From positions 62,001 to 126,000 of the forward strand of contig JAVJSI010000005.1 of the NCBI GenBank assembly GCA_040219515.1: a DNA stretch of 64,000 bases, in the 5' to 3' direction. How positions within the stretch are numbered: the first letter of the stretch is position 1; every line of letters starts with the position of its first letter. The position numbers and the translations under genes were made by a program. The notes under the pieces were generated by a model. The model searched no databases. It had not been told where the DNA came from and worked only from the letters and a program-made list of their open reading frames with translations. This DNA comes from Acidimicrobiales bacterium. Lineage in GTDB: Bacteria; Actinomycetota; Acidimicrobiia; Acidimicrobiales; Aldehydirespiratoraceae. Below are positions 1 through 64,000 of the stretch, piece by piece.

Positions 1-1
1 A

Positions 2-682
2 GAAGCCGAGAGCCGGTTGCTCGGCGCGCCGACGGGGTTGATGGATCAGCTGGCCTCGGCGGGGGCGGTCGCCGGGTCGGCCCAGCTCATCGACTGCCGT
101 TCCTACGAGCGCCGGTCGGTGCGGCTCCCGAGCGATGCCGGCTTCGTGGTGATGGACACCTCGACCCGCCGCCGTCTCGCCGGCTCCGAGTTCGCGACCC
201 GCATGGCGACGTGTCGGCGAGCCGCGGAGCTCCTCGGCGTGGCTGCGCTTCGCGATGCCACGGCCGACGACGTTGCGACGTTGCAGGGCGCGCACGACCT
301 CGAGTGGCGTCGGGCGACGCACGTGGTGGCCGAGAACGAGCGTACGGTCGCCGCCGCAGCGGCCATGGACGCCGACGACGCCACGACCCTGGGCCGGTTG
401 ATGACCGAGAGCCATCGCAGTCTTCGAGATCTCTTCGAGGTCTCGAGTGAGGCGCTGGACGCGATCGTGGATGCGGCGTCGAGCGCACCCGGGTGCTTCG
501 GTGCCCGCATGACGGGCGGCGGGTTCGCCGGTTGTGCCGTGGCGCTGGTCGCCGCCGACAGGGTCGATTCGTTCCGGGCCGAGGTCGCGGCGGGATTCGA
601 GCAGGCCACCGGCAAGACGGCCACGATGTGGGTGTGTGACGCTGGTCCGGGTGCCGGCATCGAGTTCCAGGAGGCGCCATGA
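2..682 (+). CDS. galK: Galactokinase, C-terminal part (5' end outside window)
   Basis: The frame is open to the window edge, so the N-terminus is missing. The visible residues start just before GAPTGLMDQ, the GHMP-kinase segment that carries the galactokinase catalytic Asp. The C-terminal motif GARMTGGGFAGCAVAL is the conserved glycine-rich GHMP motif 3. Galactokinase phosphorylates alpha-D-galactose at C1 with ATP, the entry step of the Leloir pathway in the cytoplasm. The stop overlaps the next start (ATGA at 679-682). That next gene is an alpha-galactosidase, so one transcript probably frees galactose and phosphorylates it. Another GHMP sugar kinase is possible, but the neighbour supports galactokinase. 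Confidence 0.85.
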   Translation, partial: EAESRLLGAPTGLMDQLASAGAVAGSAQLIDCRSYERRSVRLPSDAGFVVMDTSTRRRLAGSEFATRMATCRRAAELLGVAALRDATADDVATLQGAHDLEWRRATHVVAENERTVAAAAAMDADDATTLGRLMTESHRSLRDLFEVSSEALDAIVDAASSAPGCFGARMTGGGFAGCAVALVAADRVDSFRAEVAAGFEQATGKTATMWVCDAGPGAGIEFQEAP

Positions 683-2010
683 CCAAGATCTGTTTCGTCG
701 GTGCGGGCAGCACCGTGTTCGCCAAGAACCTGCTCGGCGACATCCTGTCCTTCCCCGAGCTGGCTTCGGCTACGATCGCCCTGCACGACATCGACGCCGA
801 CCGGCTCGCGACGTCGACACTCGTGGCGAGACGAATCGCGCAGACCCTCGACGTCGAACCCGTCATCGAGGCGACGACCGATCGGCGGCGCGCTCTCGCC
901 GACGCCGACTACGTGATCACGATGTTCCAGGTGGGCGGCTACGAACCGGCCACGGTCACCGACTTCGAGATCCCCGGTCGGTACGGGCTGCGCCAGACCA
1001 TCGCCGACACCCTGGGCATCGGTGGGATCATGCGGGGACTGCGCACCATTCCGGTCCTCCTCGACATCTGTCGCGACATGGAGGAGGTCAGTGGCGACGC
1101 GACGCTGCTCAACTACGTGAACCCGATGGCCATGCTGTGCTGGGCCGTCGACCGGGCGACCACGATCGACACCGTCGGCCTCTGCCACAGCGTGCAGGGG
1201 ACCGCGGCCCAACTGGCCGACGACCTGGCGATCCCGATCGACGAGATCCGCTATCGATGCGCCGGCATCAACCACATGGCCTTCTATCTCGAGTTCGAGC
1301 GCGAGACGGCCGACGGCCGGATCGACCTCACGCCGGCCATCGCGGCGAGGGCGCAGGGCGAGATGCCGAAGCGCCACGGGTACCTGTCCGATGCGGTCCG
1401 CTACGAGATGTTCCGACGTCTCGGCTACTTCGTGACCGAGTCGAGCGAACACTTCGCCGAGTACGTGCCGTGGTTCATCAAGGACGGGCGGGACGACCTG
1501 CTCAACCGGTTCGGGGTGCCGCTCGACGAGTACCCCCGTCGCTGCGAGTACCAGATCGAGCGCTGGGAGACCGAACGGGCTCGGCTCGAGGACCCGTCGC
1601 AGCCGCTCGAGGTGCAACGCAGTCCCGAGTACGGCTCGGAGATCATCCACAGCATGGAGACGGGCACCCCCCGGGTGATCTACGGCAATGTCCCCAACCG
1701 GGGGCTGATCTCCAACCTGCCCGACGGCTGCTGCGTCGAGGTGCCCTGTCTGGTCGACGCCAACGGTGTGCAGCCGACGGTGGTCGGCGAGCTGCCGCCG
1801 CAGCTCGCGGCGATGATGCAGACGAACATCAACGTGCAGTCGCTGACCGTCGAAGCCGTGCTCACCGGCCGCCGAGACCATGTGGTCCACGCCGCGATGC
1901 TCGATCCGCACACCGCCGCGGAGCTCGACCTCGACCAGATCGAGTCGTTGGTCGACGAACTCATCACCGCCCACGGCGACCTCATCCCTCCGGCCCTTCG
2001 TCTCCCGTAG
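679..2010 (+). CDS. melA: Alpha-galactosidase, glycoside hydrolase family 4
   Basis: This 443-residue protein matches GH4 along its length. It has a Rossmann start (FVGAGSTVFAKNLLGD, residues 6-21), NPM at 148-150, the CHSVQG motif at 169-174 (Cys and His are metal ligands in this family) and GINHMAF at about 196-202. GH4 enzymes cleave glycosides by an NAD- and Mn-dependent redox elimination. CHSVQ is the alpha-galactosidase version of the motif; alpha-glucosidases and phospho-glycosidases usually differ there. There is no signal peptide, so it acts in the cytoplasm on an imported galactoside such as melibiose. The start overlaps the galactokinase stop, indicating translational coupling. Substrate range is inferred. 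Confidence 0.9.
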   Translation: MTKICFVGAGSTVFAKNLLGDILSFPELASATIALHDIDADRLATSTLVARRIAQTLDVEPVIEATTDRRRALADADYVITMFQVGGYEPATVTDFEIPGRYGLRQTIADTLGIGGIMRGLRTIPVLLDICRDMEEVSGDATLLNYVNPMAMLCWAVDRATTIDTVGLCHSVQGTAAQLADDLAIPIDEIRYRCAGINHMAFYLEFERETADGRIDLTPAIAARAQGEMPKRHGYLSDAVRYEMFRRLGYFVTESSEHFAEYVPWFIKDGRDDLLNRFGVPLDEYPRRCEYQIERWETERARLEDPSQPLEVQRSPEYGSEIIHSMETGTPRVIYGNVPNRGLISNLPDGCCVEVPCLVDANGVQPTVVGELPPQLAAMMQTNINVQSLTVEAVLTGRRDHVVHAAMLDPHTAAELDLDQIESLVDELITAHGDLIPPALRLP

Positions 2011-2058
2011 TCGGCGGCGGATTGGACCTCGGGGGGTCGGAACACGGATCATCTGCGC

Positions 2059-3621
2059 ATGGCCAACACTGATGTCACCGGATTCTGGAAGATCGCGGAA
2101 GCCGATCCCGACCATCTCGCGATCGTCGACCCCGACCACAACCAGATGACCTACGGGGAGCTCTACGAGCTCACCAACAAGATCGTGCACGGCCTGCGGG
2201 CCCTCGGACTCGAGAAGGGCGATCAGGTCACCACCGTGCTGCCGAACTCGTTCGAGCAGGTGGCGATCTGTCTCGCTGCCTACCAGGGCGGCTTCTATCT
2301 GACGACCGTGAACTGGCACCTCGTCGGCCCGGAGATCTCCTACATCGTCAACGACTCCGAGACCAAGGCATTGATCGTCTCGGACCGGTTCGCGGACGAG
2401 GCCGTGCGGGTGCTCGAGGACTGCGTCACCCCCGAGGCCAACCGGTTCTCCGTCGGCGAGGTCGCGGGGTTCCGTGCGTTCGACGAGCTGATCGCGGGGC
2501 AGCCGACGACCCGCCCGGACGACCTGCAGACCGGCTCGTACATGTTCTACACATCCGGGACGACCGGACGGCCGAAGGGTGTTCGCCGCGGGCTCGTGGA
2601 AGGTCACCCCGATGAGACCGCCGCCACCGCCGGTGGGCTGTTCATGCTCTTCGGCACGATGCCGCACGACGACCATGTGCAGATCACCCAGGCGCCGACC
2701 TACCACACGGCGGTGAACAACTGGACCACGATGGCGCTGCACGTCGGCCACACCGTGGTGCTCATGGATCGCTGGACCCCCGAGGGCCTGCTCGAGCGGA
2801 TCGAGCGCTACAAGGTCACCCACTCGCACATGGTGCCGACGATGTTCAACCGTCTCCTCCAGCTGCCCGACGAGGTGCGGCTCAAGTACGACGTGTCCTC
2901 GCTGCGGTCGATGGTCCACGCGGCGGCCCCGTGCCCGGTCGAGACGAAGCGCAAGATGATCGAGTGGTGGGGCGACACCATCTGGGAGTACTACGCCGCC
3001 ACCGAGGGCGGCGGCACCTACGTGAGCGCGGCCGAGTGGTTGACCAAGCCCGGCACGGTCGGCAAGCCCTGGCCGGGCGCCGAGGTGATCGTCGTCGACG
3101 AGGACGGCAACGACCTGCCGACCTTCCAATCGGGCACCGTCTACATGAAGATGCCGGGCAACGCCTTCGAGTACAAGGGCGACAAGGACAAGACCGAGAA
3201 GTCCCGTTTGCGCGGGTTCTTCACCGTGGGCGACATCGGCTACCTCGACGACGACGGCTTCCTGTTCCTCAACGATCGGGCCAACGACATGATCATCGCC
3301 GGCGGCGTCAACATCTATCCGGCCGAGATCGAGGGTGCCCTCGTGCAGCACGAGGCCGTCGGCGATGTCGCCGTCTTCGGCATTCCCAACGAGGACACGG
3401 GGGAGGAGATCAAGGCGGTCATCGAGTTGCGCGAGGGCTGGGAGCCCACCGACGAGACCACCGAGACCATCATGGAGTGGCTGCGCGGCCAGGTCGCCAA
3501 GCAGAAGCTGCCCCGCTCGATCGACTACACGACCGAGATGCCCCGCGACCCCAACGGCAAGCTCTACAAGCGCCGCCTCAAGGACCCCTACTGGGAAGGC
3601 CGCGACGGCAACATCATCTGA
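2059..3621 (+). CDS. Acyl-CoA synthetase (AMP-forming, FadD-like)
   Basis: The 520-residue protein belongs to the ANL adenylate-forming superfamily. It has the P-loop YTSGTTGRPKGV near residue 168, the YYAATEGGG segment near 312, GDIGYLDDDGFLFLNDRANDMI near 391, and the C-terminal PRDPNGKLYKRRLKD with the catalytic Lys. It activates a carboxylic acid to acyl-AMP and then acyl-CoA. The substrate cannot be read from sequence. It lies 48 bases after the alpha-galactosidase with no clear link in function. The stop is followed at once by a REP-like element. The start is ATG at 2059; no strong Shine-Dalgarno is visible. Confidence 0.88.
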   Translation: MANTDVTGFWKIAEADPDHLAIVDPDHNQMTYGELYELTNKIVHGLRALGLEKGDQVTTVLPNSFEQVAICLAAYQGGFYLTTVNWHLVGPEISYIVNDSETKALIVSDRFADEAVRVLEDCVTPEANRFSVGEVAGFRAFDELIAGQPTTRPDDLQTGSYMFYTSGTTGRPKGVRRGLVEGHPDETAATAGGLFMLFGTMPHDDHVQITQAPTYHTAVNNWTTMALHVGHTVVLMDRWTPEGLLERIERYKVTHSHMVPTMFNRLLQLPDEVRLKYDVSSLRSMVHAAAPCPVETKRKMIEWWGDTIWEYYAATEGGGTYVSAAEWLTKPGTVGKPWPGAEVIVVDEDGNDLPTFQSGTVYMKMPGNAFEYKGDKDKTEKSRLRGFFTVGDIGYLDDDGFLFLNDRANDMIIAGGVNIYPAEIEGALVQHEAVGDVAVFGIPNEDTGEEIKAVIELREGWEPTDETTETIMEWLRGQVAKQKLPRSIDYTTEMPRDPNGKLYKRRLKDPYWEGRDGNII

Positions 3622-3708
3622 CCGTTGCACTTGGGGTCAGACCCCCGTTGCATTCGGAGTCTGCGCCCGCAGGAGGTCGGACAGCAGATGGGACGGGGGT
3701 CTGACCCC
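3622..3708. repeat. REP-like palindromic doublet (GGGGTCAGACCCC cores)
   Basis: Two copies of a 13-base palindrome lie in inverted orientation: GGGGTCAGACCCC at 3633-3645 and GGGGTCTGACCCC at 3696-3708. The first core is flanked by direct repeats CCGTTGCA (3622-3629 and 3645-3652), giving a 31-base unit. The 20 bases GGGGTCAGACCCCCGTTGCA (3633-3652) recur exactly, on the other strand, at 53285-53304. The doublet fills the spacer between two convergent genes and begins right after the synthetase stop codon. It may also act as a bidirectional terminator. Confidence 0.75.
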
Positions 3709-3726
3709 GGTGTCCCAACTGGGGGG

Positions 3727-4044
3727 CTATTCGGCGGTGGGGTCTGTTTCGTGGATCCAGGCGGACAGGGTCTCAGCTCGCACGCGGCGGTAGCCGGAGC
3801 CGAGGTGTGCATCGAGGTCGCGCCAGTGACGGTCGAGTCGATCCGAGGTGAGGACGGCGACGCTGATCACGGGTGCGTCGGGATCGAGCGTCAGGCCGGG
3901 TTGGCCCGCGGCCGGACCGAAGCCGATGGTGTACTCCCAGCCGGAGACGGTCGCCTCGGACCATTCGCCGGCGATCGACCGGACCAGCCAGTGCTCGGCG
4001 CCACCGGGGGCGAGTGGTCCCCAGAGCGCGAGACGTTCGATCAT
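3727..4044 (-). CDS. Gamma-glutamylcyclotransferase-fold protein (AIG2-like), probably inactive
   Basis: This is a 105-residue protein whose ATG (4044) overlaps the stop of the upstream SLH gene (ATGA, 4044-4041), so the two are probably translated together. The pattern fits the small GGCT/AIG2 fold: LALWGPLAPGGAEHW in place of YGTLxxG, EATVSGWEY, GLTLDPDAPVISVAVL, and LDAHLGSGYRRV in place of LDEFEGxxYRR. In that family the Glu of the last motif is the catalytic acid/base. Here the aligned residue is Leu81, so cyclotransferase activity is doubtful. A GTG two codons upstream (4050) is an alternative start. Confidence 0.6.
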   Translation of the reverse strand: MIERLALWGPLAPGGAEHWLVRSIAGEWSEATVSGWEYTIGFGPAAGQPGLTLDPDAPVISVAVLTSDRLDRHWRDLDAHLGSGYRRVRAETLSAWIHETDPTAE

Positions 4045-5594
4045 GCGCACACCCGTTGGCCGGCCAGCGGGGCGGCCTCGCCGCCGTTGATGCGGCGAAG
4101 TCGTTCGAGATCACCGACGGCCAGCGCCGCGCCGGCATCGGACCACGCCTGTCCTCGACCGGCCTGGATGCAGCGGACGTCGTCGACCTCGCGAGGTGCG
4201 GGTTCGCCGAGCGTGAGCTGCGCATTGACCTTCCTCGCGATTGCCTCGACCAGTGCGATCCCGCTCGTCTCGTCGGCGCTTCCTTCGGTCAGGATGGTCA
4301 TCGCGAAGCTGCCACCGTCGGGGGTGCGGACGACGCCGGTGGTTCCGAGTCGCCAGCCTCGACCGCTCATCGGGTAGAAGCCGTTCTTGAGGGCGAACTC
4401 GTGGTCGGCCGGCAAGCCTGCGCTGACACCCCAGGACTGGGCGACCGACACCGTGCTCATCCACGCCCAGGCCTGCGCCACGTGGGCGTCATCGAGGGGA
4501 CCGCCGCCGATCAGGAGCTGCTCCACGAGTCGGGTGCGGTCCGCCGCGGTCGACACCGTGGCGCCGTAGTGCGCGGTGTGGGAGGTGCCGGTCAGACCGA
4601 ACCGTTGATCGAGGCGCTCCATTCCGGCCGCCCCGCCGAGGGCGACATACAGGTTCGAGGTCGGCGGCGAGTTGTGGCTGTAGTGCATCATCAGTTCGAC
4701 ACGCGCCGCGTCGTCGGCCGACACGGCGACACCGCGATCCTGCGCGTCGAGCAACACCCCGGCGAGCACCTGGGCCTTGATCACGCTGGCGGTGGTGATC
4801 GCCAGTCCCGGGTCGAGTTCGTAGGTGCAGTCGGTTCGGTGGTCGTGGACATGGGCGGTGACCGGGCGGCCGGCCGCGAGAGCGTCGATCTCGGCGATCG
4901 CGGCGGCGTTGAAGACGGCGGCGCAGGTGCCGGTCTCGACGAGGCAGTCGACGGGATCGGGCTCGGGGAGCCCGGTCGGCGGTGCGGGTTCGCTCTGCCA
5001 GCGCCAGAGGAACGTGACCAGCTCGCCTCTCGTGACCGGATCGTCGGGCGCGAACGTGGTGGCGGAGCGACCGGTGGTGAGGCCGACCGACCACAGCCAG
5101 GCGACGGGGTCACGTTGCCAATCGATGACCACGTCGACGAACCCGTGATCGGCGCCGACCACTGGGCTGCCCTCGAGTCGCCACAGGAAGGTGGCGATCA
5201 TCGCCCGAGTGGCCGGCTCGTCCGGGCTGAACTCGGAGGGCGACGTGCCCGTGGTGATGCCCGTGGTCGCCATCCATGCCACCGGCACCTGCTGCCAGGT
5301 GGCGGTCACGTCGCTGAACCCGTGGACGGGCGCATCGGCTGTCGGGGCGATGAGACGTTGGAGCATGGCCGCAACCTCGGCCCGGGTGGCAGACCGGTCG
5401 GGGGCGAAGCAGGCGCTCGTCACGCCGTTCACGACACCGGAGGACCTCGCCCAGCCCACGGCCGAGGCATAGAAGCGACCCGGGTCGACGTCGGCGAATC
5501 GGGTGCCGGCGGTGTCGCCCTCGGTGGCTCCGGCGCTCGTCGAGGACGCGATGAGCGCCAGAGTGGCGACGAGGATCGTGGCGACGCGACGCAT
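4041..5594 (-). CDS. Secreted protein with three SLH domains and a class A beta-lactamase-like domain
   Basis: The 517-residue product starts with a signal peptide (MRRVATILVATLALIASSTSAGA). Three S-layer homology repeats follow at about 32-85, 92-145 and 151-203, each with the FxDV...A..W....G...G pattern. They should anchor the protein to the cell wall. Residues 215-500 form a serine-hydrolase domain: S270-V-I-K273 is the SxxK pair, S306-H-N308 sits where SDN is expected, and K403-N-G405 replaces KTG. No class A ExxLN motif with the deacylating Glu is evident. A penicillin-binding or esterase-like role therefore seems likelier than antibiotic hydrolysis. It is coupled to the downstream GGCT-fold gene. 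Confidence 0.8.
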   Translation of the reverse strand: MRRVATILVATLALIASSTSAGATEGDTAGTRFADVDPGRFYASAVGWARSSGVVNGVTSACFAPDRSATRAEVAAMLQRLIAPTADAPVHGFSDVTATWQQVPVAWMATTGITTGTSPSEFSPDEPATRAMIATFLWRLEGSPVVGADHGFVDVVIDWQRDPVAWLWSVGLTTGRSATTFAPDDPVTRGELVTFLWRWQSEPAPPTGLPEPDPVDCLVETGTCAAVFNAAAIAEIDALAAGRPVTAHVHDHRTDCTYELDPGLAITTASVIKAQVLAGVLLDAQDRGVAVSADDAARVELMMHYSHNSPPTSNLYVALGGAAGMERLDQRFGLTGTSHTAHYGATVSTAADRTRLVEQLLIGGGPLDDAHVAQAWAWMSTVSVAQSWGVSAGLPADHEFALKNGFYPMSGRGWRLGTTGVVRTPDGGSFAMTILTEGSADETSGIALVEAIARKVNAQLTLGEPAPREVDDVRCIQAGRGQAWSDAGAALAVGDLERLRRINGGEAAPLAGQRVCA

Positions 5595-5633
5595 CGCCCG
5601 CCGACACTAGCGGCGCCGGGCCGGTCGCTCGCC

Positions 5634-6953
5634 CTACAGCAGCGCGGGGCTCGGGGTGAACGCGACCGGTAGGTGCTTGATGCCGTCGACCAGGTTCATC
5701 CGGAGCCGTTGGGCCGGGCCGGTGGGATGGATGTCGGGGCAGCGTTTCGCCAGCTCTTGGAAGATGATCTTGATCTCGAGCCGGGCCAGGTTGGCGCCGA
5801 GGCAGAAGTGGGCGCCGCCCGCACCGAAGGCCATGTGGTGGTTCGGGGTGCGGCCGATGTCGAACCGGTGCGCGTCGGGTCCGAACTCGGCCTCGTCGCG
5901 GTTGCCCGACGGGTACCAGAGAAGGACCTTGTCGCCGGCCTGGATCTCGACATCGCCGAGCATGGTGGTCTCGGTGGCGGTGCGGCGGAAGAAGTTGACC
6001 GGACTCGTGAAGCGCAGCACCTCGTCGACCATCGTGTCGGCCAGGTCCGGGTTGGCGAGCCAACGTTCCCACTGCTCGGGGTGATCGAAGAACGCCATCA
6101 TTCCCTTGGAGATCGAGTTCCGCGTCGTCTCGTTGCCGGCGATGATCAACAAGGTGAAGAAGAGATCTCGTTCGATCTCGGACAGCTCGTGGCGGCTGCC
6201 GTCCTCCATCGTGACGACGGCCTCGGTCAGGCGCGTCCACAGATCGTCGCCCGGCTCGGACCGTTTGCGGTCGGTGAGCTGATGGGCGTACATCGCCATC
6301 TCGATCATGGCGGATTCGGAGTCGTTGAAGTCGCCCTCGCCGGGTTCTGCTTTGCGGGTCTGGTACTCCTCGTCGCTGCCGCCGACGGTGCGATTGCTCC
6401 AGTCGAGCAGCTTGTCGCGGTCTTCCTGGGGAACGCCGACGATCTCGGCGATGGCCATCAGCGGTAGTTCGGCGGCGATCGACGTGACGAAGTCGCACTC
6501 GCCGTTCGGGGTCACCGCGTCGAGCAGCGCAGTGGTGCGCAGGCGGAACGCATCCTCGAGTCGTCGTACCATCCGCGGGGTGAAGCCGCCGTTGACGAGC
6601 TTGCGATAGGTGGTGTGCTGCGGCGGATCCGTCATCACCATCTGGAGACCGGGTCCGCGCTGGGCGTCGAGATCCGTCAGTGCGATACCGCCGGCACCGT
6701 CGCGGCCGGGGCCGGTCTGGTGGCTGAACAGGGTGCCGCTGCGGTGGACCTGGGTGATGAGTTCGAAGGACGTCACGTTCCAGAACGGTTCGTTGCCGGC
6801 GGCCTCGGTCGCCTTGTTCTTCCACACGGGCGCGTGGGCCCGCAGATAGTCGAACCAGTCGTGGGGGCAGCGGTCGGCGAAGACGTCGAGATCGCTGAGG
6901 TCGATGTCGTCGGGGTCGACGGTGGACGCGGCGTCGGAGTTGGTGAGAGTCAC
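5634..6953 (-). CDS. Cytochrome P450
   Basis: The 439-residue protein carries the P450 hallmarks: I-helix AGNETT (oxygen activation), ExxR in DEVLRFTSP, and heme loop FGAGGAHFCLG with the Cys thiolate ligand, followed by ANLARLE. The segment TDPPQHTTYRKLVNGGFTPR resembles actinobacterial CYP124/125/142-type sterol and fatty-acid hydroxylases. The exact family is an inference. The start is GTG at 6953 (VTLTNSDAAS); the frame stays open upstream to 7259, but that part has no P450 similarity and lies over the MarR gene. It is divergent from that MarR gene, which may control it. No ferredoxin is adjacent. Confidence 0.9.
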   Translation of the reverse strand: MTLTNSDAASTVDPDDIDLSDLDVFADRCPHDWFDYLRAHAPVWKNKATEAAGNEPFWNVTSFELITQVHRSGTLFSHQTGPGRDGAGGIALTDLDAQRGPGLQMVMTDPPQHTTYRKLVNGGFTPRMVRRLEDAFRLRTTALLDAVTPNGECDFVTSIAAELPLMAIAEIVGVPQEDRDKLLDWSNRTVGGSDEEYQTRKAEPGEGDFNDSESAMIEMAMYAHQLTDRKRSEPGDDLWTRLTEAVVTMEDGSRHELSEIERDLFFTLLIIAGNETTRNSISKGMMAFFDHPEQWERWLANPDLADTMVDEVLRFTSPVNFFRRTATETTMLGDVEIQAGDKVLLWYPSGNRDEAEFGPDAHRFDIGRTPNHHMAFGAGGAHFCLGANLARLEIKIIFQELAKRCPDIHPTGPAQRLRMNLVDGIKHLPVAFTPSPALL

Positions 6954-6968
6954 GAACCGAAAATTAGC

Positions 6969-6982
6969 TTCCTGAGAAGGAA
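6969..6982. promoter_or_regulatory. Candidate MarR operator between P450 and marR
   Basis: A dyad TTCCT-GAGA-AGGAA lies in the 62-base divergent spacer between the P450 start (6953) and the marR start (7016), within the AT-richest stretch of the area. MarR proteins usually bind such dyads over their own divergent promoters. This is inferred from position and symmetry only. Confidence 0.35.
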
Positions 6983-7015
6983 TGTCAACCCGTCGGGACG
7001 TTAACCTGCGGAATC

Positions 7016-7561
7016 GTGACCAGAACTGCGCCGGATGACGACCAGCCCGAAGCGGAAGTGGGCACCGGATCGGACTCCACGCTCGGCCATCTCGAAGCGC
7101 TGGTCGACCCCAAACACTGGACGACGATCGAAGTACTGGTCTGGGTATTCCGTACGGGCCGCCAGATCGAGGCGTGGTTGGCCGACACCCTTGCCGCCGA
7201 GGGGCTCGACACGTCCGAGTTCGCGGCGCTGAATGCCCTCTGGATGAGCGGTGCCCCACATCGGCTCTCCGCCGGCGAGATCGCCGACAGTCTCGTCCAG
7301 ACCAGCGGTGGGACGACGAAGACCATCCGGCGCCTGGAGGACCGAGGGCTCGTGCGACGCATCGCGGATCCCTCGGACGGGCGCCGCTCGCTCGTCGAAC
7401 TGTCGGCCACCGGTCTCGAGACGGCTCGCAACGCCTTGGACCACGTGCTCGATGCGTTCGATCTCGACATCGGTGATCTCGACGCCGCCGAACGTTCGGA
7501 GCTGGGCGAGCGACTGGCGCGGATCAGCGGGGAACTCGGCGACCGGCTCCGTCGCCGCTGA
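7016..7561 (+). CDS. MarR-family transcriptional regulator
   Basis: The 181-residue protein has a winged helix-turn-helix of MarR type: FAALNALWMSGAPHRLSAGEIADSL, then TSGGTTKTIRRLEDRGLVRRIADPSDGRRSLVELSATG. The DxRRxxV-like wing is typical. The N-terminal 45 residues are acidic. The start is GTG at 7016, 62 bases from the divergent P450 start. Regulation of the P450 and of itself is the simplest reading. The ligand is unknown. Confidence 0.88.
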   Translation: MTRTAPDDDQPEAEVGTGSDSTLGHLEALVDPKHWTTIEVLVWVFRTGRQIEAWLADTLAAEGLDTSEFAALNALWMSGAPHRLSAGEIADSLVQTSGGTTKTIRRLEDRGLVRRIADPSDGRRSLVELSATGLETARNALDHVLDAFDLDIGDLDAAERSELGERLARISGELGDRLRRR

Positions 7562-7563
7562 CG

Positions 7564-7584
7564 GCCGGTCGCGGCGCGACCGGC
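7564..7584. terminator. Hairpin between convergent marR and addA
   Basis: A perfect 9-bp stem, GCCGGTCGC (7564-7572) with GCGACCGGC (7576-7584) and a 3-base loop, fills the 24-base spacer between the convergent stops. No long U tract follows on either strand, so intrinsic bidirectional termination is possible but unproven. Confidence 0.45.
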
Positions 7585-7585
7585 T

Positions 7586-10500
7586 TCAGTTCGAGTCGGC
7601 GGTGGCGATGACGGTCGATGTCTGCGCCAGCTCTGCGGCACGGGTGTGGACTTCCTCGATCGCCGAGCGGAGGTCGGGCAGTTCGGCTTCGGTGGCACCG
7701 TCCTCACGGAGGAAGGCGAAGGTCACCCGGCTGACGCTCTCGCCGGTGGCGGCCTCGACGGCGGCTGCGTAACTCGCCCCTTGCAGGCGGTAGCGCTCGA
7801 GCTTCTCGGCGATGGCCCCGTCGTGGTCCCCGACATGATCCGTCTTCCAGTCGACGATCACGAGACCGTCGTCGCTGCGGTAGAGGAGGTCGATGTAGCC
7901 CTCGATGAGGAAGTCGCCACGCTCGCCGAGTGGCGCAGCAACCCAGAGCTCGCGCCAGTGCTCGCGGGTGGCGGCCGCACCGGCGGCGTCGGTTGCCAGC
8001 CCGGATCGAGCGAGACGGGCCACGACCTCGGTGCGGTTCGTGACGCCCTCGGCCATCGCCTGGGCCCGCGCCGCGTCGTCGATCTCGCCGCCGCCGGCGA
8101 GGTCGACGACCTGGAGGACGCCGTGGACGGCCCGTCCGATCGCCGTGCCGTAGCGCCCCTTCTGCCACGGCGGGAGGTCGAGGTCACGGGGCCGTTTGTC
8201 GAGGCCGGGGTCGGCCGGGAGCAGTCCCGGCACCGGTCCCGGATCGGTCGGGTCCACACCCGGATCGTCCGGGTGGGCGGGCGTGGACGGTTGCCGATGC
8301 GCCGGTTCGGAGGTGGACTCGGCGGCGAGGGTGGTGGCGGCGATGACCGACCGGCGCCCGGCGGCGGCGAGGGCGGCCTGCCGCTCGGCGGCCCATTCGT
8401 CGCGGGGCGGCAGCGGTGCCGGGGAGGGGCGGGGGTTGGCCGGCACGCTGGCCGGTGGGGCTTCGTAGACGACGCCGGCCGTCGATGCCAGGCCGGGCCC
8501 GGCGACGACGCTGGCGCTCGTGGTGCGGGTGGTGTCGGCCAGCCGGTGGAGGCACACCACGAGATGGTCGCGGGCGCGGGTGGCCGCGACGTACATGAGT
8601 CGAAGTCGCTCGTGTTCGTCCATCTGTTCGTCGACGGGCTGCCATGCGTCGTAGCCCTCGGAGGTGACCTTGCTCGACAGACGCAGCACGGGATCGGCCG
8701 GTCGTCCCCCGGCGCCGGGCGGAAACGAGATCGACGGTCCCATCGGCGGTCGGGTGATCCGGGTGGTCATGCCGCCCAGCACCGTGATCGGGAACTCCAG
8801 GCCCTTGGCGCCGTGGATGGTCATGACGCGGACCGAGTCGTCGTCGGTCTCGGGGAGCACGGTCTCGCTCACGCGTGCGTTGTCGGCCCCTTGCAAGCGG
8901 GCCCACTCGAGATAGGCGCGCAGGTCGCGGCCGCCGGCATCGGTCCAGGCTCGCGCCTGGTCGACGACGAATCGGAGGCGCCGCCAGACATCGCGGGGAG
9001 CCCCGGTGGCGACGGCGGTTTCGAGCACCCCGCGCTCGCGCACGAGTCGGTCGAGTAGCTCTGCCGGGTTCGACCACAGGCGCGCCTCGTGCAGCGCGGC
9101 CAGGTGGGTGAGACCGTCGCCGACGGGGTGGCCGTCGGCGCCCGCCGGGCGGTCGTGGCGAAGCGAGAATCGTCCCCCGAGGCCGAGTCGCCAGTGGGCG
9201 AGATCGTCGTCGCCGCAGCCGTAGACGAACGACCGCAGGGCGGCCACGGTGGCCAGCTCGTCGGTGGGATCGGCCACTGCCCGCAGGGCCAGCATCAGCT
9301 CGCGCACTTCGCGAGTGGCATAGACGAGCGAGCTGGTCTCGGCCCGATAGGGGATGTGGAGACGGTCGAGGGCCCGTTCGAGGAAGGGCAGGCTCGTGCG
9401 AGCCGGGAGCAGGATGCACACATCGCTCGGCTCGGCGTCGCGCCAGCCACCGGCACCATCGTTGGCCCGATCGTCATGGACCTGCCACGGAGTGGTGCCG
9501 TGGAGGGCCGCCGCGACGGTGGCGGCGATGTCGCGCGTCTCGGCCTCGCGGAGGCCGTCGGCGTTGAGCTTGGTGCCGATCGCCTCGGCACCGAGGAGCG
9601 CGACGCCGGGGCCCGTCGGCGCCGCATCGCGGCGATGGGCGGTGAGCGCCGCGTACTCGGGCTGGCTGCCGGGGTCGGCCTGGATGAGCACGGAGAAGAC
9701 GTCGTTGATCCACTCGATGACCGGGGAGACGGTGCGGAAGTTGACGGTGAGCCGAGGGCCATCGGGAAAGCGGTCTCGGGCGGCGAGGTAGACACCGATG
9801 TCGGCTCGCCGGAAGCGATAGATCGACTGCTTCGGGTCGCCCACCAGGAAGAGACGGCCCGGCTCGATGCCGAGCTCGGCCCACGCAGTCGGCTCGTCAT
9901 CGTCGCGGGGTTCGCGGGCGGCGATGAGGGCAGCCAGCTCGATCTGGATCGGGTCGGTGTCCTGGAACTCGTCGAGCAGGAGCCGCACATAGCGTGTTCT
10001 CAGCGAGCGACGGACCTCGGCCCCGTGTTCGGGCGAGCGCAGGACACGCCGGGCGTGCACCAACAGGTCGTGGAACTCGAGCCGCCCGGTCGTCTGACGT
10101 TCGGTCGCCATCGTGACGACGAAATCGCCGAGCCGTCCGGCGAGGTGGGCCAGCGCGCCTCGGGTGACCACGGCGACGGCGGCATCGCAGTCCTTGGCGA
10201 GCTGCTTGATCGCGTCCTTCACCTCGGGAACGGGAAGGGCCCAGTTGGCGGCCTTGCCTCCGCCGCCCGGACCGATCTTCTCGCCGCTCGGTCCCTTCTC
10301 GCCCATGTTCGACGCGATGGCCATCTGATCGATCTCGTCGAGACCGGCCGCGAGCCTGGCGCGGCTCTCGTGGAGGAACGTGAACTTGCGGAGGAGGACG
10401 TCGTCGTCGGCCGTGCAATGGGCGCGCAGGGCGATGACGTCGTCGAAGCGGGTCAGCAACCCGCCGAGATCGAAGGTGGGTGGCTCGGGCGCGTCGCGGT

Positions 10501-11167
10501 CGAGCCGCTCGGCGACGAGGTCCCAGTTGTCGGTCATCTGCAGGGCGAGCTGGCGAAGCGCGTCGAGCCGGACTCCGGCAGCCTCGAGTGCGAGGATCGA
10601 CCGGCCCATCGACGGGTCGTCGAGGAGCTCGTCGAGGAATTGGTGCCACTGGGCCTCGAACTCGACCTGCGAGCCGATTTCGTCGAGCACCTCGACACCG
10701 GGCGGCAGACCCGCCTCGACGGGGTGCTCGTTGAGGATTCGCTGGGCGAACGAGTGCAGGGTGCCAACCGCCGCGCCGTCGAGTTCGGCCAACGCCACGG
10801 TGGCGAGGGCGTGGGTGTCGGCCGCATCGGGGCCAGAGCCGGCCGCCGCGAGGCGGGCGGCATCCTCGAAGCGCTGGCGTATGCGGTCGCGCAGCTCGGC
10901 GGCCGCCTTCTCGGTGAAGGTGATGGCGGCGATCGATTCGATGCCGATCCGGTCGTGGAGGACGAGAGCCTCGACGCGGTCGACGAGCGCGCGCGTCTTG
11001 CCCGAGCCGGCGCCGGCCTCGACGAACAGCGTCGACGATCGCTCGGTGCGGATCCTCACCCGGTCGGCCTCGTCGGCCGGGGGTGCGTCGCCGGGCCCCG
11101 ACGCGTCGGCGGCCGGCACAGGATCGGTGGGGCCGGCGAACAGATCGAGCTGGTCGTCGTTGCTCAT
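7586..11167 (-). CDS. addA: AddA-type UvrD-family helicase/nuclease (RecB-like)
   Basis: The 1193-residue protein has a complete SF1A helicase motif set: VEAGAGSGKTRALVDRV (Walker A, about 50-66), AAITFTEKAAAELRDRI (Ia), LLLDEFQDTDPIQ (II), GDPKQSIYRFR (III), VMTIHGAKGLEFPITVLGG (V) and LMYVAATRARDHLVV (VI). The C-terminal nuclease shows FLIEGYIDLLY and IVDWKTDH, the RecB/PD-(D/E)XK active site. With the AddB-like partner, whose stop it overlaps by 4 bases, it should resect double-strand DNA ends for RecA-dependent repair. Mycobacterial AdnB is a similar alternative name. The arrangement with a Walker-deficient partner fits AddAB better. Confidence 0.88.
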   Translation of the reverse strand: MSNDDQLDLFAGPTDPVPAADASGPGDAPPADEADRVRIRTERSSTLFVEAGAGSGKTRALVDRVEALVLHDRIGIESIAAITFTEKAAAELRDRIRQRFEDAARLAAAGSGPDAADTHALATVALAELDGAAVGTLHSFAQRILNEHPVEAGLPPGVEVLDEIGSQVEFEAQWHQFLDELLDDPSMGRSILALEAAGVRLDALRQLALQMTDNWDLVAERLDRDAPEPPTFDLGGLLTRFDDVIALRAHCTADDDVLLRKFTFLHESRARLAAGLDEIDQMAIASNMGEKGPSGEKIGPGGGGKAANWALPVPEVKDAIKQLAKDCDAAVAVVTRGALAHLAGRLGDFVVTMATERQTTGRLEFHDLLVHARRVLRSPEHGAEVRRSLRTRYVRLLLDEFQDTDPIQIELAALIAAREPRDDDEPTAWAELGIEPGRLFLVGDPKQSIYRFRRADIGVYLAARDRFPDGPRLTVNFRTVSPVIEWINDVFSVLIQADPGSQPEYAALTAHRRDAAPTGPGVALLGAEAIGTKLNADGLREAETRDIAATVAAALHGTTPWQVHDDRANDGAGGWRDAEPSDVCILLPARTSLPFLERALDRLHIPYRAETSSLVYATREVRELMLALRAVADPTDELATVAALRSFVYGCGDDDLAHWRLGLGGRFSLRHDRPAGADGHPVGDGLTHLAALHEARLWSNPAELLDRLVRERGVLETAVATGAPRDVWRRLRFVVDQARAWTDAGGRDLRAYLEWARLQGADNARVSETVLPETDDDSVRVMTIHGAKGLEFPITVLGGMTTRITRPPMGPSISFPPGAGGRPADPVLRLSSKVTSEGYDAWQPVDEQMDEHERLRLMYVAATRARDHLVVCLHRLADTTRTTSASVVAGPGLASTAGVVYEAPPASVPANPRPSPAPLPPRDEWAAERQAALAAAGRRSVIAATTLAAESTSEPAHRQPSTPAHPDDPGVDPTDPGPVPGLLPADPGLDKRPRDLDLPPWQKGRYGTAIGRAVHGVLQVVDLAGGGEIDDAARAQAMAEGVTNRTEVVARLARSGLATDAAGAAATREHWRELWVAAPLGERGDFLIEGYIDLLYRSDDGLVIVDWKTDHVGDHDGAIAEKLERYRLQGASYAAAVEAATGESVSRVTFAFLREDGATEAELPDLRSAIEEVHTRAAELAQTSTVIATADSN

Positions 11168-14100
11168 GCGCGAGGCCCGTTGACGGTGGTGGCTTCGGCG
11201 CCGATGCTGGCCACCGAGACCCAGGGGGCGAGGCCGGGTTCGTCGTGAACGCGGGCGAAGTCGGCGTATTGGTGTGCGGTGCCCAGACCATCGGGCTCGC
11301 AGTAGTCACAGTCGACCCACATGCGCCATCCCGGTTCGGCCGGTGCCAGCGGGAAGACACCGGCGCTGATGCCGTCGATGATCTGCTCGACGACACCGAG
11401 CGCGACGGACGCGACCTCCTCGGTGACCGGGTAGCCCACGGTGTCGAAGCCGCCCCGGCTCGTGACGAACCAGTAGGACGCGTGCACGGCCGCGTCGGGC
11501 CGTTCGAGCGCCAGCTTGGCCGCAGCCGCGTAGAGCGCGAGCTGGAGGAATCGCCCCGCCGGAGTCGGGTTGTCGCTCGTGAGGTCCTGGTAGCCGCGGC
11601 TCCTGCCGGTCTTGTAGTCGATGACGATCAGGTCCCCGGAGTGGGTCTCGTCCACCCGGTCGATCGATCCCCGGACCTGCACCGTTCGGCCCGATGGGAG
11701 CGGAATCGTCACCGGCGGAGCGGGGTGGTGCGGCATGCCGAACGGCAGCTCGGTGCGCAGAGGTGTGCTGGCGTGGGCCACCCTCTGTGTGTGATCCATC
11801 ACTGCGGCCACTTCGGCGAGGTCGCGGGTCATCACCTGGCGGTCTCGGTGCCAGTAGACGGCCCGGCCGACGAGTCCCTTGCCGGCGAGGCGCTCTGCTT
11901 CCTCGGCTGCGAGTGACAGCAGTCGTGCCTGAGCTTCGGGGGGCCAGGGCGCACCATTGGTGGGCGCGGTGCCGTTCGCGAGTGCTTCGGCGATCCACTG
12001 CTCGAGCGCGTGGTGGACGAGATTGCCGAAGGTGAGGGGCGAGATGCGGTACTCCTGCTCGGGGTCTTCGACCGGGCGCACCCCGAGGATGTGGCTGACG
12101 AAGTAGGCATGCGGACACTTCGACCAGGTCTCGAGACGGGTGGCCGACGTGACGTGGTGCGGGTCGACCGGGGTGGGCAGCGTGATCCCCCGGAGATCGG
12201 CGTCGCCGCCGTGTGGGGGCTCGGCGAGGTTGCCGTCGAAGCGGGTGAACGCGCGGGACCGGCGCCCGGTGATGAGGTCGACGCCACGGCGCAACTCGAC
12301 GCGTTGATCGAGGACGGGCAGCGACCGGATGGCGTCCAGACCACGGGCGTCGGCGGTGTCGAGGAGGGACCGGACATCGTATTCCTGGGCATGGCCGGGG
12401 AACTCGGCGGCCCGCAGGCCTGCGATGAACGACGGCACCTCGGTGAACCATTCGCCGGTGAGGCGTGCGAGGTCGGCGGCGGCGGGGCGCAGACCGGCGC
12501 CGTCGTGGGCCTCGACCGCGTCGAGGAGCCAGCGCGACGGCGCTCGTTCGGCACTGCGGCGGAGATCACCGCGCGGGAAGGTCATGGTGACGTGTTGGGC
12601 GGTGGCCATCACGCTGAGCAGGGCCCGATGGTCGTCGGCGACCAGATCGGCGCGGGTGGGCAGGTCGCGGCCGTCGGGCTCGTCGACGAGAACGGCGCGC
12701 ACGCGATCCGGCAGCAACGGGTCGTCGCGTCGGCGACCGGGGAACGAACCCTCGGCCATCCCGACGATGGTCACCACATCGAGCTCGAGGCCGAGCGCCG
12801 TGTGGGCCGGTCCCAGGAGGACGCCATTGCCGAAAGTGCCGTGTCGGCCGATGTCGTCGGCCAGTTGGAGTTCGAGGGCCCGGCGGAAGGCGGCGACCGA
12901 CGGATTGGGGTCGACACCGTCGAGGTCGCCGAGGCGGTCGATGGCGGCGTCGATGCGCTGTCCGGCGGCCTGTTCGTCGGCCGGCCACTGCTCGCGAAGG
13001 GTCTCCCCGCCGACATAGTCGCGCACGAGCCGGCGACCCCATGCGGCCAGGCCCTTCCAGCTGGCGGCCCGCCCGCCCGGGTCGAGGTCGGTGGCGAGCT
13101 GCGCCATGAACCGGGCGAGTTCACTGGCCTGGTCGGCGTCGCGGCGGAAGCGCTCGGCTCGCCAGCTCTGCTCCTCGTCGCGCTCGGCCGTGGCCGCGTC
13201 GCGTTCGAGTTCCTCGACGAGGCGGCCGAGCCGCGTCGCCCACTGTTCTGATCCTGCGATCACGCCGGCGGCCCGGCCGGCCCGTTCCCACGCCGCGACG
13301 GGTGCGGGTCGATTGTCGACCCCCCGGATGGGCGCGCCGGCGAGCCACGCCGCGACGTCGCGGCGGCTGAAGTCGTGGTCGGGCAAGGCCAGGAGCGCGA
13401 GCAACGACCGGCCCAGCAGTGAGGAGTCGGCGGTGGCGACACTGGTGCCGAACCAGTCGATGCCCGCAGCATCGAAGGCGTCGCCGAGCAGCCGGGCGTA
13501 GGGGTCGCGGGTGCCGTAGAGCACGGCGCAGCGGCCGAGTGGGGTGCCACGGCGGGCCGCATCGACGACGGCCCGCACCGCGTGGCGGACCTCGTCGTCG
13601 GCATCGCTCAACGACAGCGCCCTGTCGGCCGTGGGTGGAGGCCCGGCAGTTTCCCGCGGCGTTGGCCATGCCACGCCGAGCGCCTCGACGCTGCCGCGGA
13701 CCGGGGCGTCGGCTTCGTGGTTGCCGGTGAAGCCCGCGATGATGTGCAGCGCGGTGGTGTGGCCGAACGCCCGCAGCAGCCGGAGTTGACTGGTCGTGAG
13801 ACTCTGGGGGAGGAACAGGACGGCCGGCCCGAGTTCGCCCACCACGGGATGGTCGGGTCGTTCGCTGATGGCATCGACGGCGGCGGCCACCAGATCCTGC
13901 TCGTTGCTGAAGGCGGACCGGAGCCGCTCGGCCACCGCGCGGTGGACCCGCACGACATCGGCGGCCCGCGGCGAGGTGCGGGCGACGGCGGCCAAGCCGC
14001 CTGGTCCCACCTCGGACAGCGCCTTGTGGGCTCGCACGAGCGAGCGCTCGGTGGCCGGGTGGGTGTGGACCCCGGCGAAGTGTCCGGGCTCCTCGGCCAG

Positions 14101-14391
14101 CACGGCCCGCACGGCGCCCGCGATGACCGGAGTGGAAACGGGACGTCGACCCGTGGCCGCGACCCGTGGGGCGCCGAGGAGCTCCGCTAGCCGATACGGC
14201 GTGAGGAAGGTGACGGCGGCGATGCCGCCCTGTCGTCCGACCGCGCGACGCGCGGCGATACCCACGTAGTTGGACGGCACCAGGACGGCGACCGGTGCCA
14301 GCGCCCGTCCACCCTTCAGTTCGGCAATGGACGTGGCCAACGCGGCGTGGGCCGGGCCGCCGGGTGGGGTCGTCGCAAGGGTGATCGCCAT
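11164..14391 (-). CDS. addB: AddB-like PD-(D/E)XK nuclease/inactive helicase subunit
   Basis: The 1075-residue partner of AddA is encoded first in the pair and shares an ATGA overlap with it (11164-11167). The N-terminus (VAVLVPSNYVGIAARRAV) lies where UvrD proteins have a Walker A motif but lacks GxGKT, as expected for AddB. The C-terminal nuclease has GSIDRVDE and IVIDYKTGRSRGYQ. AddB normally holds a 4Fe-4S cluster with one early Cys and three late ones. Here I see WSKCPHAYF and CDYCEPDGLG but no clear fourth Cys after the CxxC. An actinobacterial PD-(D/E)XK exonuclease subunit of AdnA type is the alternative. Confidence 0.75.
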   Translation of the reverse strand: MAITLATTPPGGPAHAALATSIAELKGGRALAPVAVLVPSNYVGIAARRAVGRQGGIAAVTFLTPYRLAELLGAPRVAATGRRPVSTPVIAGAVRAVLAEEPGHFAGVHTHPATERSLVRAHKALSEVGPGGLAAVARTSPRAADVVRVHRAVAERLRSAFSNEQDLVAAAVDAISERPDHPVVGELGPAVLFLPQSLTTSQLRLLRAFGHTTALHIIAGFTGNHEADAPVRGSVEALGVAWPTPRETAGPPPTADRALSLSDADDEVRHAVRAVVDAARRGTPLGRCAVLYGTRDPYARLLGDAFDAAGIDWFGTSVATADSSLLGRSLLALLALPDHDFSRRDVAAWLAGAPIRGVDNRPAPVAAWERAGRAAGVIAGSEQWATRLGRLVEELERDAATAERDEEQSWRAERFRRDADQASELARFMAQLATDLDPGGRAASWKGLAAWGRRLVRDYVGGETLREQWPADEQAAGQRIDAAIDRLGDLDGVDPNPSVAAFRRALELQLADDIGRHGTFGNGVLLGPAHTALGLELDVVTIVGMAEGSFPGRRRDDPLLPDRVRAVLVDEPDGRDLPTRADLVADDHRALLSVMATAQHVTMTFPRGDLRRSAERAPSRWLLDAVEAHDGAGLRPAAADLARLTGEWFTEVPSFIAGLRAAEFPGHAQEYDVRSLLDTADARGLDAIRSLPVLDQRVELRRGVDLITGRRSRAFTRFDGNLAEPPHGGDADLRGITLPTPVDPHHVTSATRLETWSKCPHAYFVSHILGVRPVEDPEQEYRISPLTFGNLVHHALEQWIAEALANGTAPTNGAPWPPEAQARLLSLAAEEAERLAGKGLVGRAVYWHRDRQVMTRDLAEVAAVMDHTQRVAHASTPLRTELPFGMPHHPAPPVTIPLPSGRTVQVRGSIDRVDETHSGDLIVIDYKTGRSRGYQDLTSDNPTPAGRFLQLALYAAAAKLALERPDAAVHASYWFVTSRGGFDTVGYPVTEEVASVALGVVEQIIDGISAGVFPLAPAEPGWRMWVDCDYCEPDGLGTAHQYADFARVHDEPGLAPWVSVASIGAEATTVNGPRA

Positions 14392-14473
14392 CGGAGGCGA
14401 TGGTACGCAGAGCCTGTGACGCTCGCGCCCGCCCGTCGGGCGGTCCGTCGACGGCGGGCACTAGGTTCGCCCG

Positions 14474-15700
14474 GTGAAGTTGCTGACGGACACGGCGCCG
14501 CTGCGGGAGTCACGAGAGTTCCGGCTGTTGTTCATCGGCCGCACGATCTCCGTCGCCGGGTCGCAGTTCACTGTCGTGGCGGCGCCGGTGCAGGTCTTCG
14601 ACATCACCGACTCGACACTGATGGTCGGGCTCCTCGCCCTTGCCCAGCTGCCGCCGTTGCTGTTCGCCTCTTTCCTGGGTGGCACCTTGGCCGACGCCTT
14701 CGACCGGCGCCGGATCCTCGTCGTCACCCAACTCCTGCTCGCGGTGACCTCGGTGGGACTCGCCCTCAACGCCATGCTCGATGAACCGCGGTTGTGGGTC
14801 GTGTTCGTGCTCACCTCGGTCATCGCTGCGCTCTCGGGGATCGACAGCCCCACCCGCACTGCGGTGGTGCCGACGCTGGTGACCGCCGAGCAACTGCCGT
14901 CGGCGCTCGCCCTCAACCAGCTCAGCTATCAGGTGGCGCTGGTCGTCGGGCCGGCGGTCGCAGGCCTGGTCGTCACCCAGAGCCTCGCCGCGGCCTACTG
15001 GGTCGACGTCGTCACCTTCAGCGCGGCGCTCACCGCGCTCGTGCTGATGCTCCCGATGGTGCCGGCCGGTGGTGGCACGCCGCCCGGTTGGCGATCGGCG
15101 GTGGCGGGTTGGCGCTACCTGCGGTCACAGTCGTCGGTCGAGGGCGCGTTCGTGATCGACCTCAACGCCATGGTCTTCGGTATGCCCCGCACGCTGTTTC
15201 CCGAGATGGCCGCTCGTGTGTTCAACGCGCCCGGCGCGGTCGGGTTGCTCTACGCGGCGCCGGCCGTCGGGGCGCTGCTCGGCGCGGCCACGTCCGGCTG
15301 GATCGGACGCGTCGACCGCCAGGGCAAGGGTGTGATGGCCGCGGTGCTGCTGTGGGGCGCCGCGGTTGCGGCGTTCGGCTTCTCGCCCTGGCTGTGGCCG
15401 GCGCTGGTCTTTCTCGCTCTCGCCGGGTGGGCCGACGTGATCTCCGCGGTGATGCGCAACACGATCATCATGCTCACGGTGCCCGACGAGCTCCGGGGTC
15501 GGCTCAGCGCGCTACACATCGCCAACGTCACCGGTGGCCCGCGCCTCGGTGATGTCGAGTCCGGTGGTGTGGCCGCGGCGACGAACGTGCGAGTCTCCGC
15601 GTGGAGTGGTGGACTCGCGTGCATGGTCGGCGTCGCTCTGGTCGCCCGGTCCTATCCGAGCCTGCGCGACTGGCGTCTCTCTGACCACTCCGGCATCTGA
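14474..15700 (+). CDS. MFS transporter (EntS/MFS_3-like exporter)
   Basis: The 408-residue membrane protein has about 12 hydrophobic segments. It starts with the cytoplasmic lead-in LLTDTAPLRESREFRLLFIGRTISVAGSQFT, typical of the MFS_3 group. LGGTLADAFDRRRI after helix 2 is the conserved GxLaDrxdRR loop of MFS drug and siderophore exporters. The substrate cannot be determined. The start is GTG at 14474. It is convergent with the penicillin-acylase gene (22-base spacer) and divergent from addB (82 bases). The C-terminal 60 residues are less hydrophobic than usual for the last two helices. Confidence 0.85.
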   Translation: MKLLTDTAPLRESREFRLLFIGRTISVAGSQFTVVAAPVQVFDITDSTLMVGLLALAQLPPLLFASFLGGTLADAFDRRRILVVTQLLLAVTSVGLALNAMLDEPRLWVVFVLTSVIAALSGIDSPTRTAVVPTLVTAEQLPSALALNQLSYQVALVVGPAVAGLVVTQSLAAAYWVDVVTFSAALTALVLMLPMVPAGGGTPPGWRSAVAGWRYLRSQSSVEGAFVIDLNAMVFGMPRTLFPEMAARVFNAPGAVGLLYAAPAVGALLGAATSGWIGRVDRQGKGVMAAVLLWGAAVAAFGFSPWLWPALVFLALAGWADVISAVMRNTIIMLTVPDELRGRLSALHIANVTGGPRLGDVESGGVAAATNVRVSAWSGGLACMVGVALVARSYPSLRDWRLSDHSGI

Positions 15701-15722
15701 GTCCGCGACCCTCGTTCCGGGG

Positions 15723-18314
15723 TCAGCCGGCCTGGGCGAACTCGATGACCTGTTGGTAGGTCGGACGGTTGGTGCTGCGGAAGTCGTCGGGGATGAGGCC
15801 CGGGGCGAACGTCGTCCGTCGTCCTTCGCGGCGCCACGCGGCCGGGTCCTCGCCCAACTCGGCGGCCAGTTCGCCGGCCCGGGCATCGATGGCGGCCCAG
15901 AGATCGGCCGCGCAGGCGTCGAGATCACCGGCCCCGCAGTACGACACCTGGAACGGCCCTTCGACGTCCTGGCCCAGCAGGGTGCGAAGGTCCTTGTCGA
16001 TCAGGCTCTCCTCGTCGATGCCCTGGAGGCTGATCTCGTCGTCGAACAGCGATTGGAGCACCGGCGCGAGGGCCGCGTTCTGCAGCGGGTCCCACAGCTC
16101 GGCGGCCAGAAGGGCGCCGGGCTCGTCGTAGTCGCCGTCCTCGTCGCCGTCGAGAAGCGGGGCGTCGTCGGCGATCCAGGCATCGAGGATGTCGACGATC
16201 TCGGCCGCAAGATCCGACGGCGCGTCTCCACCGGCGAGCACCTCGGACACCACTGCCCAGACCGGTGACGCCGTGTCCTCGGTGGCGGCCCGGTTCATGA
16301 TCGAGACGACGTCGGCCAGCTCGGCTTCGTCGGGCCACTGGTCGAAGAGTTCGACTCGATGGTGCGAGCCGTAGAGGTTGTTGTCGCCGTGCATGAAGCC
16401 CGGAGCCGACTGGTTGTTCCAGTTCAGCAACCGGCCGTCGGGATGCGAATCGGCGTGGGGGTGTTCGTCCTGCTCGAGGAAGCCCTGCCACTCGTAGTCG
16501 CCGTTGCCGAGGGTGGGCAGGCGACGGTCGAGACCCTCGGCCCGGACGGGCAGGAGCCCCGAGGCGAAGTAGCCGACGCTCTCGCGGTTGGCGTAGCCCC
16601 AGTTGAACGTGAACCCGAACTGGTTCGCGACCTCGTAGAACGACTCCGGCGTGTCGGCCACACCCTCGGTCATCTCCTTGAGCGCGCCCAGGTTGAGCAC
16701 GTCGCGGCCGAACGTGGAACGGGCCCGGGTGAGCGCCACGGGCTCGCCGTCGGACAGGGCGGTGCCGATCACGGGACCGTGGACGGACACCGGGTAGACG
16801 AGCGGTTCGCCGGCGAGCGTGCCGGCGTCGAAGATCTCGAACGGGATGCACTCGCCCTCGAACAGATACGAACCGGACTCGCGGGTCGGCGTCGACCCAT
16901 CGGGTTCGCACAGCACTTCGGCGAAGACGTCGCGCACGTCCTGGTTGGCCGACGTGAGGCTCCACGCGTAGTCGGGCGTACGGCCGATCAGGAGGTACAT
17001 CGCCAGGCCCGGCACCGCCGCGCCCTGGGCCTCGAAGTCGGGTCCCTTCAGATGAACCTGCATCACGATCTCGGGGTAGTAGTAGCCGAGCTGGGGACCC
17101 ATGACGGCCAGCGTGTTGCCGGTGACCGACTCGTCGGGCTCGACGGTCAGCCAGTTCGACGCCTTGATCGCCGGCGGATCATCGACCGCATCCACCGATC
17201 CGGTGTTGGCTCCACCTTCGAAGCCGATGTTGGCGACGCCGGGCGCCGCTCCGGGCTGGGGGTCGCTCGGGTCCAGCGAGATGACCGAGCCCTCGTCGAT
17301 GGCCACCGACCCGACGACGTCGCCGCCGGTGAAGGTGCCGTACTCGAAGCGCTCCTCGATGGTGGTGGGCGCTTCGGGATCGTCGGTCTGCATGAGGTCT
17401 TCCCACACGGCGCGACCCTCCTCGGCGCCCAGTCGGTTCTGGAGCTGCGAGAGGAACTCGGCGTTGCGGGCCTCGCCGCCACCGCCGGCGCCGAAGATGG
17501 AGCCGATGAACGCCGTCGTCGCGATGATGTCGTTGACGGTGTAGGGCTCGGTGTCGAGGTCGTTGGCCTCGATGTACGCATTGGCGCCGTCGACGTAGGC
17601 CTCGATGTCGGCGAGGATCTCGTCGCCCTCCTCGCCGTAGGTGTCGAGCAGGGTCTGCACCTGGTCGGTCACCAGCTGCTCGGCCGCTTCGCTGGGCACG
17701 AAGGGTGTGGCGCTCTGGACGAGCGCGAACGCGTCGATGCCGGGCACGTCGGCCACGGCGACGCGGGCGGGGCCACGGCCGAAGTCGAGGAGGATGCTGC
17801 GGTCGCGCACGCTCACCCAGCCCGCCCCGAACGAGACGTCGTCCCGTGTCTCGCCGGTGATGTGGGCGATGCCGAACTCGTCGTACTCGATCGTGAGCCC
17901 GTCGCGGCCGGTCTCCTCGACGGTGGTCGCGCCGATCGGGGCGAAGTCCTGGGGAAGATAGAACTCCTCGATGTCGGCGTCGGTGACGTCGCCGCGCAGC
18001 GGGGTGAGTCCGTCGTAGAGGGCGAGCTGGTCGAGCGAGTCGTCGGAGGTGGGAATGCCACCGAAGTTGCCGGGGGGAAGGATGTAGAACGCCCGGTCCT
18101 CGCCGATCGGGCCCGGATCCTCCGCGACCTCGGTGTCGGCGTCGTCGGGGGCTCCCTCGTCAGGGTCGCCGGCGTCGCCGGGAGCGGCGTTCGTGCCGGA
18201 CTCGTCGGGAGCCTCGGCGGCGGGGTCGTCGTCGCCACAGGCGGCGGCCACGAGTGCGAGCACGACGGCGAGCGCGAGCAGGCGACGGCCGAGGTGAGAT
18301 CTTGTTGCTGACAT
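15723..18314 (-). CDS. Penicillin acylase-family (Ntn hydrolase) lipoprotein
   Basis: The 863-residue product starts at ATG 18314 behind a strong Shine-Dalgarno (GGAGGAAAC); the open frame upstream to 18617 is not used. Residues 1-25 are a lipoprotein signal ending LVAAACGDDD, followed by a long acidic, low-complexity linker. The penicillin-amidase fold follows, with the A chain first. The autoprocessing site is ASNWLTV, where Ser386 would become the N-terminal nucleophile of the B chain. IGRTPDYAWSLTSANQD matches the conserved IGHxxxxAWxxT region. Related enzymes hydrolyse amides such as acyl-homoserine lactones, but the substrate here is unknown. It should sit on the outer face of the membrane. 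Confidence 0.88.
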   Translation of the reverse strand: MSATRSHLGRRLLALAVVLALVAAACGDDDPAAEAPDESGTNAAPGDAGDPDEGAPDDADTEVAEDPGPIGEDRAFYILPPGNFGGIPTSDDSLDQLALYDGLTPLRGDVTDADIEEFYLPQDFAPIGATTVEETGRDGLTIEYDEFGIAHITGETRDDVSFGAGWVSVRDRSILLDFGRGPARVAVADVPGIDAFALVQSATPFVPSEAAEQLVTDQVQTLLDTYGEEGDEILADIEAYVDGANAYIEANDLDTEPYTVNDIIATTAFIGSIFGAGGGGEARNAEFLSQLQNRLGAEEGRAVWEDLMQTDDPEAPTTIEERFEYGTFTGGDVVGSVAIDEGSVISLDPSDPQPGAAPGVANIGFEGGANTGSVDAVDDPPAIKASNWLTVEPDESVTGNTLAVMGPQLGYYYPEIVMQVHLKGPDFEAQGAAVPGLAMYLLIGRTPDYAWSLTSANQDVRDVFAEVLCEPDGSTPTRESGSYLFEGECIPFEIFDAGTLAGEPLVYPVSVHGPVIGTALSDGEPVALTRARSTFGRDVLNLGALKEMTEGVADTPESFYEVANQFGFTFNWGYANRESVGYFASGLLPVRAEGLDRRLPTLGNGDYEWQGFLEQDEHPHADSHPDGRLLNWNNQSAPGFMHGDNNLYGSHHRVELFDQWPDEAELADVVSIMNRAATEDTASPVWAVVSEVLAGGDAPSDLAAEIVDILDAWIADDAPLLDGDEDGDYDEPGALLAAELWDPLQNAALAPVLQSLFDDEISLQGIDEESLIDKDLRTLLGQDVEGPFQVSYCGAGDLDACAADLWAAIDARAGELAAELGEDPAAWRREGRRTTFAPGLIPDDFRSTNRPTYQQVIEFAQAG

Positions 18315-18363
18315 GTTTCCTCCAGGGGCGCGCGGAGCATAGGAGAGCAGCGACAATGACGCC

Positions 18364-18756
18364 ATGCCGACGACGCACGTGCTGATCGTTGACGCGATGA
18401 ACGTCAGGGGCTGCGTTCCCGACGGGTGGTGGCGTGACAAGGCCGGCGCGCTGAGGCATCTCGTTGCCGCAGTAGCGGCCCATCCGTGGGCCGAGGACGA
18501 CTGGGTGGTGGTGATCGCCGATGGTCGGCCCGTGCCCGACCTGGCCGCCGGTACCCGGGGCCGCACCGAGTTGCGCTTCGCCGGCCACTCCGCTCGGGAC
18601 GCGGCCGACGACGACATCGTGGCGCTCGCCCATCAGCTTGCCCTCGACGCCGAACCGGTGGTGGTGGTCACCTCCGACAAGGGCCTGATCGAGCGACTGC
18701 CCGACGGCGTGGACGTCGAGGGGGCCAGGGCCTTCCGACGCCGAATTGGATTCTGA
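18364..18756 (+). CDS. NYN/PIN-like domain protein (YacP-type)
   Basis: The 130-residue protein begins LIVDAMNVRGC, the first acidic motif of NYN-domain nucleases. ARDAADDDIVALA and VVVTSDKGLIERL supply the other conserved Asp residues. This is the fold of PIN/YacP ribonucleases, so an RNA-processing role is the family expectation; no substrate is known. It is divergent from the acylase gene (49 bases) and convergent with the DUF3097 gene, only 3 bases apart at the stops. The first 60 residues include Trp-rich segments (GWWRDKAG, HPWAEDDWVVVIADG). Confidence 0.8.
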   Translation: MPTTHVLIVDAMNVRGCVPDGWWRDKAGALRHLVAAVAAHPWAEDDWVVVIADGRPVPDLAAGTRGRTELRFAGHSARDAADDDIVALAHQLALDAEPVVVVTSDKGLIERLPDGVDVEGARAFRRRIGF

Positions 18757-18759
18757 ACG

Positions 18760-19614
18760 TCAGCCCTCGGGTGGGGCGACGAAATCGATGAGTTCTTCGA
18801 CGGCGCCGAGCATCTGCGGTTCGAGGTCCGTCCACGACTCGACCTTGCCGAGAAGTTGCTTCCAGAAGGCGCCGGGCGGTCCGGCGAAGCCGAGGGCGTC
18901 GATGATGCCCTCCTTCCACGGTTGGCCCCTGGGGACCTCGGGCCAGCGGTCGATGCCGATCACCTGCGGCTTCACCGCCTGCCACACGTCGACGAACGGG
19001 TGGCCGGTGATCAACACGTTGCGGTCGTTCACCTCGGCCGCGATGCGGCTCTCCTTCGAGCCCTCGACGAGATGGTCGAGCAGGATGCCGAGGCGGCGGT
19101 TGTCGCCGGGCCGGAACCCCCGCACCCGGTCGGCGAGATCGTCGGCGCCCTCGAGCTGCTCGACGACCACACCCTCGACCCGGAGGTCGGCACCCCACAC
19201 CTTCTCGACGAGTTCGGCGTCGTGGATGCCCTCGACCCAGATGCGGCTCGCCCGGGCGACGCGGGCGGGCACCGCGCCGAGATCGATCGAACCCGATGCG
19301 GTGAGACCCGGCGCCGTCGCCGTCGGGGCGGGCGGGCGCAGCACGACGGGCACCCCCTTGCCGTCGATCGCGGCACGTACCGAACCGTCGACATAGCGGA
19401 CGGTGTGGTCCTTGCCGTGCCGGTCGCGCAGCACGAGACGGGGCGGTGCGAACGACACGAGCGCGCCGACGATGCCGCTGCCCCGATCCTCGAGCACGAG
19501 GCCGCGGGTTGCCTCCAGCACGGGGCGGCGGCGTTTGCGGGCCGCCTGGCTGCCGGTGGGGTCGTCGAGATCGATCATCTCGAGTGGGCGGGGGCGATCG
19601 TCGGACGGTGCCAT
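18760..19614 (-). CDS. DUF3097 family protein
   Basis: The 284-residue protein starts at ATG 19614 (MAPSDDRPRPLEMIDLDD). It matches the actinobacterial DUF3097 family, recognised by the N-terminal RPVLEATRGLVLEDRGSGIVGA, the central SRIWVEGIHDAELVEKVWGADLRVEGVVVEQLEGAD and GVVVEQLEGADDL, and LLDHLVEGSKESRIAAEV with HVLITGHP-like NVLITGHPFVDVWQAVKP. The WVEGxHDAELVEKVWG segment resembles a TOPRIM-like acidic motif, but I do not assign a function. It is divergent from the MerR-MenF gene. The same frame is open far upstream over the men genes; that is GC-driven shadow. Confidence 0.8.
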   Translation of the reverse strand: MAPSDDRPRPLEMIDLDDPTGSQAARKRRRPVLEATRGLVLEDRGSGIVGALVSFAPPRLVLRDRHGKDHTVRYVDGSVRAAIDGKGVPVVLRPPAPTATAPGLTASGSIDLGAVPARVARASRIWVEGIHDAELVEKVWGADLRVEGVVVEQLEGADDLADRVRGFRPGDNRRLGILLDHLVEGSKESRIAAEVNDRNVLITGHPFVDVWQAVKPQVIGIDRWPEVPRGQPWKEGIIDALGFAGPPGAFWKQLLGKVESWTDLEPQMLGAVEELIDFVAPPEG

Positions 19615-19660
19615 CGTCGAGACGATAGAGCACCGGCCCTCTCGGGAGGGTGAGCAGGCC

Positions 19661-19723
19661 CGAGTGTGAGAGCACTGACTCACGGAGTAAACACTCGCAA
19701 GATCCGACCGACGGGGGTAGCCT
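19661..19723 (+). promoter_or_regulatory. Candidate promoter/operator of the menaquinone operon
   Basis: The 129-base divergent spacer holds nested dyads: CGAGTGT (19661-19667) with ACACTCG (19691-19697), and inside them GTGAG (19666-19670) with CTCAC (19679-19683). Downstream is TAGCCT at 19718-19723, matching the TANNNT form of actinobacterial -10 boxes. A Shine-Dalgarno AGGAGA (19734-19739) precedes the GTG start. The dyads are plausible sites for the MerR domain encoded by the next gene. No convincing -35 box is seen. Confidence 0.4.
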
Positions 19724-19743
19724 GCAGTCGAACAGGAGACAAC

Positions 19744-21801
19744 GTGGTCGACGAACCCCAGCGATATCGCGTCGAGGATCTGGCCGAGGTCGTGGGCGTG
19801 GCGGTCGACACGGTGCGCTACTACCAGCGCCGCAAGCTGCTGGCACCACCGCAGAGGGAAGGCCGGGTCGCCTGGTACGACGACTCGCATCTCGCTCGGG
19901 TGATCGAGATCCGAGCCCTCGCCGATCGCGGTTTCACTCTCGCCCAGATCGGCGAACTCTCGACCGCCGATGCGGGCGGCCTGCTCGCCGACCTCGCCGC
20001 ACAGCACGCCGCTGATCCCGATCTCGACCGGGTCGAGCTCGCCCGCCGTGCCGAGGTGCCCGAGTTCGTCGTCGACCTCGTGGTCGGCGCCGGCCTCCTC
20101 GTGCCCGTCAGCACGGGCGATGACGACAGTCCGCGTTTCCCGGCCGATGCCGTCGACATGCTGGTGGCCGCCCGCACGCTCGTCAGCGAGGGCGTGACAA
20201 TCGAGGAGCTGACGGCGCTCGCCATGCGCCACGCCACCCATGTCGAAGACGTGATCGACGACGCCATCGAGGTGTTCAAGCGCCACAGTGATCGTCGCGG
20301 CGGCAACCGTGACGACCTGATCGGGCTCATGCACCGACTCGTGCCGGTGGCATCCGATCTCGTCGGTCGACACTTCGAGCGCACCCTGCGGGCCCGGGCT
20401 CTCGCCCGAATGGGCGACGACCCGGCCGATGCCGCCGCGCTGGGCGGCGGGCTCGTGGTGCTCGCTCGCCGACTCGATGTCCGCATCGACGCGGTGGCCG
20501 TGTTCGCCGCGTCCACCGAACACCACCGGGCGCTGTGGATCCGCCCCGAGCGAGGCCTGGCGTTCGTCGGACTCGGCGCGGTCGAGACGATCACCCCCGT
20601 CGGCGAGGGCCGGTTCTCGGCTGCCTCGGCGGCCCGGGCCGCGCTCGCCGCTCGCGTGCACCGCACCGGACCGGCCGACGCACCGGCGCCCATGCTCCTC
20701 GGGGGCTTCTCGTTCTCCTCGTCGGGGTGGACGGCAGCGTCGGTCGACGCCCCCCGCGGGCCAGACTGGACCGGCTACCCAGAGGCGAGTTGGATCCTCC
20801 CCGAGATCACGTTCATCGACCGCCCCGACGGGTCGTGGATCCTCGCGGCGACCCGGGTCGGCGGCGGCGTCGAGGAATCGGCGGCGATCGACGCCCTCGA
20901 CGACAGGGTCGACGCCATAGCGGCCGAACTCCCGCCCGCGGTACCCGTCGACCTCGACATCCGCGACGGCGAGGTGAAGCTCGACGGGCCCACGGCCGAG
21001 CCCTATGCGGCGCTGGTCGGTGAGGCCGTGAAGTCGATCTCGTCGGGCGCGTTCGGCAAGGTCGTCGTGGCCCGCACCCACGAGGAGACCGACGTCGATT
21101 CGACCGCGGTGATCGCCCGGCTGAGGGCCCGCTATCCGAGCTGTGCGGTGTTCTCGTTCGCGGCCGGCGATCGCCAGTTCCTCGGGGCCAGTCCCGAACA
21201 GTTGGTAGCCCTCGACGGCCGCCAGGTGCACACCGCGGCGTTGGCCGGGACCACGGGCGTCGGGTGGGACGACAAGACCGACGCCGGCTTCGCGGCGGAG
21301 ATGCTGGCCTCGGCCAAGATCCGGGCTGAGCACCAGTTCGTCGTCGACGACATCACCGACCGGCTCGCGGCTCTCGGCCTGGTCGGCGAGACCGCGGCAG
21401 AGCCCGAGGTCCTGCGCCTCGCCCGACTCCAACATCTGCGGACCTCCATCACGGCCCAGATCGAACGCCGAGCCGGGGGCGTCAGCGACATGGACGTGCT
21501 CCGGGTGGCCGGCGTGCTCCACCCGACCCCGGCGGTGGCGGGCACCCCGACGGCGGCTGCGGTCGACTGGCTCGAGTCCCGCGAAGCGTTCGACCGAGGT
21601 TGGTACGCCGCCCCCGTCGGCTGGTGCGATCTCGATGGCAACGGCGAACTGCGGGTGGCGTTGCGCTGCGCCCTGGTCGACGGCGACGGCACGGCCACGC
21701 TGTTCTCCGGCGCCGGCATCGTGGCCGACTCGGTCCCCGACGACGAACTGGCCGAGACCGGCGTCAAGCTCCGGGCCCTCCTCGACGTGATGGACCGCTG
21801 A
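19744..21801 (+). CDS. menF: Fusion of MerR-family regulator and isochorismate synthase (MenF)
   Basis: This is one uninterrupted 685-residue frame starting at GTG 19744 behind AGGAGA. Residues 5-75 are a MerR helix-turn-helix (YRVEDLAEVVGVAVDTVRYYQ...WYDDSHLARVIEIRALADRGFTLAQIGEL). Residues 76-220 look like the usual C-terminal half of actinobacterial MerR proteins. Residues 245-685 are a full chorismate-utilising enzyme: GAFGKVVVAR, FLGASPEQLVALDG, TAALAGTTGVGWDDKTD, SAKIRAEHQFVVDDI, VLHPTPAVAGTP and LFSGAGIV. MenF converts chorismate to isochorismate, the first step toward menaquinone. An internal ATG at 20410 could make a normal-size MenF but has no visible Shine-Dalgarno. The stop overlaps menD by one base. 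Confidence 0.88.
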   Translation: MVDEPQRYRVEDLAEVVGVAVDTVRYYQRRKLLAPPQREGRVAWYDDSHLARVIEIRALADRGFTLAQIGELSTADAGGLLADLAAQHAADPDLDRVELARRAEVPEFVVDLVVGAGLLVPVSTGDDDSPRFPADAVDMLVAARTLVSEGVTIEELTALAMRHATHVEDVIDDAIEVFKRHSDRRGGNRDDLIGLMHRLVPVASDLVGRHFERTLRARALARMGDDPADAAALGGGLVVLARRLDVRIDAVAVFAASTEHHRALWIRPERGLAFVGLGAVETITPVGEGRFSAASAARAALAARVHRTGPADAPAPMLLGGFSFSSSGWTAASVDAPRGPDWTGYPEASWILPEITFIDRPDGSWILAATRVGGGVEESAAIDALDDRVDAIAAELPPAVPVDLDIRDGEVKLDGPTAEPYAALVGEAVKSISSGAFGKVVVARTHEETDVDSTAVIARLRARYPSCAVFSFAAGDRQFLGASPEQLVALDGRQVHTAALAGTTGVGWDDKTDAGFAAEMLASAKIRAEHQFVVDDITDRLAALGLVGETAAEPEVLRLARLQHLRTSITAQIERRAGGVSDMDVLRVAGVLHPTPAVAGTPTAAAVDWLESREAFDRGWYAAPVGWCDLDGNGELRVALRCALVDGDGTATLFSGAGIVADSVPDDELAETGVKLRALLDVMDR

Positions 21802-23579
21802 TGAACCCTGCCCCTGTTGACCCGGTCTACGACGTCATCGCCGCGTTCGCGGCGGGGTTGGTGGAGCACGGGGTGACCGACGTCGTCGTCAGCCCCGGCT
21901 CGCGTTCGACGCCGCTGTCGCTCACGCTCCACGCCCAACCCGCCCTGCGCACCTGGATCCAGATCGACGAGCGTTCGGCCGGCTTCTTCGCGGTGGGGCA
22001 GGCGAAGATGACCGGCCGCCCGTCGGTGCTCGTGTGCACCTCGGGCACGGCGGCCGCCAACTACCTCCCCGCTGTGGTCGAGGCGAATCGCGCCGGCGTG
22101 CCGCTGATCGTGTGCACCGCGGACCGGCCGCCCGAGTTGCGTGGTTGGGGGGCGGGTCAGACCATCGACCAGGTCGGCCTCTTCACCACCAACACCCGCT
22201 GGGCGGCCGACCTTCCGGTGGCCGGTGAGTGGTCGCCCGCGCCGGCGCGGCTCGTCGCCCATCGCGCCGTCGATGCCGCCACCGGCGCCCGGCCGGGCCC
22301 CGTGCATCTCAACTGGCCGCTGCGTGAGCCGCTCGAACCGATCGGTGGGGTGCCGGTGGTCGAGGCCGTCCCGGTGTCGACCGTGTCGGTTGCTGCCCCC
22401 GCTGCGGGACTCGAGATCGACAGCCGGTATGCGGCGGCGGCCAGGGTTGCGGTGGTCGTCGGGCCCGATGCCGCCACTTCGGTCGACGGGCAGCGCACGT
22501 TGGTGGACGCGATCAATCGCGTGGCGGCCCGACACGGCTGGGTCGTGATCGGCGAGCCGATCTCCGGCGTCCGTCGCAGCGCCGACCATGGTGCGGTGCG
22601 CGTCGCTCACGCCGATCAGCTGCTGAAGATCGACGAAATCGCGCAGGAACTGCGGCCGGATCTCGTGCTGCGGTTCGGCGGGAGCCCGACCACCAAGCCG
22701 GTGCGCCAATGGCTCGAACGCCACTCGGCGCCGCTGGTGCTCGTCGACGAAGGTCGCCGCTGGAACGACGCGTCGTTCACCCTGGCGACGCATCTCGGCG
22801 CCGACCCGCTCGCCGCGCTGGCGGCCCTCGACGAGGCGCTGTCGGCGTCGGCCGACCCGGCGTGGGCGGCGCGCTGGTCGGCCCTCGACACTGCGGCGGC
22901 GGGCGCCGTGACAGCGGTCGTCGAGGGCGGCGCTCTGCTCAGCGCGGCCGTCACCCGAACGCTCGCCGACACCTTGCCCGCCGGCACCCTCGTGATGACC
23001 TCGAACTCCATGCCGGTGCGCGACCTCGACGCGTTCGTCCCACTCACCGGCCCGGCCATCGACTTCGTGGGCAACCGGGGGGCCAGCGGCATCGACGGGA
23101 TCACCTCGACCGCGCTCGGGCTGGCCAGCGCGGGCGACGCGCCGGTGGTGCTCTACACCGGCGACCTCGCCCTGCTCCACGACCTCGGTGCGCTCTTCGG
23201 CGCGAGGCGGGTCGGCGTGCACCTCACGGTCGTGTGCGTCGACAACGACGGCGGCGGCATCTTCTCGCTGCTCCCCATCGCCGGACGACCGGGGAGTCCT
23301 GCTGCCGAGGGCCCTGGTTTCGGCGGCAATGGTTTCGGCGCCGATGATTTCGAGACACTGTTCCGCACCCGCCACGGCCTCGACCTGGCTGCCTTCTCGG
23401 GCATCGGCGGGGTCACGGTCACCCGCACGTCCACCGCGGCCGAGCTGCGGACGGCGCTCGTCGTGGCCACGAGGTCGACCGAGCCGGGCGTCGACGTGGT
23501 GCTGGTCGAGGTCGACCGTGACGCCGACGTCGCGCAGCGGCGCGAGATCGGTGCCGCCGTACGCGCCGCCGTGCGCTGA
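21801..23579 (+). CDS. menD: MenD: SEPHCHC synthase (menaquinone biosynthesis)
   Basis: The 592-residue thiamine-diphosphate enzyme starts at ATG 21801 (TGATG junction). The N-terminal GVTDVVVSPGSRSTPLSLTL and IDERSAGFFAVGQAKMTGRPSVLVCTSGTAAANYLPAVVEA are diagnostic for MenD and include the catalytic Glu. TADRPPELRGWGAGQTIDQVGLF follows. The C-terminal ThDP/Mg site reads TGDLALLHDLGAL...VVCVDNDGGGIFSLLP. It condenses isochorismate with 2-oxoglutarate to SEPHCHC. It is expected in the cytoplasm and lies between the MenF and MenH activities it bridges. Length and motifs are normal. Confidence 0.96.
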   Translation: MNPAPVDPVYDVIAAFAAGLVEHGVTDVVVSPGSRSTPLSLTLHAQPALRTWIQIDERSAGFFAVGQAKMTGRPSVLVCTSGTAAANYLPAVVEANRAGVPLIVCTADRPPELRGWGAGQTIDQVGLFTTNTRWAADLPVAGEWSPAPARLVAHRAVDAATGARPGPVHLNWPLREPLEPIGGVPVVEAVPVSTVSVAAPAAGLEIDSRYAAAARVAVVVGPDAATSVDGQRTLVDAINRVAARHGWVVIGEPISGVRRSADHGAVRVAHADQLLKIDEIAQELRPDLVLRFGGSPTTKPVRQWLERHSAPLVLVDEGRRWNDASFTLATHLGADPLAALAALDEALSASADPAWAARWSALDTAAAGAVTAVVEGGALLSAAVTRTLADTLPAGTLVMTSNSMPVRDLDAFVPLTGPAIDFVGNRGASGIDGITSTALGLASAGDAPVVLYTGDLALLHDLGALFGARRVGVHLTVVCVDNDGGGIFSLLPIAGRPGSPAAEGPGFGGNGFGADDFETLFRTRHGLDLAAFSGIGGVTVTRTSTAAELRTALVVATRSTEPGVDVVLVEVDRDADVAQRREIGAAVRAAVR

Positions 23580-25480
23580 TGGCCGGGTCTCGCCGGCTCG
23601 CACTGGCCGACGGCGTCGAGCTGCGCGTGGAGCTCCACGGTGGAGGGGCACCGGTCGTGCTGCTCCACGGGTTCACCGGCGACGCCTCGACGATGGACGT
23701 GCTCGCGTCCCGGCTGGCGATCGACCGTCGCGTGATCGTCCCCGACCTGATCGGCCACGGTGGATCGACGGGGCCCCGGGGTGCCCACGGGGTCGACGAG
23801 ATGGCCGGCCAGATCGTCGAGATGATGGCGGCGCTCGGGGAGCCTGCGCCGTTCGACCTGCTCGGCTACTCGATGGGTGGACGCGTCGCGCTCACCCTGG
23901 CGTGTCGGCACCCCGGCCAGGTCGCATCGCTCACCTTGATCGGTGCGTCGGCCGGGCTTGCGACCGAGGACGAGCGGGCCACTCGTCGCGAGGCCGACGA
24001 GAAGCTGGCCGCGACTCTGCAGCAGGACGGTCTCGACTCCTTCGTCGACGCGTGGATGGCCAACCCGCTCTTCGCCACCCAGACGAGGCTGGGGACCGAC
24101 TTCCTCGCCGGGGCTCGGGCCCAACGGCTCCGCAACTCGAGCGCCGGCCTGGCCCGCAGCCTGCGGGCCGCGGGGACCGGCACGATGCGGCCGCTGCACG
24201 ACCTACTGGCTCGCTGCCATGTGCCGACCGCGCTCGTGGTCGGCGCCGACGACGAGAAGTTCCGGGTCATCGCCGCCGACCTCGGGACCCGGCTGCCGGC
24301 AGCGACGGTGGCGGTCATCGACGACGCCGGTCATGCTGCCCATCTCGAACAACCCGACACCGTGGTCGAGGCCGTGCGGGAGGTCGTTGCCCGGGCCACG
24401 GTGCAGGTCATCCCGCTGTCGTTGCCGATGCGCGGCGCGCACGCCACCGGTCGGGGGACGGTCACCCGGCGCGACAGCATGCTGGTGCGTCTGCGAGCCG
24501 ACAGCCTGACGGGGTGGGGAGAGGCATCGCCGCTGACCGGCTGGTCACCCGACGAGACGACGACGGTCGGCCAGCACCGGCCTGGCGTCCTCGACCTCGA
24601 CGACACCCCCACGGCGTGGAACGCCACGACGAGGTGGCGCGACGCGCTCGAGGATGCACCGGCCGCGCGTGCGGCCGTTGTCGGTGCGGCACTCGATCTC
24701 GACGCCCGGCGGGCCGGTCGTCCGCTCCATCGCCATCTGGCGGCCTGGCACCCGCGGCTCGACGAGACAGCGGTGATCGACCGGCTGGCCGTCAACGCGC
24801 TCGTTTCCGACCCCGACCCCGCGGACGTGGCCGCAAGCGTGCGTCGCCATGTGGACGCCGGCTTCCGGACGATCAAGCTGAAGGTCGGGGCACTCGATCC
24901 GCAGGTCGACCGGGCTCGGGTGGCGGCAGCCCGTCGCGCGGGTGGTGAGGTCGCACTCCGCCTCGACGCCAACGGCGCGTGGGATCACGACACCGCCGTG
25001 GGCTTCCTTCGTGACGCCTCGACCCACGGGATCGAGCTGTGCGAGGAACCCGTGCGGGGGATCGAGGAGATCGTCGCGGTCGGCGAACAGAGCCCTGTCC
25101 CCGTGGCGGTCGACGAGTCGGTGCGCGACCTCGGCGATCTCGATGCGCTGATCTCGCGGGCGGCAGCGATCGCCGCACTGGTCGTGAAGCCGCAGGCGCT
25201 CGGCGGAGCCGATCGGGCGATCGACATGATCGTGGCCGCCCGCGCCGCGGGACTCGACGTGATCGTCACGTCGATGATCGACAGCGCCGTCGGCCTCGCC
25301 CACGCAGCCCACGTCGCCGCCGCCTGCGGGCTCGGTGCTGCCCACGGGTTGGGCACGGCATCGATGCTGGGCGCTGATGTCGCGACCGGTCTCCCGGTCG
25401 ACGGCGGTCATCTCGCGCTCGGCGATCAACCCGGTCTCGGCATCGGTCTGGTTTCGCCGGTGATGGTCGACCCGTCGTAG
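23579..25480 (+). CDS. menHC: Fusion of MenH (SHCHC synthase) and MenC (o-succinylbenzoate synthase)
   Basis: This single 633-residue frame joins two enzymes that act in succession. Residues 1-270 are an alpha/beta hydrolase of MenH type: LLHGFTGDASTMD, nucleophile Ser98 in GYSMGGR, VGADDEKF and AGHAAHLEQP. Residues from about 273 are an enolase-superfamily MenC: capping domain LSLPMRGAHATGRGTVTRRDSMLVRL, KLK near 432-434, the metal ligands in RLDANGAW, CEEP and VDES, and the second Lys in VVKPQALGG. MenH eliminates pyruvate to give SHCHC; MenC dehydrates it to o-succinylbenzoate. The start overlaps the menD stop by one base. The domain order is the reverse of pathway numbering but matches reaction order. 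Confidence 0.92.
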   Translation: MAGSRRLALADGVELRVELHGGGAPVVLLHGFTGDASTMDVLASRLAIDRRVIVPDLIGHGGSTGPRGAHGVDEMAGQIVEMMAALGEPAPFDLLGYSMGGRVALTLACRHPGQVASLTLIGASAGLATEDERATRREADEKLAATLQQDGLDSFVDAWMANPLFATQTRLGTDFLAGARAQRLRNSSAGLARSLRAAGTGTMRPLHDLLARCHVPTALVVGADDEKFRVIAADLGTRLPAATVAVIDDAGHAAHLEQPDTVVEAVREVVARATVQVIPLSLPMRGAHATGRGTVTRRDSMLVRLRADSLTGWGEASPLTGWSPDETTTVGQHRPGVLDLDDTPTAWNATTRWRDALEDAPAARAAVVGAALDLDARRAGRPLHRHLAAWHPRLDETAVIDRLAVNALVSDPDPADVAASVRRHVDAGFRTIKLKVGALDPQVDRARVAAARRAGGEVALRLDANGAWDHDTAVGFLRDASTHGIELCEEPVRGIEEIVAVGEQSPVPVAVDESVRDLGDLDALISRAAAIAALVVKPQALGGADRAIDMIVAARAAGLDVIVTSMIDSAVGLAHAAHVAAACGLGAAHGLGTASMLGADVATGLPVDGGHLALGDQPGLGIGLVSPVMVDPS

Positions 25481-25489
25481 CCTCACCGA

Positions 25490-26095
25490 GTGGATCTCTT
25501 CATCATCCGTCATGGCCGCCCCGACCGACACGTGGTCACCGACGGGAGCGGCGCCAACCCAGGGCTGTCCGAAACCGGCCTGCTCCAGGCGCAGCGAGTG
25601 GCTGAGTTCCTTGAGACCGAACGCATCGACCACATCGTCTCGTCATCGATGCGCCGGGCCGTCGAGACCGCCGTCCCCCTCGCCGACACGCTCGGCTACG
25701 AGATCGAACAGCTCGACGACATCAAGGAATCCGACCACTTGAGCGGGGTCTACATCCCGGCCGAGGAGATGTCGCCCGATGATCCCGACGCCGCCCACTT
25801 CTTCGAGGGCAACATCCACGACCACGTCTTCAGCGATGGCCTCGAGGCCTTCACCGAGCGGATCAGCCGTGGGTTCCAGCACATCATCGACACGAACAAG
25901 TCGAAGCGGGTGGCCGTGTTCTGTCACGGGATGTCGACGTCGGTGTTCCTGCGCACGATCCTCAATTTCGACGACCCGCTGTCGCTCACGCCCGACTACT
26001 GCGGCATCAGCCGGGTGCGGGCCGCGTCCAACGGCATCCGCACCGTGCGGTCGATCAACGAGACGCACCACGTCCGAGACCTGATCGAGTGGTGA
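25490..26095 (+). CDS. Histidine phosphatase family protein (first of three)
   Basis: The 201-residue protein starts LFIIRHGRPD, the phosphohistidine motif of the phosphoglycerate-mutase-like superfamily. SSSMRRAVETA contributes the second Arg, and VFCHGMSTSVFL the second His. It starts at GTG 25490, nine bases after menHC, so it could be co-transcribed. Its substrate is unknown. It resembles the protein encoded at 55608-56261, with shared RHGRP and INETH/LNETGH endings, suggesting an in-genome paralogue pair. Confidence 0.85.
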   Translation: MDLFIIRHGRPDRHVVTDGSGANPGLSETGLLQAQRVAEFLETERIDHIVSSSMRRAVETAVPLADTLGYEIEQLDDIKESDHLSGVYIPAEEMSPDDPDAAHFFEGNIHDHVFSDGLEAFTERISRGFQHIIDTNKSKRVAVFCHGMSTSVFLRTILNFDDPLSLTPDYCGISRVRAASNGIRTVRSINETHHVRDLIEW

Positions 26096-26101
26096 TCTGA
26101 G

Positions 26102-27058
26102 ATGAAGTCGATACGGGTGATCGACGGCGTGCCGACCGTCGAGGAGGGTGAGTTCTCCCTTCGTGAGGGCGACGTGCGGGTGAAGGTGGCCGCCGTCGGA
26201 ATCTGCGGCTCCGATCTGCATCTCCTCGCGGCCGGCTGGGCCGAAGGTCGGGTGCTCGGTCACGAGATCTCCGGCCACCTCGACGATGGGCGAGCGGTGG
26301 CGCTCGAACCGTTCCGATCCTGCGGCCACTGCCGGCCCTGCGCCGACGGCGACCGCCACTCCTGCGCCGAAGGGGCAGAGGTGATGGGCATCATGGCCGA
26401 CGGCGGGATGACCCAGTTCATGAGCGTGCCGACGCAGGCGCTCGTGCCGCTGGCGGCCGGGGTCGACATCGGCCACGCGTCGCTGGTCGAGAACCTGGCG
26501 GTGGCCGTGCACGGGGTCAATCGGGCCCGGCTGGAGAGCCGCGACCGGGTGGCCGTCGTCGGGGCGGGTCCGATCGGTCTCTCCCTCGCCGCGGCGTTGC
26601 GCCGCTCGGGGTTCCCAGTCTCGATTGCGGCGCGTCACGAACACCAGCGTGTGGCCGCCGAACGCATCGGCGCCACCGTGATCGACGACCACACCACGTT
26701 TGCCGACGGGTTCGATGTCGTCTTCGACGCCGTTGGCAACACGGCCTCGATCCAGGAGAGCGTCCGGCGCGTCCGCCGCGCCGGACGGATCTGCATGGTC
26801 GGGTCGTTCTGGGATCCGGTGGCGATCGACATCGGCCTACTGATGCAGGAGGCCGAGCTCATCCCCGCGATGATGTACGGCCGCACGCCCACCGGTCGCG
26901 AGATCGACGGCGCTGCCGCACTCCTCGCCGAGATGCCCGACCTGGGTGACACGATGATCACCCATCGGTTCCCGATCGACGCAGCGGCCGAGGCCTTCGC
27001 CGTCGCCGACGACCGCGCATCCGGTGCGATCAAGGTCGTGTTCGAGCCCCACCGCTAG
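26102..27058 (+). CDS. Zinc-binding alcohol dehydrogenase (MDR family)
   Basis: The 318-residue protein has the medium-chain dehydrogenase layout. VGICGSDLHLLAAG carries the catalytic zinc Cys, GHEISGHL the Glu/His pair, and SCGHCRPCADGDRHSC the four Cys of the structural zinc. The cofactor fold reads VAVVGAGPIGLSLAAALRRSG. At 318 residues it is slightly short for the family, with a compact C-terminus. It oxidises an alcohol or polyol with NAD(P); the substrate is not evident. It starts at ATG 26102, six bases after the histidine phosphatase. Confidence 0.88.
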   Translation: MKSIRVIDGVPTVEEGEFSLREGDVRVKVAAVGICGSDLHLLAAGWAEGRVLGHEISGHLDDGRAVALEPFRSCGHCRPCADGDRHSCAEGAEVMGIMADGGMTQFMSVPTQALVPLAAGVDIGHASLVENLAVAVHGVNRARLESRDRVAVVGAGPIGLSLAAALRRSGFPVSIAARHEHQRVAAERIGATVIDDHTTFADGFDVVFDAVGNTASIQESVRRVRRAGRICMVGSFWDPVAIDIGLLMQEAELIPAMMYGRTPTGREIDGAAALLAEMPDLGDTMITHRFPIDAAAEAFAVADDRASGAIKVVFEPHR

Positions 27059-27097
27059 CCGGGAGCGAGCTGTCGATCCCCTTCTAGGGTGAGAGTC

Positions 27098-27733
27098 ATG
27101 CGACTCATCCTGGTTCGACACGGCAATGCCCACGCGGGTCTCCATGGTGTGATCGCCGGCCCGAAGCACTGTCGCGGTCTCACCGACCTCGGCCGTGTCC
27201 AAGCGGCTCGGCTCGCCGATCACCTGGCCGCTCGCGACGGTGCCGGTGTCGACCGGCTCGTCGCCAGCGAGATTCCCCGCGCGGTGGAGACGGCCGAGAT
27301 CCTCGCCCCTGCGCTCGGTATGGCGTCACCGGTACCGAGAGACTGCGACCTCTGCGAGGTCCACACCGGCGAGGCCGACGGACTCGAGTGGACCGAGCAC
27401 GGTCGTATCCACGGGTCGTTCGACATGGCGGCCGAACCGGATCGACTGTTCGCCCCTGGTGGTGACAGCTGGACGAGCTTTCACGAGCGGGTCCGTGGGG
27501 TGATGGACCGCTTGGCCACCGACCACCCCGATTCGACCGTCATGGCGGTGTGCCACGCCGGGGTGATCGCCGCCTCTCTGAGCGTCATGCTCGCAGTGCA
27601 GCAGTCGCCGCTGGCTCGTGTTCTCCCGACCAACACCGGACTGACCGAATGGGAGCACGATCCCGCCGGCGGTCACTGGACGTTGCGCAGCTACAACACG
27701 ACCACCCACCTGAACGGCGCCGACCCGGTTTAA
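27098..27733 (+). CDS. Histidine phosphatase family protein (second of three)
   Basis: The protein is 211 residues long from ATG 27098 (MRLILVRHGNAHAG); a GTG three codons upstream (27089) also keeps frame. The RHGN phosphohistidine motif, ASEIPRAVETAEIL and AVCHAGVIAASL place it in the phosphoglycerate-mutase-like superfamily. The central TGEADGLEWTEH and GGDSWTSFHERV match the GDSW/ESWxxF segment of broad-specificity phosphatases. It is more distant from the other two copies in the window. The substrate is unknown. Confidence 0.82.
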   Translation: MRLILVRHGNAHAGLHGVIAGPKHCRGLTDLGRVQAARLADHLAARDGAGVDRLVASEIPRAVETAEILAPALGMASPVPRDCDLCEVHTGEADGLEWTEHGRIHGSFDMAAEPDRLFAPGGDSWTSFHERVRGVMDRLATDHPDSTVMAVCHAGVIAASLSVMLAVQQSPLARVLPTNTGLTEWEHDPAGGHWTLRSYNTTTHLNGADPV

Positions 27734-27745
27734 CCGGACCAGGCC

Positions 27746-27765
27746 GAGGATCGTGCATGATCCTC
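27746..27765. repeat. Perfect inverted repeat (GAGGATC/GATCCTC)
   Basis: GAGGATC (27746-27752) and GATCCTC (27759-27765) form a 7-bp dyad around GTGCAT. It lies in the spacer between the histidine phosphatase stop and the next ATG (27789). It could be an operator or a weak hairpin; there is no U tract. Confidence 0.35.
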
Positions 27766-27788
27766 TGGTCGACGGGGTACAGCCGGGC

Positions 27789-28349
27789 ATGGACGACGAC
27801 GACTTCACGATCGAATCCGCACGAGAGGCTGCTGCCCGCGACGAGCTCGAACAGTGGGTGACCGCGTTCCTGCGCAGCCCCGGCAGTGACAACGCCGAGT
27901 TGGCTGACATCCTCTCGGGGGAGATGCAGTGCTGGACAGGGCCGGTGGAACTGCCGTTCGACGACCTCAATCGGCTCGCCGGGCCACCCGACCAACCGAC
28001 GCTGGGGCGCCTCGACGAGGACGGCGTCGAGAAGGCCGAAGGGATGCAGGACAGCATCGAGGACGGCTGGTCGCCGGCGCCGTTGGTGGTGTCGATACGC
28101 GACGGACAGATGGTCGTCGAGGACGGAAACCACCGGATCGAGGGTCTGCGCCGGGCCGGCAACACGGCGTACTGGGCCGTGGTCGGGTTCGCCGACTCCG
28201 ACGAGCGTGACCGTTTCGCCGCTCGATCAGAGGAGCGAACAATGTCCGAGAACACTCCCGACACGAAGGGTCCGGACGGTACCGAGTACGACGAGAAGGC
28301 AACGGAGGATGCCCACCGACGAATGACCGGCGGGTCGCAGGACACCTGA
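27789..28349 (+). CDS. Small protein with a ParB-like motif
   Basis: The 186-residue hypothetical protein is placed at ATG 27789 (MDDDDFTIESAREAAARDELEQW); GTG 27753 is an upstream alternative. The middle part, PLVVSIRDGQMVVEDGNHRIEGLRRAGNTAYWAVVGF, resembles the ParB/sulfiredoxin nuclease fold, where DGNHR corresponds to DGxHR. The last 40 residues (SENTPDTKGPDGTEYDEKATEDA) are acidic and probably disordered. No partition or plasmid genes are nearby, so a role in segregation is not implied. A small metabolic or toxin-immunity role would be guesswork. Confidence 0.65.
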   Translation: MDDDDFTIESAREAAARDELEQWVTAFLRSPGSDNAELADILSGEMQCWTGPVELPFDDLNRLAGPPDQPTLGRLDEDGVEKAEGMQDSIEDGWSPAPLVVSIRDGQMVVEDGNHRIEGLRRAGNTAYWAVVGFADSDERDRFAARSEERTMSENTPDTKGPDGTEYDEKATEDAHRRMTGGSQDT

Positions 28350-28381
28350 CCGGATTCGCACCGGGGAGTATCGTTCCCCCG

Positions 28382-29191
28382 ATGTCCGTCGTCACCAACA
28401 ACGTGCAGTGCCTCGGCCCAGCCGACGCGATGCCGGTCCTCTTCGCACACGGATTCGGCTGCGGCCAGGAGATGTGGCGCGACGTCGTTCCGACGTTCGT
28501 CGACGACCATCGAGTGGTGCTCTTCGACCATGTCGGCTGTGGTGGCAGCGACCCGGGGGCGTTCGATCCTCAACGGCACCGATCGCTCGACGGTTATGCG
28601 GCCGATGTGGTCGACATCATCGACGAGTTGGCGTTGACCGGACTCGTCTTCGTGGGCCACTCCGTGAGCGGAATGATCGGTGTCCTCGCTGCGGCCCGAC
28701 GGCCGGAGGAATTTGCCGCGCTGGTGCTGGTGAGTCCATCGCCGCGCTACATCGACGACGGCGACTACCGCGGCGGGTTCAGCGAATCCGACATCGAGGA
28801 GCTCCTCCAGTCACTCGACAACAACTATCTGGGCTGGGCACGGTCGATGGCCCCGACGATCATGGCCAACCCCGAGCGCCCCGAACTCGGCGAGGAGCTC
28901 GCTGACAGCTTCTGTCGCGTCGACCCCGGTATCGCCAAGGCGTTCGCACATGCGACATTTCGCGGCGACAATCGAGATGATCTCGCTGGTGTCCACGTGC
29001 CCACCCTGATCCTGCAATCCGCCCGGGACGCGATCGCTGCACCACATGTCGGCGAGTACGTCCACCAGCGCATCCCCGACAGCGAACTCGTCGTTCTCGA
29101 CGTCAGCGGTCACTGTCCCAACCTGTCCGCTCCGCAGGTGACCTCGGCCGCAATCCGACGGTTCGTCGACGACCTCTCCGTACGCGCTTGA
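28382..29191 (+). CDS. rsbQ: RsbQ-like alpha/beta hydrolase (stress-signalling)
   Basis: The 269-residue protein matches RsbQ along its length: LFAHGFGCGQEMWRDV, LFDHVGCGGSD, nucleophile Ser94 in GHSVSGMIG, VLVSPSPRYIDDGDYRGGF, NNYLGWARSMAPTIMANPE and the His in SGHCPNLS. In Bacillus subtilis RsbQ is required for the RsbP phosphatase to activate sigma-B under energy stress, probably through a small hydrophobic ligand made or carried by the hydrolase. The next gene here encodes an RsbP-like phosphatase and overlaps the rsbQ stop, which strongly supports the same pairing. RsbQ is also the bacterial relative of the plant D14/KAI2 receptors. Confidence 0.88.
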   Translation: MSVVTNNVQCLGPADAMPVLFAHGFGCGQEMWRDVVPTFVDDHRVVLFDHVGCGGSDPGAFDPQRHRSLDGYAADVVDIIDELALTGLVFVGHSVSGMIGVLAAARRPEEFAALVLVSPSPRYIDDGDYRGGFSESDIEELLQSLDNNYLGWARSMAPTIMANPERPELGEELADSFCRVDPGIAKAFAHATFRGDNRDDLAGVHVPTLILQSARDAIAAPHVGEYVHQRIPDSELVVLDVSGHCPNLSAPQVTSAAIRRFVDDLSVRA

Positions 29192-31791
29192 CCGAGTCGT
29201 CCGACCGCATGGTCGCAGGTTCGCTCGGTTATCTCACCGCCGGGGTCGATGATCTGATCGACGATGTCAACACGACCTGCCTCGATTGGCTCGGCCTGTC
29301 GAGAGTCGAGGTCGTCGGACGGCGATCGATCCAGGATCTCCTGGCCCCGGGCGACCGGATCTACTACGACACCCACATCCGCCCGCTGCTGGAGATCACA
29401 GGTGAGGTGAAGGAGATCGCCGTCGAGCTGGTGGACGCCGATGGTGGCCGTCGTCCGGTGTTGATCAACGTCGCAGTACACGCCGATGCGACGGGAGGGC
29501 GGACTCGCACCGTCGTGGTGCTGATCGAGGCGACCGAGCGACGCCGCTATGAGCAGGAGCTCCTCCGCCAGCGCCAGGTGGCCGAGCGCGCTGCTGTCCG
29601 GGTCGGCGCGCTCTACGAAGTGGCATCCGGTCTCGCCGGCATCCTCACCGAGGCCGATGTGGCGCGGGTGGTGTCGGAACGCAGCGCCGCGAGTTTCGAC
29701 GGGGCCGAGTGTTCGGTCTGGCTCTTCGATTCCGACCTGGGGGCGGTCACCCGTGCGGGCTCGGATGAAACGGCGACCACGGTCGAAATCGCCGATGTCG
29801 TTGAACGCGCGCCGGCGCTCGCGCAGCTCGCCAACGGCGAGGTGTTGGTGGTGGAGGACAGCCACGCGTCGATCGGCGAGTACCCGCTGATCGAACAGTG
29901 GATGCGCTCGGCCGGGCGCCGGTCCTTGGCGATCGCGCCGCTGCACGCCGACGGCCGTCTGATCGGCCTCCTCGGCTACGGGTTCGACGTGGTGCACGAG
30001 TTCGACGAACAGGATCGACAGGTCGCGCTCACCCTGGCGACCCAGACGAACCACGCCCTCGAACGGGCGCGGGGGTTCGGGGCCGAGGTGCAGAGCCGTG
30101 AGCGTCTCGAAGGTCTCCTGCGGTTCTCCACCCGCCTCTCCGGAGCGATGTCGGTCGACGAGGTACTCGACACGATCGACGAAGAGGGAGGCCGGCTCCT
30201 GCGAACGCGCCGGATCCGGGTCGTGCTACTCGACGAGGAACACCGCACGGTCCGGTACTTCGGTGGGGGACAACCGAGCCAGGACGTCGCGCTGGCGACG
30301 CAGTCGGTTGGCTGCGAGGTCGTGCGGACCGGCGAGGTCGTCTTCTGCACGAACGGAAGAGAGTTGCGGCGCCGCTTCCCCGAGAGTCCGCTACTCGCCG
30401 AAGGTCACGCTGGACGGGTCATCGGCGTTCCGCTGGCCCGCGATGGCGAGGTTTCTGGCGCGGTGGTGGTCGCGTTCTCGTCGCCGGGCGCCATCATCGA
30501 CGCCGACCGGACGCTGGTTCGAGTATTCGCCGAGCAGGCTGATCAGGCCGTTCGGCGCGCCGTGCTCCACGACAACGAGGTGTCGGCTCGTCGCCGGGCC
30601 GATCAACTGCTCGCCCTGTCGTCGGCGGTGAACGCAGCGGTCACGACACGCGAGGTCGCCGGCGCCATCACCAGCCGCGGGATGCGAGCATTCGATGCCG
30701 CGTGGCTCGCGGTCTATGTCGCCGAAGGCGATGACAACGAACGCGACCGTTTCGAGCTGTTCGCCCACGGCGACGCAGGGGACGCGACGCCGGACTTTCC
30801 GGTGGAGATCTCCGCACACGAGGGGGTCGTGGCCGATCTCGCCGGCCGGCGCACCCCTCGCTACGCCTACGGCCGGCCGACCCCCGACCTCGATTGCGGT
30901 GCATTTCTGGAACTCCCCTGGAGTGCGCTTGGGTTCCTCCCGCTGACGATGTCGGACCGACTGGTCGGGTTGGTCGCCATCGGGTTCGAGGACACCACCG
31001 ACCTGACCCCGGCCGCGCAGGTGGCGCTCGCCGGTCTGACCGCGGAGGCGAGCGCCGCGCTGGGCCGCGCGCGACGCTACGAGCTGCAACACGAGGTCGC
31101 CGTGACCCTCCAGGCCAGTCTCCTGGCGGGTGAGCTGCCGACGACACCGGGCTGGAGGATCTCGGTCGTTTATCGTCCCGGCAGCGAACACCTCATGGTG
31201 GGTGGCGACCTCTTCGACGTGACGGTCGCGGGTGACGGACGCACCGTGGTGATCGTTGGCGACGTCGTCGGTCACGGTCTCGATGCCGCCGCATCCATGG
31301 GTCAGCTCCGGAGCGCGGCTCGCGCGCTGGCGCTGGTGAGCGATGGCCCGCTCGAGGTTCTGCAGGGTCTCGACAAGTTCGCTCGGATCACGCCGGGCGT
31401 TCGCTGCTCGTCGCTCGTGTGTCTGTCGCTCACCCCCGACGGCGCAGGCACCCACGCCTCGGCCGGCCACCCCTACCCCGTGCTCTGCCACCCCGATGGT
31501 CGGAGTGAACTGCTGCTCGGGGGTCGTTCGGCGCTGCTGGGTGTGGGCCGCAACCCGGATTCCGAGGCAACATTCGAGGTTGAGCCCGGCGGACGTGTCG
31601 TCGTCTACACCGACGGTCTCGTCGAGCGGCCCGGTGAGCATCCCGACGACGGCTTCGCGCGGCTCCGTGGCCACTTGGAAGCGGAGTTCGGGCCGGGACA
31701 GAGCTGCGATGCGAGCGCCATCGCCCGGACGGTACTTGGCCGCACTCAACCGCGCGACGATGCCGTGGTGGTCTGCGTCGCCCGAATCTGA
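29188..31791 (+). CDS. rsbP: RsbP-like PP2C phosphatase with PAS and GAF sensory domains
   Basis: The 867-residue protein starts at TTG 29188, overlapping the rsbQ stop (TTGA), or at ATG 29209. Residues 10-120 are a PAS domain (TTCLDWLGLSRVEVVGRRS...GDRIYYDTHIRPLL). Residues 125-620 contain roughly three GAF-like repeats separated by short helices. Residues 630-867 are a SpoIIE/PP2C phosphatase with intact metal ligands in GGDLFDV, GDVVGHGLDAA, SAGHPYPV, YTDGLVERPGE and RDDAVVV. B. subtilis RsbP has only PAS, coiled coil and PP2C, so this is an expanded sensor. It should dephosphorylate an RsbV-type anti-anti-sigma factor. No rsbV, rsbW or sigma gene lies in the window. Confidence 0.87.
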   Translation: MTESSDRMVAGSLGYLTAGVDDLIDDVNTTCLDWLGLSRVEVVGRRSIQDLLAPGDRIYYDTHIRPLLEITGEVKEIAVELVDADGGRRPVLINVAVHADATGGRTRTVVVLIEATERRRYEQELLRQRQVAERAAVRVGALYEVASGLAGILTEADVARVVSERSAASFDGAECSVWLFDSDLGAVTRAGSDETATTVEIADVVERAPALAQLANGEVLVVEDSHASIGEYPLIEQWMRSAGRRSLAIAPLHADGRLIGLLGYGFDVVHEFDEQDRQVALTLATQTNHALERARGFGAEVQSRERLEGLLRFSTRLSGAMSVDEVLDTIDEEGGRLLRTRRIRVVLLDEEHRTVRYFGGGQPSQDVALATQSVGCEVVRTGEVVFCTNGRELRRRFPESPLLAEGHAGRVIGVPLARDGEVSGAVVVAFSSPGAIIDADRTLVRVFAEQADQAVRRAVLHDNEVSARRRADQLLALSSAVNAAVTTREVAGAITSRGMRAFDAAWLAVYVAEGDDNERDRFELFAHGDAGDATPDFPVEISAHEGVVADLAGRRTPRYAYGRPTPDLDCGAFLELPWSALGFLPLTMSDRLVGLVAIGFEDTTDLTPAAQVALAGLTAEASAALGRARRYELQHEVAVTLQASLLAGELPTTPGWRISVVYRPGSEHLMVGGDLFDVTVAGDGRTVVIVGDVVGHGLDAAASMGQLRSAARALALVSDGPLEVLQGLDKFARITPGVRCSSLVCLSLTPDGAGTHASAGHPYPVLCHPDGRSELLLGGRSALLGVGRNPDSEATFEVEPGGRVVVYTDGLVERPGEHPDDGFARLRGHLEAEFGPGQSCDASAIARTVLGRTQPRDDAVVVCVARI

Positions 31792-31825
31792 CCGGGGGCC
31801 GAGCATCGCCTCTACGCTGCCGGCG

Positions 31826-32503
31826 ATGCCATGGATCGAGGTCGATGAACCGTATGCCGAGCCGCCGCGCGCGGTCGGTCCACTGAGCGAACCCGGCGAC
31901 GACGGCACGGTCGATCTGGACGAGCGTTGGGGCTCGATCCTCTCCGCCGAGTTGCGCGGCGGCATCGACATCAGCACGTGCGAGCAACTCGAGGTCCGCG
32001 GCTCGGTCTTCCGCGGCGTGAGCTTTCGGGCGCAGCCAGGAGTCGAACTCGATGTGACGGCGTCGCGTTTCGTCGAATGCGACCTCACCGCCCTGCGCTT
32101 CGCGAAGCTGACCAACACCGTGTTCGAGGGCTGCAAGCTCTCGGGCATCGATGTCAGCGGCGGACTCGCGCGTGACGTGGTGTTCGACCGTTCGCTGATG
32201 CAACTGAGCGTGCTTCGCATGGCCGAGCTCGAGCGCGTCGAGTTCCGCGACACCACGCTCGACGATGTCGATTGCTACGAGGCCGATCTTGCCCATGTCG
32301 CGGTGCCCGGTTCCGCGCTGCGCAGCGTCGAGCTCGACAAGGCACGGTTCCGTGCCGTCGATCTGCGAGGGGCGACCGAGCTCGACATCCGGTCGTGCCG
32401 CCACCTCGAGGGCTGCCTGCTGTCGCCGCCGCAGCTGGTGCCACTGGTGCATCTCTTCGCCGAGGCCGCCGGTGTCTCTGTGGCGAAGGAGCCCGAGCAA
32501 TAG
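31826..32503 (+). CDS. Pentapeptide repeat-like protein
   Basis: The 225-residue protein starts at ATG 31826 (MPWIEVDEPYAEPP). Residues 40-190 form a series of five-residue-phased strands with central Leu/Phe and small residues, such as FRGVSFRAQ, FVECDLTALRFAKLTNTVFEGCKLSGIDVSGG, FRDTTLDDVDCYEADLAHVAV and FRAVDLRGA. This is the right-handed quadrilateral beta-helix of pentapeptide proteins, though the repeats are degenerate. Some relatives mimic DNA and protect gyrase, but most have no known role. It follows the rsbP gene by 34 bases. Confidence 0.75.
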   Translation: MPWIEVDEPYAEPPRAVGPLSEPGDDGTVDLDERWGSILSAELRGGIDISTCEQLEVRGSVFRGVSFRAQPGVELDVTASRFVECDLTALRFAKLTNTVFEGCKLSGIDVSGGLARDVVFDRSLMQLSVLRMAELERVEFRDTTLDDVDCYEADLAHVAVPGSALRSVELDKARFRAVDLRGATELDIRSCRHLEGCLLSPPQLVPLVHLFAEAAGVSVAKEPEQ

Positions 32504-32512
32504 CCTGAGCGC

Positions 32513-33004
32513 ATGAGCGACACCACGGCCGACCGCACCGACGAGTGGGCAAGGCTTCGCGCCGAACACCTCCGGGCGAAATCCGAGCGACCACCGTCGA
32601 CCGCCCGGGGTGTGCACCACGTCGCCCTTCTCTGCACAGACGTCGAGCGGACGATCGCGTTCTACCAGGACATCCTCGGCTTCCCGCTGACCGAGCTGTT
32701 CGAGAACCGTGACTACGAGGGCTCGACCCACTTCTTCTTCGACATCGGCAACGGCAACGCGCTGGCGTTCTTCGACTTCCCGAAGCTGGGGCTCGTCGAC
32801 TACGCCGAGGTGCTCGGCGGGCTGCACCATCTGGCGATCTCGGTGGCCCCGGACAACTGGGTCGAACAGAAGGCCGCGCTCGAGGCTGCCGGCGTCGAGA
32901 TCCACATCGTGGAGTCGTCGATGTACTTCCGCGACCCCGACGGGGCGAGGATCGAGCTGATCAACGATCCGCTCGGGGAGATGTACGGCGATCCCGTGAT
33001 GTAG
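32513..33004 (+). CDS. VOC-family (glyoxalase/dioxygenase-fold) protein
   Basis: The 163-residue protein has a charged N-terminal helix and then one vicinal-oxygen-chelate module pair: GVHHVALLCTDVERTIAFYQDILGFPLTELFENRDYEGSTHFFFDIGNGNALAFFDF, then GLHHLAISV and MYFRDPDGARIELIND. The His, His and Glu residues fit metal ligands of glyoxalases and extradiol dioxygenases. The reaction is unknown. The last codons and the stop lie in a 17-base tandem duplication. Confidence 0.85.
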   Translation: MSDTTADRTDEWARLRAEHLRAKSERPPSTARGVHHVALLCTDVERTIAFYQDILGFPLTELFENRDYEGSTHFFFDIGNGNALAFFDFPKLGLVDYAEVLGGLHHLAISVAPDNWVEQKAALEAAGVEIHIVESSMYFRDPDGARIELINDPLGEMYGDPVM

Positions 33005-33022
33005 CCGATCCCCTGATGTAGC
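32989..33022. repeat. 17-base tandem duplication spanning a stop codon
   Basis: CGATCCCGTGATGTAGC (32989-33005) is followed at once by CGATCCCCTGATGTAGC (33006-33022), one mismatch apart. The first copy holds the last codons and TAG of the VOC gene; the second is downstream. This looks like a recent slippage or duplication event. Confidence 0.7.
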
Positions 33023-33047
33023 TGACCCTCCTTCTACCCTTGGCGCC

Positions 33048-33893
33048 GTGTCTGATTCCGCTCCTCTCTCGTTGGTCGTGATGGCGGCCGGCCTCGGCTC
33101 GAGGTTCGGGGGCACCAAGCAGCTCGCCGAAGTCGGCCCCGACGGCGAAGCGTTCCTCGACTTCTCCATCATCGATGCCGTCGCGGCCGGCGTCACCAAG
33201 ATCGTGTTGATCGTGCGCTCCGACATCGAGGACGACGTCCGCCGCCACGTCGCCCGACGCCACGGCCATCTCGACGTCGCCTTCGTCCGCCAGGACGAGC
33301 ACGGTCCCGCTCGGGCCAAGCCGTGGGGGACCGGCCATGCGGTACTCACCGCCGCCCCCGAGGTGCCGGGGCCGTTCATCGTGTGCAACGCCGACGACTA
33401 CTACGGCCGGTCCACCTATGGGGCCGTCGCGCCGTTGGCTGCCGCGCTGCCCGACGACCGGGCGCTGCTGGCCGGGTTCAGGATGGCCCACACGCTGCCG
33501 GCTCGCGGCGAGGTCAGCCGGGGAGTGTGCGAGGTCGACGACGATCGGTTGACGTCGTTGGTCGAGACCCACGGCATCGGACGGCGCTCCGACGGTTCGA
33601 TCACCGCCACCGACCCGGCGGGTGTGCTGGCTGAGGACACCGTCTCGTCGATGAACTTCTGGGGGTTTCCGCCGCGGCTCTTCGCCGACCTCGAGCGGGG
33701 ATTCGATGCGTTCCTCGCCGCGCACGGTCACGAGGAGAAAGCCGAGTTCCTGCTCCCGACCGTGGTCCACGACCTCATGGCCGCGGGGGAGCTGACCGTG
33801 GGCGTCGTGCCCACCGCCGAGTCCTGGGTGGGCGTCACCAATCCCGACGATCTGGCCATCGCCCGGGCCCGGATCGCCGAGCTTCGGGCATGA
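33048..33893 (+). CDS. Sugar-phosphate-type nucleotidyltransferase
   Basis: The 281-residue protein opens with LVVMAAGLGSRFGGTKQLAEVGP, the nucleotide-binding signature of GT-A nucleotidyltransferases. FIVCNADDYYGR holds the metal-binding Asp. MNFWGFPPRLF and a C-terminal AESWVGVTNPDDLAIA complete the fold. Such enzymes join a sugar 1-phosphate to an NTP; the sugar cannot be assigned. The start is GTG at 33048. The stop overlaps the upstream ATG option of the next gene. Confidence 0.82.
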   Translation: MSDSAPLSLVVMAAGLGSRFGGTKQLAEVGPDGEAFLDFSIIDAVAAGVTKIVLIVRSDIEDDVRRHVARRHGHLDVAFVRQDEHGPARAKPWGTGHAVLTAAPEVPGPFIVCNADDYYGRSTYGAVAPLAAALPDDRALLAGFRMAHTLPARGEVSRGVCEVDDDRLTSLVETHGIGRRSDGSITATDPAGVLAEDTVSSMNFWGFPPRLFADLERGFDAFLAAHGHEEKAEFLLPTVVHDLMAAGELTVGVVPTAESWVGVTNPDDLAIARARIAELRA

Positions 33894-33943
33894 CTCGCCC
33901 CGAAGTCGGGAACCAGGCGGGCCCGAGGATCGTCGGAAGAAGC

Positions 33944-35362
33944 ATGTCCCCTTCACGTTCCCTTCGGATCTGCTCATTGGTCCTCACCGCAGTGCTGCTC
34001 GCCACTGCCTGCGGCGAGGCGGGCGACACCGACACCGCATCGAGTGACCCGACCGTCGCCACCTCAGTGGTGCCGAGTGGCGATCGTGGTTGGCTCGAGG
34101 GCGACGACCTCGAATGGTTCGACTCCTCCGGTGGCCTGGATGAGAGCGGCGACGACATGGCGATGGACATGGACATGGCCACCGAGGCATCCGACGGCGA
34201 CAGCGAGTTCCGCGAGATCGGGCCGATCGATCCTCGGCCCGACGACTCGCCGCTACAGGCCGGTTCGATCGACGATGGCGATGACGTGGCCGCCTACCTC
34301 GAGTACCGGGCCGGCGTGCTCGACTCGGGTCTCCGCGTGCGGCCCCTCGACGTGACCGACTCGACGGTCTTCACGGTGACGGGCAGCAACGGCCTGCCCG
34401 TGCTCGACGCGGCCGTCGAGTTCTGGGACCCGGCGGCCGACCGGGCGACCGGTACCCCCTTGGTCACGCTGCGCACCACCGCCGACGGCTCGGTGCGCTT
34501 CGCCCCTGCCGCGATGGCGGCCGACGCCGCCGAACTCGCCGTCGTCGTCCGAGTCGGCGATGTCGCCACGGATGTCGCCTACGAGCGGGGAGTGACCTCG
34601 GTCGATGTCTCGGTCGAGGCGCCCGGCGGTGTCGACGGTTCGGTCCCGCTCGACGTGCACTTCGTGATCGACGCCACCGGCTCGATGGGCGACGAGATCT
34701 CCCGGCTGCGCGACAACATGACGTCGATCGCCAACCAGATCGCCGCACTGCCGAGTGCGCCCGACGTGCGTTTCGGCATGACCGTCTATCGCGATGTCGG
34801 CGATCTGTTCGTCACCCGCACGTTCGACCTCACCGACGATCTCTCCTCGTTCCTCGATGCGCTGGCCGATGTCCAGGCCGAGGGCGGCGGCGACTATCCC
34901 GAAGCGCTCGACGAGGCCCTCGCCGACGCCCTCGAGAAGCCCGAGTGGCGTCGGGACGGTGCCGTCGAGCTGATGTTCGTCATCGCCGATGCGCCGAACC
35001 AGGTCGAGCGCGACGTGCAGACGCCCGCCACCGCCACGGCCGTCGCGGCTGCCGAAGCGGGCGTCAAGATCTTCCCGGTGGCCGCCAGTGGCACCGACGA
35101 CCAGGCCGAGTACGTGATGCGAGAGCTGGCCTTCGTGACCGGTGGGCGCTTCGTCTTCCTGTCCTACGGCGTGGCCGGCGCCGGCACCGCTACGGGGCCC
35201 AGCTCCGACATCAGCGCCGACGACTACGACGAACTGCCGCTCGATGCGCTGGTCGTCCGGCTGGTCCAGGACGAGCTCGAGGCCCTCACCGGCGACGAGC
35301 AGCTCCCGCCGGAGACCACGACCACGAGCCTGCCGGTCACCACGACGACCTTCGAGCAGTAG
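33944..35362 (+). CDS. von Willebrand factor A-domain lipoprotein
   Basis: The protein is 472 residues from ATG 33944 (MSPSRSLRICSLVLTAVLLATACGEA), a clean lipoprotein signal with lipobox ATAC. An ATG at 33890 overlaps the previous stop (ATGA) and would add 18 residues before the signal. An acidic linker follows. A VWA domain begins near residue 240 with HFVIDATGSMGDEIS, the DxxGS metal site (MIDAS-like), and FGMTVYRDVGDLF and DAPNQVERDVQ follow. The C-terminus is Thr-rich (TTTTSLPVTTTTFEQ). It is likely an extracytoplasmic adhesion or sensing protein; its partner is unknown. Confidence 0.8.
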   Translation: MSPSRSLRICSLVLTAVLLATACGEAGDTDTASSDPTVATSVVPSGDRGWLEGDDLEWFDSSGGLDESGDDMAMDMDMATEASDGDSEFREIGPIDPRPDDSPLQAGSIDDGDDVAAYLEYRAGVLDSGLRVRPLDVTDSTVFTVTGSNGLPVLDAAVEFWDPAADRATGTPLVTLRTTADGSVRFAPAAMAADAAELAVVVRVGDVATDVAYERGVTSVDVSVEAPGGVDGSVPLDVHFVIDATGSMGDEISRLRDNMTSIANQIAALPSAPDVRFGMTVYRDVGDLFVTRTFDLTDDLSSFLDALADVQAEGGGDYPEALDEALADALEKPEWRRDGAVELMFVIADAPNQVERDVQTPATATAVAAAEAGVKIFPVAASGTDDQAEYVMRELAFVTGGRFVFLSYGVAGAGTATGPSSDISADDYDELPLDALVVRLVQDELEALTGDEQLPPETTTTSLPVTTTTFEQ

Positions 35363-35546
35363 GGACAGAACGGTTTCGCCGTCTGTCTCCAGATCGACCG
35401 GCTCTTTCGCTGACAACGAATGGTGACAACTGTCCCAGGATTGCGCTTCCGCCGCGTGGTCGGTTTCCTCGCCGACGCGCAGGACCTCCCGACGATCCTC
35501 GGCGATACCGGGCGGCCTTCGGCGCGAACGAGCCCAGCCGATAACG

Positions 35547-35563
35547 TCTGACGGTCCGTCAGA
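35547..35563. promoter_or_regulatory. Perfect palindromic operator (TetR-type) upstream of the HMGCS-like gene
   Basis: TCTGACGG-T-CCGTCAGA has perfect 8-bp arms and lies 14 bases before the ATG at 35578, just upstream of AGGAG (35569-35573). Symmetry, length and position are typical for a TetR-family repressor site over a lipid-metabolism promoter. No regulator gene is adjacent. I see no second copy in the window. Confidence 0.55.
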
Positions 35564-35577
35564 TTTTCAGGAGATTC

Positions 35578-36999
35578 ATGCGCGGCATCATCGCCAGCGG
35601 GGGTTACATCCCCCATCGTCGTCTCGACCGCAGTGAGATCAGTGCCTTCTTCGGCAAGGGTGGCGGCAAGGGCACTCGCTCCGTCGCCGGGTTCGACGAG
35701 GACACCACCACGATGGGCGCCGAGGCCGCCCGCAACGCGTTGCGTGACGCCGGCGACGTCACCGTCGACTCGGTCTGGTTCTCCACCTCCACGCCCGCCT
35801 ATCTCGAGAAGACCAACGCCGCGGCCATCCATGCCGCGCTGCGGCTCGAGCCGTCGGTATCGGCCCTCGACCTCGGGGGTGCCCTCCGCTCGGGCATCGG
35901 TGCGCTGCGCACGGCGCTCCAGGGCGGCGGCACGTCGCTGGTCATCAGCGCCGACATCCGCGACGGCATGGCCACCTCGGCCGACGAGGCGAGCGGTGGC
36001 GACGGCGCGGCTGCGCTGATCGTGGGCGACGAGTCCGCCGGTCCGGTCATTGCCGAATACGTGGGTGCGGGCATTGCCACCGACGAGTTCCTCGAGCGCT
36101 GGCGGGTGCCCGGGGCCGAACGGTCGCGGGTGTGGGAGGAGCGGTTCGGCGAGGTCACCTACGCCCCGCTGATGAAGCAGGCGTTCGACGCCGCGCTCGC
36201 CGACGCCGGTGTCGACGCCGGCGACATCGACCACCTCGCGGTGGCCGGCATGCACGCCCGGGCGATCAAGCGGGGCGGCAAGGCGTTCGGCGCGGCCACC
36301 GAGAAGATGGTCGACGATCTGTCTTCGTCGGTCGGCAACACCGGCACCGCCCACCCCGCGCTGCTCCTCACCGCCACGCTCGAGCAGGCGGAGCCCGGTC
36401 AGCTGATCGCCGTGGTGATGCTGGCCGACGGGGTCGAGGTCGTCATCCTGCGCACCACCGACGCCATCGCCGACTATCGCTCGACCGCTCCCGTTGCGGC
36501 GCAGGCCGCGGCCGGTGCGCCGGTGAGCTACGGCAAATTCCTCTCGTGGCGGGGCATGGTGGCGGTCGAGCCGCCCAACCGTCCCGCCCCCAACCGGCCG
36601 TCGGCCAGCGCCGCCCATCGGCGTGAGGACTGGAAGTTCGGCTTCGTCGGCACCCGCGATCGCAGCAGCGGCATGATCCACCTCCCTCCGGCCCGGGTCT
36701 CGCAGAAGGGTGGCGCGGTCGACGACATGGAGCCGGTCGCCATGGCCGACACGCAGGGCACCATCGCCGCGTTCACGATCGACAAGCTCGTCTACTCGCC
36801 GAGCCCGCCGGTGGTCTTCGCCGTCGTCGACTTCGACGGCGGCGGGCGAGCCCCGCTCGAGATGACCGACGTCGACCCCGACGAGGTCGAGGTCGGCGGT
36901 CGCGTCGAACCCACGTTCCGTCGTCTCTTCACCAGCGACGAGATCCACAACTATTTCTGGAAAGTCCGGCCGGTCAGGGCCGGAGAAAGCGAAGTCTGA
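35578..36999 (+). CDS. HMG-CoA synthase-like domain fused to DUF35 OB-fold, no cysteines
   Basis: The 473-residue protein has two parts. Residues 1-300 follow the thiolase-fold HMG-CoA synthase pattern (GIIASGGYIPHRRL, DEDTTTMGAEAARNAL, GGDGAAALIVGD, AGMHARAIKRGGKA, VGNTGTAHPALLL). Residues 310-473 are a DUF35/OB-fold acyl-CoA-associated domain. The segment that normally holds the catalytic Cys reads GGALRSGIGAL (about 100-109), and the rubredoxin-like ribbon RCxxCG...PPxxxCxxCG reads RDRSSG...PPARVSQKGG (360-379). The whole protein has no Cys. It shares one base with the thiolase gene, so it may act as a structural partner rather than a condensing enzyme. Confidence 0.8.
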   Translation: MRGIIASGGYIPHRRLDRSEISAFFGKGGGKGTRSVAGFDEDTTTMGAEAARNALRDAGDVTVDSVWFSTSTPAYLEKTNAAAIHAALRLEPSVSALDLGGALRSGIGALRTALQGGGTSLVISADIRDGMATSADEASGGDGAAALIVGDESAGPVIAEYVGAGIATDEFLERWRVPGAERSRVWEERFGEVTYAPLMKQAFDAALADAGVDAGDIDHLAVAGMHARAIKRGGKAFGAATEKMVDDLSSSVGNTGTAHPALLLTATLEQAEPGQLIAVVMLADGVEVVILRTTDAIADYRSTAPVAAQAAAGAPVSYGKFLSWRGMVAVEPPNRPAPNRPSASAAHRREDWKFGFVGTRDRSSGMIHLPPARVSQKGGAVDDMEPVAMADTQGTIAAFTIDKLVYSPSPPVVFAVVDFDGGGRAPLEMTDVDPDEVEVGGRVEPTFRRLFTSDEIHNYFWKVRPVRAGESEV

Positions 37000-38192
37000 T
37001 GGGTTCACACGGCATCAAGGACCAGGTCGCCATCATCGGCATGGGCTGCACGCCCTTCCTCGAGCACTGGGACAAGTCGCTCGACGACCTCATCATCGAC
37101 GCGGCCCAGTCCACCTACGCGTCGGCCGGCATCGCCCAGGAAGACATCGACGCGTTCTGGTTCGGCACTTCCCAGTCGGCCGCCTCTGGGCTCGCCATGG
37201 CCGGGCCCCTGAAGATCCAGGGCAAGCCGGTCACCCGCGTCGAGAACTATTGCGCCACTGGCTCCGAGGCGATGCGCAACGCGGCCTACGCAGTGGCATC
37301 GGGCGCCTACGACGTGGTGATGGCGCTCGGCGCCGAGAAGGTGAAGGACGGCGGCTACCAAGGGCTCAACGCGTTCCCCATCCCCACCGACGGGACGCAG
37401 CGCACCCTCACCGCGGCGGCCATGTTCAGCCTGATCCTGCCGTCGTACTCCGAGAAGTACGGGGTCGATCCGGAGCGGCTGCGCTACACAGTGGCGAAGA
37501 TCGCCGAGAAGAACCACTACAACGGGGCCCGCAATCCGCTGGCCCAGTTCCGGCGCGAGACCTCCGCCGAGCAGATCTGCCAGATGGCTGCGGTGGCCGG
37601 CGAACTCTCGGTGTTCGACTGCGCCGGGGTGGCCGACGGCGCCGCCGCGGTGATCATGTGCCGGGCCGAGGATGCCCACAAGTACTGCCCGAACCCGCTC
37701 TACATCAAAGCGCTGTCGTTCGTCGCCGGCACCGGCGCGGGCTCGCTCGATCCCGACTACGACTACACGACGCTTCACGAGAGCAAGTGGGCCGCGGATG
37801 ACGCCTACTCCCAGGCCGGCGTGACCGACCCGAAATCCCAGATCGCCATGGCCGAGGTGCACGACTGCTTCACCCCGACCGAACTCGTCCTCATGGAGGA
37901 CCTCGGGTTCTCCGATCCCGGCGGTGCGTGGCAAGACGTGCTCGACGGCGCCTTCCAGCTCGACGGACGGCTGCCGGTCAACACCGACGGCGGTCTCAAG
38001 TCGTTCGGCCACCCGGTCGGGGCGTCCGGCCTGCGCATGCTCTACGAGGTCTGGCTCCAGATGCGGGGCGAAGCCCCCGAGGATCGGCGCATCCCCGAGA
38101 CCGACCGCAAGCTCGCACTCACCCACAATCTCGGCGGCTACCCCGGCGAGATGGTGAGCTTCGTCGGCATCTACGGCCCCGAACCGGGCTGA
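36999..38192 (+). CDS. SCP2-type thiolase / acetyl-CoA acetyltransferase
   Basis: The 397-residue protein starts on the last base of the previous stop (TGATG). It has the SCP-x thiolase signature: VENYCATGSEAMRNAAYAVASG with the nucleophilic Cys, MAEVHDCFTPTELV, and GGLKSFGHPVGASGLRM with the catalytic His. This family makes or cleaves 3-ketoacyl-CoA. In archaea a thiolase, an HMG-CoA synthase and a DUF35 protein form one channelling complex. The layout here, thiolase next to an HMGCS-DUF35 fusion, resembles that, but whether HMG-CoA is the product is open. Confidence 0.88.
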   Translation: MGSHGIKDQVAIIGMGCTPFLEHWDKSLDDLIIDAAQSTYASAGIAQEDIDAFWFGTSQSAASGLAMAGPLKIQGKPVTRVENYCATGSEAMRNAAYAVASGAYDVVMALGAEKVKDGGYQGLNAFPIPTDGTQRTLTAAAMFSLILPSYSEKYGVDPERLRYTVAKIAEKNHYNGARNPLAQFRRETSAEQICQMAAVAGELSVFDCAGVADGAAAVIMCRAEDAHKYCPNPLYIKALSFVAGTGAGSLDPDYDYTTLHESKWAADDAYSQAGVTDPKSQIAMAEVHDCFTPTELVLMEDLGFSDPGGAWQDVLDGAFQLDGRLPVNTDGGLKSFGHPVGASGLRMLYEVWLQMRGEAPEDRRIPETDRKLALTHNLGGYPGEMVSFVGIYGPEPG

Positions 38193-38284
38193 GGCCTGCG
38201 GGCCGGGACGTTGGTCCCGTGGACACCTCCGAGACGCCCGGTAGAAACTGAGGACCGACTCCCGGACACAGGTGAAGGAGACAG

Positions 38285-39202
38285 GTGATCGGTTCCGGCG
38301 CGACGACACCTGTGATCGAGACGCACGCGCTGACGAAGCGCTTCGGATCTCTCACTGCGGTCGACCATGTCGACCTCCGGGTCGAGGTCGGAGAGGTGTT
38401 CGGGTTCCTCGGACCAAATGGGGCGGGGAAATCGACGCTGATCCGTCTCGTGCTCGATCTGATCAGGCCCACCAGCGGCTCGGTGCGGGTCTTCGGTCTC
38501 GACTCGCGAGATGATGCCGCCCGGATCCATCGTCGGATCGGTCTCGCACCCTCCGAACCGGCGTTGCCACGTGATCTCACCGCCGAGCGCTACCTGGCCT
38601 TTCGCGACGATCTCCGTGGGATCGACACCAGAGCCCGCCGAGCCGAGCTGGCCGACCGGCTCGGCGCCGATCTCCGCCGACGCATCGGTGAGATGTCCAC
38701 GGGTAACCAGCAGAAGGTCGCCCTCATACAAGCCCTGGCCCACGAGCCGGAGCTCATCGTGCTCGACGAACCGAGCCGCGGTCTCGACCCCCTGGTCCAA
38801 CACGCGTTGCACGAGATCCTGCGGGCGAGTGCGGAGTCAGGGGCGACGGTGTTCCTTTCCTCGCACAGCCTCGCCGAGGTCGACCGCACCGCAGATCGGG
38901 TCGGAATCATTCGCGACGGACACCTCGTCACGGTGGAGGCGCTTGCCGAGGTCAAGGCCAAGGTGGCGCACACCGTCGAACTCGAGCTCACCGGACCGGC
39001 CGAAGAGGATTGGTTCGACTACGTCGACAACATCGACGAGGTGCACGTGTCGGGAACCCACGTCACCGCACGCGTGCGAGGCTCGGTCGATGCGTTCCTG
39101 CGCGTTGCGATCGACCGCAGCGGGGTTCGCCGCGTACGTAGTTCCGAGGGCGACCTCGAGGACGTGTTCCTCGGGTTCTATCGATCGGAGGCCGACGAGT
39201 GA
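38285..39202 (+). CDS. ABC transporter ATP-binding protein
   Basis: The 305-residue ATPase has Walker A GPNGAGKST, a signature motif MSTGNQQKVALIQAL (STGN instead of LSGGQ, seen in exporter-type ABC ATPases), Walker B LIVLDEPSRGLDPL and switch His in SSHSLAEVD. The C-terminal 90 residues form the extra domain found in ABC-2-type exporters. The start is GTG at 38285 after AAGGAG. It overlaps the permease gene by four bases (GTGA). The substrate is unknown. Confidence 0.9.
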   Translation: MIGSGATTPVIETHALTKRFGSLTAVDHVDLRVEVGEVFGFLGPNGAGKSTLIRLVLDLIRPTSGSVRVFGLDSRDDAARIHRRIGLAPSEPALPRDLTAERYLAFRDDLRGIDTRARRAELADRLGADLRRRIGEMSTGNQQKVALIQALAHEPELIVLDEPSRGLDPLVQHALHEILRASAESGATVFLSSHSLAEVDRTADRVGIIRDGHLVTVEALAEVKAKVAHTVELELTGPAEEDWFDYVDNIDEVHVSGTHVTARVRGSVDAFLRVAIDRSGVRRVRSSEGDLEDVFLGFYRSEADE

Positions 39203-39990
39203 CCGTTGCGCTTGTCATCGCCCGCCGATTTCTCACCGAACGGCGACTCCTGGTCGGAGGTGTCGCGCTCGGCGCTGCGGTGAGCCTTGCGCTGCAGATC
39301 GGCATGTACCCGAGCCTCCGCGACAGTCTCGGTGAGATGACCGAGGCGCTCCCCGAGGCGTTCACGCAACTCGTGGGAAGTGAGGAGTTCGCCTCCCCGG
39401 AGGGATTCCTGCAGGCCGAGGCCTACGGCACGATCGGTCCGATCCTCGTGATCCTCGTGGCGATCTCCATGGCCTCGTCGGGCCTTCCCGGCGCCGAGTC
39501 CTCGGGCCGAATGGCGATGCTGGCCACCTCGTCCGCCACACGCCGTTCGATCGCGCTGGGTGTCTGGCTCTCGTTGCTGGGCGCGATCAGCGTCGTCGTA
39601 GGGGTCTATTGGGTCACGACGGTCGTCGGGTCAGCGGCGGGTGGACTTGAGATCGGGGTGGGCCGGTTGACGGCTGCGGCGGTTTCGCTCTGGCTTCTCG
39701 GCGCCGCGGTCGGGGCGCTCGCATTCGGTGCGGGTTGCGTGACCGGGCGGCGCGGCCCGACCGTCGGTGGCTCGGCCACCGTCGCCGTGGCCAGCTTTCT
39801 CGTCTACGGCCTCTTCCCGCTGTCGGATCGGCTGGCTCCGGCCCGGCGTTTGTCCCTCTGGTTTCCCTACGCCGACCACGAACCGTTGGTGGGCGGGTTC
39901 GATCCGGCCCACGCCTCGACGTTGGCCGCGATCGCGGCGCTCGGCGCTGTCGTGGGGGTGTGGGCGTTCGAACGGCGAGACCTCGGATGA
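39199..39990 (+). CDS. ABC-2-type transporter permease
   Basis: The 263-residue membrane protein has about six hydrophobic segments (for example LVGGVALGAAVSLALQIGM, GPILVILVAISMAS, SIALGVWLSLLGAISVVVGVYWV and TLAAIAALGAVVGVWAF). It is translationally coupled to the ATPase upstream. The pair should form a half-size-permease exporter acting as a dimer. Cargo could be a lipid, drug or peptide; nothing in the sequence decides this. Confidence 0.82.
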   Translation: MTVALVIARRFLTERRLLVGGVALGAAVSLALQIGMYPSLRDSLGEMTEALPEAFTQLVGSEEFASPEGFLQAEAYGTIGPILVILVAISMASSGLPGAESSGRMAMLATSSATRRSIALGVWLSLLGAISVVVGVYWVTTVVGSAAGGLEIGVGRLTAAAVSLWLLGAAVGALAFGAGCVTGRRGPTVGGSATVAVASFLVYGLFPLSDRLAPARRLSLWFPYADHEPLVGGFDPAHASTLAAIAALGAVVGVWAFERRDLG

Positions 39991-40075
39991 ATGCGGTCCC
40001 ATACCCTCGCGTCGTGTAGGTCCGAGCCCGGAGGGCGATCTACGATCCTGGACGAACTGAGCAACAGGGGGACCC

Positions 40076-42460
40076 GTGCCGCGTCGACCACTCGTCGGAA
40101 TCCGAGTCGTAGATCTCACAATCGAACGAGGTGAACTCTGCGGGCGACTCCTGAGCGACCTCGGCGCCGAGGTCATCCGGGTCGAGCCGCTCGGTGGTTC
40201 GCCCTCGCGTGCGATGGCGCCGCTCGATGGTGACCACTCGTTGTTCTGGACGTTTCGCAATGCCGGAAAGCTCGGCGTCGAGCTCGATCTCGAAGCCGAC
40301 TCCGGCCGCGATCAGCTCCACGAACTGCTCGCCCACAGCGATGTCGTGCTGGTCTGCGACGAGCCCGGCACCAAGGACGGCACCGGTCTCGATGCCGCGG
40401 AGCTCGCCGAACGTCACCCTCACCTGATCGTCACGAGCCTCACCGCCTACGGCCGCACCGGTCCCTACGCCGGTCGCGACGTGCCCGATGCAGTGATCGA
40501 GGCCACCGGGGGCATGGCCTTCAAGGCGGGCACCCACGAGGGCGGCCCGATCCTGCCGCCTGGCCTCATCGGCGACGACACGGCGAGCCTCATCGGCGCG
40601 TGGGCGGTGCTGTGCGCGCTGTGGCAGAGGGAGGACTCCGGTGCCGGCCAGCTGATCGATCTGTCGGTCAACGAATCGCTGGCCCAGATCACCGATTGGT
40701 CGTTGTCGAACTGGAGCCGCGCCGCTGACGCCGGTTCTCCGTCGCTCGAGATGCGGGCCGGCCCTGGCCCCGTCTACACGATCATCCCCTGCGCCGACGG
40801 CTACGTGCGTCTCGTGGTGCTGAGTACCCGTCAGTGGCACGCCATCCGGGCGTGGCTCGGCGAGCCGGAGTACCTCCAGGACCCCGATCTCGACGGATTC
40901 GTCGGACGCATGATGATCGCCGACGCAGTGCTCAACCCGCTCTACTGCGAGCTTTGGGCCGAGATGTCGATGCTCGACGTCTGTGAGGAAGCGCAGCGCC
41001 GCGGCATCGTCTGCACGCCGATCCTCAAGCCCAACGAGGTGCTCGACAACCCCCACCTCGCCAGTCGTCACACGTTCGACGAGGTCGAGCTCGACGACGG
41101 GCGCACCATGAAGCTGCCGTCGGGATGGTTCGAATTCGACGGCGAGCGCGTGGGTCCCACCGGTCCGCCGCCGCACGTCGGTCAACACAACGACGAGGTC
41201 TTCGCGAACCTCGGCGATGCGCGTCCGGCTCCGGCCGCTCCGCTCGACCCTGCGCCGCCACTGGCGGGGATGAAGGTGATGGACTTCGGACACGGCGGGG
41301 TCGGCGTGGAGACCGGCCGGATGTTCGGCGAGTACGGCGCCGACGTGGTGAAGATCGAGAGCCGCACCTATCCCGACTTCATCCGAGTCGTCCTCGGCGG
41401 CGAGATGTCGCCCTCGTTCGCCTCGTCGAGTCGGAGCAAGCGGTCGCTGGGCGTCAACGCCAAGACCGATCGCGGCATCGAGTTGCTGCGCCAGATGGCT
41501 CGCGACGCCGATGTCGTCATCGAGAACAACTCCACCGGCACCATGACCGCGATGGGACTCGGCTACGAGGTGATGAAGGGCGAGAACCCCGACATCGTGA
41601 TGATGTCGAGCCAGCTCATGGGTTCTCAGGGCCGCTGGGCCGACTGGCTGGGCTACGGACCCAACACCCAGGTGACCGGGGGAATGACCCACCTGTGGAG
41701 CTACGAGAACGACCCGGAGCCGGCCGGCAGTCAATCGATCTTCCCCGACCACTTCGCGGGTCGCACCGGGGCCGTGGCCGCGCTCGCCAACGTGCTCGGA
41801 AATCGCCGCAACGGTGGCGGCGGCACCCATGTCGAGGTGTGCCAGGTCGAACAGGTCGTCGGGGTGATGGGAGATCTCCTCGCCAAGGAATCGCTCGACC
41901 CCGGTTCGGTCGTCCCCCGGGGCAACCATTCCGATCACGGCACGCCGTGGGGGCTGTTCCCGACCGCGGGCGACGACAAGTGGGTTGCCGTGTGCGTGCG
42001 CAGCGATGCCGAATGGGCGGCGCTGGTGGAGGTCATGGGTTCGCCCGACTGGGCCGATCCCGCCATGTCGACCGCCGACCGTCGCGCCGCCGAGAACGAC
42101 ATCGAAGCCAAGATCGCGGAGTGGACCGCGACGATGACGAACGACGCGGTCACCGAGGCATGTCTGGCCGCCGGTGTTCCCGCCGGGCCGATGCTGACGG
42201 GCGCGACCCAGTCGGTCGATCCACACCTCGAGGCGCGCGGCTATCTGGTCAAGCTCCAGCAGCCGCCGATCGGCGGCATGATCTTCGAGGGCGGGGGATT
42301 CCACGCCAGTGCGATGATCGGCCCCGACATCTTCCCGGCGCCCGGGCTCGGACAGCACACCCGTGAGATCGCCGCGGACTGGTTCGGGCTGCCCGATGAC
42401 GAGATCGAGTCGTTGGTGGCCGACGGCGTGCTCGAGACCGATCCGCCCCACGGCGCCTGA
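40076..42460 (+). CDS. Double-length class III CoA-transferase (CaiB/BaiF)
   Basis: The 794-residue protein contains two CoA-transferase III modules in tandem. The first begins LVGIRVVDLTIERGELCGRLLSDLGAEVIRVEPL. The second begins near residue 395 with LAGMKVMDFGHGGVGVETGRMFGEYGADVVKIES. Each has its own GQLIDLSVNESL or GTHVEVCQVEQV segment, the region around the catalytic carboxylate. Class III enzymes usually work as interlocked dimers of single modules, so this protein may fold as a built-in heterodimer. It transfers CoA between carboxylic acids; the substrates are unknown. The start is GTG 40076 behind GGGGGA. Confidence 0.88.
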   Translation: MPRRPLVGIRVVDLTIERGELCGRLLSDLGAEVIRVEPLGGSPSRAMAPLDGDHSLFWTFRNAGKLGVELDLEADSGRDQLHELLAHSDVVLVCDEPGTKDGTGLDAAELAERHPHLIVTSLTAYGRTGPYAGRDVPDAVIEATGGMAFKAGTHEGGPILPPGLIGDDTASLIGAWAVLCALWQREDSGAGQLIDLSVNESLAQITDWSLSNWSRAADAGSPSLEMRAGPGPVYTIIPCADGYVRLVVLSTRQWHAIRAWLGEPEYLQDPDLDGFVGRMMIADAVLNPLYCELWAEMSMLDVCEEAQRRGIVCTPILKPNEVLDNPHLASRHTFDEVELDDGRTMKLPSGWFEFDGERVGPTGPPPHVGQHNDEVFANLGDARPAPAAPLDPAPPLAGMKVMDFGHGGVGVETGRMFGEYGADVVKIESRTYPDFIRVVLGGEMSPSFASSSRSKRSLGVNAKTDRGIELLRQMARDADVVIENNSTGTMTAMGLGYEVMKGENPDIVMMSSQLMGSQGRWADWLGYGPNTQVTGGMTHLWSYENDPEPAGSQSIFPDHFAGRTGAVAALANVLGNRRNGGGGTHVEVCQVEQVVGVMGDLLAKESLDPGSVVPRGNHSDHGTPWGLFPTAGDDKWVAVCVRSDAEWAALVEVMGSPDWADPAMSTADRRAAENDIEAKIAEWTATMTNDAVTEACLAAGVPAGPMLTGATQSVDPHLEARGYLVKLQQPPIGGMIFEGGGFHASAMIGPDIFPAPGLGQHTREIAADWFGLPDDEIESLVADGVLETDPPHGA

Positions 42461-43351
42461 GTGCGCCGGCGTGTCGCCCTCGCCGTTCTGCTACTCGCAG
42501 TGCTCACCTCGGCGTGTGCGACCGACGGTGGGAGCGGCAACAGCGATGACGCTGCGAACGACCGCACGCAGGATGCCGTGACACGGCGGGTCGCCTACGA
42601 CAACGACCCGCTCCAGTTCGGCGACCTCACCGTGCCGGCGGGAGAAGGTCCCTTCGCCGTCGTGGTGTTCATCCACGGCGGCTTCTGGCGCAACGGTTTC
42701 GGCCTCGACCTGGCCGAACCGCAGGCCGCGGATGCCGCTGATCGGGGCTATGCAACCTGGAACGTCGAGTACCGCCGAGTCGGTGATACCGGTGGTGCGT
42801 ACCCGGGAACGCTGCTCGACATCGCCTCTGCCATTGATCATCTCGCCGTGCTGGCCGACGAACATCCGCTCGACCTCGATCGGGTTGCGATCGTCGGCCA
42901 CAGTGCCGGCGGGCATCTCGCCCTGTGGGCCGGTCAGCGAGCGCAGTTGCCGTCGGGGGTGCCCGGCGCCGACCCGGCGGTCGTGCCGTTGATGGTCGTC
43001 GGCCAGGCTCCGGTGGCCGACTTGGCCGGCAACCTGGACCTCGGTGGTGGTGCGGTCGTGGGCTTCATGGGCACCACGCCGGCGGCTGATCCGGCCGCGT
43101 ACGACATCGCCGATCCGGCGCGGCTCCTGCCGGTCGTGGCGCCGCAGCTGATCGTGCAGGGCAGCGACGACACGATCGTGCCCCCCGACCGTGCCGAGGC
43201 CTACGTCGCCCTCGCCGAGTCCTCCTCGGAGCCGGGAAGGGTCGAGCTGGAGTCGTTCGCCGGCGCCGACCACTTCGATGTCATCGACCCCGCCCACCCC
43301 AGCTGGCAAGCCGTCCTCGCCCACCTCCCCCCACCCCAACCCCCAAATTGA
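42461..43351 (+). CDS. Esterase/lipase lipoprotein (BD-FAE/alpha-beta hydrolase)
   Basis: The 296-residue product starts with a lipoprotein signal (MRRRVALAVLLLAVLTSACATDGG). The hydrolase domain has the oxyanion motif FIHGGFWRNGFGLDLAEP, nucleophile in VGHSAGGHLALWAG, the Asp in GSDDTIVPP and the His in GADHFDVID. It resembles bacterial secreted esterases of the HGGFW type. The start is GTG at 42461, directly after the CoA-transferase stop. The stop codon (43349-43351) lies inside a repeated palindromic element. Confidence 0.85.
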   Translation: MRRRVALAVLLLAVLTSACATDGGSGNSDDAANDRTQDAVTRRVAYDNDPLQFGDLTVPAGEGPFAVVVFIHGGFWRNGFGLDLAEPQAADAADRGYATWNVEYRRVGDTGGAYPGTLLDIASAIDHLAVLADEHPLDLDRVAIVGHSAGGHLALWAGQRAQLPSGVPGADPAVVPLMVVGQAPVADLAGNLDLGGGAVVGFMGTTPAADPAAYDIADPARLLPVVAPQLIVQGSDDTIVPPDRAEAYVALAESSSEPGRVELESFAGADHFDVIDPAHPSWQAVLAHLPPPQPPN

Positions 43352-43383
43352 GGCGAGTTCACCACCGCTGCGGTGGTGAACTC
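43344..43383. repeat. Palindromic element, copy 1, with 14-bp perfect arms
   Basis: CAAATTGAGGC is followed by GAGTTCACCACCGC (43355-43368), one T, and GCGGTGGTGAACTC (43370-43383). It lies between two convergent genes and could terminate both. A second, longer copy is at 44441-44491. The esterase stop TGA is made by the CAAATTGAGG part. Confidence 0.75.
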
Positions 43384-43402
43384 ACACCAAGTTCGTTGGG
43401 GA

Positions 43403-44395
43403 TCAGCCGGCGAAGCAGCCCCAGGCGGGGTTGGTGAGCGCAATGTCGTCGAGGGTGAGATCGGCGGGTGAGATGTCGTCGAGGGCGTTCACCCCCTCGG
43501 TGGTCGTCTTGGCGATGGTGCCGGAGAGGGTCGCAGTCACCTCGGTGCCGCCGCACGAGGCGACATCGGCGAGGTCGGTGTCGACGGTGACGGTGCCGTC
43601 GACGATCGTCCATGTGTCGGTGACGGCCGGGGTCGGCTCGTCGGGCTCGAAGACATCGTCACACCAGTTGGCAAAGAGGTCGGTTCCTGCCGTGATCGTC
43701 GCGGACCAGTCCTCGGTGATCGCCAGATCGATCGGAGCCGACAGATCGGGTCCGTCGGCCGCGCTGCCGGTCCACGAGATGACGAGGGCCAGGCTCTGGT
43801 CGGCGTTCCCCTTGGCGAACAGGTAGCCACAGCCGTAGTCGTCGACCAGTGCCGCCGCGGTGGGCACGACGGCCGACGCGTCGGGGTCGTACGGGGTCAG
43901 CGAGGTCACCTCCACGCCGTGTTCCTCGTCAGCGATCATCTCGTCGACGTCGACCCAGTAGCGCACCACCGCGCCGGTCTCGTCATCGAAGTCGAGGTCG
44001 AGGGTGTGGTAGCCGTCGGCGATCGCGGCGTCGATCTCGTCGAAGAGCGTCTCCATGGAACGCGGGCCGGGGTCGTAGAACGATTCTTCGCCGACGGGCT
44101 CGTGTCCGACGACGTCACCGTCGACCACCGTGTTGACCCAGTTGGTCTCGGGGCAGAAGCACAGTTCCGACGTGGCGAGTCGATACGACGTCAGCCCGTT
44201 GGCGGCCCACCGGTCGCGGGCGGCGGCGAGTGAACCCTCGGGCGTGTCGAGATCGACCGGCGCCGCCGTGGTCGTGGTCGTGGTCGTGGTCGTTGTGCCG
44301 TCGCCGGGTGCGCCGGCCTCGGTCGGGCTCGCATCGTCACCGCAGGCCGCGGCGAGCAGCATCACTGAAAGGAGGCAGGGAAGGATTCGTCTCAT
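43403..44395 (-). CDS. DUF6174-like lipoprotein with poly-Thr linker
   Basis: The 330-residue protein is placed at ATG 44395 (MRRILPCLLSVMLLAAACGDD), a clean lipoprotein signal; ATG 44401 is two codons upstream. A linker of ten Thr is encoded partly by GTGGTC repeats (44268-44291 on the plus strand). Residues 55-170 resemble DUF6174: AARDRWAANGLTSYRLATSELCFCP, VVDGDVVGHEPV, TLFDEIDAAIADGYHTLDLDFDDETGAVVRYWVDVDEMIADEE. The C-terminal part has paired Cys and no family I recognise. The gene is bracketed by two related palindromes. Confidence 0.7.
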   Translation of the reverse strand: MRRILPCLLSVMLLAAACGDDASPTEAGAPGDGTTTTTTTTTTAAPVDLDTPEGSLAAARDRWAANGLTSYRLATSELCFCPETNWVNTVVDGDVVGHEPVGEESFYDPGPRSMETLFDEIDAAIADGYHTLDLDFDDETGAVVRYWVDVDEMIADEEHGVEVTSLTPYDPDASAVVPTAAALVDDYGCGYLFAKGNADQSLALVISWTGSAADGPDLSAPIDLAITEDWSATITAGTDLFANWCDDVFEPDEPTPAVTDTWTIVDGTVTVDTDLADVASCGGTEVTATLSGTIAKTTTEGVNALDDISPADLTLDDIALTNPAWGCFAG

Positions 44396-44440
44396 GCCCA
44401 TTTCGACGTTCCATCGCCGACCCGAGTTCCCCACCCATCC

Positions 44441-44491
44441 CAAATTGAGGCGAGTTGACCACCGCAACGGTGGTGAACTCGCCTCAATTTG
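44441..44491. repeat. Palindromic element, copy 2, 24-bp arms with one mismatch
   Basis: The left arm (44441-44464) starts CAAATTGAGGCGAGTTGACC and the right arm (44468-44491) ends GAACTCGCCTCAATTTG, around a CAA loop. The two arms pair over 24 bases with a single mismatch. Its inner part matches copy 1 at 43344-43383. It lies between the inositol-phosphate synthase stop and the start of the DUF6174 lipoprotein gene. It is followed by two GCAAGGGGA-like direct repeats. Confidence 0.78.
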
Positions 44492-44521
44492 CAAGGGGAT
44501 CTGCAAGGGGAAGCGCTCGGG

Positions 44522-45826
<1,305 letters not shown>

Positions 45827-45831
45827 GGCCC

Positions 45832-45880
45832 GATGATAAGTAGACATTCATCATCGGATCAGACAGTGAAGCAAGTCTGA
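45832..45880. promoter_or_regulatory. Divergent ino1/lysR operator region with two dyads
   Basis: The 60-base spacer between the divergent starts holds GATGAT-N12-ATCATC (45832-45855) and TCAGAC-N10-GTCTGA (45859-45880). LysR proteins bind such interrupted dyads (often T-N11-A) near their own divergent promoters. Assignment rests on position and symmetry. Confidence 0.45.
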
Positions 45881-45886
45881 ACTATC

Positions 45887-46759
45887 GTGCACGGGGTGCG
45901 TACCGCCCTACCCGACCTCAGCATCCGTCAACTCGAGTACCTGGTGGCGGTGGCCGATGGTGACAACTGGGCGGCGGCGGCGGCCGAGGTCGGCGTGAGT
46001 CCATCGGCCCTCTCCCAGGGCCTGGCCGAGCTCGAGCGACGCGTGGGCGTACCGCTCTTCGATCGCGACGGTCGCCGCCGGGTCGTGCGTCCCGGCGCGG
46101 CGGAGGTCCTCTCCCACGCCCGCCAGGTGGTGGCGCTCACCGCCGATCTCGCGAGCTGGGCCGACCGCACCCGTGCCGGCGGTTCGGGGCGACTTCGGGT
46201 GGGCATGATCGACGCCGCCGCGGTCGGTCACTTCAGCCCGCAGCTGCGGGCGTTTCGCGCCGCGCATCCCGACCTCGAACTCCTGCTGACCGTCGGGCCG
46301 TCAGGTCAGATCCTCGATGACCTCGAGTCGGGTCGCATCGACATCGGCGTCTGTGTCGAACCCGATCGGTCTCGGCGTGGCCTCGATGTGGTCCCGCTGC
46401 TCACGGAGGACATCGCCGTCTACTCACCCGACGGGCGTCGGCCCCGCCGTCCCGAGACATGGGGTCCGTGGGTCGTGTTCCCCGAGGGCTCGCACACCCG
46501 TGAGCTGATCCTGGCTGCCCTCCGAGAGCTCGGCGCGCCGATCGAGATCGTCGCCGAGTCACATCAGCCGGACGTGCTGCGGGCCATGGTCGGCCTCGGG
46601 CTCGGGTGGACGGTGCTGCCCGTGATCCAGGCCGAGCAGGGCACCGATGCCCTGGTCAACGGTCGGGTGATCGGCAGCCGCGATCTCGTGGTCGTCACCC
46701 GCTCGGGCGCACCGGCCGACCCTGCGGCTCAACTGTTGCTGGCGGCCCTGGCCGCATAG
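45887..46759 (+). CDS. LysR-family transcriptional regulator
   Basis: The 290-residue protein has an N-terminal winged helix-turn-helix (LSIRQLEYLVAVADGDNWAAAAAEVGVSPSALSQGLAELERRVGVPLFDRDGRRRVVRPGAAEVL), followed by a periplasmic-binding-like effector domain (LRVGMIDAAAVGHF...DIGVCVEPD). It starts at GTG 45887; GTG 45896 is an alternative. It is divergent from inositol-phosphate synthase. That differs from the LacI-type control of ino1 described in corynebacteria, so the link is inferred. Confidence 0.88.
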   Translation: MHGVRTALPDLSIRQLEYLVAVADGDNWAAAAAEVGVSPSALSQGLAELERRVGVPLFDRDGRRRVVRPGAAEVLSHARQVVALTADLASWADRTRAGGSGRLRVGMIDAAAVGHFSPQLRAFRAAHPDLELLLTVGPSGQILDDLESGRIDIGVCVEPDRSRRGLDVVPLLTEDIAVYSPDGRRPRRPETWGPWVVFPEGSHTRELILAALRELGAPIEIVAESHQPDVLRAMVGLGLGWTVLPVIQAEQGTDALVNGRVIGSRDLVVVTRSGAPADPAAQLLLAALAA

Positions 46760-46804
46760 AGTCCGGTCGTTCCCAGTGAGACGGACCAGGTTCGGAGAGA
46801 CACA

Positions 46805-47275
46805 GTGAGCAACGCAGCGAAGGCCTTCGAGGCGCTCAAGGCCCACGAAGGCGAGGACGAGGGCCACGGCGACTGGTTCGAGATCACGCAGGATCAGATC
46901 AACCAGTTCGCCGATGTCACCCACGACCACCAGTTCATCCACATCGATCCCGATGCGGCGGCACCGCTGTTCGGCGGCACGATCGCCCACGGGTTCCTCA
47001 CGCTGTCGATGCTCGTGCACCTCACCGAGTCGATCGAGCAGGATCTCCCGCCGCTCGCCGGCATCATGATGGGCATCAACTACGGATTCGACAAGGTGCG
47101 CTTCCTCAACCCGGTGAACTCGGGTAAGCGGGTGCGGGCCCACAGCGTGATCAGCAAGGTCGAACTCAAGGGTGCGGCGATCAACAGCACCCGCACGATC
47201 ACCGTCGAGATCGACGGCGTCGAGAAGCCGGCCCTGATGGCCGAGTGGATCGGCCGCCTGGTCTTCGACAGCTGA
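46805..47275 (+). CDS. MaoC-like dehydratase/hydratase
   Basis: The 156-residue hot-dog protein carries the hydratase 2 motif QFADVTHDHQFIHIDPDAA, with the Asp and His catalytic pair, and the overlapping FGGTIAHGFLTLS segment. Members hydrate enoyl-CoA or related thioesters. The start is GTG 46805 after AGAGACACA, and the gene is 45 bases downstream of lysR. It may begin the operon that runs to the NUDIX gene at 51075. Confidence 0.88.
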   Translation: MSNAAKAFEALKAHEGEDEGHGDWFEITQDQINQFADVTHDHQFIHIDPDAAAPLFGGTIAHGFLTLSMLVHLTESIEQDLPPLAGIMMGINYGFDKVRFLNPVNSGKRVRAHSVISKVELKGAAINSTRTITVEIDGVEKPALMAEWIGRLVFDS

Positions 47276-47313
47276 CAACGACGCACACGACAGCAGAAAC
47301 AGGACAGGCAACG

Positions 47314-48117
47314 ATGAACGATTACCCGATTCGCGTCGGCTCGATGCTCTTCACCATGGTGGACCCCGAGAAGGGCCACGAGGTGGAGTACAACCGTTGG
47401 TACGAGCGCGACCACTTCTATGCCGGTTGCATGATCGGCCCACAGCTCTTCGCCGGCAAGCGGTGGGTGGCCACGAAGGAGCTGAAGGATCTCCGGTTCC
47501 CCCGGGGCGACACCGCAATGGCCGCACCGGTCGAGAAGGGCTCCTACCTCGCCATCTACTGGGTGCTCGAGGGCAAGCACGACGAGCACTTCCAGTGGGC
47601 CCGTGATCAGGTGGTGTGGCTCTATGCGAACGGCCGCGGCTTCCCCAACCGACACCACGCCCACACGGTGCTGCTCGAGAAGCCGTCGTCGCACTATCGC
47701 GACGCCGACCCGGTGCCGATCGAGCTGGCCCTCGACCACCCCTACAAGGGACTCGCCGTGCTCACGGTCGACCCGGCCGAGGGCGTCTCCGACGAGCAGC
47801 TCAAGGCGTATCTGTCCGAAACGGCGCTGCCCGCGCTCATGAACGGATCCGGAGTGGCCAGTCTTGCGTCATGGCACTACCAGCCCACCGGTTCGGGCGA
47901 CACCGACGGCGCACCGATGGATCTCGGCGTGCCCGCCGGCCCGGTCGAGCGCAACGTGCAGCTCTTCTTCCTCGACGAGGAGCCGACTGCGGTCTGGGAT
48001 CGGTTCCACGCCTACGCCGACGCGCTGGCCGAGAGTGGGATGGGCACCGTGACCTTCGCCGCGCCGTTCCTGCCGACGATCGTGGGAACCGACACCTACA
48101 CCGACCAGCTCTGGTGA
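47314..48117 (+). CDS. Uncharacterised protein, possibly two dimeric alpha/beta-barrel modules
   Basis: I do not recognise a named family with confidence. The 267-residue protein starts at ATG 47314 (MNDYPIRVGSMLFTMVDPEKGHEVEYNRWYERDHF). The NRWYERDHFYAGCMIGP segment resembles the conserved start of EthD/Dabb ferredoxin-like proteins, where a short strand is followed by NxWYxxxH. The second half (KGLAVLTVDPAEGVSDEQLKAYLSETALPAL) may repeat this fold. There is no signal peptide. Its GTGA junction with the next gene implies coupled translation. A role in degradation of an aromatic or polyketide-like compound is possible, given the MaoC, SDR and amidohydrolase neighbours. Confidence 0.6.
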   Translation: MNDYPIRVGSMLFTMVDPEKGHEVEYNRWYERDHFYAGCMIGPQLFAGKRWVATKELKDLRFPRGDTAMAAPVEKGSYLAIYWVLEGKHDEHFQWARDQVVWLYANGRGFPNRHHAHTVLLEKPSSHYRDADPVPIELALDHPYKGLAVLTVDPAEGVSDEQLKAYLSETALPALMNGSGVASLASWHYQPTGSGDTDGAPMDLGVPAGPVERNVQLFFLDEEPTAVWDRFHAYADALAESGMGTVTFAAPFLPTIVGTDTYTDQLW

Positions 48118-49670
48118 ACGCGCGGGTCGCCGCCCTGTTCGTGGCGGCGACCCTGCTCGCGTCGGCCTGCGGCGACGCCGAGAGCTCACCGCCGTTGTTG
48201 GTCACGACCACGACGTCAACCCCAACGACGCCCCCCGAGTCGACGACGCCCCCGGTCGCCGGCGGGTCGGTGCGACCGGTGGAGCAGGTCGACTGTCCGG
48301 CTGCACTCGAACGCAGCAACGGGGGCGCGCTGGCGTGTGGCATCGTCACGGTGCCGATCGACCGCGACGACCCGTCACTCGGCGCCACCTCGATCACCGT
48401 GGCCACCCTGGCGGGGACCGACGAAGAGACCACGACGCCGCTCGCGGTGCTGCAGGGAGGCCCCGGTGGCGCCAGCACGGGCCTGGGCGCCTGGCTCCCG
48501 CAGCAGGCGTTCACCCAGGTGTTCGTAGACCAGCGGGGAACCGGCTTCGCGGGGCCGGACTTCGACTGCCCTGAGGTCGACGAGGCAATCCTCGCGACCC
48601 TGACGGTCGACTCCCTGACGGCGATCGACGTTGCGGATGCGGCCTACGACGAGTGTGCGCGCCGCCTCGGTGACGACGTCGTTCTCGCCCACACCGACAG
48701 CGTCGCCCACGCGGCCGATGTGGTCGACGTGATGGCCTCCCTCGGCTACGCCGAATGGGTGGTCTACGGCGTGAGCTACGGGTCGACGATAGGGCTCGAG
48801 GTACTCCGGAGTGGCCCGCCGGGTCTCGTCGGCGCCGTGCTCGACGGGGTGTATCCGACCGACCTGGACACCGATGCCGGTGTGGTGACGTCGGCCGAGC
48901 GCGCGGTGGACCAGATCGACGCGGCGTGCGCAGCGGACCCGTCGTGTGCCGCGTTCGTCGCTCCGGATGGCTTCCGCGACGTCCTCGAACGGGTGATGGC
49001 CGATCTGGCCGTCTCGCCGATGAGCATCCCGGTGGGCACCGACGAGATCGGTGCCGCGACCACGGACGGCGAGATCGAAGTGGTGCTCGACGGCGCCCGC
49101 GTCGCCGAGCTCTCGTTCCTGCTGATGTACCACGAGTCGCTCCTGCGATTCCTGCCGGCCGTCGTCAACGACCTCGACCAACGCAACGAGGCTGCGGCCG
49201 ATTGGCTGGTCCGGACCGGCGCTCGCCAGATCGTCTCGTCACAGGCGGCCAATGACGAGGGCACCTACTTCGGCGTGCAATGCCACGATCGCCTTCCGTT
49301 CACCGACGGACCCGGAGACGATCTCCCGGCATTCGGCGCAGCGGTGGCTGCGGTCTCGCTCGCACGCCTCTGCGCGGGCTGGGACCGCGAACCGGCGCCG
49401 CCGTCGGCGGACGACGCCGTCCGCAGTGCAACACCGACGCTGTTGCTCTCGGGTGAGTTCGACCCGATCACGCCTCCGGCCTACGCGACGGATGTCGCAC
49501 GCGGGCTCGGTCGATCGATCGAGGTGGTGCAGGGCGGACGAGGCCACGGCATCTGGTACGGCAGCGACTGCATCGCGAGCATCGTCGAACGGTTCACCGC
49601 CGACCCCGATGCCGTGCTCGACACGGCGTGTGCCGACACGCCCGTCGAGATCGAATGGGCAGCGCCCTGA
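48114..49670 (+). CDS. TAP-like alpha/beta hydrolase lipoprotein
   Basis: The 518-residue product starts at GTG 48114, overlapping the previous stop (GTGA), with a lipoprotein signal (VNARVAALFVAATLLASACGD) and a Thr/Pro linker. The fold is that of the Streptomyces tripeptidyl-aminopeptidase group: VLQGGPGGASTGLGAWLP, FVDQRGTGFAGPDFDCPE, nucleophile in YGVSYGSTIGLEVLRSGP, VLDGVYPTD, then the TAP C-terminal domain with LLLSGEFDPITPPAYA and GGRGHGIWYG. It may cleave peptides or esters at the cell surface. The frame is open further upstream to 47616 but without similarity. Confidence 0.87.
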   Translation: MNARVAALFVAATLLASACGDAESSPPLLVTTTTSTPTTPPESTTPPVAGGSVRPVEQVDCPAALERSNGGALACGIVTVPIDRDDPSLGATSITVATLAGTDEETTTPLAVLQGGPGGASTGLGAWLPQQAFTQVFVDQRGTGFAGPDFDCPEVDEAILATLTVDSLTAIDVADAAYDECARRLGDDVVLAHTDSVAHAADVVDVMASLGYAEWVVYGVSYGSTIGLEVLRSGPPGLVGAVLDGVYPTDLDTDAGVVTSAERAVDQIDAACAADPSCAAFVAPDGFRDVLERVMADLAVSPMSIPVGTDEIGAATTDGEIEVVLDGARVAELSFLLMYHESLLRFLPAVVNDLDQRNEAAADWLVRTGARQIVSSQAANDEGTYFGVQCHDRLPFTDGPGDDLPAFGAAVAAVSLARLCAGWDREPAPPSADDAVRSATPTLLLSGEFDPITPPAYATDVARGLGRSIEVVQGGRGHGIWYGSDCIASIVERFTADPDAVLDTACADTPVEIEWAAP

Positions 49671-49690
49671 GGGCATGGCAGGATCGCCCC

Positions 49691-50479
49691 ATGATTCTCG
49701 ACGGCAAGACGGTAATGGTCATCGGTGTGGGGCCCGGGCTCGGCTACTCCTGTGCCGCAGCTGCCTTTCGCGACGGCGCGAACGTGGTGATCGTGGCACG
49801 CAACGAGGAACGCCTCATCGCCGCCGCCGACGCACTCGACCCGAGCGGCGACCGCGTGGCGGCCGCCTCGGCCGACATCATGGACCAGGCTTCGCTCGAG
49901 GCCGCGGTCGCTGTGGCGACCGACCGGTTCGGCGGGCTCGATGCCGTCATCAACGTCGCCGCGCTCGACACCGCACACGCCCCGTTCACCGAACTGGACG
50001 ACTCCACGCTGCTAAAGAACCTCGAAGTCAACGTGCTCGGCGCTGTGCATGTGGTGCGCGCCGTCACGCCGGCGTTCGAGGCGCGAGGGGGTGGCTCGGT
50101 GGTGCTGATCGGCTCGCAAGCGTCGCTCAAACCCGTCGATCTCATGCCCCAGTCGGCCTACGCGTCGGCGAAGTCGGCGCTGCTCGCGATGGCCCGCGAC
50201 ATGGCCGCCGAGCTCGGTCCGCGGGGCATCCGGGTCAACACGGTCATCCCGACGTGGATGTGGGGACCCAACGTGAAGATGTACTGCGAGTGGCAGGCCG
50301 GCGAGCGCGGCTGCACCGCCGAGGACATCCGCGACGAGATCGCGCAGGGAATGGCCCTTCGCAAGATGCCGACCGACGCGGACGTCGCCGAAAGCGCAGT
50401 GTTCTTCGCGAGCGATCGAGCCAGCATGATCACCGGTCAGCGGCTGCTGGTGAACGCCGGCGAGTTCTACGACACGTGA
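49691..50479 (+). CDS. SDR-family oxidoreductase
   Basis: The 262-residue classical short-chain dehydrogenase has the cofactor loop VIGVGPGLGYSCAAA, VNVAALD-like INVAALDTAHAP, catalytic Ser in LIGSQASLKPVD, and YASAKSALLAMARDMAAELGPRGIRVNTVIP. The C-terminus DRASMITGQRLLVNAGEF is normal. It uses NAD(P); the substrate is unknown. The next gene starts inside its stop (GTGA, 50476-50479). Confidence 0.9.
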   Translation: MILDGKTVMVIGVGPGLGYSCAAAAFRDGANVVIVARNEERLIAAADALDPSGDRVAAASADIMDQASLEAAVAVATDRFGGLDAVINVAALDTAHAPFTELDDSTLLKNLEVNVLGAVHVVRAVTPAFEARGGGSVVLIGSQASLKPVDLMPQSAYASAKSALLAMARDMAAELGPRGIRVNTVIPTWMWGPNVKMYCEWQAGERGCTAEDIRDEIAQGMALRKMPTDADVAESAVFFASDRASMITGQRLLVNAGEFYDT

Positions 50480-51075
50480 GTGTGCCGGTCGTTCCGGCGG
50501 CCTCGGTGCTGATCGTCGACGACCGTCCCGACCTCCACGTGGTGATCGGTCGGCGGCGCCCCGGGTCGATCTTCGTCGGCGGTCTCATCGTGTTTCCGGG
50601 CGGTGGGGTCGACCCCGAAGATCGCAACTCGGCAGCGCGTCGGCGGGTTCCCGCCGGCGTGGTGCCGGAACTGGGCCGCAAGGAAGGGGCGGCGTTTCTC
50701 CACGCCGCCATTCGGGAGACGCAGGAGGAGGTCGGCCTCGACATCGCCGGTCCGCACCCGGTCGAGCCCGGCGACTTCCCCCATGTCGGTCACTGGATCA
50801 CGCCTGTGGAAGCCCCCCGCCGGTACGACACGCACTTCTTTCTGGCCCGCCATCGCGGTGGCGCGGTGGTCGCGGACCAGGAAGAACTCACCGACGCCTG
50901 GTGGGAACGGCCGGCCGACGCCCTGCGAAAGATCGACGGCGGCGAGCTCGAAGCGATTCTTCCGACCATCGAATTCCTGCGGTCATTGTCGGCATATCGC
51001 AACGTGAGCGACGCATTCGCCGGTGCCGCTTGTGGAGAACGACGGGACCATACGAACGGCTGGACCAGCTTCTGA
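50476..51075 (+). CDS. NUDIX hydrolase
   Basis: The 199-residue protein starts at GTG 50476. The NUDIX box is split by a long insertion: GGLIVFPGGGVDPED, then about 23 residues, then HAAIRETQEEVGLDI with the REtxEE metal ligands. The FPGGxVDPxD form resembles CoA-diphosphatase-type NUDIX proteins (NUDT7/19), which would fit nearby CoA-linked genes. A different nucleoside diphosphate substrate is equally possible. The C-terminus (GERRDHTNGWTSF) lies beyond the domain. Confidence 0.82.
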   Translation: MSVPVVPAASVLIVDDRPDLHVVIGRRRPGSIFVGGLIVFPGGGVDPEDRNSAARRRVPAGVVPELGRKEGAAFLHAAIRETQEEVGLDIAGPHPVEPGDFPHVGHWITPVEAPRRYDTHFFLARHRGGAVVADQEELTDAWWERPADALRKIDGGELEAILPTIEFLRSLSAYRNVSDAFAGAACGERRDHTNGWTSF

Positions 51076-51164
51076 TATCGGCTATCCGGAGGGTTTTCCC
51101 CAGAAGTTTGCCGTTGTGTTGCAATTCGTTTGCCGAGCATTGGGAAATTCTGCAGGTCATGCAG

Positions 51165-51330
51165 TAAGGTCGCCGTGGGTTGGATGTCGAACGGATGCAG
51201 GGCCGAACGACATCGATCCGGGAGCGCGAGCTCCCGTCCCCCTCCAGGGAAACTGGGGCCCGGTCGACGGCACACGCCGACCGGGCCCGAGCCTTTTTGT
51301 CGCCCCCCAGACTCGAGGAACGGCCACCGG
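51165..51330 (+). ncRNA. Structured 5' leader of the aquaporin gene, candidate riboswitch/attenuator
   Basis: A TANNNT-type -10 box (TAAGGT, 51165-51170) is followed by three successive hairpins. The first pairs GATGTCG (51183-51189) with CGACATC (51208-51214) around an 18-base loop. The second is GGGAGC-GCGA-GCTCCC (51220-51235), with a GNRA loop. The third pairs CCAG (51244-51247) with CTGG (51253-51256) across GGAAA and may extend to GG at 51257-51258. Bases 51256-51258 are shared with the 5' arm of a strong terminator, so the third hairpin and the terminator exclude each other. This matches riboswitch or attenuator design. It does not match any class I can name. Confidence 0.5.
51256..51298 (+). 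terminator. Strong intrinsic terminator upstream of aquaporin
   Basis: GGGCCCGGTCG (51256-51266) pairs perfectly with CGACCGGGCCC (51278-51288) and is followed by TTTTT (51294-51298). It is the clearest Rho-independent terminator in the window. It lies 33 bases before the aquaporin ATG and 180 bases after the NUDIX stop, so it may be a conditional attenuator rather than the end of the NUDIX transcript. Confidence 0.85.
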
Positions 51331-52005
51331 ATGTCCACTGACGCGAGCAGCGCCGATCGGGGCCGCCGATACCTCGCCGAGTTCATCGGGACGGCGTTCC
51401 TGCTCATCGGCGTGATCGGCTCCGGCATCATGGCGCAGAACCTCATCGAGACCGATGTCGGCATGCAACTACTGGCCAACGCGGCAGCGACCGTCGGCGT
51501 GCTCTACGCGATCATCTTGATGTTCGGGCCGGTGAGCGGCGGCCACTTCAACCCGGCGGTCACGATCGCCGATGCATGGCTCGGCAACCGGGCGTGGTCC
51601 GACGTCGGCCCCTACGCCGTTGCGCAGATTGCCGGCGGCGCGCTCGGCACTGTGCTCGCCAATCTGATGTTCGATCTCCCGGCCGTCGATCTCAGTCACC
51701 AGGACAGGGGCGCGGCGCACCTGTGGCTCGGTGAGGTGGTCGCCACGTTCGGACTCGTGCTGCTGATCTTCGCGCTCGTGCGGACCGGCCGCGCACACTT
51801 GGCTGCGGGGGCGGTCGCGGCCTACATCGGCGGGGCCTACTGGTTCACCTCGTCGACGTCGTTCGCCAACCCGGCCGTGAGCGTCACCCGCACACTGTCC
51901 GACACCTTCGCCGGGATCGAACCGGCATCGGCACCGATGTTCATCGTGATGCAGCTGCTCGGAATGGCCTTGGCGGTGGCGGCAGTGCGAGTCTTGTACC
52001 CGTGA
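51331..52005 (+). CDS. Aquaporin / MIP-family channel
   Basis: The 224-residue membrane protein starts at ATG 51331. It has six hydrophobic segments and both pore half-helices: GGHFNPAVTIADAW (first NPA) and SFANPAVSVTRTL (second NPA). YLAEFIGTAFLLIGVIGSGIMAQNL is the typical first helix. It is on the short side for the family, like actinobacterial MIP proteins often linked with arsenic genes, but no ars gene lies here. It should pass water, glycerol or another small neutral solute. It is preceded by a terminator-containing leader and overlaps the next gene by four bases. Confidence 0.9.
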   Translation: MSTDASSADRGRRYLAEFIGTAFLLIGVIGSGIMAQNLIETDVGMQLLANAAATVGVLYAIILMFGPVSGGHFNPAVTIADAWLGNRAWSDVGPYAVAQIAGGALGTVLANLMFDLPAVDLSHQDRGAAHLWLGEVVATFGLVLLIFALVRTGRAHLAAGAVAAYIGGAYWFTSSTSFANPAVSVTRTLSDTFAGIEPASAPMFIVMQLLGMALAVAAVRVLYP

Positions 52006-53183
52006 CTGCCACCGAGACCAGCCCCGACCTCTTCGAGCGCTTCGAGGTCATCGACGTCGACACCCACGTGACCGAACCTCCCGACGTGTGGACCGCTCGC
52101 ACGCCGACCGCGATGCACGATCGCGTGCCCCACATCGAACGCATCGACGGCAACGACGTCTGGATGTGCGACGGCGAACGGATGGGACACCCCGGCTACT
52201 ACTCGATGGCCGGATTCGACGGGATCATGCCGCTGAAGGTCCCCGCGACCTTCGACGAGATCGATCCGGCGATGTACGACCCTCATGCCCGCCTGAAGTT
52301 CATGGACGAGCAGGGCATCCGGGCGCAGGTGCTCTACCCGAACGTCGGCGGCTTCGGCAATGCCTACTTCATGAAGCTGGGTGACCCCGATGTGGTTCGT
52401 GCCTGTGTGCGGGCGTTCAACGACTGGATCACCGATTTCACCTCGGCGGACCCGAACCGCCTGATCGGCGTCACCGCCGTACCGTTCTGGGACATGGACT
52501 TCGCCCTCGAGGAGATCGAGCGAGGCATCGAGGCCGGACACCGGGCCATCAACTTCTGCAATCAGCCCCAGGACCACGGCATCGCCCCGCTGGCGTCGAC
52601 GCACTGGGATCCGATCTGGACGGCTGCGCAGGAGGCGGGCATCTCGGTGAGCTTCCACGTCGGCGGCGGCTCGATGGGCACGCAGTTCCAGGACACCGCC
52701 GACATGGGCTGGATGACCAACTTCGCCAAGGTGTCGTCGCTCATCTTCCTCGACAACATGCGCTGCATCGCCGACCTGCTCTTCGGCGGAGTGTGTCACC
52801 GCTTCCCCGACCTGAAGCTCGTCTCGGTCGAGTCGGGTGCGGGCTGGATCCCGGGGGCCATGGAGTCGTTCGACTGGCAGTGGCAGAACGGCGGCGTGCG
52901 CCGTGAGCACCCCGAATACGATCTGCTGCCGTCGGAGTACTTCCGTCGCCAGATCTACGGCTGTTTCTGGTTCGAGCAGGAGGCGGCCCGGTTCGCGATC
53001 GATCGGTTCCCCGACAACATCATGTTCGAGACCGACTATCCGCACCCGACCTGCCAGCATCCCGGACCGGCCACTCCCGCCCAGTTCCCCCGCGACTACG
53101 CGACCGGCGCCTTCTCGTCACTCGACGACACCGTCCTGCAAAAGGTCTTCCACGACACCGCCGCATCCCTCTACGGCCTCTAA
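52002..53183 (+). CDS. Amidohydrolase family protein (amidohydrolase_2)
   Basis: The 393-residue TIM-barrel protein starts at GTG 52002 (GTGA overlap with aquaporin). VIDVDTHVTEPPDVW holds the DxDxH metal-binding start. FHVGGGSMG, VSVESGAGWIPGAMESFDWQW and MFETDYPHPT carry the later His and Asp. Members include decarboxylases and hydrolases of aromatic or cyclic compounds. A paralogue is encoded at 57432-58610. The substrate is unknown. Confidence 0.87.
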   Translation: MTATETSPDLFERFEVIDVDTHVTEPPDVWTARTPTAMHDRVPHIERIDGNDVWMCDGERMGHPGYYSMAGFDGIMPLKVPATFDEIDPAMYDPHARLKFMDEQGIRAQVLYPNVGGFGNAYFMKLGDPDVVRACVRAFNDWITDFTSADPNRLIGVTAVPFWDMDFALEEIERGIEAGHRAINFCNQPQDHGIAPLASTHWDPIWTAAQEAGISVSFHVGGGSMGTQFQDTADMGWMTNFAKVSSLIFLDNMRCIADLLFGGVCHRFPDLKLVSVESGAGWIPGAMESFDWQWQNGGVRREHPEYDLLPSEYFRRQIYGCFWFEQEAARFAIDRFPDNIMFETDYPHPTCQHPGPATPAQFPRDYATGAFSSLDDTVLQKVFHDTAASLYGL

Positions 53184-53245
53184 CCGTTGCCTCCGGGACT
53201 TCGGCGCAGCCGACCTCTGAGCAACGCGTCGCGTTGCCGGTGTCA

Positions 53246-53315
53246 AGACCCCCGTTGCGGTTCGACGGCGGCCGATGAGCCAACTGCAACGGGGGTCTGA
53301 CCCCTATTGCAACGG
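53246..53315. repeat. REP-like element, second locus
   Basis: The unit at 53285-53315 is the reverse complement of 3622-3652, with 29 of 31 bases identical. Its palindrome GGGGTCTGACCCC is at 53292-53304. A partial inverted copy, AGACCCCCGTTGC (53246-53258), lies upstream, so this locus is also a doublet. The unit overlaps the end of the M20 gene and provides its TAG stop (53304-53306). Confidence 0.75.
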
Positions 53316-54515
53316 GCGGGCGAGGGCGGCGAGGGCGGTGGCGGCGTGGATGGCGATGCCGTTCGCCATGGCCGGTTCGTGCAGCAGCATCTTGTTGCTG
53401 TGGCAGGCCGGCGCTTCGAGGGCATTGTCGATGTGATCGGGGCAGACGCCGAGAAGGCTCATTGCCCCGGGGACCTTCTCGAGCAGATAGCTGAAGTCCT
53501 CGGCCCCCATGACCGGAAACGGCAGCTCGAGGAAGCGCCGCTCGCCGAGCACCGACCCGGTGACGTCCTTGACGAGATCGACCGCCCTGGCATCGTTCAC
53601 GGTGACCGGGTAGCCCAGGGTGATGTTCACCTCGGCGGTGGCGTTGAACGTGGCCGCCACACTGTGGGCGACGCGATCGAGGGCGAGATGGACCTGATCA
53701 CGGGTATGGGGCGCCATGCTCCGGATCGTGCCGGCGAGGTGGGCCTTCTCCGGAATCACGTTGGTCGTGGTGCCCGCCTCGATCTGGGTGACCGTCACTA
53801 TGGCCGGTTCGAAGGCATGGATCTCACGGGTGACCATGGTCTGGATGGCGGTGACGATGTGGGCCGCGATGGTGACCGGATCGGTGGTGAAGTGCGGGGT
53901 CGACGCGTGGCCGCCGGCGCCGTTGACCGTGATGCGGAACTCGTCGGCCGCGGCCATGATGGCCCCGGCGCGACCGGCGATGAAGCCGCTGGGGCAGTTC
54001 GGCGTGATGTGCAGCGCGTAGGCCTCGTCCACTCCGTCGAGCACGCCTTCCTCGATCATCATCGCCGCGCCGCCCATGCCCTCCTCGCCGGGCTGGAACA
54101 TGAACCGCACTGTCCCCGCGAATTCCTCGCGTCGAGCGACCAGCAGTCGGGCAGCGCCGACGAGCATCGCCGTGTGGGCGTCGTGCCCGCACGCGTGGGC
54201 GCGTCCGTCGATCTGGCTCTTGAACTCGAGCTCGGTGTCCTCGGTCATCGGAAGGGCATCGGTGTCGGCTCGCAGGAGCACGGTTGGTCCGTCGGTCGCT
54301 CCGTGCAGGTCAGCCCACAGCGATGTGATCGCCCCGTCGCCCCGGTGGACGTCGAGCGGCAGGTCGGCGAGGGCGTCGCCGACTCGCCCGATGGTGATCG
54401 GATTCGCGATACCGAGCTCCGGCTCGCGATGGATCGCCCGCCGGAGGTCGATCACGGCGCCCAAGCCGGACGCGGCGTCCTCTCGAATCGCCGCACCCGC
54501 CAACTCATCGATCAT
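53304..54515 (-). CDS. M20-family amidohydrolase (hippurate hydrolase-like)
   Basis: The 403-residue protein belongs to peptidase M20D. Metal and catalytic segments are LLRADTDALPM, HACGHDAHTAMLVGAARLL, FMFQPGEEGMGGAAMMIEEG, and LPFPVMGAEDFSYLLEKVPG near the end. These enzymes cleave N-acyl amino acids such as hippurate or indoleacetyl conjugates. ATG 54515 is favoured because GGAGG (54522-54526) stands 6 bases away, whereas it abuts the alternative ATG at 54521. The last codons (P-L-Q-stop) come from the REP-like element. Confidence 0.9.
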   Translation of the reverse strand: MIDELAGAAIREDAASGLGAVIDLRRAIHREPELGIANPITIGRVGDALADLPLDVHRGDGAITSLWADLHGATDGPTVLLRADTDALPMTEDTELEFKSQIDGRAHACGHDAHTAMLVGAARLLVARREEFAGTVRFMFQPGEEGMGGAAMMIEEGVLDGVDEAYALHITPNCPSGFIAGRAGAIMAAADEFRITVNGAGGHASTPHFTTDPVTIAAHIVTAIQTMVTREIHAFEPAIVTVTQIEAGTTTNVIPEKAHLAGTIRSMAPHTRDQVHLALDRVAHSVAATFNATAEVNITLGYPVTVNDARAVDLVKDVTGSVLGERRFLELPFPVMGAEDFSYLLEKVPGAMSLLGVCPDHIDNALEAPACHSNKMLLHEPAMANGIAIHAATALAALARPLQ

Positions 54516-54585
54516 CGCCATCCTCCGAGCCTAGGTCAGCGGGAAGTACTGCACCGGCGAAGTACGGCACCGGCGGAGTGAGGGA

Positions 54586-55533
54586 TCAGGCCGGCTTGCG
54601 CAGGTACATGGCCCGATCGGCTCGCTCGACGCAATGTTCGAAAGACTCGCCCTTGCGCCGCTCGACCCAGCCGATGCTCAATGACACGGGTGGCGCGGAC
54701 CGATGCAGTCGATTGTGTTCGGCAATCGCATCGGCAACTCGATCCAATGGCGCGTCGATGTCGGCCGCGGAGGCGCCCTTGAGCAGGGCCGCGAACTCGT
54801 CGCCCCCGACACGGGCCACGATGTCGGCCTCCCGGAGCTGGTCGCGAAGGAGGCTCGCGGCGTTGCGAAGCGCCTCATCGCCGGCTGCGTGGCCGTCGGT
54901 GTCGTTGAGCGACTTGAGATTGTCGACATCGGCGTACAGGAACACCACCGGTTCGTCGAGTCGGTCGGCGAGGTCGAGGAGGTAGCGACCGGCGGTGTCG
55001 AAGCCACGACGATTGTGGATGCCGGTCAACGTGTCCGTGACGGCAACGACGGCCTGGGCGATCTCCCGGTTGATGATCGCAGCGAGATCGCCGAGCGCTT
55101 CGAAGTCGGCGGCGTCGGCAGTACGGGGCTCGTCGTCGATCACACACAGCGTGCCGAGTCGGTGTCCGTCGGGCGTGTGCACGGGCGCACCCGCATAGAA
55201 GCGAATCGACGGATCGGCGGTGACGAGAGGGTTGTCGCGGAACCGGGGATCGTCGAGAGCGTTCTCGACGTAGAAGACGTCGTCGTCGCCGGCGATCGCG
55301 TGGGCGCAGAATGCCTGGTCTCTCGGGGTCTCCGTACGGGTGGTGCCCTGATGGGACTTGAACCACTGCCGTTCGGAGTCGACCAGGCTGACCAGAGCGA
55401 CCTTGGTGTGGAAGAGCCGCTGGGCGAGCCGGGTGACCTCGTCGAAAGCCGGGTCGGGTCCGGAGTCGAGGAGACCGAGCGCGTACAGGGCTCCGACGCG
55501 GCGGCGCTCGCTCGGGAGAGTCGGGGCAGACAT
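54586..55533 (-). CDS. Diguanylate cyclase with N-terminal GAF domain
   Basis: The 315-residue protein has a GAF domain at about 20-160 (DPAFDEVTRLAQRLFHTKVALVSLVDSERQWFKS...APVHTPDGHRLGTLCVIDDEPR), then a GGDEF domain (DTLTGIHNRRGFD, DVDNLKSLND, VARVGGDEFAALL). The active site is intact. An RxxD inhibitory site (R-E-A-D) lies five residues before GGDEF, so product feedback is expected. It makes cyclic di-GMP. No EAL or PilZ gene is nearby. It lacks membrane segments. Confidence 0.9.
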   Translation of the reverse strand: MSAPTLPSERRRVGALYALGLLDSGPDPAFDEVTRLAQRLFHTKVALVSLVDSERQWFKSHQGTTRTETPRDQAFCAHAIAGDDDVFYVENALDDPRFRDNPLVTADPSIRFYAGAPVHTPDGHRLGTLCVIDDEPRTADAADFEALGDLAAIINREIAQAVVAVTDTLTGIHNRRGFDTAGRYLLDLADRLDEPVVFLYADVDNLKSLNDTDGHAAGDEALRNAASLLRDQLREADIVARVGGDEFAALLKGASAADIDAPLDRVADAIAEHNRLHRSAPPVSLSIGWVERRKGESFEHCVERADRAMYLRKPA

Positions 55534-55607
55534 ACCGCAACCATCGGCTGAAATCGGCCGGCAATGAGGGTGCGGCCGGTCCGTCCGCCGCTGATACCGT
55601 CCCGCTC

Positions 55608-56261
55608 ATGGAGCTGATCATCGTTCGCCACGGCCGTCCCGAGACGGCGATCGACGTCGACGGCATCGCCGACCCGGGCCTCGACGACATGGGCAGATGG
55701 CAGGCCGAGCGGGTGTCGGACTGGCTTCGACACGAGTCCATCGACGCCGTGGTGACGAGTCCCAAGGCGCGGGCGATCGAGACCGTGCAGCCCTTGATGG
55801 CGAGTCTCGGCCATGAGCACGAGCTGATCGACGACCTCGACGAGGTCGACCGCTTCTCGTCGAGCTATTTCCCGACCGAGGTCATCCACACCGAGGGCGG
55901 CGCCTACTGGGACAAGATCATGGCCCAGGACTGGGAAGCCCTGGGCTGGGACGATCCGGCCACCTTCAAAGCCCGCGTCGAGTCGGCCTGGGCCGATCTC
56001 CTGGCCAACCCTCGCGGCGAACGGGTGGTGGTGGCATGCCACGGCGGCGTGATCCGCGTCATTCTCGGTGCGGTCGCGGGTCCGGGGGTGGGTTACTTTC
56101 CGCTCAGCGTCGACTACGCGTCGATCTCCCGGATCGAGGTCGATGCGACCGGCAAGCAGCGCTTCGTCAGCCTGAACGAGACCGGACACTTCGACGCCGA
56201 CCGGATCGGCGTGCGCGGTGTGATGAACGACGGTCAGCGCGTTGCCGACGCGTTCCACTGA
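55608..56261 (+). CDS. Histidine phosphatase family protein (third of three)
   Basis: The 217-residue protein starts LIIVRHGRPETAIDVDG, with the phosphohistidine RHG motif, and has VTSPKARAIETVQPL and VVACHGGVIRVIL. It resembles the gene at 25490-26095 in the RHGRP start, the acidic middle and the C-terminal SLNETGH segment. It is divergent from the diguanylate cyclase gene (74 bases). The substrate is unknown. Confidence 0.85.
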   Translation: MELIIVRHGRPETAIDVDGIADPGLDDMGRWQAERVSDWLRHESIDAVVTSPKARAIETVQPLMASLGHEHELIDDLDEVDRFSSSYFPTEVIHTEGGAYWDKIMAQDWEALGWDDPATFKARVESAWADLLANPRGERVVVACHGGVIRVILGAVAGPGVGYFPLSVDYASISRIEVDATGKQRFVSLNETGHFDADRIGVRGVMNDGQRVADAFH

Positions 56262-56273
56262 GCACCGGTGGGT

Positions 56274-57236
56274 CTACTCCGGCCCCTCGGACCAACGGAG
56301 CGGCACCTCCACCAGGTTGGTCTGGCGTCCGTCGACGGGGGAGTCCTCCCACAAGATCAACGACGCGAGCCCCCCACGACCGATCTCGGCATCGGCGACA
56401 CTGGCGATCGTGAAGCTGAACGTGCCCCAGGTGCCGTTGCCGGCCGAGGCAGTCGTGAAGCCCTCGTCGAGGATCTCGCCCTCCGGGTCGGTGATCGCCC
56501 AGCGAACGGTTGCCTCGAAGGTGTTGGCCTCGCCCGAGACGACCAGTTCGTCGCCGAGCGTGGCGCCGGGCACGGGGGCCTCGACGAGGATCGGCGGCCG
56601 GGCCTCGGAAATGTCGTCTCGGCCCAGGCCTCGTCCATCGGGTCCGTCCACGTCGATGCCGTGGGAGCCGATCACGTCACGATCGTTTCCGTCGATCGAG
56701 AATCGGACGGTGTCGATTTCGTCGAACGCGGTGAGCGTGAACACCACCTGGGCGACCCGGAGCGTGTCGGAGAATGCCCCGGAGGGCTCCTCGAAGGCGG
56801 CGCCGAGATCGGCGGTGGCGACCCCGTCGGCGACAGTGACGCCGTTGAGTTCGGTTGACACGGGTATCGCCGACGAGAAACCGATCTCGACCTCGAACTC
56901 GCTCGGGCCGGCGAGCAGCGCGGCGAGCGCCTCGTCGGGGCGGCCGGCCTCATCCGCTGGTCGCCCCGTCGCGACCAGCGCGTCGACGACGCCGCCGGCC
57001 GACGGTTCGGTCACGGCGGCCACGAAGTAGAGCGAGCTCGGCATGGCGACCACGACGTCCGGAGTGTCCGGAGTGTCCGGAGTGTCCGGGCCGGGCACCG
57101 GGGTCGTCGTCGTGGTGACGGGGTCATCGTCGGTGGCTTCGGACGTCGCCACGTCGTCGCCACACGCAGCGAGGAGAAGAATGAGGACCGCGCCGAGCGC
57201 GAGCATGCGAGGCGTTCGAGAGTGGGGTCGAGACAT
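56274..57236 (-). CDS. GerMN and Gmad2 domain lipoprotein
   Basis: The 320-residue product has a lipoprotein signal (MSRPHSRTPRMLALGAVLILLLAACGDD) and a linker with three DTP repeats. Residues about 65-190 match a GerMN domain (SSLYFVAAV, ALAALLAGPSEFEVEIGFSSAIPVSTELNGVTVADGVATADLGAAFEE, LRVAQVVFTLTAFDEIDTVRFSIDG). The end matches Gmad2 (ILVEAPVPGATLGDELVVSGEANTFEATVRWAITD). The combination is common in extracytoplasmic proteins of non-sporulating actinobacteria, so the germination name need not apply. It is convergent with the histidine phosphatase. Confidence 0.82.
   Translation of the reverse strand: MSRPHSRTPRMLALGAVLILLLAACGDDVATSEATDDDPVTTTTTPVPGPDTPDTPDTPDVVVAMPSSLYFVAAVTEPSAGGVVDALVATGRPADEAGRPDEALAALLAGPSEFEVEIGFSSAIPVSTELNGVTVADGVATADLGAAFEEPSGAFSDTLRVAQVVFTLTAFDEIDTVRFSIDGNDRDVIGSHGIDVDGPDGRGLGRDDISEARPPILVEAPVPGATLGDELVVSGEANTFEATVRWAITDPEGEILDEGFTTASAGNGTWGTFSFTIASVADAEIGRGGLASLILWEDSPVDGRQTNLVEVPLRWSEGPE
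57057..57089. repeat. 9-base tandem repeat in a lipoprotein linker
   Basis: GTCCGGAGT is repeated three times and then partly (57057-57089). On the minus strand it encodes DTPDTPDTPD in the linker of the GerMN lipoprotein. Slippage would change linker length by three residues without frameshift. Confidence 0.7.
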
Positions 57237-57431
57237 GGCAGGCTCCGGTCGGTGGGGTGTGGCCCCCGCCGGCGAGGCAGGGGTTCGCGGTCATTCTCTC
57301 CTCGATCGTGCCGACGTGTCGGTCTTCCGTCGACGGTCTTTGGTCCCGTCGTCCTGATCCCGAGCGAGCGCGCCGCCGGGGCTCGGTTCGCCCGTTTCGT
57401 GTTGGGCAGGCGACGGTCGTAGAGTCGAGTC

Positions 57432-58610
57432 ATGGCTGCTCTCGACTACAAGGCGTTCGACGCCGACAACCACTACTACGAGGCGGAGGACGCGTTCATC
57501 CGCCATGTCGACCCGAAGATGCACAAGCGGTGCATGCAATGGGCCGAGGTCAACGGTCGCAAGCGACTGCTCGTGGGCGGCAAGATCAACCGCTTCATCC
57601 CCAACCCGACGTTCGATCCCGTGGCCCGGCCCGGCTGTCTCGACGACTACTTCCGCGGCAAGGTCGCCAGGGACAACATCGTCGAGGCATTCGGCGAGCT
57701 CGTGCCGATTCCCGACGAGTACCGCGACCGTGACAAGCGCCTCGAGGTGATGGACCGCCAGAACCTCGAGTCGTGCTTCATGTTCCCGACCCTGGGTGTC
57801 GGCATGGAGTCGTCGCTCGAACACGATGTCGAGGCGATGCTCACCGCATTCGACGGGTTCAACAAGTGGCTCGACGAGGACTGGGGCCTCAACTACAAGG
57901 ACCGCATCTTCACCGCCGGCTACATCACCCTCGCCGATGTCGACTGGGCACTCGACCAACTCGACTGGATGATCGAGCGCGACGTTCGCGTCGTCAACAT
58001 GCGGCCGTCGTCGGTGCCCGACGGCAACGGCGGCCGCCGCTCCCTCGGCCATCCGGCCCACGATCCGTTCTGGAAGAAGATGAACCAGTACGGCATCACC
58101 CTCGCCATGCATTCCGGCGACGCCGGCTACGAGTTCCTCAGCGACTACTGGGGCATGACCGACGAGTTCGAGGCGTTCCGTCAGAACGCGTTCAAGTCGC
58201 TTCTGACCTACTCGCCGATCAGCGACGCGCTGGCCTCGCTGATCGCCGAGAACGTGCTCAGCGAGCACACCAACATCCGGGTCGCCACGATCGAGACCGG
58301 CTCGGAGTGGGTGCAGCCGCTGGTCAAGAAGTTCGAGAAGACCTACAAGCAGCAGAAGCACATGTTCGCCGAGGACCCGATGGACGTCTTCCGCCGTCAG
58401 GTCTGGGTGTCGCCGTACTACGAGGACGACCTCGTCGACCTCCGCGACAAGATCGGTGCCGACCACATGCTGTTCGGATCCGACTGGCCCCACGCCGAGG
58501 GTCTCCCGGAACCGACCGACTTCATCGACGACCTCCACGAGTTCAACTCCGAGGAGACCGAGAAGATCATGCGCACCAACGGCCTGGCCCTGACCCAGCG
58601 AGCCGTCTGA
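57432..58610 (+). CDS. Amidohydrolase family protein (amidohydrolase_2), second copy
   Basis: The 392-residue protein begins KAFDADNHYYEAEDAF, the DxDxH-type metal start. LAMHSGDAGYEF, VATIETGSEWVQPLVKKFEKTY and MLFGSDWPHAEGL provide the later ligands. It is distantly related to the protein at 52002-53183. The substrate is unknown. It lies alone between two minus-strand genes. The 195-base upstream spacer is shared with the GerMN lipoprotein gene and shows no clear dyad. Confidence 0.87.
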   Translation: MAALDYKAFDADNHYYEAEDAFIRHVDPKMHKRCMQWAEVNGRKRLLVGGKINRFIPNPTFDPVARPGCLDDYFRGKVARDNIVEAFGELVPIPDEYRDRDKRLEVMDRQNLESCFMFPTLGVGMESSLEHDVEAMLTAFDGFNKWLDEDWGLNYKDRIFTAGYITLADVDWALDQLDWMIERDVRVVNMRPSSVPDGNGGRRSLGHPAHDPFWKKMNQYGITLAMHSGDAGYEFLSDYWGMTDEFEAFRQNAFKSLLTYSPISDALASLIAENVLSEHTNIRVATIETGSEWVQPLVKKFEKTYKQQKHMFAEDPMDVFRRQVWVSPYYEDDLVDLRDKIGADHMLFGSDWPHAEGLPEPTDFIDDLHEFNSEETEKIMRTNGLALTQRAV

Positions 58611-58617
58611 ATCCGTC

Positions 58618-58647
58618 GAGGGTGGCGCGGCCAGCGCGTCACCCCTC
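58618..58647. terminator. Hairpin between convergent genes
   Basis: GAGGGTG (58618-58624) pairs with CACCC-CTC (58640-58647, one bulge) and GCGC with GCGC inside, around a GGCCA loop. It spans the stop of the DapA-family gene. There is no U tract, so termination is tentative. Confidence 0.35.
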
Positions 58648-59556
58648 GGTGTTCTCGATCCCCAGCTCTCGGAGAACCTCGGCGATCTCGGCGTGTTCGG
58701 CGTCGCCGAGCGCCTGGAACGGCGGGCGCATGTTCATGCTGTCGCAGCCGAGCAGGCTCATGGCCGCTTTGGTCGAACGAGGCGTCATGTGCCTGCCGGC
58801 AAGAACGATGTTGAGTCGTAGGACCCGCGTCAGCGCCGCGGCCATCGCGTCGAGGTCGCCGGCCGCGAAGGCGGCGGGGATCGCCGCGCAGGTGCGCGGA
58901 ATGATGTTCTGCTCGAAACTGACACCGCCCACCGCGCCCAGGGACAGCGCAAGCGGTAGCTGGGCGGTCAGCCCCACGTAGACGGCGATGGCCGACGCAT
59001 CGACTCGTTGCATGAGGTCGACGAGCGGCCCGGGGTTGGCGTCGGTCCAGTTCACCGCGACCACCTGCGAATGGCGGGTGACGAGGTCCGCCATCAACGC
59101 GGCGTCGATTGCGTAGGCCACCATCATCACCTCGTTGCTCAACACGACCGGTCCGGTGACCTCCGCGAGGACATCGTCGTAGAAACGGGAGATCTCGCCG
59201 GCCGTCGGGGTGACCGTGACCGGTCCGCCGAGCGGCGGGTGGATCTGCACGGCTGACACGCCGAGGTCGTGGGCCTCGTTGGCGAGTTCGATGACGGTGC
59301 CGGTGGCGCTGAGGCCGAGCCCGGCCGCGACGACGGGGACGGTGCCGCCGGCGGTCGTCACTGCGAGCCGGTACATCCGTCGTAGCTCGTCCCTGGTGAG
59401 CATGCGGCCCTCGCCGGTGCCGTAGCTGCCGACGATGATGCCGACGCCGGCATCCCTGAGGATCTCCGATTGACGGGTGAATGCCGCTTCATCGAGGTCT
59501 CCGGCGCCGTCGAATGGCGAAACGATCATGGCGAAGCTTCGGGTGTCGCGGTACAT
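58639..59556 (-). CDS. DapA-family protein lacking the Schiff-base lysine
   Basis: The 305-residue protein follows the dihydrodipicolinate synthase/N-acetylneuraminate lyase fold: IIVGSYGTGEGRMLTRDELRRMYRLAV, VPVVAAGLGLSATGTVIELANEAHDLGVSAVQIHPP. Where active members have the Tyr of LYNVP it reads VLSNEV (Ser140), and where they have the Schiff-base Lys (IGIKDSSG-like) it reads VAVNWTDANPG (Asn169). Class I aldolase chemistry is therefore unlikely. The gene is the last of the phosphonate-type transporter operon, 26 bases after the second permease. It may bind the imported ligand or catalyse another reaction. Confidence 0.8.
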   Translation of the reverse strand: MYRDTRSFAMIVSPFDGAGDLDEAAFTRQSEILRDAGVGIIVGSYGTGEGRMLTRDELRRMYRLAVTTAGGTVPVVAAGLGLSATGTVIELANEAHDLGVSAVQIHPPLGGPVTVTPTAGEISRFYDDVLAEVTGPVVLSNEVMMVAYAIDAALMADLVTRHSQVVAVNWTDANPGPLVDLMQRVDASAIAVYVGLTAQLPLALSLGAVGGVSFEQNIIPRTCAAIPAAFAAGDLDAMAAALTRVLRLNIVLAGRHMTPRSTKAAMSLLGCDSMNMRPPFQALGDAEHAEIAEVLRELGIENTEG

Positions 59557-59582
59557 GTGGGGCCTTTCGGGCGGACGGTTGG

Positions 59583-60479
59583 TCAGTGCTGCGGCCGAGA
59601 CGGACGCCCGGCGGGTCGACCTACGAGATCACCGAACAGCACGCTGAGTCGAGACGGGTCGTCGCCTCGTCCACCGGAGATGATGCGGCGTCGGATCGAC
59701 GAGGAGACGGTGTCGATGGACACGACGACGGCGATCGTCATGATGAGAACGGCGCCGACCTCGGGGAAGTTGCGGAAGTTGAGCTGGGCGACGAGCTCGG
59801 AGCCCACCCCGCCGGCGCCGATCACGCCGAGTACGGCGGATGCGCGCACATTGATCTCGAAGCGGAAGAGCCAATAGCTGGTGATCTGCGGCATCACCTG
59901 GGGAAGGACCCCCCAGCGGACCTTGGAGATCCATGTGCCGCCGGCCGCCTCGACGGCCTCGACGGGGCCGTGGTTGGCCGACTCGATCTCCTCGCTGGAG
60001 AGCTTGCCGAGGGTGCCGATCGAATGGAGTCCGATCGCAAGGGCGCCGGCCCATGGTCCGAGCCCGGCCACGGCGATCAGCACCATCGCCACGATCAATT
60101 CCGGGATGGCGCGGATGGCGTTGAAGAGTTGACGGATCGGGTGGCGGACGACGGCGGGCGAGATGTTGTTCGACGCGAGGAACGCCAGTGGTAGCGAGAG
60201 CGTCGCCGCGATGACCGTGCCAACCCACGCGATGTACACCGATTCGAGCACCTTGCCGATCACGCCCCGATCGATCTCCGTGGCGAAGTCGGGAGGCCAC
60301 ATGAGCCGCACGATCTCCCAGGCGTCGCCCGGCGCGGTGCGGAGTCGTTCCGCCGAGGCCCCGAGCCCGGAGAATCCCCAGACGAAGGCGAGGACGATGG
60401 CGACGAACAGGCCGAGGCGGGCGAGGCGGGGCCCGGACGGTCGGGCCGGACGCGTCGGACGCTCGAGGGTGGCCGTCAT
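59583..60479 (-). CDS. phnE: Phosphonate-type ABC transporter permease (second PhnE)
   Basis: The 298-residue membrane protein starts at ATG 60479, overlapping the first permease stop. It has the binding-protein-dependent permease domain with several hydrophobic helices (VYIAWVGTVIAATLSLPLAFLAS, LIVAMVLIAVAGLGPWAGALAIGL). EAVEAAGGTWISKVRWGVLPQVMPQI is the EAA-type loop that contacts the ATPase. RASAVLGVIGAGGVGSELVAQL is typical of PhnE. The two permeases should form the channel heterodimer. Confidence 0.88.
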   Translation of the reverse strand: MTATLERPTRPARPSGPRLARLGLFVAIVLAFVWGFSGLGASAERLRTAPGDAWEIVRLMWPPDFATEIDRGVIGKVLESVYIAWVGTVIAATLSLPLAFLASNNISPAVVRHPIRQLFNAIRAIPELIVAMVLIAVAGLGPWAGALAIGLHSIGTLGKLSSEEIESANHGPVEAVEAAGGTWISKVRWGVLPQVMPQITSYWLFRFEINVRASAVLGVIGAGGVGSELVAQLNFRNFPEVGAVLIMTIAVVVSIDTVSSSIRRRIISGGRGDDPSRLSVLFGDLVGRPAGRPSRPQH

Positions 60480-61285
60480 CAGACGAGCCTCCGGCGCAGG
60501 GCCACGCTGATCTGTTCGATGACGAACACGACGACGAAGACGAGGACGAGGATGCCGAGCAGCCGGTCGAAGTTGAAGGAGCTGCGCTGCACCTCGACCA
60601 CCCGGCCGACGCCGCCGGCGCCGACGAGCCCGAGCACGATCGAGGCTCGGATGTTGAGTTCGAACACGTAGAGCGAATACGCCACGTAGGAGGGGAGGAC
60701 GGTCGGGAGCACACCGGTGCGCACGGCCGGCACATGACGGGCACCGGCCGCCCGCGCCGCCTCGAGCGGGCCGGGGTCGGCCCCGTCGACGGTCTCGGAG
60801 AACAGCTTGACGATCACCGCGAACGAGAAGATCGAGAGCGCCCAGGCGCCGGCGAAGGCGCCGATGCCCACCGCGGTGACGAGGATCTTTGCCCAGAACA
60901 GGTCGGGCACCGCCCGCACGACGTTCATCACGATGCGGCTGACCCAGTAGGTCGGCGCGTTGGGGGTCGTGAGCCGGCTCATGGCGAATGCGGCCGGGAG
61001 TGCGAGGCCACAGCCGATCACGGTGGCGACAATGGCAATCTGGAACGTCTCGATCAATGGGTCGATCACGTTGGCTCGGTCGAGGACCCACTCCCATGGA
61101 ATCGGCCAGAACTTCTCCCACAGCGGGTTCGTCCACACGTCGATGAAGGTCGACCAGCGAAAGCCGACCTGGCGGGCCGCGAACACGGTCCAGCCGATGA
61201 TCGCAGCCGCGCCCAGGTAGACGAAGGGGTGGCGCCGCGGTGTGGCCGGCCGTTGGCTCGTCGAGGGTGCTGTCGGAACGCTCAC
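60479..61285 (-). CDS. phnE: Phosphonate-type ABC transporter permease (first PhnE)
   Basis: The 268-residue protein starts at GTG 61285 (GTGA overlap with phnC). Membrane segments include FQIAIVATVIGCGLALPAAFAMS and SIFSFAVIVKLFSE. EAARAAGARHVPAVRTGVLPTVLPSYVAYSLYVFELNIRAS carries the EAA loop, and IVLGLVGAGGVGRVVE matches the PhnE end. It is similar to, but clearly diverged from, the second permease downstream. Confidence 0.88.
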   Translation of the reverse strand: MSVPTAPSTSQRPATPRRHPFVYLGAAAIIGWTVFAARQVGFRWSTFIDVWTNPLWEKFWPIPWEWVLDRANVIDPLIETFQIAIVATVIGCGLALPAAFAMSRLTTPNAPTYWVSRIVMNVVRAVPDLFWAKILVTAVGIGAFAGAWALSIFSFAVIVKLFSETVDGADPGPLEAARAAGARHVPAVRTGVLPTVLPSYVAYSLYVFELNIRASIVLGLVGAGGVGRVVEVQRSSFNFDRLLGILVLVFVVVFVIEQISVALRRRLV

Positions 61286-62055
61286 GCGTCGTTGTCGGCG
61301 AGGATGTCGCCGGCGGTGATGGAACGGCCGTAGATCTCGCGGAAGGTGTCGTCGTCGACGTCGGCGATGTTGCCGTCGAAGACGAGCTCGCCGGCACGAA
61401 GGCCGATGAGTCGCCGACCGTACTCCTGGGCGAGATCGAGGTAGTGGAGGTTGATCAGCGTGGTGATGCCGAGCTCGGTGTTGATCCGGGCGAGATCGCC
61501 CATCACCTGGCGACTGGTGACCGGGTCGAGGGCCGCAACCGGTTCGTCGGCGAGCATGAGCGTTGGCTGCTGGGCGAGCGCCCGGGCGATGCCGACGCGT
61601 TGTTGCTGGCCGCCGGAGAGGTTCGAGGCTCGGACATAGGCCTTCTCGACGATGCCGACCCGTTCGAGGGCCTCGAGAGCGATCTCGCGCTCGGCGGCCG
61701 GCCACAGGCCGAGGGTGGAACGCCAGGCCGGCACGTTGCTGAGCCGCCCCATGAGCACATTGTTGAGGACGGTGGTGCGCTCGGCGAGGTTGAAGGTCTG
61801 GAAGATCATGCCGATGCGTGATCGGACGTCGCGCAGCGCGGCTCCGGTGGCGCCGACGACCTCGATGCCGTCGATCTTGGCCGATCCGGCCGTGGCGGGG
61901 ACCAGCCCGTTGAGCACCCTCAGCAGGGTGGACTTTCCCGCGCCGGAGAGTCCGACGACCACGACGAACTCACCGTTCTCGATGGTGAGGTCGATGTTGC
62001 GCAGGGCCTTGACTCCACCCCGGTAGGTGACGGAGACGTCGTGGAGTTCGATCAT
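61282..62055 (-). CDS. phnC: Phosphonate-type ABC transporter ATP-binding protein (PhnC)
   Basis: The 257-residue ATPase has Walker A VGLSGAGKSTLLRVLNGL, Q-loop IGMIFQTFNL, signature NLSGGQQQRVGIARAL, Walker B LMLADEPVAALDP and switch LINLHYLDLA. The GLSGAGKSTLLR and ADEPVAALDPVTS forms are characteristic of PhnC. It energises uptake of phosphonate, phosphite or a similar anion. The start is ATG 62055, 123 bases downstream of phnD, with a stable hairpin in between. Confidence 0.92.
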   Translation of the reverse strand: MIELHDVSVTYRGGVKALRNIDLTIENGEFVVVVGLSGAGKSTLLRVLNGLVPATAGSAKIDGIEVVGATGAALRDVRSRIGMIFQTFNLAERTTVLNNVLMGRLSNVPAWRSTLGLWPAAEREIALEALERVGIVEKAYVRASNLSGGQQQRVGIARALAQQPTLMLADEPVAALDPVTSRQVMGDLARINTELGITTLINLHYLDLAQEYGRRLIGLRAGELVFDGNIADVDDDTFREIYGRSITAGDILADNDA

Positions 62056-62105
62056 GTCGGAGCCTGCCTGGGCGGTGGGTTGACGGTGTCTGGGGGCGGA
62101 AGCGA

Positions 62106-62142
62106 CACCGGCTGCGACCGCCGAAGCGGACCGCAGCCGGTG
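62106..62142 (-). promoter_or_regulatory. Intercistronic hairpin with cUUCGg tetraloop between phnD and phnC
   Basis: On the transcribed minus strand an 11-bp outer stem (62132-62142 with 62106-62116) and a 4-bp inner stem CCGC/GCGG close a TTCG loop, the very stable C(UUCG)G type. There is no downstream U tract. The likely role is to protect the 3' end of the phnD message or to lower expression of the downstream genes. Confidence 0.6.
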
Positions 62143-62178
62143 ACCTTCACGTACTGACGGACGATGCCGCCGAAGGGG

Positions 62179-63267
62179 TCACTCGGGCGGTTCGGTGATG
62201 CCGAGCGCCGTTGCGGCCTCACGGACGATGTCGAAGTCGGCGTCGTTTGCCGGCGCGATGTCGGTCCAGCTGTAGATCTCGTCGAACACCGCTTCGCCCT
62301 CGTCGGTGGCGAGGTAGTCCTCGATCGCCGTGTAGATGGCGTCCTTCAGCGACTCCGGAAGGTCGGTGCGAACGGCGACCACGTCGTTGGGGATCTCGTC
62401 GGTGATCGAGAAGACGATGACCTTCTCACCCACGTCGGGGCTCACGTCCTCGATGGTGCTGCGGGCGTCATCGAAGGACAGGCCGAAGTCGGCGCTGCCG
62501 TCGTAGACCGCGGTGACGGCGGCGTCGTGGCCGCCGGTGAAGACCGGGGTGATGCCCGTGGCGGGGTCGATGCCGAGGTTGGTCAGCTCGAGGGCCGGGA
62601 ACAGGTAGCCCGAAGTCGAGGTCTCCGTGGTGAAGGCCACGGTGCCGCCTTCGACGACCGAGAGGTCGGCGATGCAGCTCCAGCCGGGGCCGATCTCGTC
62701 GCCATTCTCGTTGACCTTGCCGGCCTGCGGGCCGTCGTCACCGAACTCGACGCCGACCTGCAGTGCCACGGCTTCGAGGGCCGGAACCTGGACGATCTCG
62801 CCGTCGACGTTCTCGAGTGCGGTGCCCTCGTTGAGGGTGCCTTCCTCACAGATCGAAGAGTCGTTGGTGAACCACTGGCCGTGGTACGTGGCCGACCCGA
62901 AGCGCACGGACTGGATCAGGGGCTCGATGTTGCCGAACTGGTCCTTGCCCAGCGTGTAGCCGAACGGGCCGAAGGCGCCGAGGTCGGTCTGGTCGGTGCC
63001 CATCGAGGTGACGAGACCGGTGTAGTCGGTGGTGACCACGCCTTCGACCTCGATACCGAGTGCGTCCTCCAGCACCGTGATGAACGGATCGATGTTGTCC
63101 TGCAGCGTCGCCTGATCCTGGCTGGGAACGAAGCCGAAGGTGATCTTCTCGGGCCAGTCCGCCGTGTCGCCGTCGGCCGTGTCGCCCGCGTCGTCGTCGC
63201 CGCACGCAGCGGCGAAGAGTGCGAAACCGAGTAGCAGCGCAAGGATGCGCATCAGGTTCTTGTGCAT
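62179..63267 (-). CDS. phnD: Phosphonate-type ABC transporter substrate-binding lipoprotein (PhnD)
   Basis: The 362-residue product starts at ATG 63267 behind GGAGGG. Its lipoprotein signal is MHKNLMRILALLLGFALFAAACGDD, followed by an Asp/Gly/Thr linker. The PhnD-like binding fold reads ITFGFVPSQDQATLQDNIDPFITVLEDALGIEVEGVVTTDYTGLVTSMGTDQTDLGAFGPFGYTLG, then ETSTSGYLFPALELTNLGID, GHDAAVTAVYDGSADFGLSFDDAR and IPNDVVAVRTDLP. It captures a phosphonate, phosphite or related ligand outside the membrane. No C-P lyase or phosphonatase gene is in the window, so the ligand is undetermined. It is the first gene of the operon. Confidence 0.9.
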   Translation of the reverse strand: MHKNLMRILALLLGFALFAAACGDDDAGDTADGDTADWPEKITFGFVPSQDQATLQDNIDPFITVLEDALGIEVEGVVTTDYTGLVTSMGTDQTDLGAFGPFGYTLGKDQFGNIEPLIQSVRFGSATYHGQWFTNDSSICEEGTLNEGTALENVDGEIVQVPALEAVALQVGVEFGDDGPQAGKVNENGDEIGPGWSCIADLSVVEGGTVAFTTETSTSGYLFPALELTNLGIDPATGITPVFTGGHDAAVTAVYDGSADFGLSFDDARSTIEDVSPDVGEKVIVFSITDEIPNDVVAVRTDLPESLKDAIYTAIEDYLATDEGEAVFDEIYSWTDIAPANDADFDIVREAATALGITEPPE

Positions 63268-63337
63268 GTCGTCCCTCCAGGGATTTGTGTTCGAAACAAG
63301 GTAGTCAGTCCCACCGCCTCGTGCGCCGCCGGCCACG

Positions 63338-63916
63338 CTACGGGAGTGTGAACTCTGCGACCGCGGCGGTGAAGTCGTCCCAGTCGTGGACGTCGACCGC
63401 TGCGGCGTGGGCCCGATTCCACGGCCGGACATAGCGGCAGACGAGGGCGTCCGGATGCGACGCAGCGAGCGCCTCGAGGTTGTGGTCGGCGTCGTCGAGG
63501 TACACGTCGCAGGCGACCTGGGTCTTGTCGTCGAGGATGTGGATCTCGGTCGACGGCACCCGATGGCGGGCCAGCCAGTCATAGGTGTCGTGCACCGAGA
63601 AGTAGGGCTTCGTCGTCAGGATCACCAGATGATGGCCCGCACGCCGGAGAGCATCGAGTGCGTCGATCGCACCGTCATATGGCTCGAGTCCGTGGAAGAT
63701 GCTGCGGCCCTCCGCACAGGTCTCGGCCCATCGCCAGAACTCCGACATGCTCGCGAAGTGGCTGAGAACGGTGGGCGCATCCCACTCGACGACATCGGCG
63801 GCGGTGAGGTCCCGAGCGAGGAGTTCGGGGAAATCCCGGTTGTAGCGGGTGGTCCAACCATGGTTGAAGTCCGCCACCACGCCGTCGAGATCGATACCCA
63901 GTCGCAATCTGCCCAT
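63338..63916 (-). CDS. HAD-family 5'(3')-deoxyribonucleotidase-like protein
   Basis: The 192-residue protein starts LRLGIDLDGVVADF, the DxDGV nucleophile motif of HAD phosphatases in the NT5C form. LVILTTKPY supplies motif II, the Lys of ILDDKTQVACDVY motif III, and YLDDADHN motif IV. Family members dephosphorylate nucleotides, but the real substrate is unknown. It stands between the phn operon and a divergent gene that also starts with a DLDG motif. Confidence 0.8.
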   Translation of the reverse strand: MGRLRLGIDLDGVVADFNHGWTTRYNRDFPELLARDLTAADVVEWDAPTVLSHFASMSEFWRWAETCAEGRSIFHGLEPYDGAIDALDALRRAGHHLVILTTKPYFSVHDTYDWLARHRVPSTEIHILDDKTQVACDVYLDDADHNLEALAASHPDALVCRYVRPWNRAHAAAVDVHDWDDFTAAVAEFTLP

Positions 63917-63962
63917 CGGGCCACTGTGCCATCTCCAGCCCGTGATGTGGCACGCTCGGGGG

Positions 63963-64000
63963 ATGGCGAAGCCCTTTGTCTTCGGTGTCGACCTCGACGG
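63963..64000 (+). CDS. Start of a HAD-like gene, cut by the window end
   Basis: Only 12 complete codons are visible: ATG 63963 followed by AKPFVFGVDLDG. The FGVDLDG motif is the usual first motif of HAD or 5'-nucleotidase-like proteins and resembles the start of the divergent gene at 63338-63916. Nothing more can be said from this window. Confidence 0.5.
   Translation, partial: MAKPFVFGVDLD

Follow-up and report, generated by a model that had tools for sequence, protein, structure and literature searches.

C-rich small regulatory RNAs (sRNAs) are the closest described counterparts of the RNA reported here. UCCC motifs of Firmicutes sRNAs such as LhrC and RsaE lie in loops or single strands and bind Shine-Dalgarno regions, with LhrC being additionally controlled by a two-component system (PMC4132741). 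The actinobacterial sRNA 6C (Rfam RF01066) has C-rich loops that are reported to bind several mRNAs. Attenuator and riboswitch leaders form another point of reference, since they combine hairpins and a terminator with adjacency to the gene that follows; of the 28 genomes with the RNA in question, 16 have a channel gene in that place.

The RNA lies in a 64,000-nt stretch of Acidimicrobiales DNA, called the window here. It displays a C-rich motif much as LhrC and RsaE do, although these belong to another phylum and the likeness is one of motif description rather than sequence comparison; it shares C-rich loops with 6C RNA, from which it differs in hairpins and length; and unlike attenuator and riboswitch leaders it lacks a conserved third hairpin and a constant downstream gene and belongs to no Rfam class. 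An initial annotation had proposed an unrecognised riboswitch or attenuator before an aquaporin gene. Sequence comparison identifies the stretch as a real, previously uncatalogued structured RNA without an Rfam family, which we consider, with somewhat better than even confidence, to be a free-standing sRNA gene of ~120 nt with its own promoter and not an aquaporin switch. By analogy with the systems above, it probably represents a new family of free-standing C-rich-loop sRNAs that pair with Shine-Dalgarno regions.

Layout of the locus and comparison with known RNA families

The features of the locus are collected in Table 1. A hexamer of the form TAnnnT precedes the RNA at all 29 compared loci (from 28 genomes; termed the first form to set them apart from a diverged form described below), at a distance of 6 nt (10 loci), 7 nt (18) or 9 nt (1), which bears out the -10-like box proposed close to hairpin 1, TAAGGT at 51165-51170 in the window. 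This constant hexamer, established by comparison of the loci, points to a promoter of the RNA's own, as expected of a free-standing sRNA. A consensus scan of the window stretch returned no sigma-70 promoter. The simple terminator scan of the same stretch also returned none, because the T run starts 5 nt past the stem and the scan permits a gap of 0–2 nt; the strong terminator with an 11-bp stem and five T that the initial annotation had described is present, and its hairpin covaries in relatives.

Table 1 Features of the RNA locus in the window.
Feature	Positions	Strand	Details
NUDIX gene upstream of the RNA	50476..51075	+	Pfam PF00293, E 2.5e-11
Upstream boxes TTTGC / GTTGC / TTTGC	51107..51133	+	51107-51111, 51118-51122, 51129-51133; 11-bp period; putative operator
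-35-like TTGGGA	51140..51145	+	19 nt before the -10; putative, weak match
-10 hexamer TAAGGT	51165..51170	+	from sequence
RNA gene	51177..51298	+	~122 nt; putative 5' end GGGTT through T run; ends inferred from promoter and terminator
Hairpin 1	51183..51214	+	51183-51188 with 51209-51214; inner 51192-51194 with 51203-51205
Hairpin 2	51219..51236	+	CGGGAGC-GCGA-GCTCCCG; GNRA loop GCGA
C-rich segment TCCCCCTCCAGGGA	51237..51250	+	holds invariant core CCCTCCAGGGA; predicted mini-hairpin with CCUCC in the loop
Terminator hairpin GGGCCCGGTCG / CGACCGGGCCC	51256..51288	+	11-bp stem, 51256-51266 with 51278-51288
Terminator T run	51294..51298	+	five T; starts 5 nt past the stem
MIP (aquaporin family) gene	51331..52005	+	Pfam PF00230, E 2.8e-23; neighbour, not obligatory partner
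Amidohydro_2 gene	52002..53183	+	next gene after the RNA in three MIP-less relative loci (L141, L146, L148)

Folding of the window sequence alone favoured a structured element as a whole, none of 200 shuffles matching the stability of the 172-nt stretch (z -3.34), and the part before the terminator (51160-51255) was no better than its shuffles (z -1.07; 29 of 200 as good). Given this lack of folding excess, single-sequence folding is weak evidence for the leader hairpins, for which the comparative evidence from covariation is strong. In the minimum-energy fold of the window RNA, the C-rich segment forms TCCC(CCTCCA)GGGA at 51237-51250 in place of a third hairpin. The reading frame of the MIP gene is open upstream across the entire RNA (ORF 51130-52005); the MIP open frames are shorter in close relatives, for example 220–225 aa in genomes G001, G004 and G005.

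Rfam scans with gathering and relaxed thresholds assigned no family to the window, nor did a scan of the loci of eight relatives, in agreement with the earlier failure to place the element in a known class. The best relaxed match, ncS035, reached 19.9 of 79 bits and was rejected as far below threshold. Likewise, the 6C RNA model, whose gathering score is 47, reached 16.8 bits in the window, with the match lying over the terminator, and was rejected. This model gave no match in 41 relatives, a weak test in that the control detected 1 of 14 known genomes and none above the cut-off. 6S RNA (RF00013) was absent from the matches in the window and in six genomes, with the control detected in 5 of 14. 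Among the titles listed from the open-licence literature, none pointed to an earlier description of an aquaporin-linked riboswitch or of such an RNA, and the only match for regulatory RNA in Acidimicrobiia concerns, as far as its title and the start of its abstract tell, palindromic repeats.

Conservation, covariation and a second form

Relatives were gathered through the MIP protein, which had a match in 56 of 81 genomes and gave 80 named MIP loci; the complete RNA lies upstream at 13 of these, and one more (L044) is cut by a contig end. In the closest relatives, DNA conservation spans promoter and RNA and ends at the terminator (blast; window 51094-51301 in L032). Among the five MIP-linked members of the window's genus, mean pairwise identity was 0.909 for the RNA, 0.746 for the preceding 85 nt, 0.784 for the MIP coding sequence and 0.418 for the stretch between RNA and MIP; codon-position identities were disregarded, as they came from an ungapped comparison with inconsistent offsets. 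A covariance model (R1) built from 15 sequences detected the first form in 28 of the 51 genomes of the family. In the order-wide sample it was found in 8 of 298 genomes, all eight from the same family, with 12 candidates per genome scored in such order-wide model searches, which could have overlooked weakly similar RNAs in other families. Antisense-strand matches (e.g., window 51249-51373, minus strand) arise when the self-complementary terminator is read backwards and were excluded from the counts, alignment A4, which contains such rows, was left unused, and weak R1 matches with E 0.016–0.37 (L075, L037, L069, L102 and window 26821-26943, minus strand) were ignored.

Comparison of the sequences establishes both conservation and covariation of the RNA. 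In the 29-sequence alignment, 14 of 26 base pairs changed on both sides and 92.8% of cells were paired. The covariation score and the double-change count were reached by none of 500 shuffles and the "further pair types" measure by two of 500, with shuffles that ignore relatedness among the sequences. Support was strongest for the terminator hairpin, where both sides had changed in 7 of 13 pairs and 98.7% of cells were paired. In hairpin 1, 6 of 9 pairs changed on both sides, with 78.1% of cells paired in its outer part, the weakest of all, and 95.4% in its inner part; in hairpin 2, 1 of 4 counted pairs did so, with 93.1% of cells paired. Pair counts are less reliable in hairpin 2 and in hairpin 1 of genus g2, where alignment A2 is misregistered. 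The apical loop of hairpin 1, ATGCAGGG, is conserved and contains GCAGGG (51197-51202). The main stems covary in relatives and the third hairpin does not, so that the absence of covariation named in advance as a refutation of the initial proposal applies to the third hairpin alone: of the three hairpins initially described, hairpin 1 and the GNRA hairpin 2 are conserved and covarying, and the third is present in the window yet not conserved. The comparison supports the proposal of an unrecognised structured RNA, conserved, covarying and without an Rfam family.

Model R2, built from the 29 sequences, matched weakly in genome G018 and genus g6. Weak matches without the core were dropped by eye (L170 in G009, L171 in G044, L174 in G034 and L175 in G047), and those kept have the core and the terminal hairpin of the first form together with a different 5' half. 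This second form occupies other loci, as none of 13 loci (1.8–3.1 kb) matched window ORFs beyond position 30000. A further model, R3, placed it in 17 of the 51 family genomes (16 of 16 in genus g6 and 1 of 2 in g5). At the thresholds used, no genome of the 51 has both forms, 45 have one of the two and six have neither. The 5' halves of the two forms align poorly, and we infer their common origin from the core, the terminal hairpin and the complementary distribution; alignment A3, in which the second form's terminal hairpin is out of place, did not enter the pair counts. The gene after the second form encodes an AMP-binding enzyme at L163 and a P-II nitrogen regulator at L172 (G018; PF00543, E 1.3e-24).

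Outside the family, 15 of 287 genomes had exact core patterns, compared with 4 of 298 for the reversed control; no such pattern has a single uninterrupted family-like hairpin directly behind, and L194 has a strong interrupted one. An R3 match in G322 (L179, E 0.0097) was rejected as a second form, being a terminator-like hairpin behind a frame that, from its sequence, we take to be chaperonin-like. This GC-rich hairpin (~1550-1585 of L179) ends in GGCGCGTC, has no T run and resembles the terminal hairpin of the second form.

Neighbouring genes and competing helices

Among the 28 RNA-bearing genomes, MIP is on another contig in seven (G003, G007, G016, G027, G032, G033 and G035) and was not found in five (G006, G014, G021, G022 and G026), so that the RNA is, by genome comparison, independent of the aquaporin gene and the link between them incidental in 12 of 28. 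MIP is the next gene at 16 of the 29 loci. An Amidohydro_2 gene orthologous to that at window position 52002 follows at three (L141, L146 and L148), the Amidohydro_2 gene of window position 57432 at three, a histidine phosphatase gene at one and other same-strand genes at three (L150, CopD-like but below cut-off; L151, radical SAM; L153, DNA methylase). The next gene is convergent at the remaining three (L145, MFS; L152, an M20 orthologue; L142, a 356-aa ORF for which no Pfam family passed its cut-off). Behind an intact RNA, the end of the MIP coding sequence survives as a remnant at L141 (86% over 57 nt, E 7e-17) and, more weakly, at L148 (1e-6) and L146 (2e-4); the remnants sit between RNA and amidohydrolase gene, as if MIP had been deleted and the RNA kept. 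Genome G035 carries a second RNA copy at L145 (6974-7093), behind a CoA-transferase orthologue; this copy lacks the box element described below (9 of 12 positions, no better than shuffles) and has a less perfect terminal stem. Around the RNA, window 40076-53183 holds CoA-transferase III, alpha/beta hydrolase, inositol-1-phosphate synthase, LysR regulator, MaoC, SDR, NUDIX and amidohydrolase genes and resembles a catabolic gene cluster; of 18 first-form context loci, 16 contain the inositol-1-phosphate synthase orthologue.

These gene orders bear on the reading of the RNA as a cis-acting leader, a riboswitch or attenuator in which a terminator and a competing helix would control whichever operon follows, MIP in many genomes. 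A same-strand gene lies downstream at 26 of 29 loci, which exceeds random orientation, though the loci are related by descent, and at loci without a T run transcription from the RNA promoter probably continues into MIP. Against this stand the varying downstream genes, with MIP right behind the RNA in 16 of the 28 genomes and a convergent gene at 3 of 29 loci, and the retention of the RNA where MIP is lost, elsewhere or not found, which together undercut the initial assignment to a riboswitch or attenuator before aquaporin.

The third hairpin (CCAG 51244-51247 with CTGG 51253-51256) does exist in the window and overlaps the terminator arm by one base, as had been proposed, but it is not conserved: 75.2% of its cells are paired, and none of its pairs shows a compensatory change. 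A helix between the CCCT of the core and the RGGG of the terminator arm could form in 95.7% of cells, which would suit a switch; however, in the four cells in which the shared terminator base is changed, all four keep the terminator pair, as A-U, and lose the CCCT pair. No conserved mutually exclusive helix was therefore found, the third hairpin being unconserved and the CCCT helix lost in these four of four cells. The 5' GGGTT could pair with bases after hairpin 1 (92.3% of cells) or after the terminator (95.8%), which would also suit a switch, but neither pairing exceeds its shuffles. Taken together, we regard a cis-acting leader as unlikely.

Another reading is a dual role, in which genera without a T run would use the sRNA as a regulated 5' leader for the operon next to it as well. 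At least four T follow the terminator stem at 12 of 29 loci, including 7 of 7 in the window's genus; in other genera, none of the 11 loci where MIP comes directly after the RNA has them, and RNA–MIP distances there are short; across the 17 loci without four T, a possible MIP start codon comes as near as 10 nt after the RNA (L158). An RNA without a T run may, judging from these sequences, double as the 5' leader of MIP, and a secondary leader role is conceivable in genera g3, g8 and g10, where T runs are absent and MIP is close. Some terminators of the order may, however, work without a T run, as the hairpin ending in GGCGCGTC at L179 suggests, and a dual function strikes us as very unlikely. 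That the element is a bare terminator of the NUDIX transcript with no function of its own is hardly credible, for although it follows the NUDIX gene in the window and several relatives, the TAnnnT hexamer precedes it at 29 of 29 loci, it is conserved behind other genes (L145, L153 and the second form), it has an invariant core and it is better conserved within the genus than neighbouring coding DNA.

Invariant core, upstream boxes and possible mode of action

The free-standing sRNA that we favour would act through its core. The eleven columns of CCCTCCAGGGA, located before the terminal hairpin, are invariant in the 25 rows of A3, covering both forms, in an alignment of 25 chosen loci that were found by motif CCTCCAGGGA and all carry it. 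Over 29 sequences, the UCC of the core has a mean unpaired probability of 0.99, whereas roughly half of the preceding C run is paired, as is most of AGGGA. CCUCC is the anti-Shine-Dalgarno core of 16S rRNA. In the RNA's own genome, CCTGGAGGGGG was found at 142 sites when up to one mismatch was allowed and the reversed control at 128, so without enrichment, and the only exact site among the matches listed (100 of the 142) is the RNA's own antisense. Of 29 of the 142 sites that were examined, eight lie 2–15 nt before a start codon with a frame of at least 80 codons, and none of the 29 was a convincing target.

Upstream of the promoter, the window boxes scored 12 of 12 positions (0 of 300 shuffles as good), with a box motif picked after viewing the sequences. 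Among the 29 first-form loci, 10 carry three boxes with an 11-bp period that agree at all 12 positions, a score equalled by no more than 1 of 300 shuffles; the remaining 19 had 9–11 of 12, some elsewhere in the locus and several no better than shuffles. In the nine second-form promoters scored, GTnAC boxes are separated by 6-bp spacers, seven promoters having four such boxes and two having three, and no further GTnAC pair with a 6-bp spacer occurred in the second-form loci scored. These boxes had scored low in a first scan, whose scanned part excluded them, and were covered by a second one. Boxes at 11-bp steps are common to both forms. GTnAC-n6-GTnAC is a published form of the GlnR box (PMC10704036) and MtrA binds similar repeats (PMC13189361). 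Direct repeats of this form also precede the second form, whereas the TTTGC/GTTGC boxes of the window are degenerate and not canonical GTnAC. The P-II gene after the second form in G018 fits the GlnR-like boxes of that form, and the boxes provide a lead towards a GlnR/MtrA-like regulator.

Combining these features, transcription would start near 51177 from the RNA's own promoter (-10 TAAGGT), governed by the upstream operator of 11-bp-spaced boxes, and would end at the GC-rich terminator and T run. The resulting RNA would consist of two hairpins of variable sequence, the invariant C-rich core and the terminator hairpin, with the core predicted to display CCUCC in a small loop. By analogy with the UCCC-motif sRNAs, the core may then act in trans, pairing with G-rich Shine-Dalgarno regions of target mRNAs and blocking their translation, and the RNA might do so within a response-regulator (GlnR/MtrA-like) network. 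A bolder version, which we hold to be quite unlikely, would make it a lineage-specific master sRNA under a GlnR-/MtrA-like response regulator, an anti-Shine-Dalgarno mimic present as one of two diverged forms in 45 of 51 genomes and recruited a second time as a 5' leader in several genera, so that one gene would act both in trans and in cis.

What lies beside such an RNA in a single genome says little about its function: MIP is not its neighbour in 12 of the 28 RNA-bearing genomes. The comparison adds a well-supported structured RNA family to one family of Acidimicrobiia, and supplies a concrete seed together with a candidate regulator box.
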